Source: Aphelenchoides besseyi (Eukaryota > Nematoda > Chromadorea > Rhabditida > Aphelenchoididae). Taken from it: a DNA stretch of 64,000 nt. The notes under the pieces were generated by a model, which was given only the letters and a program-made list of their open reading frames with translations, had not been told where the DNA came from and did not search any database. The stretch lies in contig JAMPIQ010000003.1 in the NCBI GenBank assembly GCA_024699855.1, forward strand, positions 8,184,001 to 8,248,000, in the 5' to 3' direction. The translations under genes and the position numbers were made by a program. Of this stretch, positions 1 to 64,000 are shown piece after piece. How positions within the stretch are numbered: position 1 is the first letter of the stretch; each line of letters opens with the position of its first letter.

Positions 1-290
1 GGTTCGGTCACGAGTTGTGAGTTCGATGAAGCGACGGCTTTCGCGTTCTTCTCATCTTTTGCTCCTCCAGCTGTCGGACGATTTCGACGATTGTCCGCCG
101 CCTTTTTCGGTGTCGTCAACTTTCCTTTGGGAGTCACGTTCGAATCGGACGCATTTTCGGTTCTTATTTCGCGCGTCGTTCCGATCGTCTGTCGATTGTT
201 GGCGGCGACGCGCGGCGATTTTTGCAGATGCGCCGTTCGACGCCGCTTTTCCGGTGGTCCATCGTCCGTTTTCGACGCCATTGCGGTCAT
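1..290 (-). CDS. Partial hypothetical nuclear-type protein (N-terminus, runs off left edge)
   Basis: Read on the minus strand from an ATG at 290, the frame stays open for 96 codons to the window edge, so only the N-terminus is present. The peptide is hydrophilic and disordered-looking. It has a basic patch KRRR near residue 16, several SP/TP dipeptides and a Lys/Thr-rich stretch around residues 55-65, as in the tails of nuclear or chromatin proteins. A second in-frame ATG lies at 281. The opposite strand is also open here, which weakens the call. No family is recognised and the rest of the gene is outside the window. Confidence 0.42.
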   Translation of the reverse strand, partial: MTAMASKTDDGPPEKRRRTAHLQKSPRVAANNRQTIGTTREIRTENASDSNVTPKGKLTTPKKAADNRRNRPTAGGAKDEKNAKAVASSNSQLVTE

Positions 291-896
291 TTGCTGAACA
301 AGGATTGAGCACAAAACCGAAGAGAAACTCACGACTGAGCACTTTTGACGCAAAAAACGTTGACGTTTTTGTGTTCGCTTTTGCGTCGTCCAATCGATTG
401 GACGCGAGCGAAATCCGTAAAACAGAGAAATCAAACGTTTACAAAAAACGCCCTAAGATCATCTAAACGAACGTTTTCAATAGGAAATTTAGTGGACCGA
501 AAAATCGAGAGTCAAACACGCGTTCAGAATTTTTGTCGCTGGAAACTCGTCGTAACATGTTTTTGGGTTAAGTCTTCCACCGACAAGTTGGCGGAAACAG
601 TCGACGCGAGCAACTTCTGTTACTCTGAACGACGGTATTCATGAGCGGCTTCATACGTAATCCGACCAAAGAAGTCGCCAGTGCACAACGAGATGTCGGC
701 GGCCGGTGATGTTCTATTTAATTGGGAGACTTCGAGTGACAAGAAGAACGATTAGTTTTGTTGTTTAGTCGAAAATAAACCCGTTTATTTAATCAAAAGT
801 AGACATGAAGACAAAACGGAAAGAGAGAAGACATTTCAATGAGACAAGCAGACTACAGTGAGAAGGTGAACCGTTAGTGGAGCTTAGAAAAGTGGC
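291..896. other. Intergenic, no gene seen
   Basis: Short open frames only. It separates the 5' end of the left-edge gene from the 3' end of the Mps1 gene. Two oppositely placed short frames around 345-644 lack start context, introns or recognisable domains. Confidence 0.5.
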
Positions 897-2841
897 TTAT
901 CGTTGTTTCAGAACGGATTTCAAGTTCTTGGCGATTGTTCGTGGTGTTGAGTCCTTCATCTCCTTGAGCAGATTGACGATCTGCTCTTCCGAGACCGTCA
1001 TCTCGGCCATGTTCTCCGAATTGCTTTTCAAGCTGACGTACGGATGTTCGAGCAGCTCTTCCACCGACAGTCGTTCTGCCAAGTTTCGAGTCAAACAGCA
1101 CTGATAAAGGAACCAGATAACAAAAGAAACGAATGTCTAACTCACCTTCAAAACGTTTTCAAGTTCGAATGGCATTCTTGGTTCCTTCGGATACACGATC
1201 TTCGCCTCTCGAATCGCCAAAATCTGTCTGTCTTGACTACCAGCATTTGCGAACGGCGCACGACCAAAATGCATTGCATAGAGAATGCAACCCAACGACC
1301 AGACGTCCGACTTCAAAGGAATCTGAACTCATTGGTTATTGAAGGCAATTCAGCAACTCACTTCGTATCCCTCGGCATCAGGTGGACAGTTGACAGCTTC
1401 GGGTGAAATGTAGTTCAGAGTTCCTTGAATTTGTTTTCGACAAACAGTCGTATCATCAGCAGTGATCTGAGCAGCAATTCCGAAGTCAATCAGTTTGATG
1501 GAGCCTTTGACGAGAACGAAATTGGCGGGCTTCAGATCGGCGTGGACGATTTCTGAAAAGAACAAATGAAAATGAGAAGACGATAAGCAAACTTACTGCG
1601 CGAGTGGATCACATTCACGCACTTGACCATCTCGGACCAATAGTAGCGAATTGAAGACTCGTCAAAACGCTTCTTCATTTCGCGCTCCTTAATGTAATCT
1701 CTAAAGTTTAGTTCGCCCAATTCCATGACAAGGTAAATGCTCTGGTTGGTGATTTGACTGAAAAAGAATGAGATACAAATCGAATATAAAGACTCACTAG
1801 TCGTGCATTTTGATCACGTAATGAGATTCCTGGAGCTCTTTGAGGAAAAGGATCTCGTTCTTGTACATCTGCATCATTTCGCTGTCTACTTTTTTGCGAT
1901 TGACAATCTTCAGTGCCACAGGATTTTTGTAGTCTCTTGAGAAGGCCTTGTAGACCTTGCAGGAACCGCCAGAGCCTATGCACGAGTCGATAGTGAAGAT
2001 CGTTTCGTTGACGGTGATTTCTGTCCCTTTGGCCAATTCGTTTCCTGTGGATCTGACAATCTTCTGAAAAGAAAGGTCATAAGAAAACTAAAGAAAACCG
2101 ACTTCTTGTTTCGGAATGATGATCGAAGCTCGTCGTTTCTTTGCGGGCATAGGATTGGGCAGTGGTTTGTTGTTCGATTCGACGAGAACTCGCTGAGCCA
2201 ACGGTGTTGGGATCTTGGGTAGAACCGGAGCAGCAGCTCGTGGAGGCGATTGAAGAGGTTTCGATTTCTTGGCAACTGGCACCACGATAGCCGAGGGTTT
2301 CATCGTCGATTTGGTCATTTTCGGTTGTTCCTCTGGTTGTGCTCTTGAACTCGAAGCAGAAGGAACCGGAGTGGTCGAAGCAACTTTGCCGCTCGAAGAT
2401 GACCGCAAATCTGTAATTGCAAGAGGAACTAAGGAGATTGAAATTGAGAACTCGAAATTAAAAGACAAAGGAATTAGCTTCCGATTAAGCTTCGCTCTAA
2501 AAGTGGACGGCGAGATAAATTTGGCATTTCAGAGTCCAAAAATACTCTACGAGTTCCCATCCGCACCACCCTCGGTGTCACGCCCAAAATCGCCAGTGGC
2601 TATTTCGAGAATCCGTGGCAACGAAGTAGCGGTCAAAAACCGAGCACGTGCAGCGAAAAGAGTTTTTTGCAGCCGTAGGGTCATTATTCGAAAGGACAAC
2701 GATTCAAGAAGACTTACCGGCTGGTACTTCACTGGCATTGTTACTGGAAGTCGTGGTGCCGGTTCGTGCTTCCAGTTCCATCAAACGCTCTTTATTTTGC
2801 TTCCGAAGAGCCTCCAACTTCTGCATCGTCGACGCTCGCAT
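897..2841 (-). CDS. TTK: Mps1/TTK dual-specificity spindle-checkpoint kinase
   Basis: Seven exons join in frame: 2718-2841, 2103-2410, 1798-2063, 1597-1757, 1362-1552, 1146-1322 and 897-1100, giving 476 aa. All introns have GT-AG ends. Intron 1 is about 306 nt and the rest are about 37-45 nt. Residues 1-144 are disordered. The kinase domain then has the Gly loop GSGGSC, the VAIK-type lysine in VALK, HADLKPAN, DFG, and a Thr-rich activation loop ending ISPEA followed by SDVWSLG. HADLKPAN with DFGIA and the phrase LVMELGELNF are typical of Mps1/TTK. In animals Mps1 phosphorylates kinetochore KNL1 to start the spindle checkpoint. The N-terminus is much shorter than in human TTK (about 857 aa) and no TPR domain is visible. 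The donor after exon 2 (GTCGGT) is weak but keeps the frame. A cag acceptor about 34 nt upstream of the ATG could be a trans-splice site or mark an unseen upstream exon. Confidence 0.9.
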
Positions 2842-3231
2842 CCTTCTGTCCCTCGAGAAAAGAACGAGAAACAGCTGAAAACAAAAGAAATGTAAACGTG
2901 ACTGCAGGATCCGGAAACAACACGCCAATAGAAAGCCGAATCAAAAGGCGGGAAAACGCCCTCTTCTTCTCGACACTATTGATTTTTATGCTTGTTGATG
3001 AAAAGCAGGACTGAAAGTTTTGTGCAAGTGCCGGGAAGATCAATCAAAGGAACATTGATGAGCGTTAAAAGACCTATGACTAACTGATGGGACTTTTAGT
3101 TTCCGAGACGGTGATTGGAATACGGACGCTGAAAGTGAGTACTCTGTTCGTCAGTCGAAGATCAATGGACGTTAAATGCGTTGATTTGAGAACAAAAATT
3201 GTTGGATTTTGATGCAATCTATTTCATTTCA

Positions 3232-4501
3232 ATGGAAGAAGATGGAAATCAAATTCGTGAAGTTGTGGTCAGAGCTCCGATCAACATCGCACTCATCAAG
3301 TACTGGGGCAAAACAAACAAAGTGAGTTAAAGTTCTTGGATGTCGGTCTATACTTGCTCAGGAGCTAATCATTCCGGCCAACGACTCGATTTCAATTACA
3401 ATCGACGAGCTCTACGCAGAAACAACCGTAACTTTAACTGACAGTGGAAACGACCGAGTGGTCATCAATGGTGACGAAATTGATTTGGGCAAACAAAAAC
3501 GATCCAGGATTGTCATTAAGGTATTATTTTTGGTCTTTTGGTTTAGTCGCTTGTAGGAGTTTCGACGGCTAATTAACCGTCAATCCGAAGGGCCACCGTT
3601 TTTGTCCATCTCGTCTCAGACCAATTTTGCTACTTCTGCCGGTTTGGCATCTTCAGCTGCCGGATTCGGGGCCATTGCTTTTGGACTGACGAAATTGGGC
3701 AAATTGAAAGAAAGTGAAATGATTCGATTGGCACGTTTGGGTTCGGGATCGGCGTGTCGAAGTGTGTTGCCCGGATTTGTTCATTGGAGAGTTGTGAATG
3801 AAGGGGAAACGAGCTGTGAGGTTTGTTTTGACTTTCTTGTTGTTCTGAAATCCGTTTTTAGACTTTGGCTGGTTCCTCTGCCTGGACGAGTCTACGAGCT
3901 GTGGTGTTCGAGTTGAGTGACAGAGTGAAGGACGTGTCAAGCACAATCGGGATGCAACGAACTCTCGAGACCTCAACGCTTTTCGACTATCGAATTCGAG
4001 TTGTTGTTCCCGATCGAATTCAACGGTACGTTCGCTTTAGTGTTCATTTCATTGTGATGCTTAGATTGAAAGAAGCGATTGCTAGTTTTGACTTCAATCA
4101 GTTGGCTGAGATCACAATGGCGGACAGCAACCAACTTCACGCTGTTTGTTTAGATTCGAATCCACCACTACGTGTGAGATTGAGATCACTTTTTGGGTTG
4201 TTTCATTCTTCCTTTTCAGTACTTGAGCGACGAGTCGTGGCGTCTAATTCGCTTTGTGGAGATATTCAATGGAAATGACCGGAAAGCTGCGTACACATTT
4301 GATGCTGGACCCAACTGCTGTGTTTTCGTTCAAACCGCAAATCTGCCCAACTTTTTGAACGAATTCGCTCGACACTTTGGTTTCACTTCATTGCCCACTG
4401 ATCTTCTGGGCTTGTGGACACCGAAAGAAGACGGAACTTTGAAGCTGAAGAAGCTGATTGTCAGTTCTGTTGGATCAGCTCCTCAGATTGTTAATCGATA
4501 G
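3232..4501 (+). CDS. mvd: Diphosphomevalonate decarboxylase
   Basis: Six exons (3232-3321, 3362-3520, 3557-3820, 3862-4025, 4065-4173, 4220-4501) join to 355 aa. The enzyme converts mevalonate diphosphate to isopentenyl diphosphate with ATP, the last cytosolic mevalonate step, feeding prenylation, dolichol and ubiquinone. Family landmarks are in order: APINIALIKYWGK at the N-terminus, the GHMP ATP-binding loop TSAGLASSAAGF, GSGSACRS with the catalytic region, MADSNQLHA, and TFDAGPN near the C-terminus. Length is slightly under the human enzyme (about 400 aa). The introns are 36-46 nt. It lies divergent to the Mps1 gene with about 390 bp between the start codons. The gene looks intact. Confidence 0.96.
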
Positions 4502-6464
4502 TTGTTAATAAATCTGTTCATATCGGCATAGTTAAGAGACAAAGTGTTGAGTTGATCAAACTCTCGTTTATGCAATACACGATTGAAAGAGTTGTCAGGA
4601 CGTTTGTGAACGCTGATCAGGAAACTCAAATTGACCGAACAAGTTTCAATCGTCAGAACCCAGTGGAACTTGTTATACCCAAGTAACTGACCATTAATGA
4701 GATCTTAATTGGTTTATTTACATGTTAACAACAAGAATCAAGGTTACTACAGCAACCGGAATTGCAAGGTCTTTGAGAGTTAGTTTGGAAGCAGTTGTAA
4801 AATTGAGGGTTGAATTGCGAGTATCGGCGCATAACTATTGTTTGGTTATATTTGTACGTTGATAGTCGAATTGAACAGAACTTTTCATTGCAGTTTCTTG
4901 ATACCAACATTCCAGTGTTTTCGATGGACTGTCGAAAAGAACAAGAAGGTTTTAAACGCTCCAGTAATTGTGTTTTCGGAAACAGCTTTTATTACCGGTT
5001 ATTTAACACAAAATGGATGAATTCATATTTTACTTGAACAATTTCAAACGTGGCAAAAAGCGTTCGTCACTTGAGATTCCAAGGACGTCTCCGATCCATG
5101 TACTAATCAAGCTCATCGTTGCTTAACTTGCCAGATCGGACGGGATGGCGTGCATTCAACGAGATATGGACGAACACATTGGAACAGAGGAGAATGGAAG
5201 TCTGATAGCAACTAACAGCTGAAAGGTTCACTTGGCCTCGATCACAGGTTTCAACGTGTTCTTAATATTCCACTCCATTAATGAATTGAAAATCTCATGG
5301 TTATTTGAAACGACAACAGAGTGGATTGCATTCAGAACCTCGTTTTAACTTGGAAGTTGTGAGTTCCAAGCTAAATGTCAAACAGTAACATTAGACAATG
5401 AGTTCAAATGAAATCACTAATCATGTTTATGAGTCCAATTCATAAACTAGAAACTCGAACTGTTTCCAGCGACAGACCGATTTCTGTCAAAACAATCAGA
5501 TCGTCTGTTCACAAGTAAAATCGTCAACTTCTATAGCTTGATTCCAGCTGATTACGTTTGGCTGATATTCACAGGGTTTTGAGTTTAATAGTGTATATTG
5601 TTATTTTGTTTATCATAATCAATTTCTATGGTTGGTAAAGTTCATTTTTGAAGGTTTGGATTTTAGCCATTTTTAATGTGTCTTTTGATTCCAATTCTGT
5701 TCTCGATCAACTTCAGGTCTCCAAACTTTCGGAATTATAAATTCTCAACATTGTCAATGAGAGTGCCAAATAAGAGCTCACCATCATCAATGGTAAGAGC
5801 TGCACAAACTTTTGCAATTTTGGACGATTTTCGACAGATTGTTTGGTTTTGAAGACCTCTCATTTTTCTCTCAGTTATCCGGTGTCTACAAGTTTACGCA
5901 CAATCAATAGCCAGACTTTCAAGCTTTCTACTAACACAATATAAACAATGACTGTTGCCAGAATCTCTAAGCTACATCGATTTGCGCGATGGACATGTCA
6001 TAAAAGGGAATGGGGGGTGTTGTGTATTTTAGCTTGTTGGCTGATTGGAATACGCCGATATTCACAGGGTTTAGAGTTCATGAGTAGTTGTTGTTGTCCT
6101 GTTAATCACACGCTTCTAGGGTCACTGGTTCCCGAGCTGTAGTCAATGCAAGTTCTCGAAAACACTAAACAGTGAAATTATCGAATATGATTTCAACTAC
6201 GAACGAGTTGACATTTCTCTGTCATAGAATCAGAAGTTTAGATTGTGACCACAACTGTGGAAAAGCGGCGGACACTAACAATTGAATGATTGGAAGCGCG
6301 GTATTTCGGAAGTTGGTCAAATGCCTGCATTGAGCTTTAGAGCTTCTACAGATACGATGGACAGTCGGATACAAATCCACAAATACGAAACAAGAATCGC
6401 TAATGTGCTTAGAAGTTTCGCATAATTAGTGATTTTAATGTTAATTTCTGACCAATTTGCTTAC
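4502..6464. other. AT-rich intergenic, no supported gene
   Basis: No frame shows introns, domains or credible start context. A short phrase around 'gatattcacagggttt' occurs near 5567 and again near 6058, so the region may hold an old partial duplication. Confidence 0.5.
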
Positions 6465-6701
6465 TCACAAGTCGATCTCAGGATCAAAATCCTTGGAATC
6501 GTCACCTTCTTTCGTTCTTCTCGTCCTGTTCAGTCGTTTTCTCTGTTGTTGTCTTTCCGCTCTTCGTGTGATGTCTTTCCGTGGCATCTTCAATGTCTTC
6601 ATTTGATCGCTGCTGATTCTCCAGTTCACACGCTGCGCTTCATCGGACTTCAGCGCCGATGGAAACGACGTGTGAGTTCTGGAACCGATTGATCTTGTCA
6701 T
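6465..6701 (-). CDS. Hypothetical basic small protein
   Basis: A 78-codon frame from an ATG at 6701. The middle is strongly basic (RRAERQQQRKRLNRTRRTK) and the end is acidic (DFDPEIDL), a composition unlike random intergenic translation. The last codons overlap a near-perfect donor (gtgagtaag), so the true gene may splice onward towards lower coordinates. It would be divergent to the next gene with a gap of about 50 bp. No family is recognised. Confidence 0.3.
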   Translation of the reverse strand: MTRSIGSRTHTSFPSALKSDEAQRVNWRISSDQMKTLKMPRKDITRRAERQQQRKRLNRTRRTKEGDDSKDFDPEIDL

Positions 6702-6755
6702 TCAGTTCTTTCAGGAAATACAAGGGTTTGAGTGGGGAGCACGAGCACCGTTAAT

Positions 6756-7323
6756 ATGTACGTCAAGAAGAAGGAGTTGGACCTCACGTTCACAGTCCAC
6801 GAGAACCCGGCCATTTCACAAACGTAAATGGAAGCCTTCGTTTCTTATTGTGCCTTGTTTTTAGATTCGTCTTATCCATCGGCAGTTGCGACATCAACGT
6901 GCAGTTTTCGTACTCTGCAGATTCTTTCGGCGAATTCAACGTCAACGGTCATCGACATTCCTCGTTCTCGTTCCGTTGGGACACTATCGTCCCGTTTCAA
7001 AGGAAGACGTCGAGGATGATGGAAAACTCAAGTCGAAGGTAAGCTGTTGACTTTTGCATCTGTTGATCGAGGCATCCGCTCTTGTTACTGCAGATTGATG
7101 ATTCGAATCTGTCGACTTCGATCTGCGGTAACAAGAGCACTGTCTTTCGACACCAAAGAGGTAGAAGTCCAAATGTTGAACTCTATCAGGGACATGGAAC
7201 TTGTCAGTTGAACTAATCGGCCTTTTTCAGCGCCATGGGTTCTGGATCATCAACGACAACCATGTGCCGGACAACAACCAACAACAAGGCGCAGAAGAGG
7301 ATCCAAAAGCAATCATGCTTTAA
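6756..7323 (+). CDS. Hypothetical multi-exon protein, weakly galectin-like
   Basis: Exons 6756-6823, 6865-7038, about 7094-7201 and 7231-7323 can be joined in frame with GT-AG introns, except that the last intron would be only about 28 nt. An AATAAA follows near 7354. Around residues 50-65 the phrase FNVNGHRHSSFSFRW resembles the VNG.H...F.HR strand of a galectin carbohydrate-recognition domain, but the upstream galectin signatures (HFNPR, WG.EER) are not visible. The rest is unassigned. An alternative frame through exon 2 is also open and acidic, so the exon phases are uncertain. It could be a diverged lectin or a decaying gene. Confidence 0.35.
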
Positions 7324-7721
7324 CTCAATAGTTGTACTTGTTCTTTAGGAAATAAACTGTAGTTGAATACTTTGTGTCTTTTGTTCGGTTCATTTGCACT
7401 TCAATTGACGTTGCATTGAACTTTTCATTGCAAATTCTTAATCTGGCAGGATGGTGTGCATTTCAGCTCGACAAGTTCCAAGTTCATCTGTTGATTGCAG
7501 TGCATGTTGATGTTGAATTATGAAGACCAGTGCTCTAGTTGTTCGAAACCACTTCAACAAACCGATTCGTTTGATCGTGTAATTTCTTACCCACTACACT
7601 CCAAGCATTCTTCTTGTTTTGCTTTTGGAATCAAATTTGTATGTTCTCAGTATTGGGAACTCGTAAAAATTCCGTCTGGCGCAGTCAGAACTAAGAGTAT
7701 TTGTCTTGGCCCTGTGAGTGC
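7324..7721. other. Intergenic
   Basis: Contains the AATAAA of the preceding gene. Nothing else coding is supported. Confidence 0.45.
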
Positions 7722-8020
7722 TCAAGAACCGCCGGCAGGTGATCCGAAGATCTCCTCTGCGACACCAGCGGTCCCTTAACACTCGCAGATATACGGCGGT
7801 TTCGGTGCATACCGAGTAGGGATCAACGCCACCGAAGTGGCGACGACCAAAGAAAACGACATTCGATCGTCTTACCTGCGCAGCAACAAACGAAAACCCC
7901 GATGGGATCGCCGCCTTTATCCCACAAAATCTCTTCGCCCGATCCTCTACTCATGTTTCGCGCTATTTCCACCGTTAGCCCGGAGGCATTTCTGTCTCCA
8001 CTGCCATCATCACTGCGCAT
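7722..8020 (-). CDS. Hypothetical two-exon small protein
   Basis: Exons 7876-8020 and 7722-7756 give about 59 aa. A clean acceptor (tttccag) sits 4 nt before the ATG, the usual position of a trans-splice acceptor in nematodes, and the first exon ends in a good donor (gtaagacg). The peptide has no signal sequence and carries a CCC triplet near its end. The region is more GC-rich than its surroundings. No homology is recognised. It could instead be the 5' end of a longer gene. Confidence 0.38.
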
Positions 8021-10003
8021 CAATCTGGAAATCATTTCGACTCAACAAATTACACAAGATCAAAATGAAATCACAACTTTGAACGTATTCGTACAAACCT
8101 GTAGGAATTCACATGTAAGAGATTGCTCCGTACTTTCAGTTCTAACTATTCGATCATCTTAACATTCATCTGTTCGATTCTAAATGAAATCACTTCGACT
8201 TCCAATAATCGCAACCATTCTTATCTAAATGAAATATTCGTTCACAAAAACCCACAACTTGAATCAACACTAAGCCAACAAAATTGAAGCAATAAGTGAC
8301 TCTTCAATCTGTTCGACTTCAGATGAAATGGAAATCCATAAACAAGAACTCAGAAAGGAAATTGAGTTCGATTTGTCAAGTTCCATTTGTTTGATTGCGA
8401 TTCTATTGAACATAAAGCCATTTAGCATTTACCGAAGCCGTTTCAATTCAATTACGTTAATTGCCGTCACCATGATGCGACAGAATACATTCTTGTCCCA
8501 GAGATTAATCGAGTTCAGCGAATCCGAACTTGAAAAGATCGCAAGTTCAATTAATCGACCTCACAACCAGCGTTGAATTCCGAAATGAATGGAAGAAAAC
8601 TGACTGACCACTTTTAAACAAATTTGCAAACGAAACAAACTCCCATTTTCAACCGATCCACTCAATCTCATTTCCAGTCATCCGAAAATGAACATCCGAC
8701 TCATTTTTCCAACACAAAATCTGCATTCGATGACGAACAGACGGACAAGCGGAATGGAGATTGGGGGTCGTAAAGATAACGAACAGTCAACGTATTTAGA
8801 TGAGAAGCGTGTGAATAAGATTTTGAATTAAATTGAAATGCATGGTCATTTTGGTTTCAATTCTAATTTCGACTTGTTTGGAGGTTGCGAGTGGTGGCTG
8901 TTTTTGCGATCGGATTGATTTGTGTTTCAGATTCATTCGCCGTGCCGTTCCATCAGTGTTCTCACCAAAGTTGGAGACTACTCTCTCAGAAACGAGTGTC
9001 GAAAAGGAGCTCGTTGACAGGAATCGGGTCAGCACTTGTTTGCGAGAATGGAGAGCGCTCGTTTGTGGGAAGGAAAAAAGCTCGTTTGCGGAAGCGAGTG
9101 AGCGAGTAGTTGCCGGAATAAAGAGCGTCAGTTTCAATCAGTCGACTGAATCACGGGTGTTGATTGACTAAAAGGTGGTTTAGAAATTGGGAATTGAGGT
9201 TGTAGACTGGAATTGGACATTGAAATTGGAGTGTGAGTTTGAATGTCGTCTTTCAGTTTGAAATGAGCGGACGTTGAAAGTGATTCAAGTTTGGTGAGTA
9301 AACTGCACAAAAAAGACTATCAAAATGAACAAAATTTAGGCAGCAAGAAGTCTCGTGGTCACGAAGAGTCAAAATGAAATGCACGAAATGAAGGAAGCGC
9401 TTTAAAGTTGAAAGGCGGGTGAGATGTTAATTTTGGTTTTTTATAGTCGAGTGAGGGTTCATTTTGAAGGTCTTTTGATGGAGAACAATCTGAGTTGCAA
9501 AGTGGACGAGAATCGGAAGCTATCGATCCGAAACGCATTCGAATTTGAGCGCCCCGCTGGCGGGCGGAAAAAAGGCGCACGCTGTTCGGTTATTTGACGG
9601 GCGAGAAGATCTTTCCAATTTCGTAGGGGAAGGGAAGAATCGGCGTTTGCTGAGAGGTCCCGTTGAATGCTGCGTGCCGGTTGGCAGTCAGTCGATGAGC
9701 GATGCTTTCGAGTGTCCAGAGCTCTTCGGCGCTGTCGACTGGTGCGCTCCACGGTCGAAAGATGGTTTTATTCGAATTCACGGCGGTTGTGAGTGAAAAG
9801 ACGAACGAGCGCCCGCCTAGCGGTGGGTGCTCGGTTTCGAGAAAGCAGTGAGACGAGTGTCGTGCGAACGACCAGGGATCTTGCAGTGCGATGGTGTTGA
9901 TTGTGGGAGCCGAGCAATTCGGACTCCCGGTGAGCAGAGGCGACGAATCGAGTGCATTCGAGGAGTCGCGGTGAGTGAGCACATTTTCGAATGGCGAACC
10001 CAC
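8021..10003. other. Upstream spacer and external transcribed spacer of the rDNA unit
   Basis: No protein gene is supported. GC content rises towards the 18S gene (about 9450-10003), as expected for an external transcribed spacer. The RNA polymerase I start site cannot be recognised by eye. Confidence 0.5.
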
Positions 10004-11100
10004 TAATCTGGTTGATCCTGGCTGAACTGATGTGTGTTTCTTTCAAAGATTTAGCCATGCATGTGTAAGTAGAGCGTTATAAAGCGAAACTGCGAACGGC
10101 TCATTACAACAGATATAATCTACTTGTTCTATGACTTAAATGGATAACTGCGGTAATTCTGGAGCCAATACATGCGAACAGCTGCGGCCTTCGGGTTGCA
10201 GTGCTATTATTGGAGCAAAACTATTCGTTAGTCCTTTTGCTAACTCTGGATAATACTGCGTATCGCACGATCTTGTGTCGGCGAAGTTTCATTCGAGTAT
10301 CTGCCCTATCAACTGGTTGGCAGTGTATTGGACTGCCATGGTTCTAACGGGTAACGGAGAATCAGGGTTTGACTCCGGAGAATCCGCCTTAAAAACGGCG
10401 AATATGTCTAAGGATAGCAGCAGGCGCGAAAATTACCCAATATCAATACGATGAGGTAGTGACGAGAAATAACGAGTCCGTTCTCTCTGAGGTCGGACAT
10501 TGGAATGGGTACAATGTAGACAATTTAACGAGTATCTACGAGAGGGCAAGTCTGGTGCCAGCAGCCGCGGTAATTCCAGCTCTCGTAATACATAGAATTA
10601 TTGTTGCGGTTAAAAAGTTCATAGTTGGATTGTTGAACCGTTCGGGGTGCGTCTTAACGGGCGTCACTCGTGGGCGGTATTTTGCGCGTTTTCGGGCCTT
10701 CGGGTCGGTGATGCGCAGGATTACTTTGAACGGCTTAAGTGCTCAAGGCGGGTCTTACGACTGAATACCGGTGCATGGAATAATGGAACAAGGTTGCGGC
10801 CGAGTTTTATTGGTTTTGTCGGCTGAAACAATGGTTAACAGGAACAGCCGGGGGCATTCGTATCGCTGCGCGAGAGGTGAAATTCGAGGACCGTAGCGAG
10901 ACGCACTAAAGCGAAGGCATTTGCCAAGAGTGTTTTCATTAATCAAGAACGAAAGTCAGAGGTTCGAAGGCGATTAGATACCGCCCTAGTTCTGACCGTA
11001 AATGATGCCAACTACCAATTCGCTTGTGGATTCGAGTTCATAAGCGAGCGGGTTTCCGGAAACGAAAGTCTTTCGGTTCCGGGGGAAGTATGGTTGCAAA

Positions 11101-11147
<47 letters not shown>

Positions 11148-11588
11148 TTGCGGCTTAATTTGACTCAACACGGGAAACCTCACCCGGCCAGCACATCGTG
11201 AGGATTGACAGACCGATAGCTCTTTCATGATTCGGTGGATGGTGGTGCATGGCCGTTCTTAGTTCGTGCTAACGAAGTGTCTGCTTTATTGCGATAACGA
11301 GCGAGACGCCGACTGCTAACTAGTGCGTCGATTGATTCGTTTGTCGACGATCATTTCTTAGCGGGATTCGTGGTTCTTAGCCTCAAGAAATGGCGCAATA
11401 ACAGGTCTGTGATGCCCTTAGATGTTCGGGGCCGCACGCGTGCTACAATGGTGGTATCAGCGTGATTGTCCTACTCCGAGAGGAGATGGCAAACAGTTGA
11501 GATATTATTATGGCTGGAATTGAGTGTTGAAATTTTCACTCATGAACGAGGAATTCCAAGTAAATGCGAGTCATCAACTCGCATTGAT

Positions 11589-11625
<37 letters not shown>

Positions 11626-11772
11626 CCGGGACTGAGTTGTTTCGAGAAATCCACGGACCGGCGTTCGCTCATGTTTCGGCATGTCGTTTGCTGGAAAGTG
11701 GCTTAATCGCAACGGCTTGAACCGGGGAAAAGTCGTAACAAGGTTGCAGTAGGTGAACCTGCTGCAAGATCA
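10004..11772 (+). rRNA. 18S ribosomal RNA
   Basis: Universal small-subunit landmarks are present in order: the start TAATCTGGTTGATCCTGG, GCCAGCAGCCGCGGTAATTC near 10557, the AAACTTAAAGGAATTGACGG block near 11106, TTGTACACACCGCCCGTC near 11604, and the 3' hairpin near 11740-11765 ending in GATCA. Length is about 1,769 nt. The 3'-terminal helix 45 reads TTGCAGTAGG-tgaa-CCTGCTGCAA, where the common eukaryotic stem has TTCCG/CGGAA. Both strands of the stem changed together, as in several nematode groups. The 5' third also departs from the usual eukaryotic consensus. End points are set by homology and accurate to a few bases. Confidence 0.97.
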
Positions 11773-12055
11773 GGTATCGAAGCAAACAATCGAGTTGGGA
11801 GTGCCGTGGTGCGGATATTCGACGGTCGTCGTGAAGCACTCGGTATTTCCCGATCGCTGGTCTCTTCAATGAGATTTCAGTTTTCACAAACGGCTTCTCT
11901 GGGCCTCTATGTTGGATTGAGCAGTTGTGTTCCACGTCCGTGGCTGCGACGATGTCCAATAGTAGACACCGCTTCGGCGGTGTTAGAGTTGATGACCCGG
12001 TCGGGCACCCAGAACCAACAACCCATTTTCAATTCATTCAATGCCAACTAATCGA
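11773..12055 (+). other. Internal transcribed spacer 1
   Basis: Spacer of about 283 nt between 18S and 5.8S. No conserved elements were read beyond its position. Confidence 0.9.
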
Positions 12056-12210
12056 GCAAGTTATGTCGGTGAATCACTTGGCTCGTGGGTCGATGAAGAA
12101 CGCAGTGAATTGCGTTAATAAGCACGAATTACAGATATTACGAGTGCCTTGTTTTCGATTGCATATTGCGTCGTCGGGTTCTGCCCTTCGACATACGCAG
12201 CTCAGGGTGT
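12056..12210 (+). rRNA. 5.8S ribosomal RNA
   Basis: The conserved block TCGGTGAATCACTTGGCTCG followed by GATGAAGAACGCAG is the 5.8S signature. Length is about 155 nt. Boundaries are estimated. Confidence 0.93.
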
Positions 12211-12525
12211 TTTCATGGAAAGGGAAGCCAAATGCATTGTGTAATGGTTTTCGCCATCGAATCGTCGACTCTTCCCCACGGAATGCAGTTGACGTGTTCG
12301 CTTTGGTGGCGTATTCTTCGGAGTATGCCTGTGATTACGTTGTTAGTACTGTTCGAACGATGTCCATGTGCAAGGAACATGATTCGATTGGCTTTTGATC
12401 TGTACGGCTTTGAGTGACTTGATTCCACAATTGAGATGCTTGGCTGTTATTGAGAAGGTCTTTGCGAGTTGTTGTTCGGATGTCGGCAGTGCGATTGATG
12501 ACACTGACCATTTGATTGGTTGAAA
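12211..12525 (+). other. Internal transcribed spacer 2
   Basis: Spacer of about 315 nt between 5.8S and 28S. Confidence 0.88.
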
Positions 12526-12874
12526 TCCACCTGAGTTGCGTATGACCACCTGCTGAACTTAAGCATATCAGTAAGCAGAGGAAAAGAAACTAACAAGGAT
12601 TCCCCCAGTAACTGCGAGTGAAAAGGGACTAGCCCAGCGCTTAAGACGCTCGTTCTGACGGACGAGTGTCGGTGTAGCGTTTGGAGAGCGAGCATCGTCG
12701 GCGTGTGTTTGGTCCAAGTTTCGCTGGAAAGCGGCTGCACAGATGGTTTCACACCAGTACGGCCGAACGGCGTCGACGAATTCGTTTCTCTGGGAGTCGG
12801 GTTGTTTGGAAACGCAGCCCAAAGCGGGTGGTAAACTTCACCTAAGGCTAAATACGACCACGAGACCGATAGCA

Positions 12875-12907
<33 letters not shown>

Positions 12908-15010
12908 TTGAAAAGAGAGTGCAAGAGAACGTGAAACCGATATAATGGAAGCGAATGGAGCTGACGTATCTTGTGCGTATTCAATCCCGCGACACTGCAA
13001 TCGCTTCGACGACATTCCGCAAGGTTGTCTAGGAGTGTTGTTGTTGTGTTCGTTGGATGCATTTGCGTGCGGAGTGCGCCGAGTGGGTCGATGTCGCTGC
13101 CGGAAGGGCGTATAGAGGACTCGGGTTTTCGGACTCGAGAATCCTGTGCGTTCGGATAGCAGGTGATGTTGGCTCGCTGTTGTGGAGTGCGGGTGAATTC
13201 GCGATGGGCGTCGGTTGTGAGTTGTGGTTGCGGATGGCACATGTGTCTTCCGTTTCCGCGGCCTACGATCGGCGTTCGTTGCCCCGGCACTCGACTCGGT
13301 GTATAGTCGGTCACCCATTCGACCCGTCTTGAAACACGGACCAAGGAGTTTAAGGTGTACGCGAGTCATTGAGCTGCGAAACTCAAAGGCGTAATGAAAG
13401 TGAGACATTGGATGTCGACGATGTGAGCGTTGGGCGTTTCGACGTCCGGCGCGCAACATCGCCCCGTGACTAGGACTTGTTCTGTTGCGGAGGTTGAGCG
13501 TACGCTTTGAGACCCGAAAGATGGTGAACTATGCCCGAACAGGATGAAGCCAGAGGAAACTCTGGTGGAAGTCCGAAGCGGTTCTGACGTGCAAATCGAT
13601 CGTCTGATTTGGGTATAGGGGCGCAAGACTAATCGAACCATCTAGTAGCTGGTTCCTTCCGAAGTTTCCCTCAGGATAGCTGGTGCACAATCGAAGCAGA
13701 TATACTCGGTAAAGCGAACGATTAGAGTCATTGGGATGTATTATTCTCAAACTATTCTCATACTCTAAATGGTTATGATGTCGGTGTTTCTCGATTTGAA
13801 CACGCGACTTTGATTGCATGTGCTCCAAGTGGGCCATTTTTGGTAAGCAGAACTGGCGATGTGGGATGAACCAAACGCCGAGTTAAGGTGCCAGACTCTC
13901 CGCTCATTAGACCCCATAAAAGGTGTTGGTTGCTATAGACAGCAGGACGGTGGCCATGGAAGTCGGAAACCGCTAAGGAATGTGTAACAACCCACCTGCC
14001 GAAGCAACTAGCCCTGAAAATGGATGGCGCTGGAGCGGAGGACCTATACTCGGCCGTTGTTTGAGATGGTGCCCAATCTCTCAACGAGTAGGAAGGTTGT
14101 CGTGATGGCGTCGAAGGTGCGGAGCGTGAGCTCGACTGGAGCCGTCACGAGTGCAGATCTTGGTTGTAGTAGCAAATATTCAAGTGAGATCCTTGAAGAC
14201 TGAAGTGGAGAAGGGTTCCGCGTGCACAGTGATTGTACGTGGGTTAATCGATCCTAAGGCACAGGCTAAGGCTGGTTTTGAAGTGGCGACGTTCAACTTC
14301 CACTTGTGGATTGCGTCGCGTGTGCCGAAAGGGAAGCGGGTTAATATTCCCGCATCGAGACGAGGAGATGTCGTCGCTTCGGCGTCGACGAGCGCGGCAA
14401 CGCAAACGAACCTGTCGACGCTGCATGAGGCCCGGACCAGAGATCTCTTTTCTGGTTTAAACTCGCGTGACCATGGAATCGGTTCATCCGGAGATATGGT
14501 TGTTGGGGTTGTAGAGTGGCGCGGTTACGGCGCCATTCCGAGTGCTTCATGTGGTCCGTGAAAAGGCAGGGGAGGCTCGATGAATTTCTCGCTCGTTCGT
14601 ACCAATATCCGCAGCAGGTCTCCAAGGTGAACAGCCTCTAGTTGATAGAATAATGTAGATAAGGGAAGTCGGCAAATTAGATTCGTAACTTTGGGAAAAG
14701 AATTGGCTCTAGAGCTCGGGTCTATCGGGTCGTTGCGTGAGGCCGTTGGAATGCGTCCGTGACTGCGTGGTCGCAAGACCGCGTGGGCTAGTGGCGTGGT
14801 CCGACGGTGGAAGGCTTCGGCTTCGCTCCCGACGGCTTCGCGGTTGTCGGCGAGTTGCGGTAGACGCTTAACGAGCGTATCTAGAACTGGTACGGACTCG
14901 GGGAATCCGACTGTCTAATTAAAACAGAGGAGACGGATGGTCTTCGAAAGACGTTGACCGTCTCTGATTTCTGCCCAGTGCTCTGAATGTTATATTAAGG
15001 AAATTTGATT

Positions 15011-15088
<78 letters not shown>

Positions 15089-15121
15089 CGAATGGATTAA
15101 CGAGATTCCCACTGTCCCTAA

Positions 15122-15161
<40 letters not shown>

Positions 15162-15168
15162 CAAAGAC

Positions 15169-15206
<38 letters not shown>

Positions 15207-15574
15207 TGACTTTGTGAAGAATCATGCATGGTGTAGCATAAGTGGGAGTGTTTCGGCACGCCAATGAAATACCACTACTTTCATCGTTTCCTTACTTATT
15301 CGGTTAGACGGGAAACGCACGCCTTCGCGGTGTGCTTGTGTTTGGTGTTAAGTTCGTGCAAACGGACGACCCGCGCCGAAGACAGTGTCAGGCGGGGAGT
15401 TTGACTGGGGCGGTACATCTATCAAACAGTAACGTAGGTGTCCTAAGGTAAGCTCAGTAAGGACGGAAACCTTACGTAGAGTAAAAGGACAAAAGCTTAC
15501 TTGATCTTGATTTCCAGTACGAATACAGACCGCGAAAGCGTGGCCTATCGATCCTTTTGATTTGTAAAGTTTAC

Positions 15575-15621
<47 letters not shown>

Positions 15622-15644
15622 AGCCAAGCGTCCATAGCGACGTT

Positions 15645-15682
<38 letters not shown>

Positions 15683-15724
15683 CGTAGCAGAATGCGCAAA
15701 GCGTTGGATTGTTCACCCACTAAT

Positions 15725-15771
<47 letters not shown>

Positions 15772-16190
15772 TCCTACTGTCGAATTCGTTGTTGCAATAG
15801 TAATCCTGCTTAGTACGAGAGGAACAGCAGGTTCAGACAATTGGTTTATGCGCTCGTCCGATCGGACGCTGGTGCGACGCTACCATCTGGGGGATTACAA
15901 CTGAATGCCTCTAAGTTGGAAGCCCGTCTAGTCAGGTTGACAATACTCTCGTGCCCCGGTGTCGGGCGGTACTCTTATGCGTTGCACTCGCGTGCGGCGT
16001 AGCTCAAACCCCATAGTTGGCCTTGCCTCGTGGTTTAACTACCGCTTGGTTGTCGATTCCATACGACTTTGTGTGTGGTGTAATGTCGGGGTGCAAGATC
16101 GCTTGAATACGACTTGACTACTGGTCAAGGGGTTGTAAGCAGCAGAGCAGTCTTTACACTGCGATCTGTTGAGACTACCCTTTGATCGGA
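12526..16190 (+). rRNA. 28S ribosomal RNA
   Basis: Begins around CCACCTGAGTTGCG and CTGCTGAACTTAAGCATATC. Contains the peptidyl-transferase and sarcin-ricin regions (AGTACGAGAGGAACAG near 15811) and the core GACTCTCTTAAGGTAGCCAAA near 15039. It ends near ACTGCGATCTGTTGAGACT. Length is about 3.66 kb with ordinary expansion segments. It appears complete, with no R1/R2-type insertion seen. Confidence 0.95.
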
Positions 16191-16240
16191 TGAATCTGTT
16201 TTCGTCCATTTCATTATTGTATCCTCTACATACAGACTTT

Positions 16241-16335
16241 AGTCCGATTGTTGACTTTCACGACGAGTCAGCAGTTGGACTAAAAACGAAGGTCCGGCTG
16301 TTGGCTTGTCTCTAGTGACTAGTCGACAGTTGGAC
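16241..16335 (+). repeat. Two tandem imperfect hairpins downstream of 28S
   Basis: 16241-16281 pairs AGTCCGATTGTTGAC with GTCAGCAGTTGGACT, and 16292-16335 pairs GTCCGGCTGTTGGC with GTCGACAGTTGGAC. The two hairpins are related to each other, and a T-run follows the second. Their place, about 50 nt past the 28S end, suggests a role in rRNA 3' processing or polymerase I termination. That role is inferred from position only. Confidence 0.5.
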
Positions 16336-16514
16336 TTTTTTTATCACTCATTTCCCAATTATTGTATCTCGCACGTTTGAACTTATTTTGAACGCAAGTC
16401 TTAGGGCTTTTTCGAATCACATAAATTTACAAATAGCAAAAAGTACAACGGTTGAATCCATTAAATCAATCATGCTCTTTATATCATTTTTATGAGACAC
16501 TCCTACAATTTGTT

Positions 16515-17779
16515 TTATGCAAACTGATTGTAAGCTTGAACAATAGCAACGACTAAGAAGCCGAAGAATACTGCGCCTAATTTGGCCAAATTCGAATGAT
16601 CGTTCTCGCGTTCTTTGTCCAAAATGTCGAAGAACGCAATGTAAAAAAAAGCTCCGGCACTTGCACTTGCTAAAACAATCGCAATCATGTCACCGATTTG
16701 CTCTTCAATCCTTGAATTCTAAAAACAAAATGCATTTATTAGAATTTGTAACCAACCAATAAAAACTGAGTGGAAATGGAGCCGAGTGGAGTCATAGAAC
16801 TGTAAATAATGATCATGAAGTACAATACCAAACGTCCACTTGTTTTGAGATCGCATAATTTCAACGAGATCTTGAACGATTCAACACTCTTGTGAAATAG
16901 CAAGGCCGAAAACAAAAGTAACATCGATTTACCTTCCTTCTAAAGCTAATAAATTCAATCATTTCATTCTATGGTATCTTACGAGAACCCCTAATGCACA
17001 GCCTTCAATGAATGAATGCAATCCAATGGATAACATGAAAACCAGAGACTTCCACAGGACCGTTTCTTTTTTGGCCGCAAATCGAACACTTTCTTCCAAG
17101 ACCAATCTGAAATCGCGGTTTGAAATAGAACTTAAACTCTCGACTTACTCATGAACATTGACAATTGAAAACCGAGGATTCAAATTTACGACTGTTTCTT
17201 TGTGAGCATCGTCGATATTTTCATTCTGCTTCTCATCAGTGGGCATCAATATCAACGAGCCACGATTGCTCAACTTCAAATCCATTGACGGTAAACTTAT
17301 CGAATCATTTTGTGATCTAAATTGAAACATAAGTTGCCTCAACTTCTGCATCACTTTTTTTCTTTGTTGCCGAACAACTTCAGACTCAGTTCTTCACAAA
17401 AGTAAAGAACAAAAAAGCTGGCACAAGCAATGAATTCAGGATACGGATAGCTATTGGATTGATAGTCAACACGATATTTGTCAAACATCGACCTTAAAAA
17501 CATCTATTGCAAATAACTGTTGAAACAAACCGAAGGTGCGGAAGAATAGACAAGAAAACAATAGAAAAGAATACTCCACCGGATCCACAAGTCGTTAGAG
17601 TCAACGTTCGACAAAACCAATTCATTTCAGCGGACTTTTGATATGTTAAACGAGCGAACTGCAAAATTGGCTGTTTATCTAAAAACGAAGTTACAAACCC
17701 GAAGAGGAATTAGACCAATAGTTGTGGTTACAACAAATATTGCAATAGCAAGTAAATGTTGCAGATGATTGATGTTCAT
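16515..17779 (-). CDS. ZIP-family metal ion transporter (SLC39-like)
   Basis: Minus-strand gene with ATG at 17779 and stop at 16515-16517, in about seven exons with 36-50 nt introns. Expected product: plasma-membrane or organellar Zn/Fe importer with eight membrane segments. Seen in order: a hydrophobic first segment (residues 6-25), TTCGSGGVFFSIVFLSILPH (TM2), a segment before YPEFIACASFFVLYF (TM3), a cytosolic loop, then the family metal-site helices HSFIEGCALGV (TM4) and FHKSVESFKISL (TM5), and three C-terminal hydrophobic segments ending YNQFA. The loop between TM3 and TM4 lacks the usual His-rich run. A 38-nt intron (gtgatg...tttag) is needed near 17310-17350 to avoid an in-frame TGA. 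The gene is otherwise intact. Confidence 0.88.
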
Positions 17780-18203
17780 TTTGCTCGTGATTCAATCGAC
17801 GGTTTCGACTGCAAATGGTTAGCGACCTCTTATCATCACGTGCCAAACGATTCTCAAGCACATCGAAATTAAAGCTGCTTTGCGAAGTTTAACGTGACTT
17901 TGTGGCGCATGAAAACTGATAAACGAATCATTGGAGATTTCTAGATGCAAGAATGAGATGTGGCATTCAATTGATGATGATGTTCTTAGGGCTGCTATTA
18001 TCTTATTTTGACCGTAACTGTTCTTTGATCACGACTACAGCTTATGATTTGGAATGTTAATCGCGCAATAAAATCTAAATCAATCAAGTGATTTATAGAC
18101 TTTTTTATGGGCCTCTAACTATAAAATTTTTATTTAATAGCATTTTACTGCTATTTAAAATGCAACCAGAAGTTAATCGGTTATGTGTCTGTTAAACGGT
18201 GAC
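17780..18203. other. AT-rich intergenic
   Basis: Region between the ZIP start and the secreted-peptide gene. Nothing else seen. Confidence 0.45.
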
Positions 18204-18338
18204 ATGAAAGTGTTAAAGTTATTTTTTATTTTGGTTCTTTTTATTTTGATCGGTACAGATGTTCAAGCGTGTAATTTGAAGAGATGTGATGAGTGGTGCA
18301 TCAAAAAAGGAAAAAAATTTGGATGGTGGGTTAACTAA
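18204..18338 (+). CDS. Small secreted cysteine-containing peptide
   Basis: A 44-codon frame. Residues 4-18 are a strong hydrophobic signal sequence, with likely cleavage after DVQA. The mature peptide of about 22 residues starts CNLKRCDEWC and is very basic (KKGKK). An in-frame ATG 21 nt upstream is also possible. A donor (gtgggt) after the GGATG codons could splice to an acceptor near 18404, which would add a fourth cysteine. The layout fits secreted antimicrobial or signalling peptides, but no family is recognised. Single-copy evidence only. Confidence 0.45.
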   Translation: MKVLKLFFILVLFILIGTDVQACNLKRCDEWCIKKGKKFGWWVN

Positions 18339-18399
18339 AATCTCGTTTTCGATTCATGAACTTCATTCCGATTGATTCCATACTAAACACAGGTGAATT

Positions 18400-18723
18400 T
18401 TAGGTGTGAGGTAAGATTTTGGTCGGAGAGTATATTTCTAATGATGTTAATAGGCTGACGGCTTCTGTCATTGTCACAACAGGATTCCCGATCATACAAT
18501 GCATTTGAATGCCAAACATGTAACCAAGAAAAGAGTCTAACATCCTCAGATCATTTTCGGAAGTTTTGGAAGTGTGAACAAAATAAACTTGTTTTTGAGA
18601 TCCTTTTTGAATTGATGTAACGAAAACTTCTGGATAACCGGCACTTTCTTTATTAAGCCGTTCCAAGATACTTTTCTATTCAAGGTTTATTCCAATCTCA
18701 ATAGATACAATCAAGTTGGTCAT
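18400..18723 (-). pseudogene. Relic of an unrecognised gene with an in-frame stop
   Basis: From an ATG at 18723 the frame reads 15 codons (MTNLIVSIEIGINLE), meets a TAG, then stays open in the same frame for about 90 more codons of ordinary-looking sequence. The first 15 codons are duplicated, with mostly synonymous changes and one Ile-to-Val, at one end of the 501-bp insertion in the P450 gene (23644-23691). That shows the segment was once coding and belongs to a dispersed sequence. A cryptic acceptor at the TAG could mean an intron instead. The function is not recognised. Confidence 0.4.
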
Positions 18724-21700
18724 TGAGCAAGATAGAACATATAGCTGGATTTCATTCCAGTGATATCTTTTTTGGTGTTGGCGTACTCGACTATCTGTGG
18801 TTTAATTGACGTCATTTTTTCTCAATCACTCATGAGAACATGGAGATTATTGGAAAATTAATTCGATTGACGTACGACTTCTATGAAATTGAAATTTTTA
18901 CACTCTAAGAAAACAGCTGAGAAATCGAGTTGTTCGGACTTCAAACTCATTTGCGCCATTTCTGACGCGAACTGTTAAGTTGAATTTCGTATTATTAGAA
19001 AGCGTATTTCGTAGCTTCAAAGTTAATAGCAGCTCAACTACGCATAACGATAAACCACTCTAATATTTTTCATTCTAACTATTGTACAGTTCAGTTTGCC
19101 ACATTACGTTGCGATGTGTAAGTTTACATTCAATTTCGTTCATTTATTCGTACATCAAATTGTACTGTGATTTTGCGTCGTGTGTTTATTTGTGAATTAC
19201 AATGAATATTAATTGACAAATTCCGCGAAAAGTTTTACACAAAAAGAAAGATGAATAGAATGACTATACGCGTTTCATCGTATTTCCAATCCAAGCGAAA
19301 AACATCAACGTAAAACAAATAAGATGCCTTCTGAATTGCTACTGGCGCCGAGAGTCCCATTATCGGTTGAATTGAGCATGTTATTGAGATCATCAATGGT
19401 CGCTAAAGAATTTTGCAACAACATCATCTAGATCAGCAAATTCATTGAAAACTAAAATCAACCGACTGAATTACAGTAATATTAACGTCAGAGGTACAAC
19501 TAACCAAAAGTTCCGATTATGAGATGTTTTAATGGCACGTACCGCAAATTTCAAATTCAGTTCTGTTGATTGATCGGCACTTGAATTCTCAATTCGTAAA
19601 TTGATCGCTCAGGATTTTTTGCGTAATTGTCCATAGCTTTAAAGCAATTGTTAGCAAACTATTCACCACCTCCCGTAACTGCTTCGTCGCAGTCGTCATC
19701 TTAATCGTGCGATGCGTAGTCGTCCTCTTTAAATTCCGAATCTCCATCCTAATCGTGTGCCAAAACGTTTCCATCCATCAGATTCGACTGTTTCGTCCAT
19801 TCCTTCGTCAAACAGATTGTCCATGTTCATGAGCTTTGACCGCCCGGGTCCTTTGTTTTCATCGTCGAATATCTTTTGTTTTGGCATCTGGAAAATGCAC
19901 AACCGCTATTGCGACCAACATTTAAGTGATGCGGTTGTTTGTTGATCTATTTTTTTCGGCGCCAAAACCAATGGACATTTCGCTCTCTCATCGGCGTTAT
20001 CCCTTTTCCTCTAACTCAAGCGCTATTCTTCACAATTTTACAACAGATCCCTTTCGTCCTATCAACAAAATTGCGTAACGCGAGGAAAGATTTTGAACGA
20101 AAACAAAAGTGTAATGTTGTGTCGTTCTAATTCCTTTTTTTCGACTTTGTTTTTTCACCTCTGCTGTCCGATTGTGCCCTTTAAAAATACCTTGCTTCCT
20201 TTTGTTTCCTTCAGATGCGCACATTCCGTCGGACTGAATAGCCGGTTGATTTGCGTCGTTTCCATTTTTGTTTTCGATATCTTTAAATCCACCGCAACTT
20301 CTTTCCCAGTTTGCTTAAATTCTTTCCATTTTCTGTTTTGAGTTCATCGAACCAAGCGGGATAGAATTTTTCTCCAAGTTTTCGAATCTTGGCGCCAACT
20401 TAATGAACTACAACTTACAAGCGATAAATTCTAATTACAATACAATGTTGATTGTCGACTTTACAGTGGTCATGCACGCAGAACAAAAGAAAATCAACCA
20501 AAGCGATCACGAATACGAACCGAGAATTGATGATCACTTGAATTCAATCTGCGAACTACACTTCTTTGTGCATCTGCACATGCGACCAAAACTCATTTGA
20601 CAATTTCGATGTGCCACAAACTCACTGATTTATAAATCACATATTGCGCGTTTTTCGGCTTTTTCCCTGTTCATGTCACATTGTTTTCCAAAATGGAGTG
20701 AACAATCTTTGATCTAATCATGTGGCATCGACTTCGATTATGACACTACCAGAAGTGACTAATCAATCGCAAGTAAACAAATTGTCTGATATTCTGCAAC
20801 TGCCGAAATCTCGCATCACGGAGAAATCAACACAGAAGGCACAATTCTTCTGCATTCTAACTGTTGAGTCTTAGCCACGTTGTTTTTTGTTGTTTCCTAG
20901 ATTTGGCGCTGAGAAAAACACCTAACGCCCGGTCCGCACCAGCCAACTTTTTTGTAGTACTTTTTTCTTGTATTGTCCGAATAAGCTATTTTATTGTTAA
21001 CCCGGATAATACTTCGGAAAAACGTCTTGACTTCACAAGCCGATGGGTTCCGGTTTAACTCGTACGTCAAATGGAAAGAACATCTTTGTACGATGCCCGC
21101 AGACAGATCTCACTTGAGCAATTAATGACCGCAACAGCAGTGTTGCGTTAGCTCTCTCACGACCGATATCAAAGTTTGCTCGTGATCTAATTCACCGTCA
21201 TTTCGGCACTTCAACTTACGTTATTGTACGTGCTGTCGCTTAGAAAATTGCTCGTTCAAAACCGGAATCGACACAGTCCAACATGTTTTTTCGTTTCGGA
21301 AAGACCAACTGTGCTCTCTCTACGAATTTTCCTGATGTAATCGGACATCCACTCAACGGAAAACTCGAAGTTGACGGAACAGTTTACCGAACTTATCCTA
21401 CTAACAATCGAGCATCTCGTTTGCTCTTGTATTGTTTCGAAAAATAAACGGAATATATTGATTTTTTGCTCTATAACAGCTGTTGTGTATTAAGCCAATC
21501 TTAAATTGCCTCTTAACTCTCCACCGACTCCAAAAACGATTGTTCCCCGTCTCATTGCCTACTTCCCTCCTCAACCGGTCGGTTCACGGGACTTGATCGC
21601 TCAAGTAGCCGACCGAACGGTTGTAATCCTTCCTTGTTGCTCTGCGTTATTCCGCGCTGTTTAATTTTGTGTAGTCTTTTATCACAATAAATAATTTTCT

Positions 21701-21978
21701 AAATTGGTAAGTCTGGTTGTGACTTTCGTCCGCTCCGCTTCCCAGGAGCACCAGTCACAATGCCAAGAAACATGCAAGATCGGAAAGTAAATTTACTTTT
21801 ATTTAATTAGGTTGTTAGTCGTCGCGGCGTTTTAACACATACATCTTACTTAAATCTATTGACAGTATTTCTGCAACTGTCTTACAATCGGAATTTTAAG
21901 TCACGTCCCGAAACTAAATAATTATACGGATAACAACTTTTGAGGATTTTATCGTCTTAGACATATTCTCTAATAAAT
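18724..21978. other. Gene-poor AT-rich region
   Basis: No gene is supported. Short frames include 54 codons at 21283-21447 (+) and a Pro-rich stretch at about 21505-21662 that ends just before an AATAAA near 21688. These two may be remnants of one decayed gene or mobile element. They show no recognisable domain. Confidence 0.4.
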
Positions 21979-22272
21979 TACAGTGGGTCTTTTGCTGTAG
22001 TCCCCCTCTTCTTCGCGGTCTGGGATCGCTACCCAATGGCCCTCGTTGAATGGACAACTAACCGACGAGCACGGCAATAGCGATGAGAAGGACATCAACG
22101 ACAATCAAGGGACGCTCTCAAACGAGACATTCAAATGCACCAAGACGTGGTGGATTTAAATTGATAAAACAATAGTTGTTGTTGTTTAAGAATAAACTTG
22201 TTGTTAAAATTAAAAGAAGTCTTCAGCAAAAGGTGGAAAAGAGCGGACTACAGCAAAACACCCATTACAGTA
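21979..22272. mobile_element. MITE with TA target duplication
   Basis: Ends are inverted repeats: TA-CAGTGGGTCTTTTGCTGTAG at 21979-22000 against the reverse complement of the right end, TA-CTGTAATGGGTGTTTTGCTG. The shared core is GGGT(C/G)TTTTGCTGTAGTCC. A TA dinucleotide flanks both sides, as for Tc1/mariner-type insertions. The 294-bp interior has no transposase frame. It is a non-autonomous element. Confidence 0.65.
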
Positions 22273-22437
22273 AACAATTGAGTTCGCTGTCAGTCTTCGG
22301 AAAATTAAGAGGTTTTTCGAATTGGACCTACTAAGCAGTCAATGGCGTGCATTTCACGTACACACAAAATAATACGAATCGCTTCTTTATGTGGGTATTG
22401 GTTGAGTATTTAACTCGACTATTTAATTTAAACGAAA

Positions 22438-22560
22438 ACAACTTCTGAACGCTTTCCTCAATCTATGTTTTGCTGAACAAATAAGTTCTACAACGTCATT
22501 GAATGGTCTGTAAATATTTTGGTTTCTGAAGACGTCTTTATGTAGTTGGAGAAAGAAAAC
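22438..22560 (+). pseudogene. Fragments of a second, degenerate P450 copy
   Basis: 22443-22490 is a decayed copy of the P450 exon/intron junction found at 35264-35310 (AACTTCTGAACG ... TTTGCTG ... AAGTT). The text around ACAACGTCATTGAATGG at 22491 copies the C-terminal codons and 3' flank of the same gene near 36153. The copies are short and broken. They indicate a former tandem duplicate immediately upstream. Confidence 0.5.
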
Positions 22561-23643
22561 AACTTGAAATCATCAACTTGATCTTTCCGTCTTGTATTTT
22601 GCTCTTCGATTTGTGTTGTGAATCGATAAGATATGAATAAAGTTCATTTGTTCTGTCGAACTGCATTTGTACCCACTTTCTTCTTTTGAACTTACACCTT
22701 AAATAAGCAAAGTATTTAAGCGCAGACAGCTTTTTTCGGTGTTTAGCAATCTGTTTTAATGTTACTTCTCTTGTTGTTCATTTCACTTGTGCTTTTCTTA
22801 GTCTACCAATTCTATTGGAGAAGACGAAATCTTCCGAATGGCCCAATTCCTTTACCAGTTATCGGAAATGCTCATTCGTTCGTGAATACAGAACGCTGGG
22901 AGGATCAGTTTTTGAAGTAAACGCAGAGGTGGTTCGTGTTCATTTTTGTTTACAGATGGCGAGAAGAGTTCGGTCCCATCTACACTTATTGGCTTGGTCC
23001 AATGGCCATTGTGTCAGTGAATGACTACGAGCTTATGCAGAGAATGTTCGTCCACGACGGTGATACGTACGCCGACAGAGCACCAACGGAGGCGTTTGAT
23101 AATTTGATTCGTGGAGGAGTTTATGGTTCGTTCTTTTACCTTCCACTTAAATGAGCGTGATATTTAAGGGGTGGTTGAAACTTCTGGAAATCTTTGGAGG
23201 TGAGTAATTGCTTAAAAATGGAAACGTTCTTTGCAGTCAACAGCGACGATTTTGTTTGAAAGTGCTTCGAGACCTGGGACTCGGTAAGAACTTGATGCAA
23301 GAAAGGGTATGTTTCATGGTTGGCAAGTGATTTCATTTCGATTGTAGATATTAGACGAATTCGAAGTAATTCGTGAGAACATCGATGCTGAGATTAAAAG
23401 TGGAGCAAAAGAAATTGATTTCCATCGACATACTGGTAATCTTGTTGTTGATATTCGTTTCTATGTGTTTTAGACATTGCCACCGGATCGGTCATTAACG
23501 CGGTGGTTTGTGGTTTTCGTTTCACAGAAAAAGTTTGTTCAAATACCCGGATCTATCGTACGCTTAAGTTCAGGATCATCAAAAGCATTTCTACATGTTA
23601 AAAGAACTTGCGGATCAAATCATGAAAGATTTCTCGAAACCTT

Positions 23644-24155
23644 CAAGGTTTATTCCAATCTCGACGGATACAATCAAATTGGTCATTGAGTGAGCAATGA
23701 GGATTCCGTGTTGGCCGCGCTAGGATCTTAGTTGTCTCTTCTACGTTTAGGCTTCTGTTAGACGTTCGAACTGTGTTCATGGTTGCTGGCGGTTTTCGAC
23801 TATTGGTCCTTCGTGATAACTTTGATGTTTAGTTTTGCCATCGTACGGTCACATTCTTTCCATTGTGCTTTTCTGTTGTCATTTGTGTAGGGTTTGTGAT
23901 AGCGAACCAAACATTTGTGAGCTTTGTCAAACACGAACAATCGATAGTTTGGGAGAGTTGAGCGTGTAGTAGAGCCTCTTGATTTTGAGTTTTTGTTGAG
24001 AGCGTCTGGATCCGTGGCGTTGTAGCGATGGCATACTGCCTACCGGGGGCCCGCAACGGCTTGTCCCGGGACTCGCAGAGGCGCGACGAAACGGCGGAAC
24101 GAAAAAGCAACCGACCGCTCGCCTTCTGACCGACCTCGCGAATGCTCGAAACCTT
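23644..24155 (-). mobile_element. 501-bp insertion with 11-bp target duplication
   Basis: The 11-bp duplication CTCGAAACCTT occurs at 23633-23643 and 24145-24155, and the P450 reading frame continues across it. A duplication of that length suggests target-primed (LINE/SINE-like) integration. The part near 24020-24130 is GC-rich. The other end (23644-23691), read on the minus strand, encodes MTNLIVSVEIGINLE, also found at 18678-18723. No poly-A tail or clear polymerase III boxes were seen. The element class is undetermined. Confidence 0.6.
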
Positions 24156-24336
24156 TGTTAAACATTATCGTTTCAAGTCCCGTACTCGCCAAGCTGCCGG
24201 TGTTTCGTCAAATAATGGAAAAAACCGGGAAACTTAGCCAACCGATTTTTGAGTTTTTGAATCGTATGATCGACGAACATCTGCAGCTCAACAATTACGC
24301 GGATGACAACTTTGAACCACGGGATTTCATTGACGC

Positions 24337-24818
24337 TGTCGTGACAATTGCGACACTTCTTCGAAGAGGTTTTCCCAAATTCTCAAACTCAAACTTGGGT
24401 TTATAAACCTTTTATTTAGAATAGGCGCGAAACATTACAAACACGAATACAAAAATGAGTCAGAGAAAAAGAGGAGAGAGTAAAAAAAAATGAGTTAACG
24501 AAAAAATGTGGGAAAAGGAATGGCAAATAGTCTCCGATCGTCGTTTAAATACGGAGTATCGTGATTACGCGATCGGCTAGACTGGGAGGAGAAATGACTT
24601 AAAGTCGAATGGATAGCAGGTGTGATGCGGTGTTGTTTTGATAGTTAGATGGCCGCCGTACGCCGGCGGTTCACAACAAAGATGCATTCAAATATGGACG
24701 CCAGATCGTCTGGGAAAAAACGTAAGAAAGGTCGCAACACTTTACAACTCAAAGAACGATCAACTCGGCAATTGGCGATTTCAAAATTTCATAACTCGAC
24801 AATTAACAATTCTCGACA
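24337..24818 (-). repeat. Left LTR (3' LTR in element sense)
   Basis: 482 bp from TGTCGTGAC to TTCTCGACA. 24452-24818 is almost identical to 34800-35160, and 24337-24433 is repeated inverted at 26508-26597 with a 6-bp deletion. Confidence 0.8.
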
Positions 24819-25011
24819 GTCCCAGCAAGGAAGAACAGGCTGTAGAGGGTTCAATGCGTTATAGTAAGAGAGTGCTACGAGGAACGGAGGATAACGTGTG
24901 GAGTGGTTAGAAAAGGACAAATCACTTAAACGATATAATACGAGCTTTAGGACGTGAACGACGGTCAAATTTGAAACACTAACTTTGTTGATAAAAAAAC
25001 TGAAAAGTGGA

Positions 25012-26507
25012 TTAGGTCTCGGAAGCCTCCTCATTGTCCGTCATCTTCATCACATAGTCCTTCCAATGAATTGGGTGTCTACGGCGGCGGGTTGATCGTC
25101 TTGAAGGTTGATGAGTGACGTCTTCGGGTGGCCTATTCGGGACTTCTGTGGAGTTATGTATCGCCGTCGCGGGCATGTCTTCGGCGTCTTTTTGTTCCAT
25201 CGTCCCTACTTCCAACGGATAAAGCATTGCTACGGCTCGTTTGACGATCTTAGTCGAGTATGGTCGGAGACTTCCGTTTCGATGTCGATGATCAAGGACT
25301 CTCAGTTCTGCAGAACGGGCGACATGGTCCTTTCCATAGGTCAGGTTGATAATTCTTCCCATAGTCCAGACTCCTCTCGGTTGCTGATCGTCTCCAATCA
25401 AAACAATATCTCCAATCTTGGGGGATACCGTTGGTGAGTTGGGAACCTTCGACTTCTCCATCAAGGACGTGAGGTAGAGCGTTGACCATTGATGCCAGAA
25501 AGAGTTCAAACGAATTTCCATTCGCTCCATCGTGTGCTTGAGTTCGGTTTTGGATGTTTCAATCGGGAAGAATTCAGGATCTTGAATCGCATCCGATGTA
25601 GCAGTCGCTTCATCTACGTACTCTAACCCATTGGGACGGATGAAATCCACCGGGCGAAGAATTGTAGCTCCTAGTTCTTCGGTGATTGCCATGAGAGGCC
25701 GTTCATTAATGACTGCTTCGATTTTCGCGATTAGGCAATGTAGAGTCCAGAAATCGACTCGACTTCGTCCTAGAGATTTTCTGATTCCTCGCTTCACTTC
25801 CTGTACCATTCGTTCGTACACGCCACCCATCCACGGGGAACGAGGAGTGATGTGAAGCCATCGGCGTCCTTCAGCTTCGTACTTGTCTCGGAACAGTTGG
25901 GCCATGGCAACCAGAGAGGTTCCGTTGTCGCTGATTATCAGTTTGGGTGTTCCACGGCGGGCAAAGAATGAATCCAAGCCATCGAGAAGTCGTTTTGTTG
26001 TTTGATCCGGGGTGACTTCCAGGTGAACACTTCTGGTAACGAGACAGGTACACAATAAGATCATGAATTGGCCATCTGATGCGTGTATTGGACCCATGAA
26101 ATCGATTCCGGTTGCTTCGAAAGGATTGACACGTCGAGTTCGGTACGCCGGAAGATCGGCAATTGGTACCGTGAAGGGTTGGAGTCGTTGAATCATACAT
26201 TTCGAACATTGATTGATGTATCTCTTGATGGTAGAATTTGTTACCCAGAAGGTACGTCGCAACGAAACGAGTGTCAGTTGCACTCCCGAATGACATAGAC
26301 GTTCGTGACGGTGGAGGACAATCTTCCGAGTTGTGAGGTCATCGGGAGGAAGCCAAATTGGTTGAATGGTATCCTTTGCCAACTGAGAATTGGTTAGACG
26401 TGTGGAGCAACGTATGATATTATTTTGGTCTTCAAACATGCGGAATTTGCGCTGTGTTCGTGAGCTCGGCGGATGTCGCTGTTGAGCTTCACGGATAAGC
26501 ATGACTT
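25012..26507 (-). CDS. BEL/Pao polyprotein fragment: integrase and C-terminal domain
   Basis: About 500 codons, open from the inversion breakpoint to the stop at 25012. Domains in order: zinc-binding HHCC motif (HERLCHSG then CSKC), the integrase core with catalytic Asp in GIDFMGP, Asp in ISDNGT and Glu in YERMVQEVKR, then the DUF5641-type C-terminal domain (GDIVLI, WTMGRI) typical of BEL/Pao elements, and a basic tail. The integrase inserts retrotransposon cDNA into host DNA. The frame is uninterrupted, but the upstream gag/protease/RT part is missing, so this copy is not autonomous. Confidence 0.85.
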
Positions 26508-26616
26508 TCGCGCCTATTCTAAATAAAAGGTTTATAAACCCAAGTTTGAGAATTTGGGAAAACCTCTTCGAAGAAGTGTCGCAATTGTCACGACATTTTA
26601 TTTGGTGCATTGGCCG
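26508..26616 (+). repeat. Inverted LTR end plus tRNA-Gly primer-binding site
   Basis: 26508-26597 is the reverse complement of the left LTR end (24337-24433). Seven bases later comes TGGTGCATTGGCCGGGAA, which is complementary to the 3' end of eukaryotic tRNA-Gly (…CCCGGCCAATGCACCA). An LTR end followed by a primer-binding site is the normal 5' structure of a retrotransposon, here on the strand opposite to the integrase. Confidence 0.75.
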
Positions 26617-26658
26617 GGAACACGAAGTTACACGGCCAACGTAATCTACCACTGAACC

Positions 26659-26769
26659 AACAAGTATCGCTCAACGCAACTCCTGCAACGAGCCCAACAA
26701 GTATCGCTCAACGCAACTCCTGCAACGAGCCCAACAAGTATCGCTCAACGCAACTCCTGCAACGAGCCC
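26659..26769 (+). repeat. 37-bp tandem repeat, three copies
   Basis: Three perfect units starting AACAAGTATCGCTCAACGC. A 20-bp phrase GCACTACGGAACAGCTCAGT occurs twice just downstream (near 26780 and 26843). It lies in the leader region after the primer-binding site. Confidence 0.9.
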
Positions 26770-26893
26770 ACCAAGTACCGCACTACGGAACAGCTCAGTC
26801 CGCTCGAAGCCATTTCGGCCCGTGGACAAAGTGACAGCAAGCCGCACTACGGAACAGCTCAGTTTGCATTTTTTTGAATACAAGTAGCAGGTC

Positions 26894-26914
26894 GGCCCCC
26901 CCTTCGGGGGGGCC
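26894..26914. repeat. Perfect GC-rich hairpin
   Basis: GGCCCCCCC-TTC-GGGGGGGCC, followed on the plus strand by TCCTTCTAAT. A GC hairpin a few bases before CTRR next to a T is the form of a Helitron 3' end, so this may mark a non-autonomous plus-strand Helitron terminus. It could also be a simple terminator-like structure. Confidence 0.45.
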
Positions 26915-27146
26915 TCCTTCTAATTGTTTTACAAAGAGTATCAACGTTACATTAGTAGAGAACTTAACAAATTCTTCTTATCATATTCTTTTATGTTTCT
27001 TATAACCAACAATTTAATGGGATATTCGTGACTAATGCAGTCGTTTCAAACCAAGACATTGCAGTTTCATTTATCTTTTACAATATCCAAACAAAAATGG
27101 TTAAAAACAATCATTTATTAAATAAAACGGTTAACACAACAATCAA

Positions 27147-28092
27147 TTAAATTTTAAATGGTGGCGAATCTTCGTTTTTGTCCACAATTGGGCGTTTCGA
27201 TCCAAATGGCGTATTGATTGCCAACGCCGCTTCAGTTACAGAGATCGGAGGCGCATCACGAACGATAATGTTCTCGATCGATTGGACCACAATATCTTAA
27301 ACAAAATGGCAATTAGTAAAGAGCGAAAAAACCGAACCATTCTTTTTTAAAACTCCAGTAACCTGCACAGCCTCCAATCGCTTGAATTTGGTCCAATCGC
27401 CGTTCGGATCCAAAACACGAATTGGTATCGATGTTTGCTCTTGATCAGCCAAACTTCCGCGCATTTCGCCCATATTTATTGGAGAAGCCATTCGACGAGG
27501 AACTACTTTCAAGAAGACGTCGTTGAGAACTAAAAAGATTAATGGCAAACAATAACTATGTGAAAAGCGTACGAATTTTGGTGTTTTCAGGAACACTAAC
27601 CAACTCTTTAAGCGCGCACTCCAAGTACTTGGTCTTGTTGTCTTCGATGGTCGGGAATTTTCCTGAGCCTACGATTTCGATGCTGCTGCTCTCATCTAGC
27701 TTGAGCTGAACACCCAATCCACGTGCATAAATCGGCGACTTGTACGAAATAACAGTGACCATTTCAACTCGAATAATCTAAACATTAAAAGATGAGTTGC
27801 TACTTTCAAATACAATAAGGACTTACTTGGCCGGTCTTCAAATCCATCTTGTCGAACGTTTCGGCCGCTTTAGACCACGCGACACACTCAGCAAATCCCG
27901 TATCCAAATGAAGATCCAATTTGAATAGCAACTTTCGTTCGGATTCGGGTCCTCGACCCACCTTTCGCGCTTTCTGAACATCTCCAATCGTACCAAACAG
28001 TTCATCAACAATTGAGCCCGCTACAACTCCTGTGACTAACGACGACGCGCCGAGATAAGAGACATGATCGAAACCAAAAGGAACAACCGACT
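27147..28092 (-). CDS. OB-fold single-strand-DNA-binding protein, RPA1-like
   Basis: Four exons read in frame: about 27830-28092, 27593-27779, 27339-27531 and 27147-27296, with introns of 40-50 nt. The pattern LDTGFAECVAWSKAAETFD...GQIIRVEMV...S.EI matches the ssDNA-binding OB folds of replication protein A large subunit (an acidic strand with TG, a W/A-rich strand, then GQ and a final SS.EI strand). A second OB-like stretch follows (MGEMRGS ... RLEAVQVTGVLKKN). The frame is undamaged, unlike everything around it. It sits inside the retrotransposon insertion, just downstream of the Helitron helicase on the same strand. Some Helitrons carry RPA-like genes, so cargo or captured host gene are both possible. 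No ATG is seen in the first exon, which starts at a cag acceptor, so an upstream exon or a non-canonical start is needed. A TATAAAAG lies about 55 nt upstream of that exon on the same strand. Confidence 0.65.
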
Positions 28093-28482
28093 GTTGAAAG
28101 AAGAAACAATCGAATGAGCAAAATTTCGATTTCAACGAGCTTTTATACGGTCGAAATTTTTCTGTTGCGCAATTGCGTGAGAGAGTGAGTTCCAGACGGT
28201 GAGCTTAAAAATCACTTTGTTGCAGCAATGTGAGCAAACTTTTGATTTGCTGCCAATCAGTAAAATTTGAAAGTAAAATTCTTGCCGAAATAGACAACAC
28301 AACATTGAAAAGAAGTATTCGTTGTATTGAAAGTTCTTGATGAATAGAAAAGTTATGCAGCGGCAAATCGTGTTTTTCCATTACTTAATGATCGTAGTCT
28401 TTCTTCCAAACCATTGTATTTCACTTCATTTATTGTTCTGCGTATCTTTCTCATCAAACATTTATGTGCACACAAATTGTTT
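28093..28482 (-). other. Spacer between Helitron helicase and the OB-fold gene
   Basis: Contains TATAAAAG on the minus strand near 28141-28148 and an acceptor at 28093-28095. The Helitron's 3' terminus should lie here or further left. No unambiguous CTRR-hairpin end was found in it. Confidence 0.4.
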
Positions 28483-29439
28483 TCACAATCTTTTAAAGAT
28501 TTCGCGATGAACGATGTTCTTAACAAAACAGTTCGAAGAAGTTTGTTGATCTTTTGATGGAACGAGAGCTTTCACTGAATCCCAAGATCGTGCTCGTGAC
28601 AAAGCCACGTACAACTGACCGTGCTCAAAGACTTCATGCTCGAGATTCAGCCCAACTCGTTCGAAAGTTTGGCCTTGACTCTTGTTGATTGTCATAGCAA
28701 ATGCCAATTTCAATGGGAACTGCTTGCGGTTTAATTGAAACACATTGTGATATGTAATTGTGTTGTTAATTCGTGGAATGATGTGACGTTCACCAGCATG
28801 ATGTCCCGTAAGAATCTCGCATTCGATCGAGTGGTTGTTCATTTCAGCGACCAACATTCGTGTTCCATTGCACAAACCGTCTTCTTGTGACAAATTTCGA
28901 ATCAAAATCACAACCGCATTTTTCTTCAACTCCAATTTATGAGCTGGTAGTGATGCGTCTTCAATCATGTTCAGATACTCTGGTAGCAGCAAAGTTTGAT
29001 CATCACAGTTCTCAGCATCCATGGCAGTGTCAATTGAGAGATAAATTTTTGTTTGACCCTCTAACATATTCAAGACTTTTTCATTCGATTCGTTTACGCC
29101 AATGTGTTTTGATACCAAAATCGCCGAGTTTCCCATTTCCTTAAACTTCTTTTTTTCTATTAACACGCCGAAGATCTCTTGTTCTAAGTTCTGTTCAAGT
29201 AAGCAGTGTGTTGGCAATTCGATCGTTTCGTTCTTGTCATTCAAAGTTCCTTCTCCGACTTGTTTGAGGAAATCAGCGAATTGAACTTCGTTCGGTTTTG
29301 TTCGCATGTTTTTCGTTAATTTCAATTGCTCGAAATATTTCCACAGTTTTGATGAACAAATGGACAAATTGATCGTTTCGCTGACTGTGCCGTATTTCAA
29401 AATTGGCAGAATTTGACGGAAATCGCCTCCAAGAACCAT
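28483..29439 (-). pseudogene. Helitron 1 Pif1-type helicase, C-terminal part
   Basis: Continues the helicase after the frameshift at 29459-29463. Starts at the motif GGDFRQILPI and contains NGTRM, the late SF1 motif AFAMTINKSQGQTF and the end motif HGQLYVALSRA, as in Pif1/RecD-like helicases. It unwinds DNA during rolling-circle transposition. The frame is intact to a stop at 28483, but the ATG at its head is probably only the methionine of VLGG and not a real start. Confidence 0.85.
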
Positions 29440-32344
29440 GATTTTGCCTCCAAACGGTAAAAACGGTGTTCATTAATTCCTGAAGTTTGCGGTCGGCTAT
29501 TTCCAGTGCATAGCGAGGGGCCATTGGTGCTTCGTCCCAGATAATAATATCAGCATTCATCAACATTTTACCACCACGACTTGTTGCTGTCAAGTTTGAA
29601 TTCGAATCACGTTCAAGCGGAACTCCAAGACCAAAAGTTTTGTGACATGTTTTGCCATTTGGTAACAACAAAGCTGCGATTCCAGTGAATGCACAGGCCG
29701 AGAATTTCTTCTTGTTTCCGTTGACAAAATGGCACAGTGTTTTGTAGACGTAAGTCTTGCCGGTTCCGCCTAGACCATCTACAAAGAAACACTTCGGCTT
29801 TCCATCAATTTGGGGACTTTGAAGAGCGGCGAGAACTTTGTCAACAACAATTTTTTGTTCGGCGTTCAAGGTTTCGTACAACTCTTTTGCGGCTTCAAGT
29901 TCCTGGTCGTGATCGATTGTGTCCTCAATCTCTTCGATGTCCTCAACAGCGTCCATTGATGGGAAGTCTTTGATGGATCTGTTTTCTCGCTGCAGAATCG
30001 TGTCAATTCGTTGGTATGCTTTTGCAATCGCTTTCGATCGATCTTTCAAGTGACGATTGAAATCGTCGCTGAGATCATTTTTGAACATTTCCCACAAAGT
30101 CTTTGGATCAGCAGGATTGCAGTGAATGAGGATGTTGGCAAATAGGGTTCGCAATCTTCTCGGCATCAACACCTGAACTGCTTCTTGCATGCATTTGATG
30201 TACTCTTCGTCATCTTCAATAAGTCCCAATTTCAAACATGCTTCTCCGTTATTTTGATACTCAATTCCGTTAACCGTGCGCAATTCCTTGAAACTTTGAG
30301 CTCCTCTAACGTGTTGAAGAAGAAGTCGCAAATGCCACAAATCGCCTTGACTCGGACTAATCGCGTACATTCGACCGACGGTTTTGCTGCTTCTGACTCG
30401 TTGTTCCCAGTGAGTGATTGTTTCATCGGTTTGATTGTTTTGAACTTTCAGTGATTTCCAGGTGTAGTGAGTTGGTATCTCCGAGTACAACAACTTTCGA
30501 GCATTTACATCTCGTTCGTTCAATTTGAAAAAGTCCATCAGTTTGGTTTCTTTTTCCATTGCTTTTTTTGCTTTATCGGCATCACAATCTTCTTCGACGT
30601 AAACTGCCTGTTGATTCTCGAGATGGATTGGAAGCCGTTCAACGTGATGGGATTTGTCGTGCATTTTTAATTTCAAAATTCGATAACACGCTTCAACCGG
30701 ACCAACGTAACGACCGTCAATGTGATCTTTTATTTCGTCGTGATTAATGTTCCCCGAAGATTGAAGTTCCAGAGAAGCGGCATCGTATCCTTTGTACGCG
30801 TACTTGTAGAGATACTTCACATTCTTGATGGAACTCACGATTTCAACATTGATGTGACAACGATAGCGTTTCAGAAGATACCAACTGTACGGAACTACGC
30901 GACGGTTGTCATATTTCACATTTTTGATTTCGATGAATCGGTCGTTGTTCGGTCTTTTGAGAAATGGATAGCCATTTTCGTTTACTTTGGTCTCTTCCAA
31001 AAACTGTTTTGGGAACTTGTGTCGACACTTTCCGTTGATCATACATGGAGCCTTTGGATTCTGAACACCACAAACTCGATGGATCATGTATTTGCTCACC
31101 AACTCTAACAGTTCTGGATCGGAGTCTGGTGGCAATTCGGCACTGAAGTACTTGTCGATGTTCTCCGGTTGCAAGAACTTTTTGCCGTCTTTCAGACTTA
31201 CTAAGCAGTGAATATGTGGTAGACCTCGTTTTTGGAATTCTGTGACGTAAACATAACACTTCGGCTCACCAAAGACTTGCTTCTTGACCAAATCATCGAT
31301 AATTGCTTCAACTTTTAGTGCAAAGACGCGAGCAACAATATCTGGACGGTCACTTGCAGTTTGTTTTGCTCCAATGACGATCGATTCATTTATTGTTTCA
31401 ACGATTTCCGGCCAAAATGAATCGCAAGTCATCGTGATGAACAGATCCGGTTTTCCGTTACTAAGAACAATTGCCATTGCATCTTGGTAATTTTCACGCA
31501 TGAATCGAGGTGATCCGAAGTGCGTCGATGGCAAAACATGGATTCTTCCAATGTCTCGATCCAATCGTTGTCCGAGTCTACTCAAACTTGCGTGAAGTTC
31601 GTGGTAGTGCATTGATTTGAGTTTCTTTTGATTCAACCGAATCCATTGCATGCGATCGCTCTCGACTTGAACATACGAATCGACTACGAATTGCTGGAAC
31701 AACTTCTTTCCGTAGTGAATACGACTGTTGGAGTGCTTTCGAACAGCTAATCGGTAACTGTGGAATTCTGCCCGAGTTAATCGGCTTTGCTTGTTTGTGT
31801 TTTGTTTGATCATATCAATTGACCATCCGAGCGTGCCTTTTGGAAAGAATAACGGATATAACCAAGAGGTGGCAAACGCACTCAGTGAACTGAGAATTCG
31901 CGGTGTTGGTTCATTTTTCAATTGTACGACCAAGGACATTTCGGGGATATCTCCAGAAGAATCGGATGTAAAAACGGCCCCAATTTCGTCGACTGTTGGC
32001 TCATTGAAGCGATTAGCATCGTAACCGGGACGCATTTTGAATGCCATTTTTACGTTCTCAACCGGTCTGCCAGCGTTTTCTTCTTCCTTCATCAAATCGC
32101 TCATCATCATGTGTATTTTAGCATGTGGATTGTGTTCTCGAATTAACTTGTCCAGCAGCTCCATTAATTCCTTTTTTGTTCCATTTGTTGTATTCAATCG
32201 TCTATCAACTGCTTCTGCCGGATCGGAGAAAAATAACTGGCCGTACTTTCGATCAGCGGGTGCGTTTACGCTTTCATCGATTTCATAGCAGATTTGTCCT
32301 TGAATCGAGAAACAGTATGGACCGGGATTGGCAAATGATCGCAT
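29273..32344 (-). pseudogene. Helitron 1 Rep (HUH) nuclease and helicase N-terminal half
   Basis: An open frame of 1023 codons. It has the RepHel N-terminal region, the HUH motif GLPHIHCLV (about residues 374-382), and the tyrosine motif KYLYKYAYKG (about 510-519) with two tyrosines on one helix, as in Y2 Helitron nucleases. Helicase motif I GLGGTGKT lies near residue 860, followed by Walker B IIWDEAP. After LQELMNT the frame runs out of phase at an A5/T5 run, and the final 50 or so residues are a wrong-frame tail. The protein nicks and joins DNA ends and starts unwinding. The annotated start is internal to the longer original protein. Confidence 0.88.
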
Positions 32345-32366
32345 TCGAACGTTGAAAGCGGCAAAG

Positions 32367-33584
32367 CTATTCGCTGAGTTGTATTTTTCGAATGTTGCTT
32401 AAAAAGTTTTTTGACATTGAATGCTTTTCCGTAAACAAATCGTCTAGTTCTTGTGGCAATTCCGGTAACTCAGGCAAATTGATTTTGCCGTGATTGCAAC
32501 AGTCGTTAAATGTTCGTTTATTATCGACTCTTTCCTCTTCAAAATGCAATGCACGACATTCATCACATTCGACATTCATTTTGCTCAACCGATGAACTGG
32601 AACATTGTTCGGAATTGCAGCGACGTTTAATTGGATGTGTTTTTGCTGTGCGGCTATTCGCGAAATTCGATGTTGCAATTTGTCTTTAGTCAATCTATCA
32701 GCTTTTTGTTCATCAGTTTCGGCAACTCGTGCACTTTGATGTTTCTCTCTGTCTTTGACTAATCGTTCTGTTTGCTGTTGATTAGTTTCAGCGGCTCGTA
32801 GATCATTTTGACGTTCTTTCTGCTGATTCAAACGTTTAGATTTTTGTTCATCAGTTTCTAAACGACGTTTTTTTGCTTGACTATCTCGCAATTGTTTTAA
32901 TCGTTTCTCACGTCTAGCGGCATTTACATCGTTAACAACTTCGATTTCTTCCGAGTGATTCACCGATTCAACATTGTCATTTCGATGGACATTATAAAAA
33001 GATAAGAACAAAGCTTCCAATGTGTCAAACAGATTCAAACGTTTATCGAATCCAGTTTCGTTTGTTTGACATAAGAAGATACCGTATTGATGATTCTGTA
33101 GGTTTGCGAAGAAATTCTGAGCATTTGATACGACATAAGCAGCACAATTGTATCCGTCTTGTTGAAGATCTCCTTGACTGCCGATGTCACTCAATAACAT
33201 TTGCGAGCTTGAATTCAAACCTGTCCATGGGGCAAAAAGTTGACTGTAAATCGAACATATCAACGAATAGACATCGGTAGACACAGGACAATGTAATGAA
33301 TCACAATAGTGCAAAACACATTGATGACTAATCGCAGTCTTTTCCATGATCGACAACACATAATGACCGTTTACATAAATTGGAATCAACAGATAGACGG
33401 TCTCGTTTGATTGAACTGACGGTTGCACAATGCAGTATTTTGCAGGATTCGACTCAGCAGTACGATAATGATTGATCCAAAAAGACATAGAAAGAAGGCC
33501 GATTTTTAACGGACTATTTGCAATCAAGTCCAACAATCCGAAGATAATTGACTCGTAGTCAATCCATTCGTTTGTGTTTTCCAT
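32367..33584 (-). pseudogene. Helitron 1 Ulp1-like (C48) cysteine peptidase plus zinc finger
   Basis: 405 codons. An Ulp1/SENP-type catalytic set is visible: His74 in NGHYVL, Asp95 in YCDSLH, Gln141/142 and Cys147 in QQDGYNCAAYV. A long Lys/Arg/Gln/Glu coiled region follows (about residues 220-320). Then comes the Helitron-type zinc finger CDECRALHF...CC (about 340-370). Such peptidases cut isopeptide or precursor bonds, and a role in transposition is unknown. The frame ends at a TAG caused by one extra base in T5 at 32384-32388. In the next frame the text continues straight into the Rep part. Confidence 0.75.
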
Positions 33585-33960
33585 GTTCGGTAACTGTTTT
33601 TTTTGCTAAATGACATTCGGAACGAGCAACTTCACAGAGATTGCTTAACTGACAGTGCGTATGAAACTTAAAACCCAGAACATCTTGAATTGTGATTTGT
33701 AGTTGCTCGACATCGACTATCAATTCTTCCATTTGACGTGAAATTTCGAGAGTTGCAATCAATGAATTTTGTGTTTCTGTTTGTGGTGCTTGTGGAATTT
33801 CATTTTCGGTTTCAATGACCGTTGTGATCTTGTGTTGTGTTCCTTTAGCTGCCTTCTGTTCTGCACGAATTTTACGCATTCGTTCACGGTTCTTACGCCT
33901 ACGCTCTTCTTCACGTTCTTTCTTTTCCTCATCTGTCAGCTCAATCTTTCGTTTCGGCAT
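33559..33960 (-). pseudogene. Helitron 1 basic N-terminal segment
   Basis: 133 codons opening with a highly charged helix (MPKRKIELTDEEKKEREEER...), rich in Glu/Arg/Lys, possibly a DNA-binding or coiled-coil head. It overlaps the peptidase frame by 26 nt. Removing one base from the T8 run at 33597-33604 would fuse the two, which suggests one original protein. It could also be a genuine separate small gene. Confidence 0.55.
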
Positions 33961-34799
33961 TTCGTAAGTTTGAGATTTTTATAATGAAAATTCTGATAGT
34001 AAACAATTCTGATAATAAGCAAATTCTGATTGTAAAGAGATTCTGATGTGGGTGGCTCAGCTGATAAGACAAAGACGGCGTGCCGGACCGCTTTGAATGT
34101 CTATGCCCTGATAAGACAATCCGACCGGGCCAATCGAATTGAATATAAGACGTGAGGCCCACCAAAGAAACGATGGCCAACGTATACTTCCTGAAACACA
34201 AAAAACTCAATATCACTAAACAATTGAGAATTGACTTACGATAAAAACCGAAGCTTAAACAGTTTAACGTTCTTAGTGGTCGTTGTCACTTGATGGAACA
34301 ATAGCCACACGTAGACAAAAGACGTTAACCTGAATTTGAATCAAAGATGATAATGCCGTTGAGTTTTCTAAACTTACCGTATACTTTAGCTTCTTTACAC
34401 GTTGAATGAAAGCAACAAAATCTGAAAATAATGTTTTGATTGTAATCAGATAAGACCTAAGAAACTTACGTTAACAAATTAGCAATTAAAAGAACCAACA
34501 CAATTTAGGCGATAGACGAAAGCAACCAACACTTTAGACGGAAGCAAAAACAAATGGTCTTTCATCAAACGGTCCAAACGGCCGCACACAAAACTTGCAT
34601 GGAAGAGAGTGCTCTCATTCGAAAATAAATGTGCACACGAATCGGTCGGTTTTTGTTGACAAACAGACAGACACTCCTCACTTTTTTTTATAGGGAATCC
34701 AAAAACCTAAATTTGAATCATTCAATTTTCGTTCATCATTTCCTTGTCATAAGTGTGCTGTGATCTATCAAAGTCGAACTCCTAAAGCTCGACATCAAA
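33961..34799. other. Spacer between Helitron 1 and right LTR
   Basis: No gene seen. The phrase GGCTCAGCTGATAAGAC near 34057 resembles a tRNA D-arm but lacks the other tRNA parts. The Helitron 5' terminus and the inversion breakpoint must lie in this stretch. Confidence 0.45.
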
Positions 34800-35160
34800 A
34801 TTGAGTCAGAGAAAAAGAGGAGAGTAAAAAAAAATGAGTTAACGAAAAATGGTGGAAAAGGAATGGCAAATAGTCTCCGATCGTCGTTTAAATACGGAGT
34901 ATCGTGATTACGCGATCGGCTAGACTGGGAGGAGAAATGACTTAAAGTCGAATGGATAGCAGGTGTGATGCGGTGTTGTTTTGATAGTTAGATGGCCGCC
35001 GTACGCCGGCGGTTCACAACAAAGATGCATTCAAATATGGACGCCAGATCGTCTGGGAAAAACGTAAGAAAGGTCGCAACACTTTACAACTCAAAGAACG
35101 ATCAACTCGGCAATTGGCGATTTCAAAATTTCATAACTCGACAATTAACAATTCTCGACA
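34800..35160 (-). repeat. Right LTR, truncated (5' LTR in element sense)
   Basis: Matches 24452-24818 with a handful of differences, then ends CTCGACA next to the target duplication ACGC. It lacks the 115 bp corresponding to 24337-24451. Most of that piece is found inverted at 26508-26597. Confidence 0.8.
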
Positions 35161-36165
35161 ACGCTTATTTGTTAGAGCAAAACCGACAAGAGAAACAAAA
35201 CAATCACTATTTCACGTAAGTGTCGACTCACCATTTGATTTGATTGCTGTTTAGACGACAACAACTTCTGAACGTTCTCTTCGATCTCTGGTTTGCTGGA
35301 CAGGTAAGTTTGGAACAATCATTCAATATTGTAATTGACAGGAAACAACTTCGACAACGCTCACTTGGGGCTTTGCATACCTCGTTCGACATCCCGAAGC
35401 TCAACAGAAACTACATGCCGAATTGGATCAAGTGATCGGTTCTGATCGATTGATCACAATGTCCGACAAAAACGATTTGCCATACACGAATGCAGTTATA
35501 AATGTAAATTTGACCAACATCCACATAAAACAATCATTCTTGTTTTAGGAAATCCAGCGGTTGGTTGCGAATAAACGAATCGACAGGTGAAGCTGGTTTT
35601 CAGATGCAGCAACATTGTTGCCCAGAATTCTCCGCGAAAAACAACCCGAGAAGTCGAGGTTGCAAATTGCAAGTTACCGAAAGGCACCGTAAGTTTTCCG
35701 TTGTTATTCTTATTTATCAGGGTTGCAGATCGTTATTGCACAAATATCCGTTCTTATGAATGATCCTAAGGTCTCGAGTTAATGACTATGTAAATAAAAG
35801 TTATTTTCAGATTTTCCCGGAACCAAGAAAGTTCAATCCTGATCGTTTCATCGACGAGAACGGAAAGTTGAAGCGTTGTGATGAACTAATGCCGTTTTCT
35901 ATTGGAAAGAGACAATGTCTTGGTAAGCAAACTCTCGGTCAAAGTTTTATGCCGTGAATTGCAGGTGAGGGAATTGCTCGCGCTGAACTCTTTTTGTTTA
36001 TTGCCAATTTGTGTAACGTATACAAAGTAAGTCCCCGTTCGAACACTTTCGTTATCTCGAACTTAGTTTTATGCCGGTGAAAAAGAACCGACGTTACTTA
36101 AACTAAATGGCGGCGGATCGATAGCAACTCAGCCCTTTAAAATTCGAGTAGTACAACGTCATTGA

Positions 36166-36575
36166 ATTGTTTCTGAAAACGTCTTTATATAAAGTCTTTT
36201 ATTCACGTAAAATAAACGATTAAAACTCGATCGAATGACAAACGGTCTTTCATCCATTTACGAAGTTGTTCTTATTCACAATTGGTTTTGTCGCGACAAA
36301 CAAAACCACGTCATTGTAGCTGTGAAATTCTTCAGACAACACTTTCCGATCATATCGCAAAAACCAAATTGGTAACTTCATGGCTGAAGCCTGCCGATGA
36401 CTAAAACGATAAAAAAAAGTTCGCTATTTCAAGTTGAAGGTGTGTCTGAACGCTGATAACGAAATCATGAGCGTCAACAATTGAAAAAACTTTTCAAAAG
36501 AAAATTGAGATATCTTCTGAGGTTTGATGTGAATGTAATTTCCACTTTTTGTCTTCACAACACGCTTCAACAACC
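36166..36575. other. Intergenic between P450 and beta-propeller gene
   Basis: Contains the P450 3' flank, part of which is duplicated at 22500-22550. No further gene. Confidence 0.45.
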
Positions 36576-39166
36576 ATGAAACTTTTGTTGCTACTATTTC
36601 TTTTCGTTTTTGTTAATTCAAAAGTTTATCGAGAAGTTCAGCTGACTGATAGCGGTGTTCATTCTTTTCCTCGATTCGACAAGAACGGAACTTCGATTCA
36701 TGTTGTTGCAAATGGCGGTCAATACGAAACCGACTGCGATCACGTGTATCGAATTGATCTGCGAACTCCGCAGCAACCAACCGGTTTAGTGTCCCTGGGA
36801 ATCGGTCAAGAAGATGGACCGAGTTTTGGAACATCCATCTTTTCCTGTAAATCTTCGAATCATTTTCATCGAAAAACTCAAATTTCAGCAACCAATTTGT
36901 ACGGAATCCGGACAGCGGGAGAAAATGTAAGTGTGGTATATTGAAATTGAAGTGGTAGTTCAACCTTCAGATGGTAATGAAGACAACTAGAAACAACGCC
37001 TTCACAAACAACAAATTTTGTTTGCGAAAAATCTGCAGCAAACCTACGGATGTTATTCACAATGCATGTAAACATACACAAAAATGAACAAGAAACTTGA
37101 ATTCAAATTCAGGCAATAGACCTCATGTCGAGCGGTTTTCTGATAGCGAATACGCGTTTTTCGACCCTACAACTACATTTGAAAATACACAAGTTAGTTC
37201 CTCACCAAACGTTCCATTGCGTGTAGGAAACAGAGCTTTGGAGAGCCATGTTTTCACTTCATCAGGAACTACGGTCTATTATTACAAGCTTCCATTTAGT
37301 AAAATCACTGTAGGTTTAAACTCTTTGTCATAATAACTGTTGTGATAGCAAGGCTATGGACAAACGAAAAGCTTAATTAATGGATTTGATGCTGTTTCGG
37401 ATTCGGGAGATGCTAGAGTTCTTTTTCACGCACCACCCGTAGGAAATGACGGTCCGGCATTAAAGTAATATACAATAATCAGATCACTCATTATTCACCA
37501 TTTTAGAGCGGGCGTAGAGGTTTTGGACAAATACGAAATCTACGAAACAACATGGAATGACTTGGCTAATGGAAACTTCAAAGTCGAAAATCCAGTAGTT
37601 CAGAAACCAACTAACGGTTATTTGACTAACCCACGATTTCTACGAGATGGAACGAGCAGGTTCTTCTACACGTTCACTGACATGAATGGCAACTCGCAAA
37701 TCAAACTACACACTCCTGGACAGGCGAATGCAAGTGAAAAGAATCGTGTGCGATTTTATTCTTTGGTTTTAAGGATGAAGTGGTTCTTGATCAAGCGAAA
37801 GACATCGATGTTTTCTACAAAGACTCAACAATCTACGTGACATATATCAGTAACAAAAATGGCAAGAATTGGCAAGTGTATATGGATACTTACAATGCGG
37901 ATACTCATTTTCCAACAGTTTCTTGTAAACAGTTGTAATCTAAAGCTTATTTAATTTAATTTTAGTAGCGCCACCAGTATCTTATGAATCTGGAACTCCG
38001 TACTTTGAAGACACGAAAGTCGTTTATACCCCCATATTGACAACGCCATTTCATCTTAAATTTAGATAATCAATGTAATTCAGTATCACGAATTCTTGTT
38101 TTCAGTGACGATTCAAATTGGTTGATGTTTGCTGGTGAAGAGAACTTCGATGCAAGTACAAATTTGAATTCAATTCTAGCTGTTCTTGTTTAGATATTTC
38201 AAATGGATTTGCGCGTAAATAGAACAGACATAGCTCGTCGTTTGAGTCCTGGTCTACGTTATCATGAATCTCCGGCTTTTATTGGTCTCGACGGTCTAAA
38301 CGACATTTACATGGTTTCAAGAATTTCGGATTCAGGAGTGAGCTCCCAAAGTGTTTACGAGACTCGTTGGTTTCAGATTTGTCAATTGCCGAACGCTAAT
38401 AACCGTTGGAAATGTTACAACAATCCGTGCAATTACTTAACAAGTGAGAAGTTTGATGCTGCATGTAAAAAAGTTGGATACGATTGGGGATATTTCTTGT
38501 CGAACTACAACGAAATTTATCGAGTTAATCAATTTGGAACGATCAAGGAACGATTAACCAAAAACGAGTTCTATGACGGCGAATTGGCGTTAAGTCCCAA
38601 GAAAAATCTTATGGTTTTCAGTAGCAATCGAGATCCTGATGGAGACTACGACCTGTACATGGCATCGTCTGCAGACATTGGCGGTGCAACATGAGTAGAT
38701 TGTTAACATGCGTTCAAGTTCACCGACAAAATTGCAGATCACAAACAAATTAGGATTTGAAGGAGGTGTTTCGTTTCGACCGGACGGCGGTGCGATTGCT
38801 TATTACGCTTGTAGACCAACTAGTGAAGACGAGAAAGCACGTTATCTACTTCTCCAAAAGTACTGATACACTGATACAGGTTATGCGGACATTTACTACA
38901 TCGATTTGAGTAACTTGCAAGAAGTTCAACTAACCCACATGTCGGCAACTGGTGGTGTTCAAGCTCCTTCGTTTAACCCAACAGGCGATAAGATCTACTT
39001 CTTACGAAAAATTCAAGATTATGAATCTGGCTTTGGAAGCATACTGTACAGCATTGATGTTGCAACCAAACAATTGAAGCAAGTATACCACATATCGAAG
39101 TTCATCGATAATTTTGTCATTTTGTCGAATGGAAAAATCGTCTACACAGGCATCCGAGAAGTTATA

Positions 39167-39929
39167 CAGGGTGTCTCAAAAAAAGGGCAATCGTGCTGTA
39201 ACTTTTTAACCAGCCATTGTATGAAGATTCTGTAAAAAGAAACTAAGGTTCTTTTTGGCCGCGGAGTCGATTGGTCTAATTTTCTGCCGGATCGGACAAG
39301 TCCGCAGGCTGCTATGGACAATTTTGTACCTCCAAGCGAGTTTAACGCTGCGAGTTTTTGCATAAATTTACAAACGCTGCTTCCCATTCTTCATTTTTGT
39401 CTTCGTTATGACGGTCAGTCGTTATCAATTCACTCATGACAATCCGGATTTTGGAAGCATGGGAAGAACTAGGGCATAAGATTCCATTGTGCAATTTGTG
39501 GGTTAATGAGTTTCTTAAGCGCATTGCTTTGGTAGTACGGGAACACGGAGGCCACATTGAACATCTTGTTAACAAACTGTAATCTTTAATCTTAAATTGT
39601 TATAAATAATCTGTAATCAAGTCCATCCATCAAGTGACATAACGAAGTCACGTCATTTTTGCCTTGCTTCAATTATTGATATCGCCAGCGCTTAAAAAAA
39701 ATGAAGAATGAGAAGCAGCGTTTGTAAATTTATGCAAAAACTCGCAGCGTTAAACTCGCTTGGAGGTACAAAATTGTCCATAGCAGCCTGCGGACTTGTC
39801 CGATCCGGCAGAAAATTAGACCAATCGACTCCGCGGCCAAAAAGAACCTTAGTTGCTTTTTACAGAATCTTCATACAATGGCTGGTTAAAAAGTTACAGC
39901 ACGATTGCCCTTTTTTTTGAGACACCCTG
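39167..39929. mobile_element. Fold-back mariner/Tc1-type element
   Basis: TA duplications at 39165-39166 and 39930-39931. Ends read CAGGGTGTCTC. The terminal inverted repeats are unusually long: about 230 bp (39167-39400 against 39695-39929), nearly identical. The short middle keeps only the end of a transposase. Because the arms are so similar the element could form a large hairpin. Confidence 0.88.
39436..39582 (+). pseudogene. Mariner transposase C-terminal remnant
   Basis: 48 codons including LVVREHGGHIEH, the characteristic C-terminal phrase of mariner-family transposases. The catalytic DDD/E part is missing. Confidence 0.6.
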
Positions 39930-40101
39930 TAGTTGGACGTTTGAACGAAAATCCACAACTTCCAACATCAACGACACCAAGTGAAACATCAACTCTTAAA
40001 CCTTATTGTCTTCTAACGTTTTTGAATTTTTTGTTGTGTAAACTTTTCTGATCGCATGAACCAAAGCAAAACGGTTTATTTGATAAAAATGATGAACAAT
40101 C

Positions 40102-40535
40102 TCATTCAGCAGCAGACAATTTGACCATAAACTCACCTCTGAACGGCGATTGATATGATGGTTCGAATGCAAGCTTCGCATCGGACATGTCGGCCGGTGC
40201 TTCGCTAAATTGAATAACCAACTTGTCGGCTTTCGGTTTGCCGGGCTGAAAATTGAACGTTAATACAAGAAGCTGTTGATCGAATACCTTGCGAGTGATC
40301 TCCAACTCTCCTTGTTCTCCGACTTCGACGAAACCGAACACTGGGTTGACCACTAAAAATGAGATGTAGAAGAGAATGGAAATCCAAGCTACTTACTGTA
40401 ATTTCCGTTGTTTGAGCACTTGACTTTGTAGGCCAAACGAACGCCGCATTGATTGACGAGCTTGTGCTTCGACTTTCCACCGGCAGCCGTAATGTTGCAG
40501 ACCATTGGAACGCAGGCGAGAGCACTGGTCGACAT
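40102..40535 (-). CDS. Small MSP-domain protein (sperm-specific SSP-like)
   Basis: Three exons (40397-40535, 40288-40352, 40102-40245) give 115 aa, almost entirely one major-sperm-protein domain. Visible are AAGGKSKHKLVNQ, the signature LAYKVKCSNNGNY, VNPVFGFVE, LEITRK and KADKLVIQF. Short single-domain MSP relatives (SSP class) are nematode-specific, expressed in sperm, and act with MSP in the sperm cytoskeleton. The 42-nt second intron interrupts after LEITRK and must be removed to restore the domain. The SL RNA copy 1 lies about 100 bp upstream on the same strand. The gene looks intact. Confidence 0.9.
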
Positions 40536-40632
40536 TTTTGAAAGAGCGATTTGAGCAGAAGAACGACAGAAAGTCGAATGACAAGACTGAAAAGTGGCCT
40601 TTTCGCTCAAAATTTGCATATTTCAACTGTTT

Positions 40633-40733
40633 ATGAGTTCCACTGGGATGAGCGGAACAGTCCAAAATTTCAAGGTCTCTGCCACTTGAGGGCTGAGATC
40701 ATTCCACTAACCTTAAGAGTAGGTCAAATAGAC
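40633..40733 (-). ncRNA. Candidate spliced-leader RNA gene, copy 1
   Basis: Read on the minus strand, a leader of about 22 nt ends CTACTCTTAAG (last base 40712) and is followed by a 5' splice site GTTAGT. Three stem-loops fit the SL RNA plan. Loop I pairs TTGACCT with AGGTTAG, placing the splice site in the stem. Loop II (about 40674-40700) pairs TCTC/GAGA and GCC/GGC. Loop III pairs GTTCCGC with GTGGAAC (about 40639-40659). Between II and III is AAATTTTGGA (40661-40670), an Sm site close to the one in C. elegans SL1 RNA. The leader resembles C. elegans SL2 only in general form. An identical RNA is at 56268-56368. The exact 5' end is unknown. Confidence 0.72.
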
Positions 40734-40850
40734 AGAAATGACGAGTGACTGCGAAAAGAAGAGGGTTCGGTAGTGCAATAAAAGTGATGGGAAAGCGGCG
40801 GTCAAAGAGCAGATCCTAACCATCAGTCGCTCTCTCTATTGGTAGTTGTC
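40734..40850 (-). promoter_or_regulatory. Conserved upstream region of SL RNA copy 1
   Basis: About 115 bp upstream of the leader is shared with copy 2 (56369-56485) with about four differences, then similarity stops abruptly. The length fits an snRNA-type promoter with a proximal sequence element around -50 to -70. The element itself was not pinned down. Confidence 0.5.
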
Positions 40851-40974
40851 TTTTTTGACGGAACCCAAATGGTGATGTAACACTTGAAGTGGAACTCCAA
40901 GCAAACGAGATTAATTCATTTGGCCAGAACTGAACGTTCGAGTTGGTCGTTCGAATTGTTCGAGAGGTTTCAGG

Positions 40975-41417
40975 ATGTCGGTTGGTTGTTTTTTGTCATA
41001 AACTCCGTTTTAGAATCCAACAAACAAGAACTTCACTGCTTCGGTATCAACCGTTGAGAGTCCTGATGACTTTGCGAAAAGCCCACGTGTTCCAATTGCC
41101 GGGTGAGTTCACTTACATTTGCTTATCGCTTCCTTTTCGGACGTCCAAATCGCATCATCACTCCGGTTCGCAGTCCTCTCGGTCGTCCTTCTCGTTCGAC
41201 TTCAACAGTCAATGCGAATCAGGTTCAAGGTTTTTGATTCTTTCCTTTTCGTTTAATTTCGATTACAGAATCGAAATCAAGTGACTCCAATCGTTCAAAT
41301 TCTCTGGAGGATACCAAACAAAATGAGACCGTTGATGCTCCAAGTCCCGCTCACAAAAGATCAAGTCCACGTCAACCGTACGAACCTGAAGCCGCCGAAG
41401 AAAAAGACCCCAAATGA
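40975..41417 (+). CDS. Hypothetical disordered Ser/Pro-rich protein
   Basis: An acceptor (gtttcag) one base before the ATG suggests trans-splicing. Exons 40975-40980, 41014-41102, about 41176-41232 and about 41271-41417 join in frame, ending EAAEEKDPK then TGA. The product of about 100 aa has many SP motifs and a mixed basic and acidic tail, with no folded domain. A longer third exon (reading GRPNRIITPVRSPLGR) would be attractive but lacks an AG acceptor. Function not recognised. It is probably a phospho-regulated linker or chromatin-associated protein. Confidence 0.5.
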
Positions 41418-41701
41418 TTGCCTTTTCTTAAAATAAACAACCATGTGATCAATAGACTTTACATCTTTTTAAATAGGATGTTTAAAATAGTCGAAAAGCG
41501 ACGTTACTTGGACAATGAGACACAAATATTAGTAACCGAGTTTCAACGACATAATCATCCTCCAGACAACAATTATACATTATTTCTAGGTCTTACGCAT
41601 GTAAATTTCTCGGTCACAAAAGAGCAAATAACCGGTTCTCACACTTTGTCTGAAACGATCAAACCATCTGGTTGTCTTCTTCTTTTTGATTCATTTCAAC
41701 G

Positions 41702-42109
41702 ATGTCTTTTACTGTTCAGCCGAGCGTTCTTGAGGTAGTTGAAGTGGCCCGATCTACGAACAAGCGTTTTAGTTTGCAAAGAATGGCGGTAGTGCCGATC
41801 TTGTTTTTACGAATAATTCGGGATCACGAAAAGCTGTCATGGTGAGAGCGAATAACTTTATTCATTTGATGCTCAGCCCCTACTATGCGATCATCGAACC
41901 GCAGGGCAAAACGAAAGTCAGTGTGATCCGCAATGTAGGTGAAAAGGGTTTTCAACGTGCGATTGTCATTTCAGCCGGGAGCTCTTCGTACCGATCAAAT
42001 CTTCATCGCTTACAAGACTTGTACCGATGGAGTTTCGCCGGAAAAAGTGTTCGAGAATTGCAAAGAAGCAGATGGAGAGTTGACTATTAACGTCAAGATT
42101 TCCAAGTAA
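41702..42109 (+). CDS. MSP-domain protein
   Basis: Exons 41702-41734, 41773-41934 and 41975-42109 join to 109 aa. The text reads FTVQPSVLEFAKNGG (the MSP first strands), TNNSGSRKAVMVRANN, the turn YAIIEPQGKTKVSVIRN, then PGALRTDQIFIAYK. This is a complete single MSP domain ending in KISK. It is the second MSP-domain gene within 2 kb but only distantly similar to the first. It is likely a sperm cytoskeletal or VAP-like adaptor protein. Intact, with a 38-nt first and 40-nt second intron. Confidence 0.87.
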
Positions 42110-42792
42110 TAGTTCTGGACGTGTCTTTTGTGTCGGGCAACTTCGATAAACAGTTGAAACGTGATTTTGTTTACAGCGATCTAATCAAAAACCTAATTTC
42201 ACAAAACGTCTAATAACATGAGCATTTTATTGGTTGGTAGGCCGGACAAAAGATTATTCCAATTGTAAAGCGAAAATTGATCGAACCATTGAAACTTAAG
42301 ATGGTGTGGGACGAGAGCACGATCTCAGCAATTTAATGATCGCATTTCGATATGGAACCTAAAATTGCGGATTAGTTGCCTGTAGAATATTCTTGTATCG
42401 ACAACAATAGTTCATATCACAAATCTTCACAACAATAATACAAAACTTAACAGCAAACTCCCTTTCTTAGGGGAATGCCGGACGATGTGAGCGAATCGGA
42501 GTTTCTTCAACGACTTTTTCGCGAGCCGACGGATTGCTCGCGGCATGACTGTCACTGATCTCCACTTTCGAATTTGCCACACCAATTCCTATTGTTGTGT
42601 AATTCGACCGTCTATAATCGACTCGACGATCCGAATCATACCTCCCGGTAACAATGTAACCGATTAGTAAGATCTTTGTGACGCAGTTTTGTCTTTGTAA
42701 ACGATAACTAGAAATTCAAACGAACGGACCTTGCAGTCCTAATAAATAGATAAGGTTGATTTGGGGCGTTTCAACTGACAGCTCCAAAGCCG
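42110..42792. other. Intergenic
   Basis: No supported gene. Ends at the TATA box of the next gene. Confidence 0.45.
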
Positions 42793-42799
42793 TATATAA
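42793..42799 (+). promoter_or_regulatory. TATA box
   Basis: TATATAA, 51 bp upstream of the ATG at 42850. Confidence 0.5.
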
Positions 42800-42849
42800 G
42801 CCACGGCTAGTAGGTCGACACTAAGTCCGAAAATCTAGTGGAACTCGAT

Positions 42850-43155
42850 ATGTCCAAGCGTCAATGCGAGTTCACCGAGGAGCCACAACTCAAAGTAAGT
42901 GTTTTTGTTGTGTAAAGTAATTAATTTTTTTAGATGATGAAAACAGAACGTGGAGAGATCTACCACCAACGACTCCAAGAGGAGTCACAAAGTTAGTTGA
43001 ATCAATGTATTGAACTGATCTTATTTTTAGAAGTTTATGATTTCAACGTTGGAAGGCAGTCATCGGCAACTGAGCCTTTGTTCATACAAATACCTTCAAG
43101 CCCGACAACCTTTCAACAACAAGCACCGCTTCTACGATCGTCGAAAAGCGACTAG
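42850..43155 (+). CDS. Hypothetical small three-exon protein
   Basis: Exons 42850-42894, 42934-42991 and 43031-43155 give about 75 aa. The first two exons are charged (KTERGEIYHQRLQEE), the last is Ser/Pro/Gln-rich. A TATA box lies upstream and AATAAA near 43267. All splice sites are canonical and the introns are 39 nt. No family recognised. Confidence 0.55.
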
Positions 43156-43602
43156 TCATATGCATTCAAGTGGCCTATCGTCCTACGACAATGAAACGTT
43201 TACTTCGCTTGTTTGTTTAATTCAATCGTTATACAAAATAAACTCTTTCTCTCTTGAAATCTGGCAATAAATCGAATTTTTCTACAGTTATATCAACAAT
43301 AACGAGTTGATTTTGTTCTTCGGCGATCATCCTCGAAGTTCAATTTGCTAGAGTCGAGTTTGCACTCTGAAGTTTCCGGTTGAAGAATCTCGCAACTTTC
43401 ACTTTGCTTCTTTCACTACTGAAACGAATAAGAACAAAACTAAATTACTTCTCATGCACCTATGGATCCAACTCAAAATTGTTAACATTCACCATGTAGT
43501 TTTGAGCTCAACGTCCGAATATCTCAATTGAAGTGTTAGTGCCAATCTCAGAACAATGTACAATTTTATTCGAGCGGTAGTTATATACATCACAATTTGT
43601 AT

Positions 43603-44859
43603 TCATCCACTGTTGGAGCTGGCCTTGTAAGCGGACCATTGTTGTTCGACGGTTTGACCGGTGATCTGCTTCCAGGTGTCGTTGTTGGCGTAGTTGCCGC
43701 TGCGGAGAATCGAATCGAACTGTTTGACGGCTCCGGGACGTTGCTTCTCGACCCAAACCAAGAAGGCGGCAGTCACTACGTATCCCTTGTCGTAGTTGTC
43801 GGAGCTCGTTGGCGGCGTCAATTTCCATCCAACATCTGCATTTGCAACGCCGAACTTGTTTCGAGCAAAATCGGCGATTCCCTCGGTCATCCATCCGGGA
43901 GCATTTGAACCGTAGGCTTGAACGATGTGCATTCCTTCGTGAGTCATGACATCAACGTCTTTTGGATTGTTCTTGAAATAAGTAGCTGAAATGTTGATTG
44001 CACCATTAGCCGCAAATGCAACTCCATTGTAATCGGGATCGATGTTCAATCCAACGCGTTTGAGAGCATTCGAATTGTATTCCTGAACAAGCTTGGGATA
44101 GACGGTGAAGAACGTCATGATCAATCGGTCGATGGTGTCTTTCGGTACTCCAGAAACCTTGTCATAGACAACCAATTGATAGTCTCCGGACTGATAGACG
44201 ACCGTGGTTGGTTTCGGAATGGCTTTGTAGATGGCCCATTGCTCTTCAACAGTCTTGCCGGTGATCTGTTTCCACGTGTTGTTGTTGTTGTCGTATTTGC
44301 CACTACGAAGAACAGAGTCGAACTTTTGAACGGAGCCGGGATATTGTTTCTCCAACCAATCCAAGAAGCCGCCGGTAACCAAGTAGGAACTGTCGTAGTT
44401 TTGGTTGTCTTGTGGATATTGAAGCGACCAGCCGGCATCCGCATTGGCAACTCCAAATTTGTTACGAGAAAACGCGGCGATTCCTTGGACAAACCAGTTA
44501 GGAGTGTTTCCTTGGTATGCTTGAACAACATAAGTGAGAACGAAAGTGAGAAGATCGAGGTCTTTGGGGTTGTTCTTGATGTAGTTGGCATCAAGAGTTA
44601 TTCCACCGTTACTGCTGCTTGTTCCTGCTGCAGGATCCAAAACAAGAGACACTCGTTTCGGGGCATTCGTGTTGAAGAATTGAACCATTTTGGGATAAGC
44701 ATTAAAATAGACCTGAATCAAACGGTCTTGAAGATCTTTCGGGACTCCGGAGTTCTTGTCCGTGTAGACCAGTTGATAGTCTCCGGATTGGTAGACGAGT
44801 TGAGAGCTGCCCAAGTGGATGATTGCCGAGAACAGAAGGAATACAAGCGAGTTGTGCAT
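43603..44859 (-). CDS. Secreted tandem basic-secretory-protein (BSP) metalloprotease
   Basis: A single-exon gene of 418 aa with a signal peptide (residues 1-19, cut near GSSQ) and two repeats of a PF04450-type domain (about 20-215 and 220-415). Each opens YQSGDYQLV and ends TWKQITG.TVE.QW. The second repeat keeps a zinc-protease motif HEGMH (307-311) and a downstream Glu in WMTEG (325), the layout of gluzincin-like BSP peptidases. In the first repeat the same positions read FVLTY (106-110) and WFVQG, so the zinc ligands are lost and it is probably a pseudo-enzyme. BSP domains are best known from plants, fungi and bacteria, so transfer is worth testing. The lack of introns contrasts with the neighbours. 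TATTTAAG lies about 50 bp upstream. Confidence 0.85.
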   Translation of the reverse strand: MHNSLVFLLFSAIIHLGSSQLVYQSGDYQLVYTDKNSGVPKDLQDRLIQVYFNAYPKMVQFFNTNAPKRVSLVLDPAAGTSSSNGGITLDANYIKNNPKDLDLLTFVLTYVVQAYQGNTPNWFVQGIAAFSRNKFGVANADAGWSLQYPQDNQNYDSSYLVTGGFLDWLEKQYPGSVQKFDSVLRSGKYDNNNNTWKQITGKTVEEQWAIYKAIPKPTTVVYQSGDYQLVVYDKVSGVPKDTIDRLIMTFFTVYPKLVQEYNSNALKRVGLNIDPDYNGVAFAANGAINISATYFKNNPKDVDVMTHEGMHIVQAYGSNAPGWMTEGIADFARNKFGVANADVGWKLTPPTSSDNYDKGYVVTAAFLVWVEKQRPGAVKQFDSILRSGNYANNDTWKQITGQTVEQQWSAYKASSNSG

Positions 44860-46008
44860 CTTCAAACCGATCGGAATGAGAGTTGATGGTTTGATTGTAG
44901 ATCGGACGGCTCTTAAATACCGAACATTAGACGGAAGTTTCAACCTTCGGATTTGTGTATTTAGTGAGTTGAACTCCGAGAACAATTGGTCGAAACCGAA
45001 CGCCTATTATTCTAATCCTTGCGGTTGCTTGTTTGAACACCTGCATTCATTCCAATAATCTTCTGTCTACCAATCATGTTCAGTCATTTGATCCGAATGA
45101 ACGTTCCTGGAAATACGCTGTCAGTTAGTTGTCTGACTTCGAGTTCACCAAACTGCTTCCTCCAAGCCAAGTGGATGAGATGGTAATGGTTAGTTTTTCT
45201 CAACATCCTTTATTTATTGTTATTTTAAGACAACATGATTTCAAGAAATCAGTGGAATCAGACACTTGCCTCACTCATCTTCTGTCTTTCAACTCCTGTA
45301 GTACATCATAGCATTGATTTGCGTTCCCTGTGAAGCTCTGGACAAGTAATTAGAAATTGGAACAACAATTACCAGACGTTTTCATTCTTCTTGGCAATAT
45401 TCGTCGAATGCATGAGAGCCTTTCGGATCGAATCTCAACAATGAATACTCATTGACAACCAACAACGCCAGTCGATGCTCATTTCTGCAGCTCCCAAAAC
45501 ACAGAACTCCTTCGTCAATCAACAATCTTCGAGGAGTGCGAGGAAGAGCGAGTTAAACGACATCCAGCAGAGACTTTCTGTTTCCTCTCAACAGACATTT
45601 AAACGACCTCCAGTCTACAACTACCTCTCCGAGATCAACAAGTATTCACGAAACTAAAAGGAATAGTAGTAATTGTAGACAATGCCATCTCTCGAATCCA
45701 TTACACAACATCCACTTGTATCAACACTCACAGTCATTATGAAGAATCTGTCAGATATCGTAAACTAAACGACATCACTACTGCAACTACGCAATGAACA
45801 GGACAAGCACCTTAAGACATTCCGTTCGTTTGACTCGTAATTGAAATGAACCAGAGGCTGGTCGCCGCTACCGCGGCTCCCGGGTATTGTGTGTGTGTGG
45901 TTTTCTGTAGTGATGTTCGAGAATAAAATGTTGTTAGAGTTGTGTTGATGACTTGGCAGTTTATTGAGTAATTAGAATTACTGCAACATTACTCAATTTA
46001 GTTGGTTC
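44860..46008. other. Intergenic with short unassigned frames
   Basis: 60-codon frames at 45129-45311 and 45475-45657 (+) have peptide-like composition but no domain, clear splice structure or signal. A TTGAGTAAT/ATTACTCAA inverted repeat lies near 45964-45997. Confidence 0.4.
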
Positions 46009-46211
46009 TTAGTGAAAAGCCCATTCGCCAACGCCAAGGCGACCAACTTTGAATGGGTGGTTCTTTTTTTTAAGGGAAGAACCGCGTAAAAAACCCTAAA
46101 GCGTAAATTCAACCCTATTTTTTGATCTTTCTTAAATGTTCAAACAATCTTTTATTTGATCAAAAATAGGAGAAACTGCGAGTAAAGACGATAAGTTTGT
46201 GTTAATTGAGG

Positions 46212-48656
46212 TCAGTCAAGAACTTTCTGATACACAATGTTTGTGGTTCGTGTTTGTTTTGCATCAGATAGTTTCACTTTAACATTGCTCCAACATGAAA
46301 CTCTTGAAAGAGCAACGTACATCTGTCCATGGCTAAAACATTCTTTGTTTGTTAAGTCTAATCCAATTCTATCAAACGTTTGACCCTGTGATTTGTTGAC
46401 AGTAATTGCAAAAGCTAACCGTATCGGGAATTGTTTACGATAGAAAGGAATGGCCAGTGGTTTTGTACATTCAATTGTTATTCGGGGAAGGAGTATTTCA
46501 GTACCTTTAGCGTCACCACTGAGAACTGCACATTTAAGTACGAAACTTTTACATTCCAATATACGTAAACGCGTTCCGTTACACAAACCATTGCTTACAT
46601 CGAGATTTCTTAATAGCATGACGATTGAATTACGTTTGAGACGTAAAAGATGTTTCGGTGCTCCTTTTGGATCAATTTTATGAAGTAACTCTGTCATATA
46701 TTTATGTTTGGCATTGTTGTGTGCTTCTCTAATCGTATCGACGGATCTGTAGTGAGATTCAATCCCTTCGATCATGCTTAAAGCCTTTTCATTCAAACGG
46801 TCAACTTCGATGTTTGTCGTAGCAAGAATTGCGCGGTTCATAATGATGTTAAAATTGTTATCGTTAATGTTCTTTTCAAATGTCTCTGTTAACAGATCAT
46901 CGTTAAAAAGACATTGAGCTGGGATTTCAATTGTGCTTTTAACATCATTGCTTCTGCCGTCGCCTATTGCGAGAATTTCTTGGGCAAATTGGTGTTGATT
47001 AACTCCGGCACGGAGATTTTCGGTCAAAGCGAATTTTTGAAATTTCAACCATAAAGGACTTGCTTTCAAACAAAGACTAATCATTTGATCGGCCGTAACT
47101 TCTTCTTTTATTGGTAGTGTTTGCCGAAAATCTCCACCCAGCAAAATTACTTTACCGCCAAATGGAATCGTTGGCAAATTAGTTAAGTCGCGCAGAGTTC
47201 GATCGATCGCCTGTAACATGTATTTGGATATCATCGAAGCTTCATCACCAATGAAAACATCAGTCTCTTTAAGTTCGTTAGCCAGTTTTGTTTTCTTTTC
47301 AATGTTTGATGTGGTGTCGTCGTCAATATTCAATCCAAATTTAAAAGTGTCATGAATCGTTCGACCTTTTGGAAGCAAACTTGCTGCTATTCCTGTAAAT
47401 GCCATTGCCTTGATTTTTTTGTTTTGACCTTTCAATGCATAATACAATGCTCGGTACAGAAATGTTTTACCGGTGCCACCTGGCCCATCCACGAAGTAGC
47501 AATTAGTTTTAGGAAATGTATCAGGTTGATTTGTTATTACTGCTTGGTAAATTGCGTCAAAAATTTTACGTTTTTCAGTGTTTAGTTGCTGATACATTTC
47601 TTCTCCTTTCTTTTCACATTCAACGGGTGTTAATTCAAAACTTTGATTTGCTTGAGGTTGAAGAAGTATACTTGGATTTGTTGGTAAGGTTGTAGGATCA
47701 ACATCTTCAGCGTCAGGCATATCAAATTTCGAAAAGTCTACGCCATTTCTTTGTAAAAGATCGGAGAGTTCTCTATACGATAATTTTATCGCCAATGACT
47801 CATTCTTATACTGATAAATATAATCTTGAGCTAAAGCTTCTTTGAATTCGTCGTAAATTGCTAATGGATTTGTTGGTTGGCAGTGAATTAGCAGCATAGC
47901 AAATAGGAATCGAAGTGCTGACGGCATTTTGAACAAAACGGCTTCTTGCATCGCGTTAAAGTACTCCTTGTCGTCCTCGATTAATCCAAGTCCTAAACAT
48001 GCTAATTTGAAAGTTGGGCAGATTGTGCCATCACTCAATCTTCGTAAATCTTCGAAACTTTTTGGTGAACCGATGTTTAAAAGTAGTAAACGTAAGTGGA
48101 AGAGCTCTGAGTTTTTCGGAGAAATTGTGTAAATTCTGCCTGTTGTTCTTAACGTTGAATTTACTCGTGGCGACCATTTCATGTTTTTTGCTTGCCAAAC
48201 GTAATGTTCAGGAACATCGCTATACAGCAGGTTATACCGAAAGTCTTTTGATGGCAAGTTTAATTTTGCATTTTCTTTGTTCAGCTCAAAGAAAGCCATA
48301 AGTTTTGATATTTTCTTATCTTTTGCTTTTGTCATTTGTTCGGCAGTTGCTTCTCTTCCCAAATACACTTTTTGTTGATTGAATTCGTGGATATCGAGTC
48401 TTTCAACCGCTAAGGACTTGATCACGATTTCATAACCGAAAAGACGCCATACGGATTCTGGTGCGCTTAAGTATCTGCATTTCTTAAAGGTGTCAACTTC
48501 GTCGTAATGCAAAACTTTTTTGTTTTGGTTAGTTTCCGTTATAAACTCTTTCTCAATCATAGCAACGTCCGGTCCTTTAAAGACGTACTTGTGTAAATAT
48601 TTAACGGCCTCAATATCGGCGACATGCTCGACGTTTATGTGACAGTTGTAACGCAT
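46212..48656 (-). pseudogene. Helitron 2 Rep C-terminal part and Pif1-type helicase
   Basis: 814 codons. Starts in the Rep domain just before the tyrosine motif KYLHKYVFKG. Then come a linker, helicase motif I GPGGTGKT, Walker B FIGDEAS, GGDFRQTLPI, LRNLDVSNGLCNGTR, the late motif AFAITVNKSQGQTF and the end motif HGQMYVALSRV. All helicase motifs are intact. The listed methionine is internal to the protein. The true start is at 52.5 kb, across the frameshift at 48801-48805. Confidence 0.9.
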
Positions 48657-48765
48657 TGAAAGTTGTGGTGAGTAAGGAACAACGTGTTGATTCGTTAAAA
48701 TTTGACCATCTAATGTGTGGAATTGGTTACCATTGTCTCGTCTTCTGTATTTTGTTTTACCTCCG

Positions 48766-51700
48766 TTACCGTGTTCGGTTTGATCTTGAAAAGCAAAAGG
48801 AAAAATTCTTATTACACCGTTGATTTTCTTCAGAACAACAGGGCATGAAGATTTTTCTATTCGTACTTTTAACTTGCTTAAAACAGGAGTGAAGGTTATT
48901 GGTTGTTACGGTTTTGTAAAGTTTGGGTTCTGTAATTGGAAGGGGTATTTCTGCACGAATAACCTTATCAATTTTTTTCCAATCGTCTAATTTGGTGATT
49001 TTATTGAGTGTGAAAAGAAGATGTACATGCGGCAATCCGCGTTTTTGAAATTCGATAGTACCGACGTAGCAATCGACTTTGCCAAAAAGTTGCGAATTTT
49101 TAATGTCATCAATTATGCGTCGGTATTTCAAACGGAAAACACGTGCCACTAACTCTGGACGATCAGACGGTAATTGACCCGGCAACAGATTCTCTGTGAT
49201 TTCGCGCCATTTTGGATTACACGTTGATGTGATGAATAGATCTGGCTTGCCAAAACGAGCGACTAAACTCATTGCATCGTTATATGCTTCAGACATGTAT
49301 CGTGGGCTGCCAGTGTAACTTGATGGTAAAACAATTACTTTTCCAACTTCTGCGCCTTTCTCAATAGCCTTTTCTCTCAAATAGTCGTTCAAGTCTTCGT
49401 AGTTTATGGCGATTTTTTTGTTTACATGGTAATTTATGTACAGAAGTCGCGAGTAATCTACACGAATGTAAGTACCCACTATGTACTCTTGGAACAATTT
49501 TCCACCATATTTCAACGCAGAGAAGTTGTTTGGTGTGTCATCGCGAATCGAGAGTTGGTACATTGCATATTTGCTCAGTGTAACCGTTTTATTGTTTTTA
49601 TCTTTCATTTCGGAATTCCATTTGGAAATACCCATTGGGAAAAATAAGGGAAATAACAAAGCTTCTGTTGATTCGTCGATGGGACTTAACTGCTTTAATC
49701 TTCCATCTTTTTGATTAAGTACAATGTACGCTGGCGGTATTTCACCGTTTGGCCCTTCTACATAGACTGCAGCTACTTCGTTAGTTCGTGGCATGTTAAA
49801 TCGACGTTGATCGGTGTTTCTTTTGATCGAAAATAACAATTTTAACGTCCGGATTTCAGTGTTGTTTTGTTGAGCGAATCTTTTTTCTTCTTCCATTTGA
49901 TCTTTTAACATTTGATAAGCTTGACAAAAGTGATTGTTTGCTCGTAAGATAAGGTCAATTTTTGTTAAAAGATCGGAGTTCAAATTAGGTGTTTCAACAA
50001 CGCGAATGCCTGTGGCTGCGTCCGTTTCGATCATGTAACGTTGACCGTAAGTTTCCATACTCGATTGCTGTGGTAAAGCTGACAAATTGATTAAATGATA
50101 TAAATCCCCGTGTTGTCGATACACTTGAGGGCCCAATCCTCTCGGACGAACTTCTTCAGTGACCGTAGATGCAAAGCGAAAAGCGTTATTATAAGAACGA
50201 ATATTTTCTTTAAAATGTTTTGATTCTTTGTACTTATCCGTAATTAGTTCACGCAATTCTGTTGGGTAAACATCATTACTAATTAGAAAAGCACCGTTTG
50301 AACAACAATTTGCAAAAGTTCCATCTTTTGACCGGGTTTCATCAGCAAAGTGTTTGGCTTTACAATTGGTGCATTCTATACTCATCGGGCCCAAGTAATC
50401 TTCTTCGATTAACTCAGTATTTTCAATCAGCAAATGCTCACAACGTTTCAGTTTTTTTTGTTGCCGAGTTTTCAATTGTCGTTTTTTTTGTTGACTAATT
50501 CGTTTGTTACGACTTTCATTCCTTTCACATTTACGTAAGCGAGTTTGTGATACCGAATTTTGTATACGTCGACGAGCGCTTGTACGTGGTGTTTCGTTTG
50601 TGCGTCGTTGTGATTGTGACTGACGAATTTTTGCTCGACGTGTATTACGTTTATCATCAGTTTCATTTAAACGAACAACAATCTGACTTAATGAGTTTCG
50701 AATTTGACGTGCATTTCGTTCGGCTGCAGTTTCCTTTCCTCTTTTGCTAATAGCATGTTGTCTTACTTGTGCCAATCGTTTTCTACGTTTGTATTGCGAT
50801 TCGGCAACTCGGCTTTCACGTTTACGTTCAGCATTACATCGTTTTTTGTTTTCGATTTCATTAGAAACGACAGACGATACAGTTTGATTAGTCGTGATTG
50901 GTTGGTATTCATTAAACAATTCAAAATCGTTATTTGTGACCAATTGGTTTTCTTCATTGATTGCAGTTTCCGGACCGTATGTAAATAGTGGGTCAAGAAA
51001 TTCAATGAGTTGTTTTCTTTTTTGCAAACCCGATTCGGAAAGTTTGATGAACGTATTTGATGCATTAGTCGTCGAACGTGTAAGCCACATCTTAACGTTA
51101 GAAAACACAAAGGCCGCACAGTTTGATGAATCATCGTATTGCTGCTGGTCAGTTTGTGTGCTCATGCTACTAAACTTGATAATTGGCTTAACGCGTTCAG
51201 AGATAAAGTTTGTTCGTTTGTAGACCGTCTCAACAATTCGTTTGATTTCTTCAGTGAAATATTTACACTGCGCTTTGTGATATGAGTCAATGTATTCTAC
51301 GTCAATTATCTTCGAATTGTAATAACCGTGCGCAATTGCAACGGTAAAATGTACTTCATGATAAATGGGAATTACAATATGAAACATTTCATTTTGTTGT
51401 TGCGGAATAACTGGCGGCAGAACAACCATGTATTTCATGATTTCATTTCGAGCTATTTGGTTAATCTCGGTATCGAAGTAAATAGGTGAAATTAACGAAA
51501 TCAGTCTGTTGTCTGTGGAAATCAGACGCATCAGCGCCAAAGTTAGTATTTCAACGTCAATTTTGTTGTGTTCGTCTTTCATATCTTCAAAATAGTTCGG
51601 AAAGATAGTAAGGTATTGGTTAAGAATTGACGAAAAATTACTAATTGGACAGTGTGTCTCAAATCGCGTGTCCATAACAATTCTCGGAGTTAATGGTAGT

Positions 51701-52503
51701 CGAACCAATGGAGCGTGATGATTGTTGTGATTGTCGTTCATCAACTCAACGTTTTTCTCAATTTCCATTGCTTCAAAAATTTGTTCGAATTCGTTAGTTT
51801 CGTTATTTAGTTCATCAACTTCCATCAACAATACAGTGTTTGCGTTTTGATTCGTTTGTTCGGTTTCTGTTCGGCCCGAACTGTTGGTTTCAAATTCATT
51901 TGAGATTTCGTCGATTAGTTTTCGTTTGTTATGATTACTTACTTCTTTCAAAGTTTCATCATTCCTTTGGTTACCTTTATTGGTTTCGGTATTTGAGTTA
52001 GTATTGCGAGGTCGACCTCGTTTAGTTTGTTTCTTTCTACCTCCACCTTGTAATCGACGATAAATGTTCAAATCGAACCTGAAACCATTTGCCTCGGATC
52101 CATCGTATTGAGAAGCGGAACCTTTGTGAGGCTCAACGCAACTCTGATGTACCGGGCGGGGTACCGATGACTGTTGAAAACAGAAGTTCTTACAGTTTTC
52201 GAGGTGCAACTCTTGGGGTTGACTAAGACCGATCGGCTGTTGAAGCCCGCAAGAGTTCTTCTCTCCAAATTTATGTCTTACAGTGGAGTAGAACTCAGCA
52301 CTGTCACATTTCAAAATGGGAAGAAGTATCTTGCGCTCGGAAGCGCTAAAACTTACCTTTCTTCTATCCTTGATGATCGTCGCAAAACGTATCATTCTTC
52401 GTTTTTCAATTGGTTGTACTGAAAGCATATAGATTAGTACATGAATTGAGTGTTTTCGCGCCACGAACGAAATATAGACGACACGCAAGTTACACGAACG
52501 CAA
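48766..52503 (-). pseudogene. Helitron 2 N-terminal part: AT-hook, Ulp1-like peptidase, zinc finger, Rep nuclease
   Basis: 1245 codons. An AT-hook KRGRPRN lies at about 161-167. An Ulp1-like cysteine peptidase has His at about 385 (EVHF), Asp at about 406 (YIDSYH), Gln at about 453 and Cys at about 462 (SSNCAAFV). A long Arg/Gln/Lys-rich segment follows, then the zinc finger CTNCKAKHF...CC, the Helitron Rep N-terminal region, and the HUH motif GLPHVHLLF near residue 1160. The last 30 or so codons are out of frame after the A5 run at 48801-48805. The first methionine may not be the true start. The reading frame is otherwise clean over 3.7 kb. Confidence 0.88.
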
Positions 52504-54281
52504 GTAAAATATTAGGGTTGTTATTCAACGTTTAATTTCGTTATTTGGTATTAGCGTCGATCAGTCACGTTTTGCTTGTAATCACTGAACATTCTTGAAT
52601 TATCAAACTCTTCGCATTCATAGCAATTGATTTCATCATATATCGTATTATATTTTCATTACTATGTTTGCTTCTAACAGCAGTTTCAATTATATAATCG
52701 TATGTAATTTGCATTTCAAACTGAAGTGATGGCATTCGATTGAAAGAAACTGAACCGTTTGGCTAGTCAGCCGATCCGACGAAACGGACTGGTAGAAACT
52801 GGTTGTTGTGTGAGCAGTTCAACTGTCGGGCGGAAAAGACGTCAGAGAAATTGCGCAAAAATAACATCGATTAAGAAACATTCAAATAGAAGACCTTTGG
52901 ACAAAATTTAAACAAAATTTTGAACGAATAGAAAAATAAATTGCAGAAATTAGGTTAAATTAAAAATCGATTAATTGTAGCCATTACAGATGTCAATGTT
53001 TATCGTCCAACAACAGAAAGAATTGTATGACGCGACTCGGGATCGAACCTGCGTCCCCCTGATCCAATGCTACCGTTTTGCCTCTACACCACGGGCGCTT
53101 GGACATATTTTCTAGGTTTTAGTAAAATTTCAATAACTTTATAAATTTTAATTAAATTTACAACAAATATTTATCAAATCAGCTATTTCTCATGGTGCGC
53201 ATTCACTGATTTTTTTTTACGTGATAAGCTTTATTCGTTCTTGAGATACTGGGCCAAATGGGACATGATGACAAACTGACAAACTTTCTCCTATTAGTGA
53301 GGGGATTGCCATGAGCTCAATCATCGTTCATGTTTCTTGTATTCGCTTGTCCGCGAGTGCTTGTTACCAGATTCTCTATTTATGCACTTTGACTGTCTGC
53401 TCAGGGCACGGTTTTGAATGCTTATGGTTGCGACAAAAGCAGAATACTGTTCATGTCTTCAACGCTACAACATTGTAGTTAATGAAGAACGCGTTTACAG
53501 TCGATGGTCGTATCAAGCAAATGATGGGCGCCGAGAACTGTTTGATGGTTCATAATTCTTCAAAACAAGATGACAAGCAAGTGAACAAAGTTCAGCGGAA
53601 ACAAAGCGAGTAATTTAAGCCATTTGACCGTCGCTGTTGCTCAAGTTCATAATCCAACAAACGCCAACTAGTGGTTCCACTTTTTGAGTGTGATACCAAC
53701 CAGTTTTCCGTTCTGACCGTGGAGTGAGTATTCTCTTTAACCTGTACTTTTTTTAACATCCTAAATGATCGTTTGTTGTTTTTTCGCAGTCATCTTAAAT
53801 GAGTGCTTTCGATTAGTTGTTGTCTTATGAGTAAACACATCACCAAATATCGGTTAATATTTGGAAGCTAGAGAATGAGAACGTTGGAATTGGGGTTCTT
53901 CAACACAAGAATCTTCATTATGCATCTGTTCGAATAGGGAGTGTTGATTAAGAACCGAGATCAGTTAGTCAAATTGAAGAACAGACGATTCGAAAGCTTG
54001 TTTCTATGCTTGTTCTCGACAAAAGTATGGATTGACAGTTGACTAATAGTCTCGGTGGTTGTTGGTTTCGAGTATTCTAGTCGCACGCACTCTGTTCTTG
54101 CGAACTACACTTACTTGAACTTGATTACATGGAAAGCATTGTCAAAAAAAGAAATTCCATAGATCCCTCAATTAACCGTTACTTTTTGAACTCATTGGAG
54201 TCATTCAAAAGCCTTGAAATTTACTCTCATTCGATTGATTTTGTTGGTCAGAGGAAGTTCGTAGTTTCTACCGGGTCTAAA
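52504..54281. other. Intergenic
   Basis: No protein gene supported. Contains the tRNA-like sequence described separately. Confidence 0.45.
53029..53098 (-). pseudogene. tRNA-like sequence, probably a tRNA pseudogene or SINE head
   Basis: On the minus strand the A box (TGGTGTAGAGG) and B box (GGTTCGATCC) of a polymerase III promoter are present at tRNA spacing, beginning GCGCCCG. The acceptor, anticodon and T stems do not pair well and no clear anticodon can be read. A functional tRNA is unlikely. Confidence 0.45.
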
Positions 54282-55190
54282 ATGAACAAGTGAGTTCAGG
54301 TCACAGATCTCAATCACGATGTTTAGATCAACATACGAGCAGTTCGGTCAGTCGAGTGACAGTCAAACGAGCAGTGGCGTTTTCGAAAGCGATTTAACAG
54401 GACAGAAATCGGTGAGAAGAGATGAACATCCAACTAATCGTCATGTTCCTCAGAGTCGCTCATCGTTTGCAAGTTCGACGGAAACAAATATCGAAGTTCG
54501 TTCCGACAACTCGCTTGTTGCACCTCCACCATCGTTTGTTTCCGGTGTCCAGTCGACCCAACGACTACCGTCAATGGCATTGAATATGACTCCCGAATTG
54601 CATTCTCCAACTCCGCCGACACATCGGACATCTTATCAGAGTCTGAAAGTGCGGTCGATCGTCCACGACCTTGTTCGCCGTTTTCGTCCCATTACAAGTT
54701 GTCTCAATCGGAACAAATCGACGAGTTGGCCGAGCACTTTTTGGGAGCTCATCGTGCATTCGATGTCTTCGAATTCGTTCCGCAAAGTTCGTTTCGACTC
54801 TTCTACTGTTTGCCGAAGAACTCGAAGGTCGTTGCCTTCAAACTTACACTCACAGTCGCTTATCGTTCGAACAGTGGAGAGGTAACCGCAACTCTGGGGC
54901 TAATGCTTTCGTTTAGTTCTTCTGCTTCCCGATTGAGAATTCAACGAACGGGAACAACGAAACCAAGTATCGAGTTGACTACGGAGATCCTCGTTCGAAC
55001 AAATTCGGATCACTTGAAAAGCTGATCAAGTTCTACAAGGTCTGTTTCTCTTCTTCATCTAATTCCATTGCTTTAGACGTATCCATTTCTCAACACCTTC
55101 ACTGGGGAGATTGAAGACTTTCCGGTATGGTTACCTGTGTTCGTCCTTTCGTTCAATGGCAAAAGAAGTGATTGTGCATTCGATCAATAA
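54282..55190 (+). CDS. SH2-domain adaptor-like protein
   Basis: Six exons (54282-54289, 54327-54411, 54454-54544, 54640-54881, 54917-55039, 55077-55190) join to 220 aa. The first half is Ser/Thr-rich and disordered. The second half reads as an SH2-like fold: LFYCLPKNSKVVAFKLTLTV, a strand FFCFPIEN, KYRVDYGD, FGSLEKLIKFY and a short tail. SH2 domains bind phosphotyrosine. The usual FLVR arginine strand is replaced by FRLFY, so ligand binding is uncertain. Intron 3 (54545-54639) could alternatively be retained with a frame change. AATAAA overlaps the stop codon, and the gene converges closely on the next one. Confidence 0.65.
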
Positions 55191-55239
55191 ACACTGTGAA
55201 TTTATATGCCTGTTTATTGATACTAAGAAAGTGGAGAGA

Positions 55240-55950
55240 TTACAATCCGACCGGCAATCCCGATCCCAATTGACCGAGGAGTTGGTCGAGAACCTTTTGC
55301 AATTGAGGGATCAGTTGTTGGACGAAATCCAACGGCAACACACCCTCTGGAATTCCCAACAGTCCGGTGAGATTGTTCAAGACGGGATTCAAGATGTCGA
55401 CCACTCCACCGACCAAGCCGGTGACATCGCCCAAGAGTTGCTCCAACAATCCGCTGACATCTCCGAGCAATTGATCCAAAAGCTTCTCGACGGCCGCCAA
55501 CAATGCTTTAAGGAAGGGAACCAAGTCGATGTTCGATGGGATGTTCAGAATATTTCTTAACTCCTCCAACAATCCGTCAAGACCACTGCCCGATCCACTG
55601 CCACCTTCCAACGGCAACAACGAGTCGACAGTGCAGGTGATTTGAGTGAGAATCGAATCCAATTGAGTCAAGATGGAGAGCAATTGGACGAATTGGGCGG
55701 GATCGACGGCTCCGGGCAAGTTGAGCAGTTTGACGATCTTGGTCAGCGTTCCGGGTTGTTTGCAGCCGCCCAACAGACCAGTGACTTCGCCAACCACTGG
55801 CTGAGCATTTCCGACCACTCCATCGACGGTTCCCAGAACATTTCCGACAAGATTGCCGAGCAGTGGAGATCCCTGACCGTTGGCCACTGGAGAGGCCTGA
55901 GTCGAGATGATGAGAAGAGAAAAGAAGACGGCGATTGAAGTACGAGACAT
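55240..55950 (-). CDS. Secreted Leu/Gly-rich protein
   Basis: Single exon, 236 aa. A signal peptide covers residues 1-19. The remainder is made of amphipathic leucine-rich helices with recurring phrases such as LLGDV(S/T)GL, a Gly/Ser linker (GGSGSGSG) near residue 120, and only two cysteines. The make-up suggests a surfactant-like, lipid-binding or cuticle-associated secreted protein, but no family is recognised. A TATAAAAG lies about 45 bp upstream. The 3' end is about 50 bp from the end of the convergent SH2 gene. Confidence 0.7.
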   Translation of the reverse strand: MSRTSIAVFFSLLIISTQASPVANGQGSPLLGNLVGNVLGTVDGVVGNAQPVVGEVTGLLGGCKQPGTLTKIVKLLNLPGAVDPAQFVQLLSILTQLDSILTQITCTVDSLLPLEGGSGSGSGLDGLLEELRNILNIPSNIDLVPFLKALLAAVEKLLDQLLGDVSGLLEQLLGDVTGLVGGVVDILNPVLNNLTGLLGIPEGVLPLDFVQQLIPQLQKVLDQLLGQLGSGLPVGL

Positions 55951-55994
55951 TTCAGCGGAACAACTGATGATGATTGACTGTCCTTCAACTGCCG

Positions 55995-56002
55995 CTTTTA
56001 TA
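55995..56002 (-). promoter_or_regulatory. TATA box
   Basis: TATAAAAG on the minus strand, 45 bp before the ATG at 55950. Confidence 0.55.
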
Positions 56003-56267
56003 GCCGATTGGAACGTGCAAAGTGATCAACTTGTGTTTCACAAAAGCTGAGTGTTCAATCGATTGACATTCAAATCCTGTTTATCTTGTTCAATTGACCG
56101 TTCCAGCGTCTGACTTTGTTGAACTTTAAATCACAGTCCTGTTGCATATCGAATTGATAACAGTAACAGTGTTCATTAGTGTTTAGCGATCTGACTGTTC
56201 AAATGTGTGGTTCAATAAGTACAGAACACTCTGATCGCTGCGTTCTCTGATACTATTCCAACTGTTT

Positions 56268-56368
56268 ATGAGTTCCACTGGGATGAGCGGAACAGTCCAA
56301 AATTTCAAGGTCTCTGCCACTTGAGGGCTGAGATCATTCCACTAACCTTAAGAGTAGGTCAAATAGAC
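56268..56368 (-). ncRNA. Candidate spliced-leader RNA gene, copy 2
   Basis: Identical to copy 1 over the whole predicted RNA (leader ending at 56347, donor GTTAGT, three stem-loops, Sm site at 56296-56305). The surrounding conserved block (56259-56485) differs from copy 1 only at about four positions, all upstream of the RNA. Flanks outside the block are unrelated, so the two are separate dispersed genes. The alternative is an unrelated Sm-class RNA or a short repeat. Confidence 0.72.
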
Positions 56369-56907
56369 AGAAATGACGAGTGACTGCGAAGAGAAGAGGC
56401 TTCGGTGGTGCAATAAAAGTGATGGGAAAGCGGCGGTCAAAGAGCAGATCCTAACCATCAGTCGCTCTCTCTATTGGTAGTTATCTATGAATACGAAGAA
56501 GAGAGATTGCTTGAGAGTTACAGTCAGATTACTCATTTGTTTAACAAACATTGGATACTTTCTATCAGTTCTCATTAACTGTATATTTCTGTAACCCAGA
56601 TGTTTTAAAGCTTTGGCTTCTGACTCGTTCTCTATCAAGTATCGTTATCATGACGTTGACTTTTTCTTCGTTAACTACACTTCTTAATAAGCAAGTTTGA
56701 TTATATTTCTTATAATCAGATCAACTTTGACTGTACAAACTGATTGTCATTCTACTGTTGAAGAGGAACAGATGGCTCGGCGAGAAGTGTTCCGTTTGCT
56801 GTTCATGAACTTTTAGTTAACGAAAATTGACGATTTAAAAGAAGTGAAGTTTTCTCGAGTTTGTTAGATTATTATCTTTGAATCGTGTTTGTTTTATTGC
56901 TCTTTCT

Positions 56908-59003
56908 ATGTCCAGTGAAAAGGAAGCGGAGTCGAAAATAAACGGCAACTTCAACGAAGAAGTTTTCGATTCAAAGAAAAAGAAATCGACAGACATCAAG
57001 AACTCGGTGGAATCAACGGCCAATGAATTGGATATCACACCAAAAGTAAGTCCACTTCTTCTGTATATTAATCGTCTTCGTGTGTTCAGGGACTTCCGAA
57101 TTTAGGTTGGTTAGTTCGATTGTTACACGAAAATCAGAGTTTACAGGAAACACCTGCTTCTTCAACTCCTGTCTTCAATGCATTCTAAGCACACATCAGC
57201 TGCGTTGTTTTCTGGATTCTGTTGGCAGAACAGAAACACTGAAATTGGATCACGACTGTTCGGTGATTGTTTGCGATCAGAAAGTGGAATTGAAAGCCGA
57301 GAGTTTCGAGTTGGAGTCCGCACGAACACCGTTCACCGATGTTCTAAGGAATTTCGTCTGTGAATTTCATTGCGGAAGATCGCCAAATCCTCGACCTGTT
57401 TTCGATCAAATAACTCGACGGTAAGTGTGATACTTTCTTCTTTTTTGAACTGTTTTAGAACACCGAGATTCCGCGGATATCAACAGCAAGACGCTCACGA
57501 GCTGTTTTTGTATCTGTTAGATGGACTGCGGAATGAGGAGTTGAATCGATTCAAGAAGGCGATTTCCAATCGTCTGGATTACGACGACAAATCTAAGAAC
57601 GCGAATCGTACGCTTCAGGGTGAGCTTCGAAGTTTTATTCAATGCCCTTCTTCGTCTTTGCAGCGTACTTAAGGTGTGTTGGTCGAACGACTTTGGATCG
57701 AGTTTTTGCCGGAACGCTGCTTCAACGAATCGAATGTTGCGATTGCTCTCATGTGTCGACGTGTTTCGAACCGTTTCTGGATCTTTCGCTGCCTATCTCC
57801 AAGAACCATTCAAATTATGTGCCAACGAATAAGAAGAATGGATTGAGTCGGGCTCAACAGAAGAAAGCGAAGAAAGCGAAAAAAGTGAGTGTTTCCAAAG
57901 TTCAGAATTCACTTGAAAGCTGCAGAAGAATCAGAAGGGCAAAGGACGGAAACAGAAATCGGAGCCACTTGAGGAATCGAAAGAAAACGGAGTTTGCAAT
58001 GGCGATGTTAATGAGCAAGAGAACATTTCGACCACCACGGAGTTGTTATCCGAATTGGATGTTCAAGAGAAAGAATCGAATTCTGTTTCTGATGAAGGTA
58101 TTTGAGACTTTGAAGTTTCGTAATTTGTATTGATTTTCAGGTGAAATCGCGGACGTTGAAGACGATGAACCGCTTCCGTATCGTAACTTTTCGCGCGTTC
58201 TTTCGGTCACAATCGCCGATCAATCGGACAGCGGGATCTCGTCGGCGTTGAATCGATTCACAAGCGAAGAGACGTTGAGTGCATCAAACGCCTATAAATG
58301 TGAGAAATGTTGTGCACCAGTGAACAAGAAGGAAAACGGTGGACGAAAGAAGACGGTCGAAGCTAAGAAACGGTATCTGATTTACAATCCGCCTGCCGTT
58401 TTGTGTTTACATCTCAAACGGTTTGAACAAGTGAGTTTATTGGTTGTCATTGTAATACAATTTTATGTTTTAGCATCATCAGTTCAATCGAACGTACACT
58501 TCGAAAGTCAATGGTCGTGTGGAATTTCCGCTGGTTTTGGATTTGGCTCCGTATTGTGTGGAATCGATCGTGAGTTTTTTGAGTTTACTTCTCTTCTATT
58601 TGAAGACTTGCAGCGTGTGAGTAAAGGTCAAACGAGAGTCTTATACTCGTTGTATGGAGTTGTATGTCACAGTGGAAATATGTCAGGTGGACACTACATT
58701 GCATACGTACGATCAAGACAATCTCAAAGTCAACTCGACGTTTTCTTCAAACAAGCGAATCAAATTGATGCTTCGAACTTTGGAGACAACAACGAATTTG
58801 AACGGTTTTCCAAGTTCTTCAACAACGAATTGAACTCAACGACACTTCCACTTCCAACTGAGAAGCTAGCTCAAGAGTATTTGGACACAATTTCGTCGAA
58901 ATCCCGTTGGTTTTATTGTAGCGACTCAAACGTTTCACTTACAAAAGTAACTCAAGTTCTTTCGTCAGAGGCCTACATGCTATTCTACGAACGTGTTTTC
59001 TAA
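56908..59003 (+). CDS. Ubiquitin-specific protease, USP16/45-like
   Basis: Nine exons (56908-57045, 57090-57105, 57147-57420, 57459-57619, 57664-57884, 57926-58097, 58141-58430, 58474-58569, 58614-59003) join to 585 aa. The Cys box is GLPNLGNTCFFNSCLQ (about 47-62, catalytic Cys about 55). QQQDAHELF follows, then paired CxxC zinc ligands (CCDC and CEKC), LCLHLKRF, and the His box SGNMSGGHYIAYV. The end SEAYMLFYERV is typical. An acidic, Lys-rich insert splits the fold after PTNKKNG, as in USP16/USP45, which deubiquitinate histone H2A and other targets. The N-terminal zinc-finger UBP domain of the vertebrate proteins is absent, and only about 45 disordered residues precede the catalytic domain. 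Confidence 0.93.
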
Positions 59004-59457
59004 ACACCTTTGTTCTGTTTGTTATCCTGCGAGATGAACTGAAATCTCAAGGTGAATTTTGTTAAATTTTATTGTTACTGTTGTTCCCTTACCGAATAAA
59101 TAGTTTGACTTCTTTTCACGACATAAAGTAGAGTAATTGCCTACTAAGCTCGATGATACAATTTGAGTCCATTCCAAAGTTTTTCAAACAATACTGTCGT
59201 ATGAAAAGAATCGTTGGGTTAAACCAGCAAAAGAACATTAACATATTCGAGAAGTTGTTTTAAAGCGATAGCAATGTAAAGTTTAGATTCGATCTCTATC
59301 GAAACTTATCAACTACAATCTTGTTTCGAATACCGTATGCAAATCTTCTCGAGTCACAGAATTTGCATACGAAGCGTCGACTTCTGCAGGACTTTAACGC
59401 CGAGTTTGTCCACTCTTAGATATCAACTGTTGGTCCATTGACCGTCATTTCTCTGCG
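59004..59457. other. Intergenic
   Basis: Contains an AATAAA near 59095 for the USP gene and the kinase 5' flank. Confidence 0.5.
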
Positions 59458-61297
59458 ATGACGAACAACACCCAGGCGACCACGAGCAGCAATGCCGGAA
59501 TTGAACGCTGCGAAAAGCTTCCAACGAACTTGGAACGTGATTCGGCATATCACGGTTTCATAACTCAGTGTGTTCAAACATCATTTGATATCCTCAATTT
59601 TATATTTTCAGAACCATGGCCGAAACAAACGTACGAAAAGCGGGAGACTACGTGGTTTGGGGCGAAGAAAAAGAGAACGCTTTTGCGTTTCATTTGACCG
59701 TTCGTGTCGATGTCGAACGAGTGTGTTCGAGGTTTCCAACCAGATGACTAAATTCTTTTCAGGTCAAACATTACCGTTTGGTGTCGGCTATACGCGACGG
59801 GCAACTGAAATGGTCGATCGATGGAATGGTAAAACCGCCAGACCTGTGGTTTGTGGAGATTCCAGAGCTTTTGAAGTCGTTGAAGAAAACAGAGGGTATC
59901 TGCACTGCTAATGAGCAAATCCCGACGAAAATGACACGAGCAGCAAAACGACCGCACGATCTCATTCGCAATCGTAATATTCGCATCACGTCCAAACATC
60001 GAGTTGGTGAAGGAAATTTCTGTGTGATCACTGAAGGCCAATTGAATTGGGCGCCAGGAATTACACGTCAAGTTGCGATTAAAGCATTCAAGGAGTTAGC
60101 TTCAGATGCGGTAAAGCTTTCAATTCTGATTGGTAACTTTGCATTTTCAGACCTTCGACCAGATCATCAAAGAACAGAAAGATATGTTGAGGGAGATTCG
60201 CATCATGTCGACGCTCTCACACGTCAACGTCGTCAATTTCTATGGTATCGCGTGCGATCTTCCCCCAATTAAGGTAAGTCGAAAATACGATCACATATCT
60301 TGCTATTTAGATTGTGATGGAATTCTGTGGTGGTGGCAGTCTTTTGGACCACTTGAAAAAGCAGGGCGATCGAATCAGTGTTGGTGAACGTCTGCTGTAT
60401 AGCTTCGAAACTGCTCGTGGCATGTACTACCTGGAAACGAAGTCGATAATTCATCGAGACCTTGCTGCTCGCAATTGTCTGATCGCTACCGAAAGCACAA
60501 TCAAGATAGCCGACTTTGGTTTGAGTATCAGCTCTAAGGACATTGCCAACGAGGTCATTAGCCGTGATTTCCGTGTTCCAATTCGCCAAATGGCTCCGGA
60601 AACAATTGGACGTCATCCAATTTTTTCGCACAAATCCGACGTCTGGTCATATGGTATTCTGCTTTGGGAGGTGTTCAACAACGGCAAGAAGCCGTGGGAA
60701 GATCTGGAAGTGAAAGAGATTGTCAATAACATCAAGGAGCTCCGTCTGCCGAAGTTTTCAGGTAACGAAATGACGAGATCAAAATCAAACTCTTAGGAAT
60801 GACTCCAACACAAATTATTGCGCTTGTTGGCGACTGCTGGTATATGGAGCCATCGAAACGTGCGACTTTCGGCCAAATTACCGAAATCACGAGCAAACTC
60901 GTTCAAGATCCCAAGTTCAGTCTTCCACCGCCGTCCAAACGCACCTTGGTGAACAATAAAACCGTTCATCCACGAAGTGCTGACAACTTTACCGTCAATC
61001 TTCGCTCTCAATCTCCTCATCGACGAGGTGTCACTCATAGAGTAAGCAACCCAACTTCTTCTATTAATTCATCAATCTGCTTAGACAAAAACGCATGACG
61101 ACACTTCGGATGATCGACGCACAAAAACGAAGTACAAGACTCTCCAATCTCGCGGCCAATCGATCACAACTCATTCAAACTTCAGTCCGAAAGATTCTGT
61201 TGCCGACCATTCACGTCAACGCAAGGTGGAATTGGGTGAAGCAAAGAACGGAAAGAAGCCAAAAACTCTCGGTCAGTCCAATAAAACGTTGGACTAA
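59458..61297 (+). CDS. SH2-domain non-receptor tyrosine kinase (Fer/SPE-8-like)
   Basis: Seven exons (59458-59567, 59612-59720, 59763-60110, 60151-60273, 60311-60761, 60797-61041, 61085-61297) join to 532 aa. An SH2 domain starts at AYHGFITQ with NVRKAGDYVVW and VKHYRLVS. The kinase follows: VGEGNFC loop, VAIK, the catalytic loop HRDLAARN, DFGLS, APE, SDVWSYGILLWE and PSKRATF. The tail of about 100 residues is basic and disordered. Short SH2-kinases of the Fer/SPE-8 type are expanded in nematodes and many act in sperm activation. Two departures are the SH2 arginine position (VW for VR) and Cys in place of the last Gly-loop residue. Otherwise intact. Confidence 0.92.
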
Positions 61298-61849
61298 TAC
61301 TCGACAGTTAAAGTTCAGAAAATAAACGAATTGGTTGATCTTGTACAAAAAGATAATAGTCTTTCAAATTATGTAGAGAACTACCTTAGACTTGTTTTTG
61401 AACATAAGAATCTCAGACTGAACTCATAGTAATCATCGGAATTCAATTACTTGCAGCAGTTGATGTAAACGACGACGTTAAGAATCACATGCTTTGTGTA
61501 GCGTTTGATCTTCTTCTGTAGTTGAAATTGACTTTCAGGTGCTTGTTGACATGAAGAAATTTAATTACGACAAAACAATTCGAAATTATCTTGAACGCAC
61601 CAAATTTATCGTTCAAATGATCGTAGAGTTGAGATAAGCAAATGACGTGCTTTCTGATCAATTTTAATAACACGACGAATTCGATCAACAATCTAGGGCC
61701 AACTGAAAGTTCTGATAATAAGCAACGAACATTTGATCCTTGATTGTTAGTAACGAAGAACATTTGAATTCACAAATTGTATAAAAGAAGTCAACAGTTA
61801 GCTATTGGCATAAACAGAATCAACATTCTGATCACTTCATTTGTGAAAG
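61298..61849. other. Intergenic
   Basis: No gene supported. Confidence 0.45.
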
Positions 61850-62945
61850 ATGTTCTCTCGTCTTTTAATCTTTACATTAATTATTGGGTTTACGGTTGGT
61901 GTAGTTGTAAAAACTCCAATTACACGGAAAGAATCGTTGGATGCTAAGTTGGTTCGTGAAAGTGAGTTCTAATTCCAAATTCTGTCTGAGATTGTCGTTT
62001 AGAACGTTATCATGAGCTTCGTGTTCTAAATCGTGTTCGTTTGGCAAAATCGATCAATCCATTTGTTTCTCGTTTTGATGTTGCTCGACAACCACTCTAC
62101 GATTACGCAGATCAAGAGTTCAATGTTCGAGTTAATATCGGTACTCCTGGACAAGAAATCGAAGTCATTCCGGACATGGGTTCCGCGAACACGTGGGTCA
62201 TTGACAAAACGTGCAACGGATCAGCGAGCTACCAGGACTGTCCGAATTATTGTTACACCAACAAGCAATGGTGTGCTCTCTTCTGCGAGGACTATTGTTG
62301 TGGAACGAATTCGACTCTTCGAACGCATCCAATTGCTTCTGGTGGTGATCCTTGTGCTGGACGAACACTTTTCGATTCGAGCGCTTCGTCGACATATCAA
62401 TCAACTGGCAAAGACTTTCAAATTGCTGGAGGAGTGGGCAATGTTTCTGGCATCGTTGGCCAAGACACATTTGTTGTTGGCGACCTTAAGAGCGGTTCAA
62501 CGATTTCAATTTTTGAAACAACTTTCGGTCAAGCGGATCGCCTTGGCGTCTCCTACTCCGCTTTTAAATTTAATGGTGTTCTTGGACTCGGTTTTCTGGC
62601 TGCATCGTCCGACGATACAGTCCCGGTCTTTCAACATGCTATCGATCAAGGAGTCCTGGACAAACCAGTTTTCTCAATTTGGTTGCAGAAGGGTGGTGTT
62701 CAAGCTCAAGACACAGTTGCTGGAGCGTTGACTTTTGGCGCCCAAGACACAGACTATTGCAGTTCGGACGTGACCTTCATTCCGTTGATCTCTAAAACCA
62801 TTTGGTGGATTAATATCGCGGCAATTGCAACAAACGACAAAAAGACTGAGGGTCAATATGTTGTAAGTCTACGGTCGACTTTTCAATTGAACGTTCTTTA
62901 GGCTATTGTATCACTTCCAACACCGTTCAATTTGGGAGTGCGTCC
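61850..62945 (+). CDS. Pepsin-like aspartyl protease, 3' end lost to an insertion
   Basis: Exon 61850-61961 encodes a signal peptide and propeptide. Exon 62003-62862 encodes the N-terminal lobe and the start of the C-terminal lobe: IGTPGQEIEVI, the first active-site loop DMGSANTWV, Cys-rich inserts, FNGVLGLGF and TVAGALTFG. A third exon begins at 62902. After about 40 bases it runs into the inverted repeat of a mobile element, and no second DTG loop was found before the window edge. The first catalytic motif reads DMG instead of DTG. Family members are secreted or lysosomal peptidases. It may be a truncated gene or may resume outside the window. Confidence 0.8.
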
Positions 62946-63656
62946 TAATTCATCCCCGCCGATTCATCCCCTCCCGATTCATCCCCGGTCCAATTCATCC
63001 CCCATAACTCTTCATCCCTTCTAAAAATCCCCCTCGATTTCTAACACAAACATTCTAGAGTGAAGGTAAAAAGAAGAAGGTCAATATGTAAAATTTATAG
63101 AATGCGCGAAAAGAGTGAAAGTTCTAAGAAAAAATCAATTTACTTCCACAGTCTCTCTAGCTCGAGTTTTGACGTCATTCAACACGATTCGACGTCCAAC
63201 TTCTCCTGGTGAACTGTCATGTCCCGAATGTGTTGGATACTCGTGAGCAACTTCACCATCCGGAACTTGAATCAAACCGGCGTTTGTACGAACTCGAGCA
63301 CGACATCCAGTTTTTTGAAACAACGAACATCGCCATGAAATGTATCCATCTTTCAACTCTCGATGTTTCCAAAACGTGTGACCATTGACGACGAGAATCT
63401 TCTGTTCACGACTTGACCGTAGCATAATAAGAAAATACGATTTGGATGACAATTGAACTAGTAGTAAGAAACACTGACGAAACAACAAGATCTGAGAAAA
63501 AAATGTTTGTGTGCTCGTAGTTTCTTTAAATGATTTCAAATTTGCGATCAAAAATTTTAGGGATGAAGAGTTATGGGGGATGAATTGGACCGGGGATGAA
63601 TCGGGAGGGGATGAATCGGCGGGGATGAATCGGCGGGGATGAATTGGGATCCTCCC
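62943..63656. mobile_element. MULE-like element with minisatellite inverted repeats
   Basis: Left arm (about 62943-63030) and right arm (about 63555-63656) are reverse complements. Both are built from ATTCATCCCC units (TTCATCCCCGCCG, TTCATCCCCTCCCG, TTCATCCCCGGTCC) and end at CATAACTCTTCATCCCT. The right arm has one extra unit. Inside is a minus-strand FLYWCH-type zinc-finger exon. Long inverted repeats with internal tandem units plus such a DNA-binding domain fit Mutator-like elements. The catalytic transposase is absent, and a 9-bp target duplication could not be seen. Confidence 0.65.
63135..63425 (-). CDS. FLYWCH/WRKY-GCM1-type zinc-finger protein fragment
   Basis: 96 aa from an ATG at 63425. 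The core VVNGHTFWKHRELKDG, then ISWRCS, CRARVRT and HEYPTHSGH gives the spacing of a FLYWCH zinc finger (W-x-C, C, H, H). Such domains bind DNA and are found in Mutator-type transposases and in host factors derived from them. The frame ends shortly after the finger, so the catalytic part is missing or lies in an unseen exon. It sits inside the inverted-repeat element. Confidence 0.65.
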   Translation of the reverse strand: MLRSSREQKILVVNGHTFWKHRELKDGYISWRCSLFQKTGCRARVRTNAGLIQVPDGEVAHEYPTHSGHDSSPGEVGRRIVLNDVKTRARETVEVN

Positions 63657-64000
63657 CTTGTGATCTGTCTCCTTGTTCTTATATTTGGTCATACGACAAG
63701 TGTTTTGTCGGTCATTCACAGTTTATAGCCTCAATGTGGGGTGTCTTCTTGTTTCTGTATAATAGACATCAAATTGCTCGCTACTACAAGTGAGATTATT
63801 GACAAGAAAGAAACGAATCGTCAGTTTCAGATCTGTAGCAGACGTTTACACTTTGGATCGATCTTTTAGTTTACGAGCCTTTCAGATTTCAGCTAAATTC
63901 ATTATTCCGTTTTCGATTTTTCATACCCTTAACTTTCTAATTACAACATTTGTAAACACATCCGCAATACTCACAATAATGAATCGGACCGTTGATGAGG
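63657..64000. other. Right-edge sequence, unassigned
   Basis: Nothing recognisable. Whether the aspartyl protease resumes here could not be shown. Confidence 0.4.

Follow-up and report, generated by a model that had tools for sequence, protein, structure and literature searches.

Two copies of a probable SL1-related spliced leader RNA gene with a divergent leader in Aphelenchoides besseyi, and intron-less leader copies in long terminal repeats

The window, a 64,000-nucleotide stretch of Aphelenchoides besseyi DNA (C3:8184001-8248000; genome searched, 47.4 Mb in 31 contigs), contains two copies of a block that is very probably the gene for a nematode spliced leader (SL) RNA of a divergent, SL1-related class. 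SL RNAs are a known kind of molecule, and the leader class appears undescribed in the searched literature. The case is built on what can be read directly in the genome, namely a family of genes with its leader, donor, Sm site and stems I and III, further leader classes akin to it, and intron-less leader copies. Like nematode SL1 RNA (Rfam RF00198; C. elegans), the predicted RNA has a 22-nt leader, a donor in stem I and a terminal hairpin; it shares the Sm site AAATTTTGGA with C. elegans SL1 RNA and is alignable with the SL1-type genes of the same genome. Unlike SL1, the leader lacks the GGTTTA start and ends with CTACTCTTAAG.

The sequence-only reading had described a 227-bp block repeated at 56259-56485, which was confirmed, the direct repeat in fact covering 233 nt with 98% identity (40619-40851 and 56254-56486). 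The anatomy that it had assigned to the minus strand, with stem-loops, a 5' splice site within stem I and an Sm-like site between stems II and III, was found as described in both copies (Table 1).

Table 1. Features of the window and of the related leader-bearing loci
Feature	Position	Strand	Remark
SL RNA gene copy 1, transcribed part	40632..40733	-	17-member family; exact 3' end inferred
Predicted 22-nt spliced leader GTCTATTTGACCTACTCTTAAG, copy 1	40712..40733	-	2/22 columns variable in 17 genes; intron-less copies elsewhere
5' splice site GTTAGT	40706..40711	-	first bases paired in stem I
Stem-loop I, formed by leader and donor region	40703..40732	-	97.0% of cells paired in family; inner pairs kept across classes
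Stem-loop II, weakest of three	40674..40700	-	pair 35-59 broken in 6/9 distinct rows including copy 1
Sm-like site AAATTTTGG, copy 1	40662..40670	-	invariant in 17/17 genes
Stem-loop III, terminal hairpin	40637..40658	-	both-side changes in 6/8 pairs across classes
Candidate PSE (snRNA-type)	40780..40799	-	CCAT core at -57 from leader start; U1/U2-derived matrix
SL RNA gene copy 2	56267..56368	-	leader, donor GTTAGT and Sm-like site spaced as in copy 1
Leader, copy 2	56347..56368	-	identical to copy 1 leader
Sm-like site, copy 2	56297..56305	-	
SL1-like leader GGTTTATAAACCCAAGTTTGAG in LTR	24388..24409	-	right after AATAAAA
SL1-like leader GGTTTATAAACCCAAGTTTGAG, LTR-like flanks of same family	26529..26550	+	primer-binding-site-like stretch behind; without extra TTTGAG
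18S-5.8S-28S unit	10005-16199	+	
5S rRNA gene	5059-5177	-	near 18S-5.8S-28S unit
LTR pair L148 / L149	C2:1102450-1102800 / C2:1107150-1107500		4.7 kb apart
Pairs L137/138, L139/140, L141/142, L143/144, L012/013			6.7 to 8.1 kb apart
Pair L145/146			3.1 kb apart

Eukaryotic 18S, 5.8S, 28S and 5S rRNA genes are present in the window, and no SL RNA gene lies beside the 5S gene there. The protein read from 61990-62901 has Aphelenchoides besseyi records as the four best of its 25 matches (61-66% identity) and A. fujianensis as the fifth (51%). Long reading frames occur at 28483-33978 (-) and 46212-52524 (-); the former is flanked by LTR-like repeats (24502-24818 and 34845-35160), and 29273-32398 matches Helitron-like N-terminal and PIF1 helicase domains. 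In the reading frame 43603-45003 (-), two stretches match the BSP family, peptidase of plants and bacteria (PF04450).

The block belongs to a family. Searching the genome with the 227-bp block gave 19 matches, of which 16 span the whole block, one stops at 226 bases and two are limited to the upstream 99, so that the copy count proposed in the sequence-only reading amounts to 17 full-length genes plus two upstream-only fragments. Eight of the genes lie at 13.65-14.52 Mb of contig C1 and nine at 8.22-9.34 Mb of C3; all 17 carry AAG/GTTAGT, a short exon followed by a GT donor, and all are among the 68 matches to the pattern AAGGT..AAATTTTGGA, for which the reversed control gave 16. Variation is distributed unevenly along the 17 genes, with variable columns in 2/22 of the leader, 3/11 of the donor region, 6/30 of stem II, 0/10 of the Sm region, 7/23 of stem III, 2/21 of the PSE region and 11/46 of the spacer. 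The corresponding figures for the outer flanks, 21/40 upstream (-110 to -70) and 20/34 in the tail, are inflated, since one gene (L007) has a 2-base indel and two copies have another tail. The Sm site, invariant among the 17 genes, was not used in the block search that found them. A common tail is present in 15/17 copies, the other two, copy 1 and L006, sharing a tail of their own. The two upstream-only fragments, L101 (C3:7983546-7983836) and L102 (C3:7974236-7974526), look alike; they retain the SL gene's upstream stretch with its CCCATC, without the RNA part, and would be either promoter fragments or another RNA gene.

Copy 1 scored 95.7 bits against the model R1, whose alignment itself includes copy 1. 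Folded alone, it reached -28.8 kcal/mol (z -1.23), and 21/200 shuffles were as good; single-sequence folding was dropped as evidence since it is not significant, and the case for an SL RNA thus rests on comparison. Variation inside the 17-gene family was likewise too small to be used: in 14 rows, of which 9 are distinct, 94.8% of the cells of the three stems are paired (stem II, 88.9%), and 215/500 shuffles did equally well.

For an alignment across leader classes 21 genes were chosen from 82 rows, some of which are alternative readings of one gene; they comprise 6 of the window family, 8 SL1-type genes and 7 with four other leader sequences, the AGG.., GACTTT.. and AGACTA.. groups being left out, and the Sm site belonged to the search pattern that supplied the cross-class rows. 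With inner stem I and stem III set manually, 98.0% of cells are paired, and 33 are compensatory against a shuffle mean of 11.0, a count reached by 0/500 shuffles, slid controls giving 0 to 6. The count of further pair types does not stand out (69/500 shuffles reach it). Covariation is confined to stem III, with variation in the other classes contributing, and two C-G pairs with the donor region are kept in 21/21 aligned genes. RNAalifold recovers 12/14 of the inner stem I and stem III pairs unaided; stem II was not found in the alignment of 21 genes.

In Rfam, SL1 matches copy 1 at 19.5 bits (E 0.65), below the curated cut-off of 75. As a test this cut-off is uninformative, because the genome's scored SL1-type genes miss it too: with 50 of 10971 of the genome's own candidates scored, the best is at 44.2 and none reaches 75. 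At E up to 10 the SL1 search also matched in 4/14 control genomes. In the scan of 40400-41100 at E up to 10, SL1 was the highest-scoring family and the sole minus-strand match, and no SL2 row appeared, within-clan overlaps showing the best family only. Among the covariance and folding checks that the sequence-only reading had called for, inner stem I and stem III held across classes, but the single fold, the within-family covariation and the Rfam SL1 cut-off gave no support.

A candidate snRNA-type promoter element is located at the offset used by SL1-type genes. The matrix was derived from the CCAT nearest to -58 in 9/11 U1/U2 genes (6 distinct sites; U2 at -58, U1 at -55). In the window-family rows listed, CCAT at -57 is the best site, with per-row shuffle P of 0.013-0.04; it is also the best in the 6 of 25 SL1-type rows listed, and several other leader groups match at -56 to -58, no match near -57 being found for AGGTTATATAG, GTCTAAATTT and a few single genes. 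The outcome of the test depends on the background chosen. For copy 1, a genome-like background gives P 0.0005 when five offsets are considered and 0.02 when all are; with a background from its own upstream stretch, the best matrix site shifts to -92. A matrix derived from SL1 genes finds a weak site in copy 1 (3.1 bits).

The genome holds further leader classes. Allowing 3 mismatches at most, the SL1 leader of C. elegans was found 122 times in the genome and its reversed pattern twice, and many of the matches read are SL RNA genes with the leader GGTTTATTAACCCAAGTTTGAG, which has 12/22 letters in common with the window leader. The wider pattern AGGT..AAATTTTGGA gave 140 genome matches, some overlapping, and 25 in the reversed control. 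Selected matches that were read yielded ten further candidate leader sequences in about seven groups, namely GGTTTATTAACCCAAGTTAAAG with GGTTTATTGACCCAAGTTAAAG; GTCTTATTGACCCAAACTTAAG; GTCTAAATTTGACCC(C)AATTGAG; AGGTTATATAGCCTCTCAAAAG; GACTTTTTCAGTCCGTTCATAG; AGACTATAAAGTCTTTAAAAAG; and AGGTTTATAAACCTGCAATAAG, AGGTTCAATAACCTCAAAAAAG and AGGTTTATAACCTATCAAAAAG. The GTCTTATTGACCCAAACTTAAG class is an intermediate that links SL1 and the window leader. Chance probably accounts for L088 and L098 at least, among the matches read. All gene counts are lower bounds (at least the numbers given), because an exact Sm site is required by the patterns and the genes were read from the SL1 and AGGT matches listed; two SL-like genes on the plus strand, L063 and L065, have the Sm letters CAATTTTGG and were missed by the pattern. 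The earlier claim that the organism uses a leader unlike SL1 holds for the unlikeness, but the window leader is not the sole one, since an SL1-type leader and about seven further groups exist beside it. At C1:9.66-10.11 Mb, two unlike SL RNA classes stand head to head about 350 bp apart several times (e.g. L070/L071), and SL1-type genes likewise occur as head-to-head pairs.

The window leader also occurs outside SL genes. Allowing up to 3 mismatches, GTCTATTTGACCTACTCTTAAG was found at 25 genome places (reversed control 0), of which 17 are the SL genes and 8 lie elsewhere, three of these exact. Neither the SL intron nor GT follows the leader at any of these eight. They count as seven distinct places because two of them, L120 and L121, are near-identical, and AATAAA or ATTAAA is found within 16 nt upstream of the leader in 4/7 distinct outside places versus 0/9 distinct SL genes. 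L120 and L121 adjoin gag-like reading frames. L128 is a third copy of the L120 stretch with a degenerate leader containing an inserted base, and no leader was found in the related copies L129-L133; L123, L125 and L127 have the leader at single places assigned to no element. A repeat search found no second LTR within the 2.3-kb pieces of L120, L121, L122 and L126.

These copies bear on the alternatives. That the 17 genes are SL RNA genes by descent which have fallen silent and no longer donate their leader is improbable, though less so than the other two alternatives. In its favour, two promoter-only fragments exist, copy 1 and L006 have a different 3' tail, and only 12/22 letters are common with the local SL1-type leader. 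The conservation of leader, donor and Sm site in 17 genes with more variable flanks speaks against such decay, as do the leader copies outside SL genes, three of them exact. Still less probable is an Sm-class RNA of another kind, for example SmY-like, resembling an SL RNA without taking part in trans-splicing. An Sm site, a terminal hairpin and an snRNA-type promoter are common to SmY-like Sm-class RNAs. Against this reading, a donor follows a conserved exon, the block aligns end to end with the genome's SL1-type genes, intron-less leader copies occur elsewhere, and SL1 is the only minus-strand match in the Rfam scan of 40400-41100 at E up to 10. Chance resemblance to SL RNA in an ordinary interspersed repeat or a mobile element is scarcely credible; the copies are indeed dispersed and some have unlike ends, but leader, promoter core and Sm site are the most conserved parts and the donor-to-Sm pattern has 140 matches versus 25 reversed.

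Under the preferred reading, as an SL RNA gene, the block would probably be transcribed by RNA polymerase II from the snRNA-type promoter into a capped, Sm-protein-binding RNA of about 100 nt. The donor AAG/GTTAGT would be presented by stem-loop I, and the 22-nt leader GTCTATTTGACCTACTCTTAAG would be spliced in trans onto acceptors of other RNAs, with use on mRNAs expected. The sequence-only reading had also cited acceptors right before the ATGs at 40975 and 8020 in support of trans-splicing, an argument that did not survive: TYNCAG with an ATG within 6 nt occurs in the window at the chance level (31 observed versus 30.8 +/- 5.5 expected from 30 shuffles), and the ATG at 40975 opens just 8 codons before a stop.

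Indications that the leader is used come instead from LTRs. L122 (C3:970794) reads ..GTTAATAAACTGTT, then the window leader GTCTATTTGACCTACTCTTAAG, then CCGTCGACTGG, and L148 and L149, 80% identical to the L122 stretch, read ..GTTAATAAACCGTT, then GTCTAAATTTGACCCCAATTGAG, then CCGTCGATTGG. GTCTAAATTTGACCCCAATTGAG is the leader of a 7-gene SL class, and outside those genes it is found exactly at L148 and L149 only. One slot of an LTR family is thus occupied by the window leader in L122 and by the leader of the 7-gene class in L148/L149. The latter two are identical over 152 bases including the leader and start with TG; both ends are bordered externally by ACTG, which may be a 4-bp target duplication, and a stretch after the 5' copy is on our own reading primer-binding-like. 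L126 carries a 3-mismatch version of the window leader in the matching slot, and no known leader was found in that slot of the more distant L150 and L151. A comparable exchange is seen between L016 and L124, a stretch not placed in an LTR, which aligns over 225 positions with 94% identity up to the first leader bases; past the junction, L016 continues with an SL1-type leader and L124 with the window leader (1 mismatch) after one extra G. Intron-less leaders of swapped class at a fixed LTR junction would be hard to explain unless the element RNA was trans-spliced and then reverse-transcribed, although a template switch to an RNA bearing a leader is a possible alternative. The swaps at a fixed junction are for this reason taken as good but indirect evidence that the window SL RNA works.

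SL1-type leaders show a partly similar picture outside SL genes. In the fetched loci, 29 distinct SL1-leader places have no AAATTTTGG behind them, and subtraction of the SL-like genes L063 and L065 leaves 27. Six same-strand pairs carry the leader in both members, with 109 to 117 of 117 surrounding letters in agreement, and resemble the two LTRs of one element. An extra TTTGAG stands behind the SL1-like leader at 24388-24409 (-), at other places and behind the window leader in L124, which fits re-splicing at AAG/TTTGAG of a resident SL1 leader; a short duplication would account for most of these cases. The arrangement is not uniform, because a poly(A)-signal motif precedes the leader by no more than 16 nt at only 10/27 places. 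GT follows the leader at 10/27 places versus about 2 expected (including L009, L014, L033, L037, L136, L145, L147, L154 and L167) and GTTAG at none; such GT-followed leaders could act as donors.

Taken jointly, these arrangements give even chances to the reading that LTR retrotransposons of this genome have built the host spliced leader into their replication cycle. The element RNA would be trans-spliced, so that its 5' end is the SL, and the same SL, sitting in the LTR after U3 and often right after AATAAA, would serve as the repeat for strand transfer. If another SL RNA, including that of the window, were spliced on, the LTR would switch its leader, and the LTRs would form a fossil record of which leaders were trans-spliced. 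This reading is weakened because 10/27 SL1-type leaders are followed by GT, which it does not explain.

Several known systems can be set beside these results. SL1-like sequences of B. xylophilus sit in 5S repeats (PMC3164644); unlike these Bursaphelenchus 5S-SL1 repeats, the SL RNA genes of the window have no 5S linkage. In Aphelenchus avenae, 12 SL1/SL2-like leader variants are described on mRNAs, four of which end with CACAAG, and none of the 12 given there equals the window leader (PMC2825203). Heterodera glycines has many leaders, of which 21 are reported as functional, with promiscuous use (PMC6362198); that repertoire is supported by reads, whereas the one described here is genomic, and the two are likened by description, not by their sequences. 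Variant leaders are known in Strongyloides ratti (PMC1657053) and Meloidogyne hapla (PMC7986045) as well. Nearest to the LTR leader cassettes appears to be C. elegans Cer1, an LTR element that can have SL1 added to its spliced RNA; in contrast to the reading proposed above, the accessible text reports that full-length Cer1 RNA was not found trans-spliced and describes no leader inside the LTR (PMC3315495). Among the open-licence papers listed for leaders and LTR retrotransposons, titles and abstract openings mention no leader within an LTR. The last 17 and last 14 letters of the window leader gave no relevant match in open-licence literature text, the last 14 occurring in one paper on a human protein.

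Knowing the leader sequence is a precondition for locating genuine mRNA 5' ends and operons in this nematode group, which has crop pests among its members, and the genome seems to carry about nine leader groups, not one. More unexpected than the SL RNA itself are the leader cassettes in LTRs. If the proposed reading is true, such cassettes would reveal trans-splicing from genomes without RNA data, and a mobile element would be using a host splicing product for its own replication.
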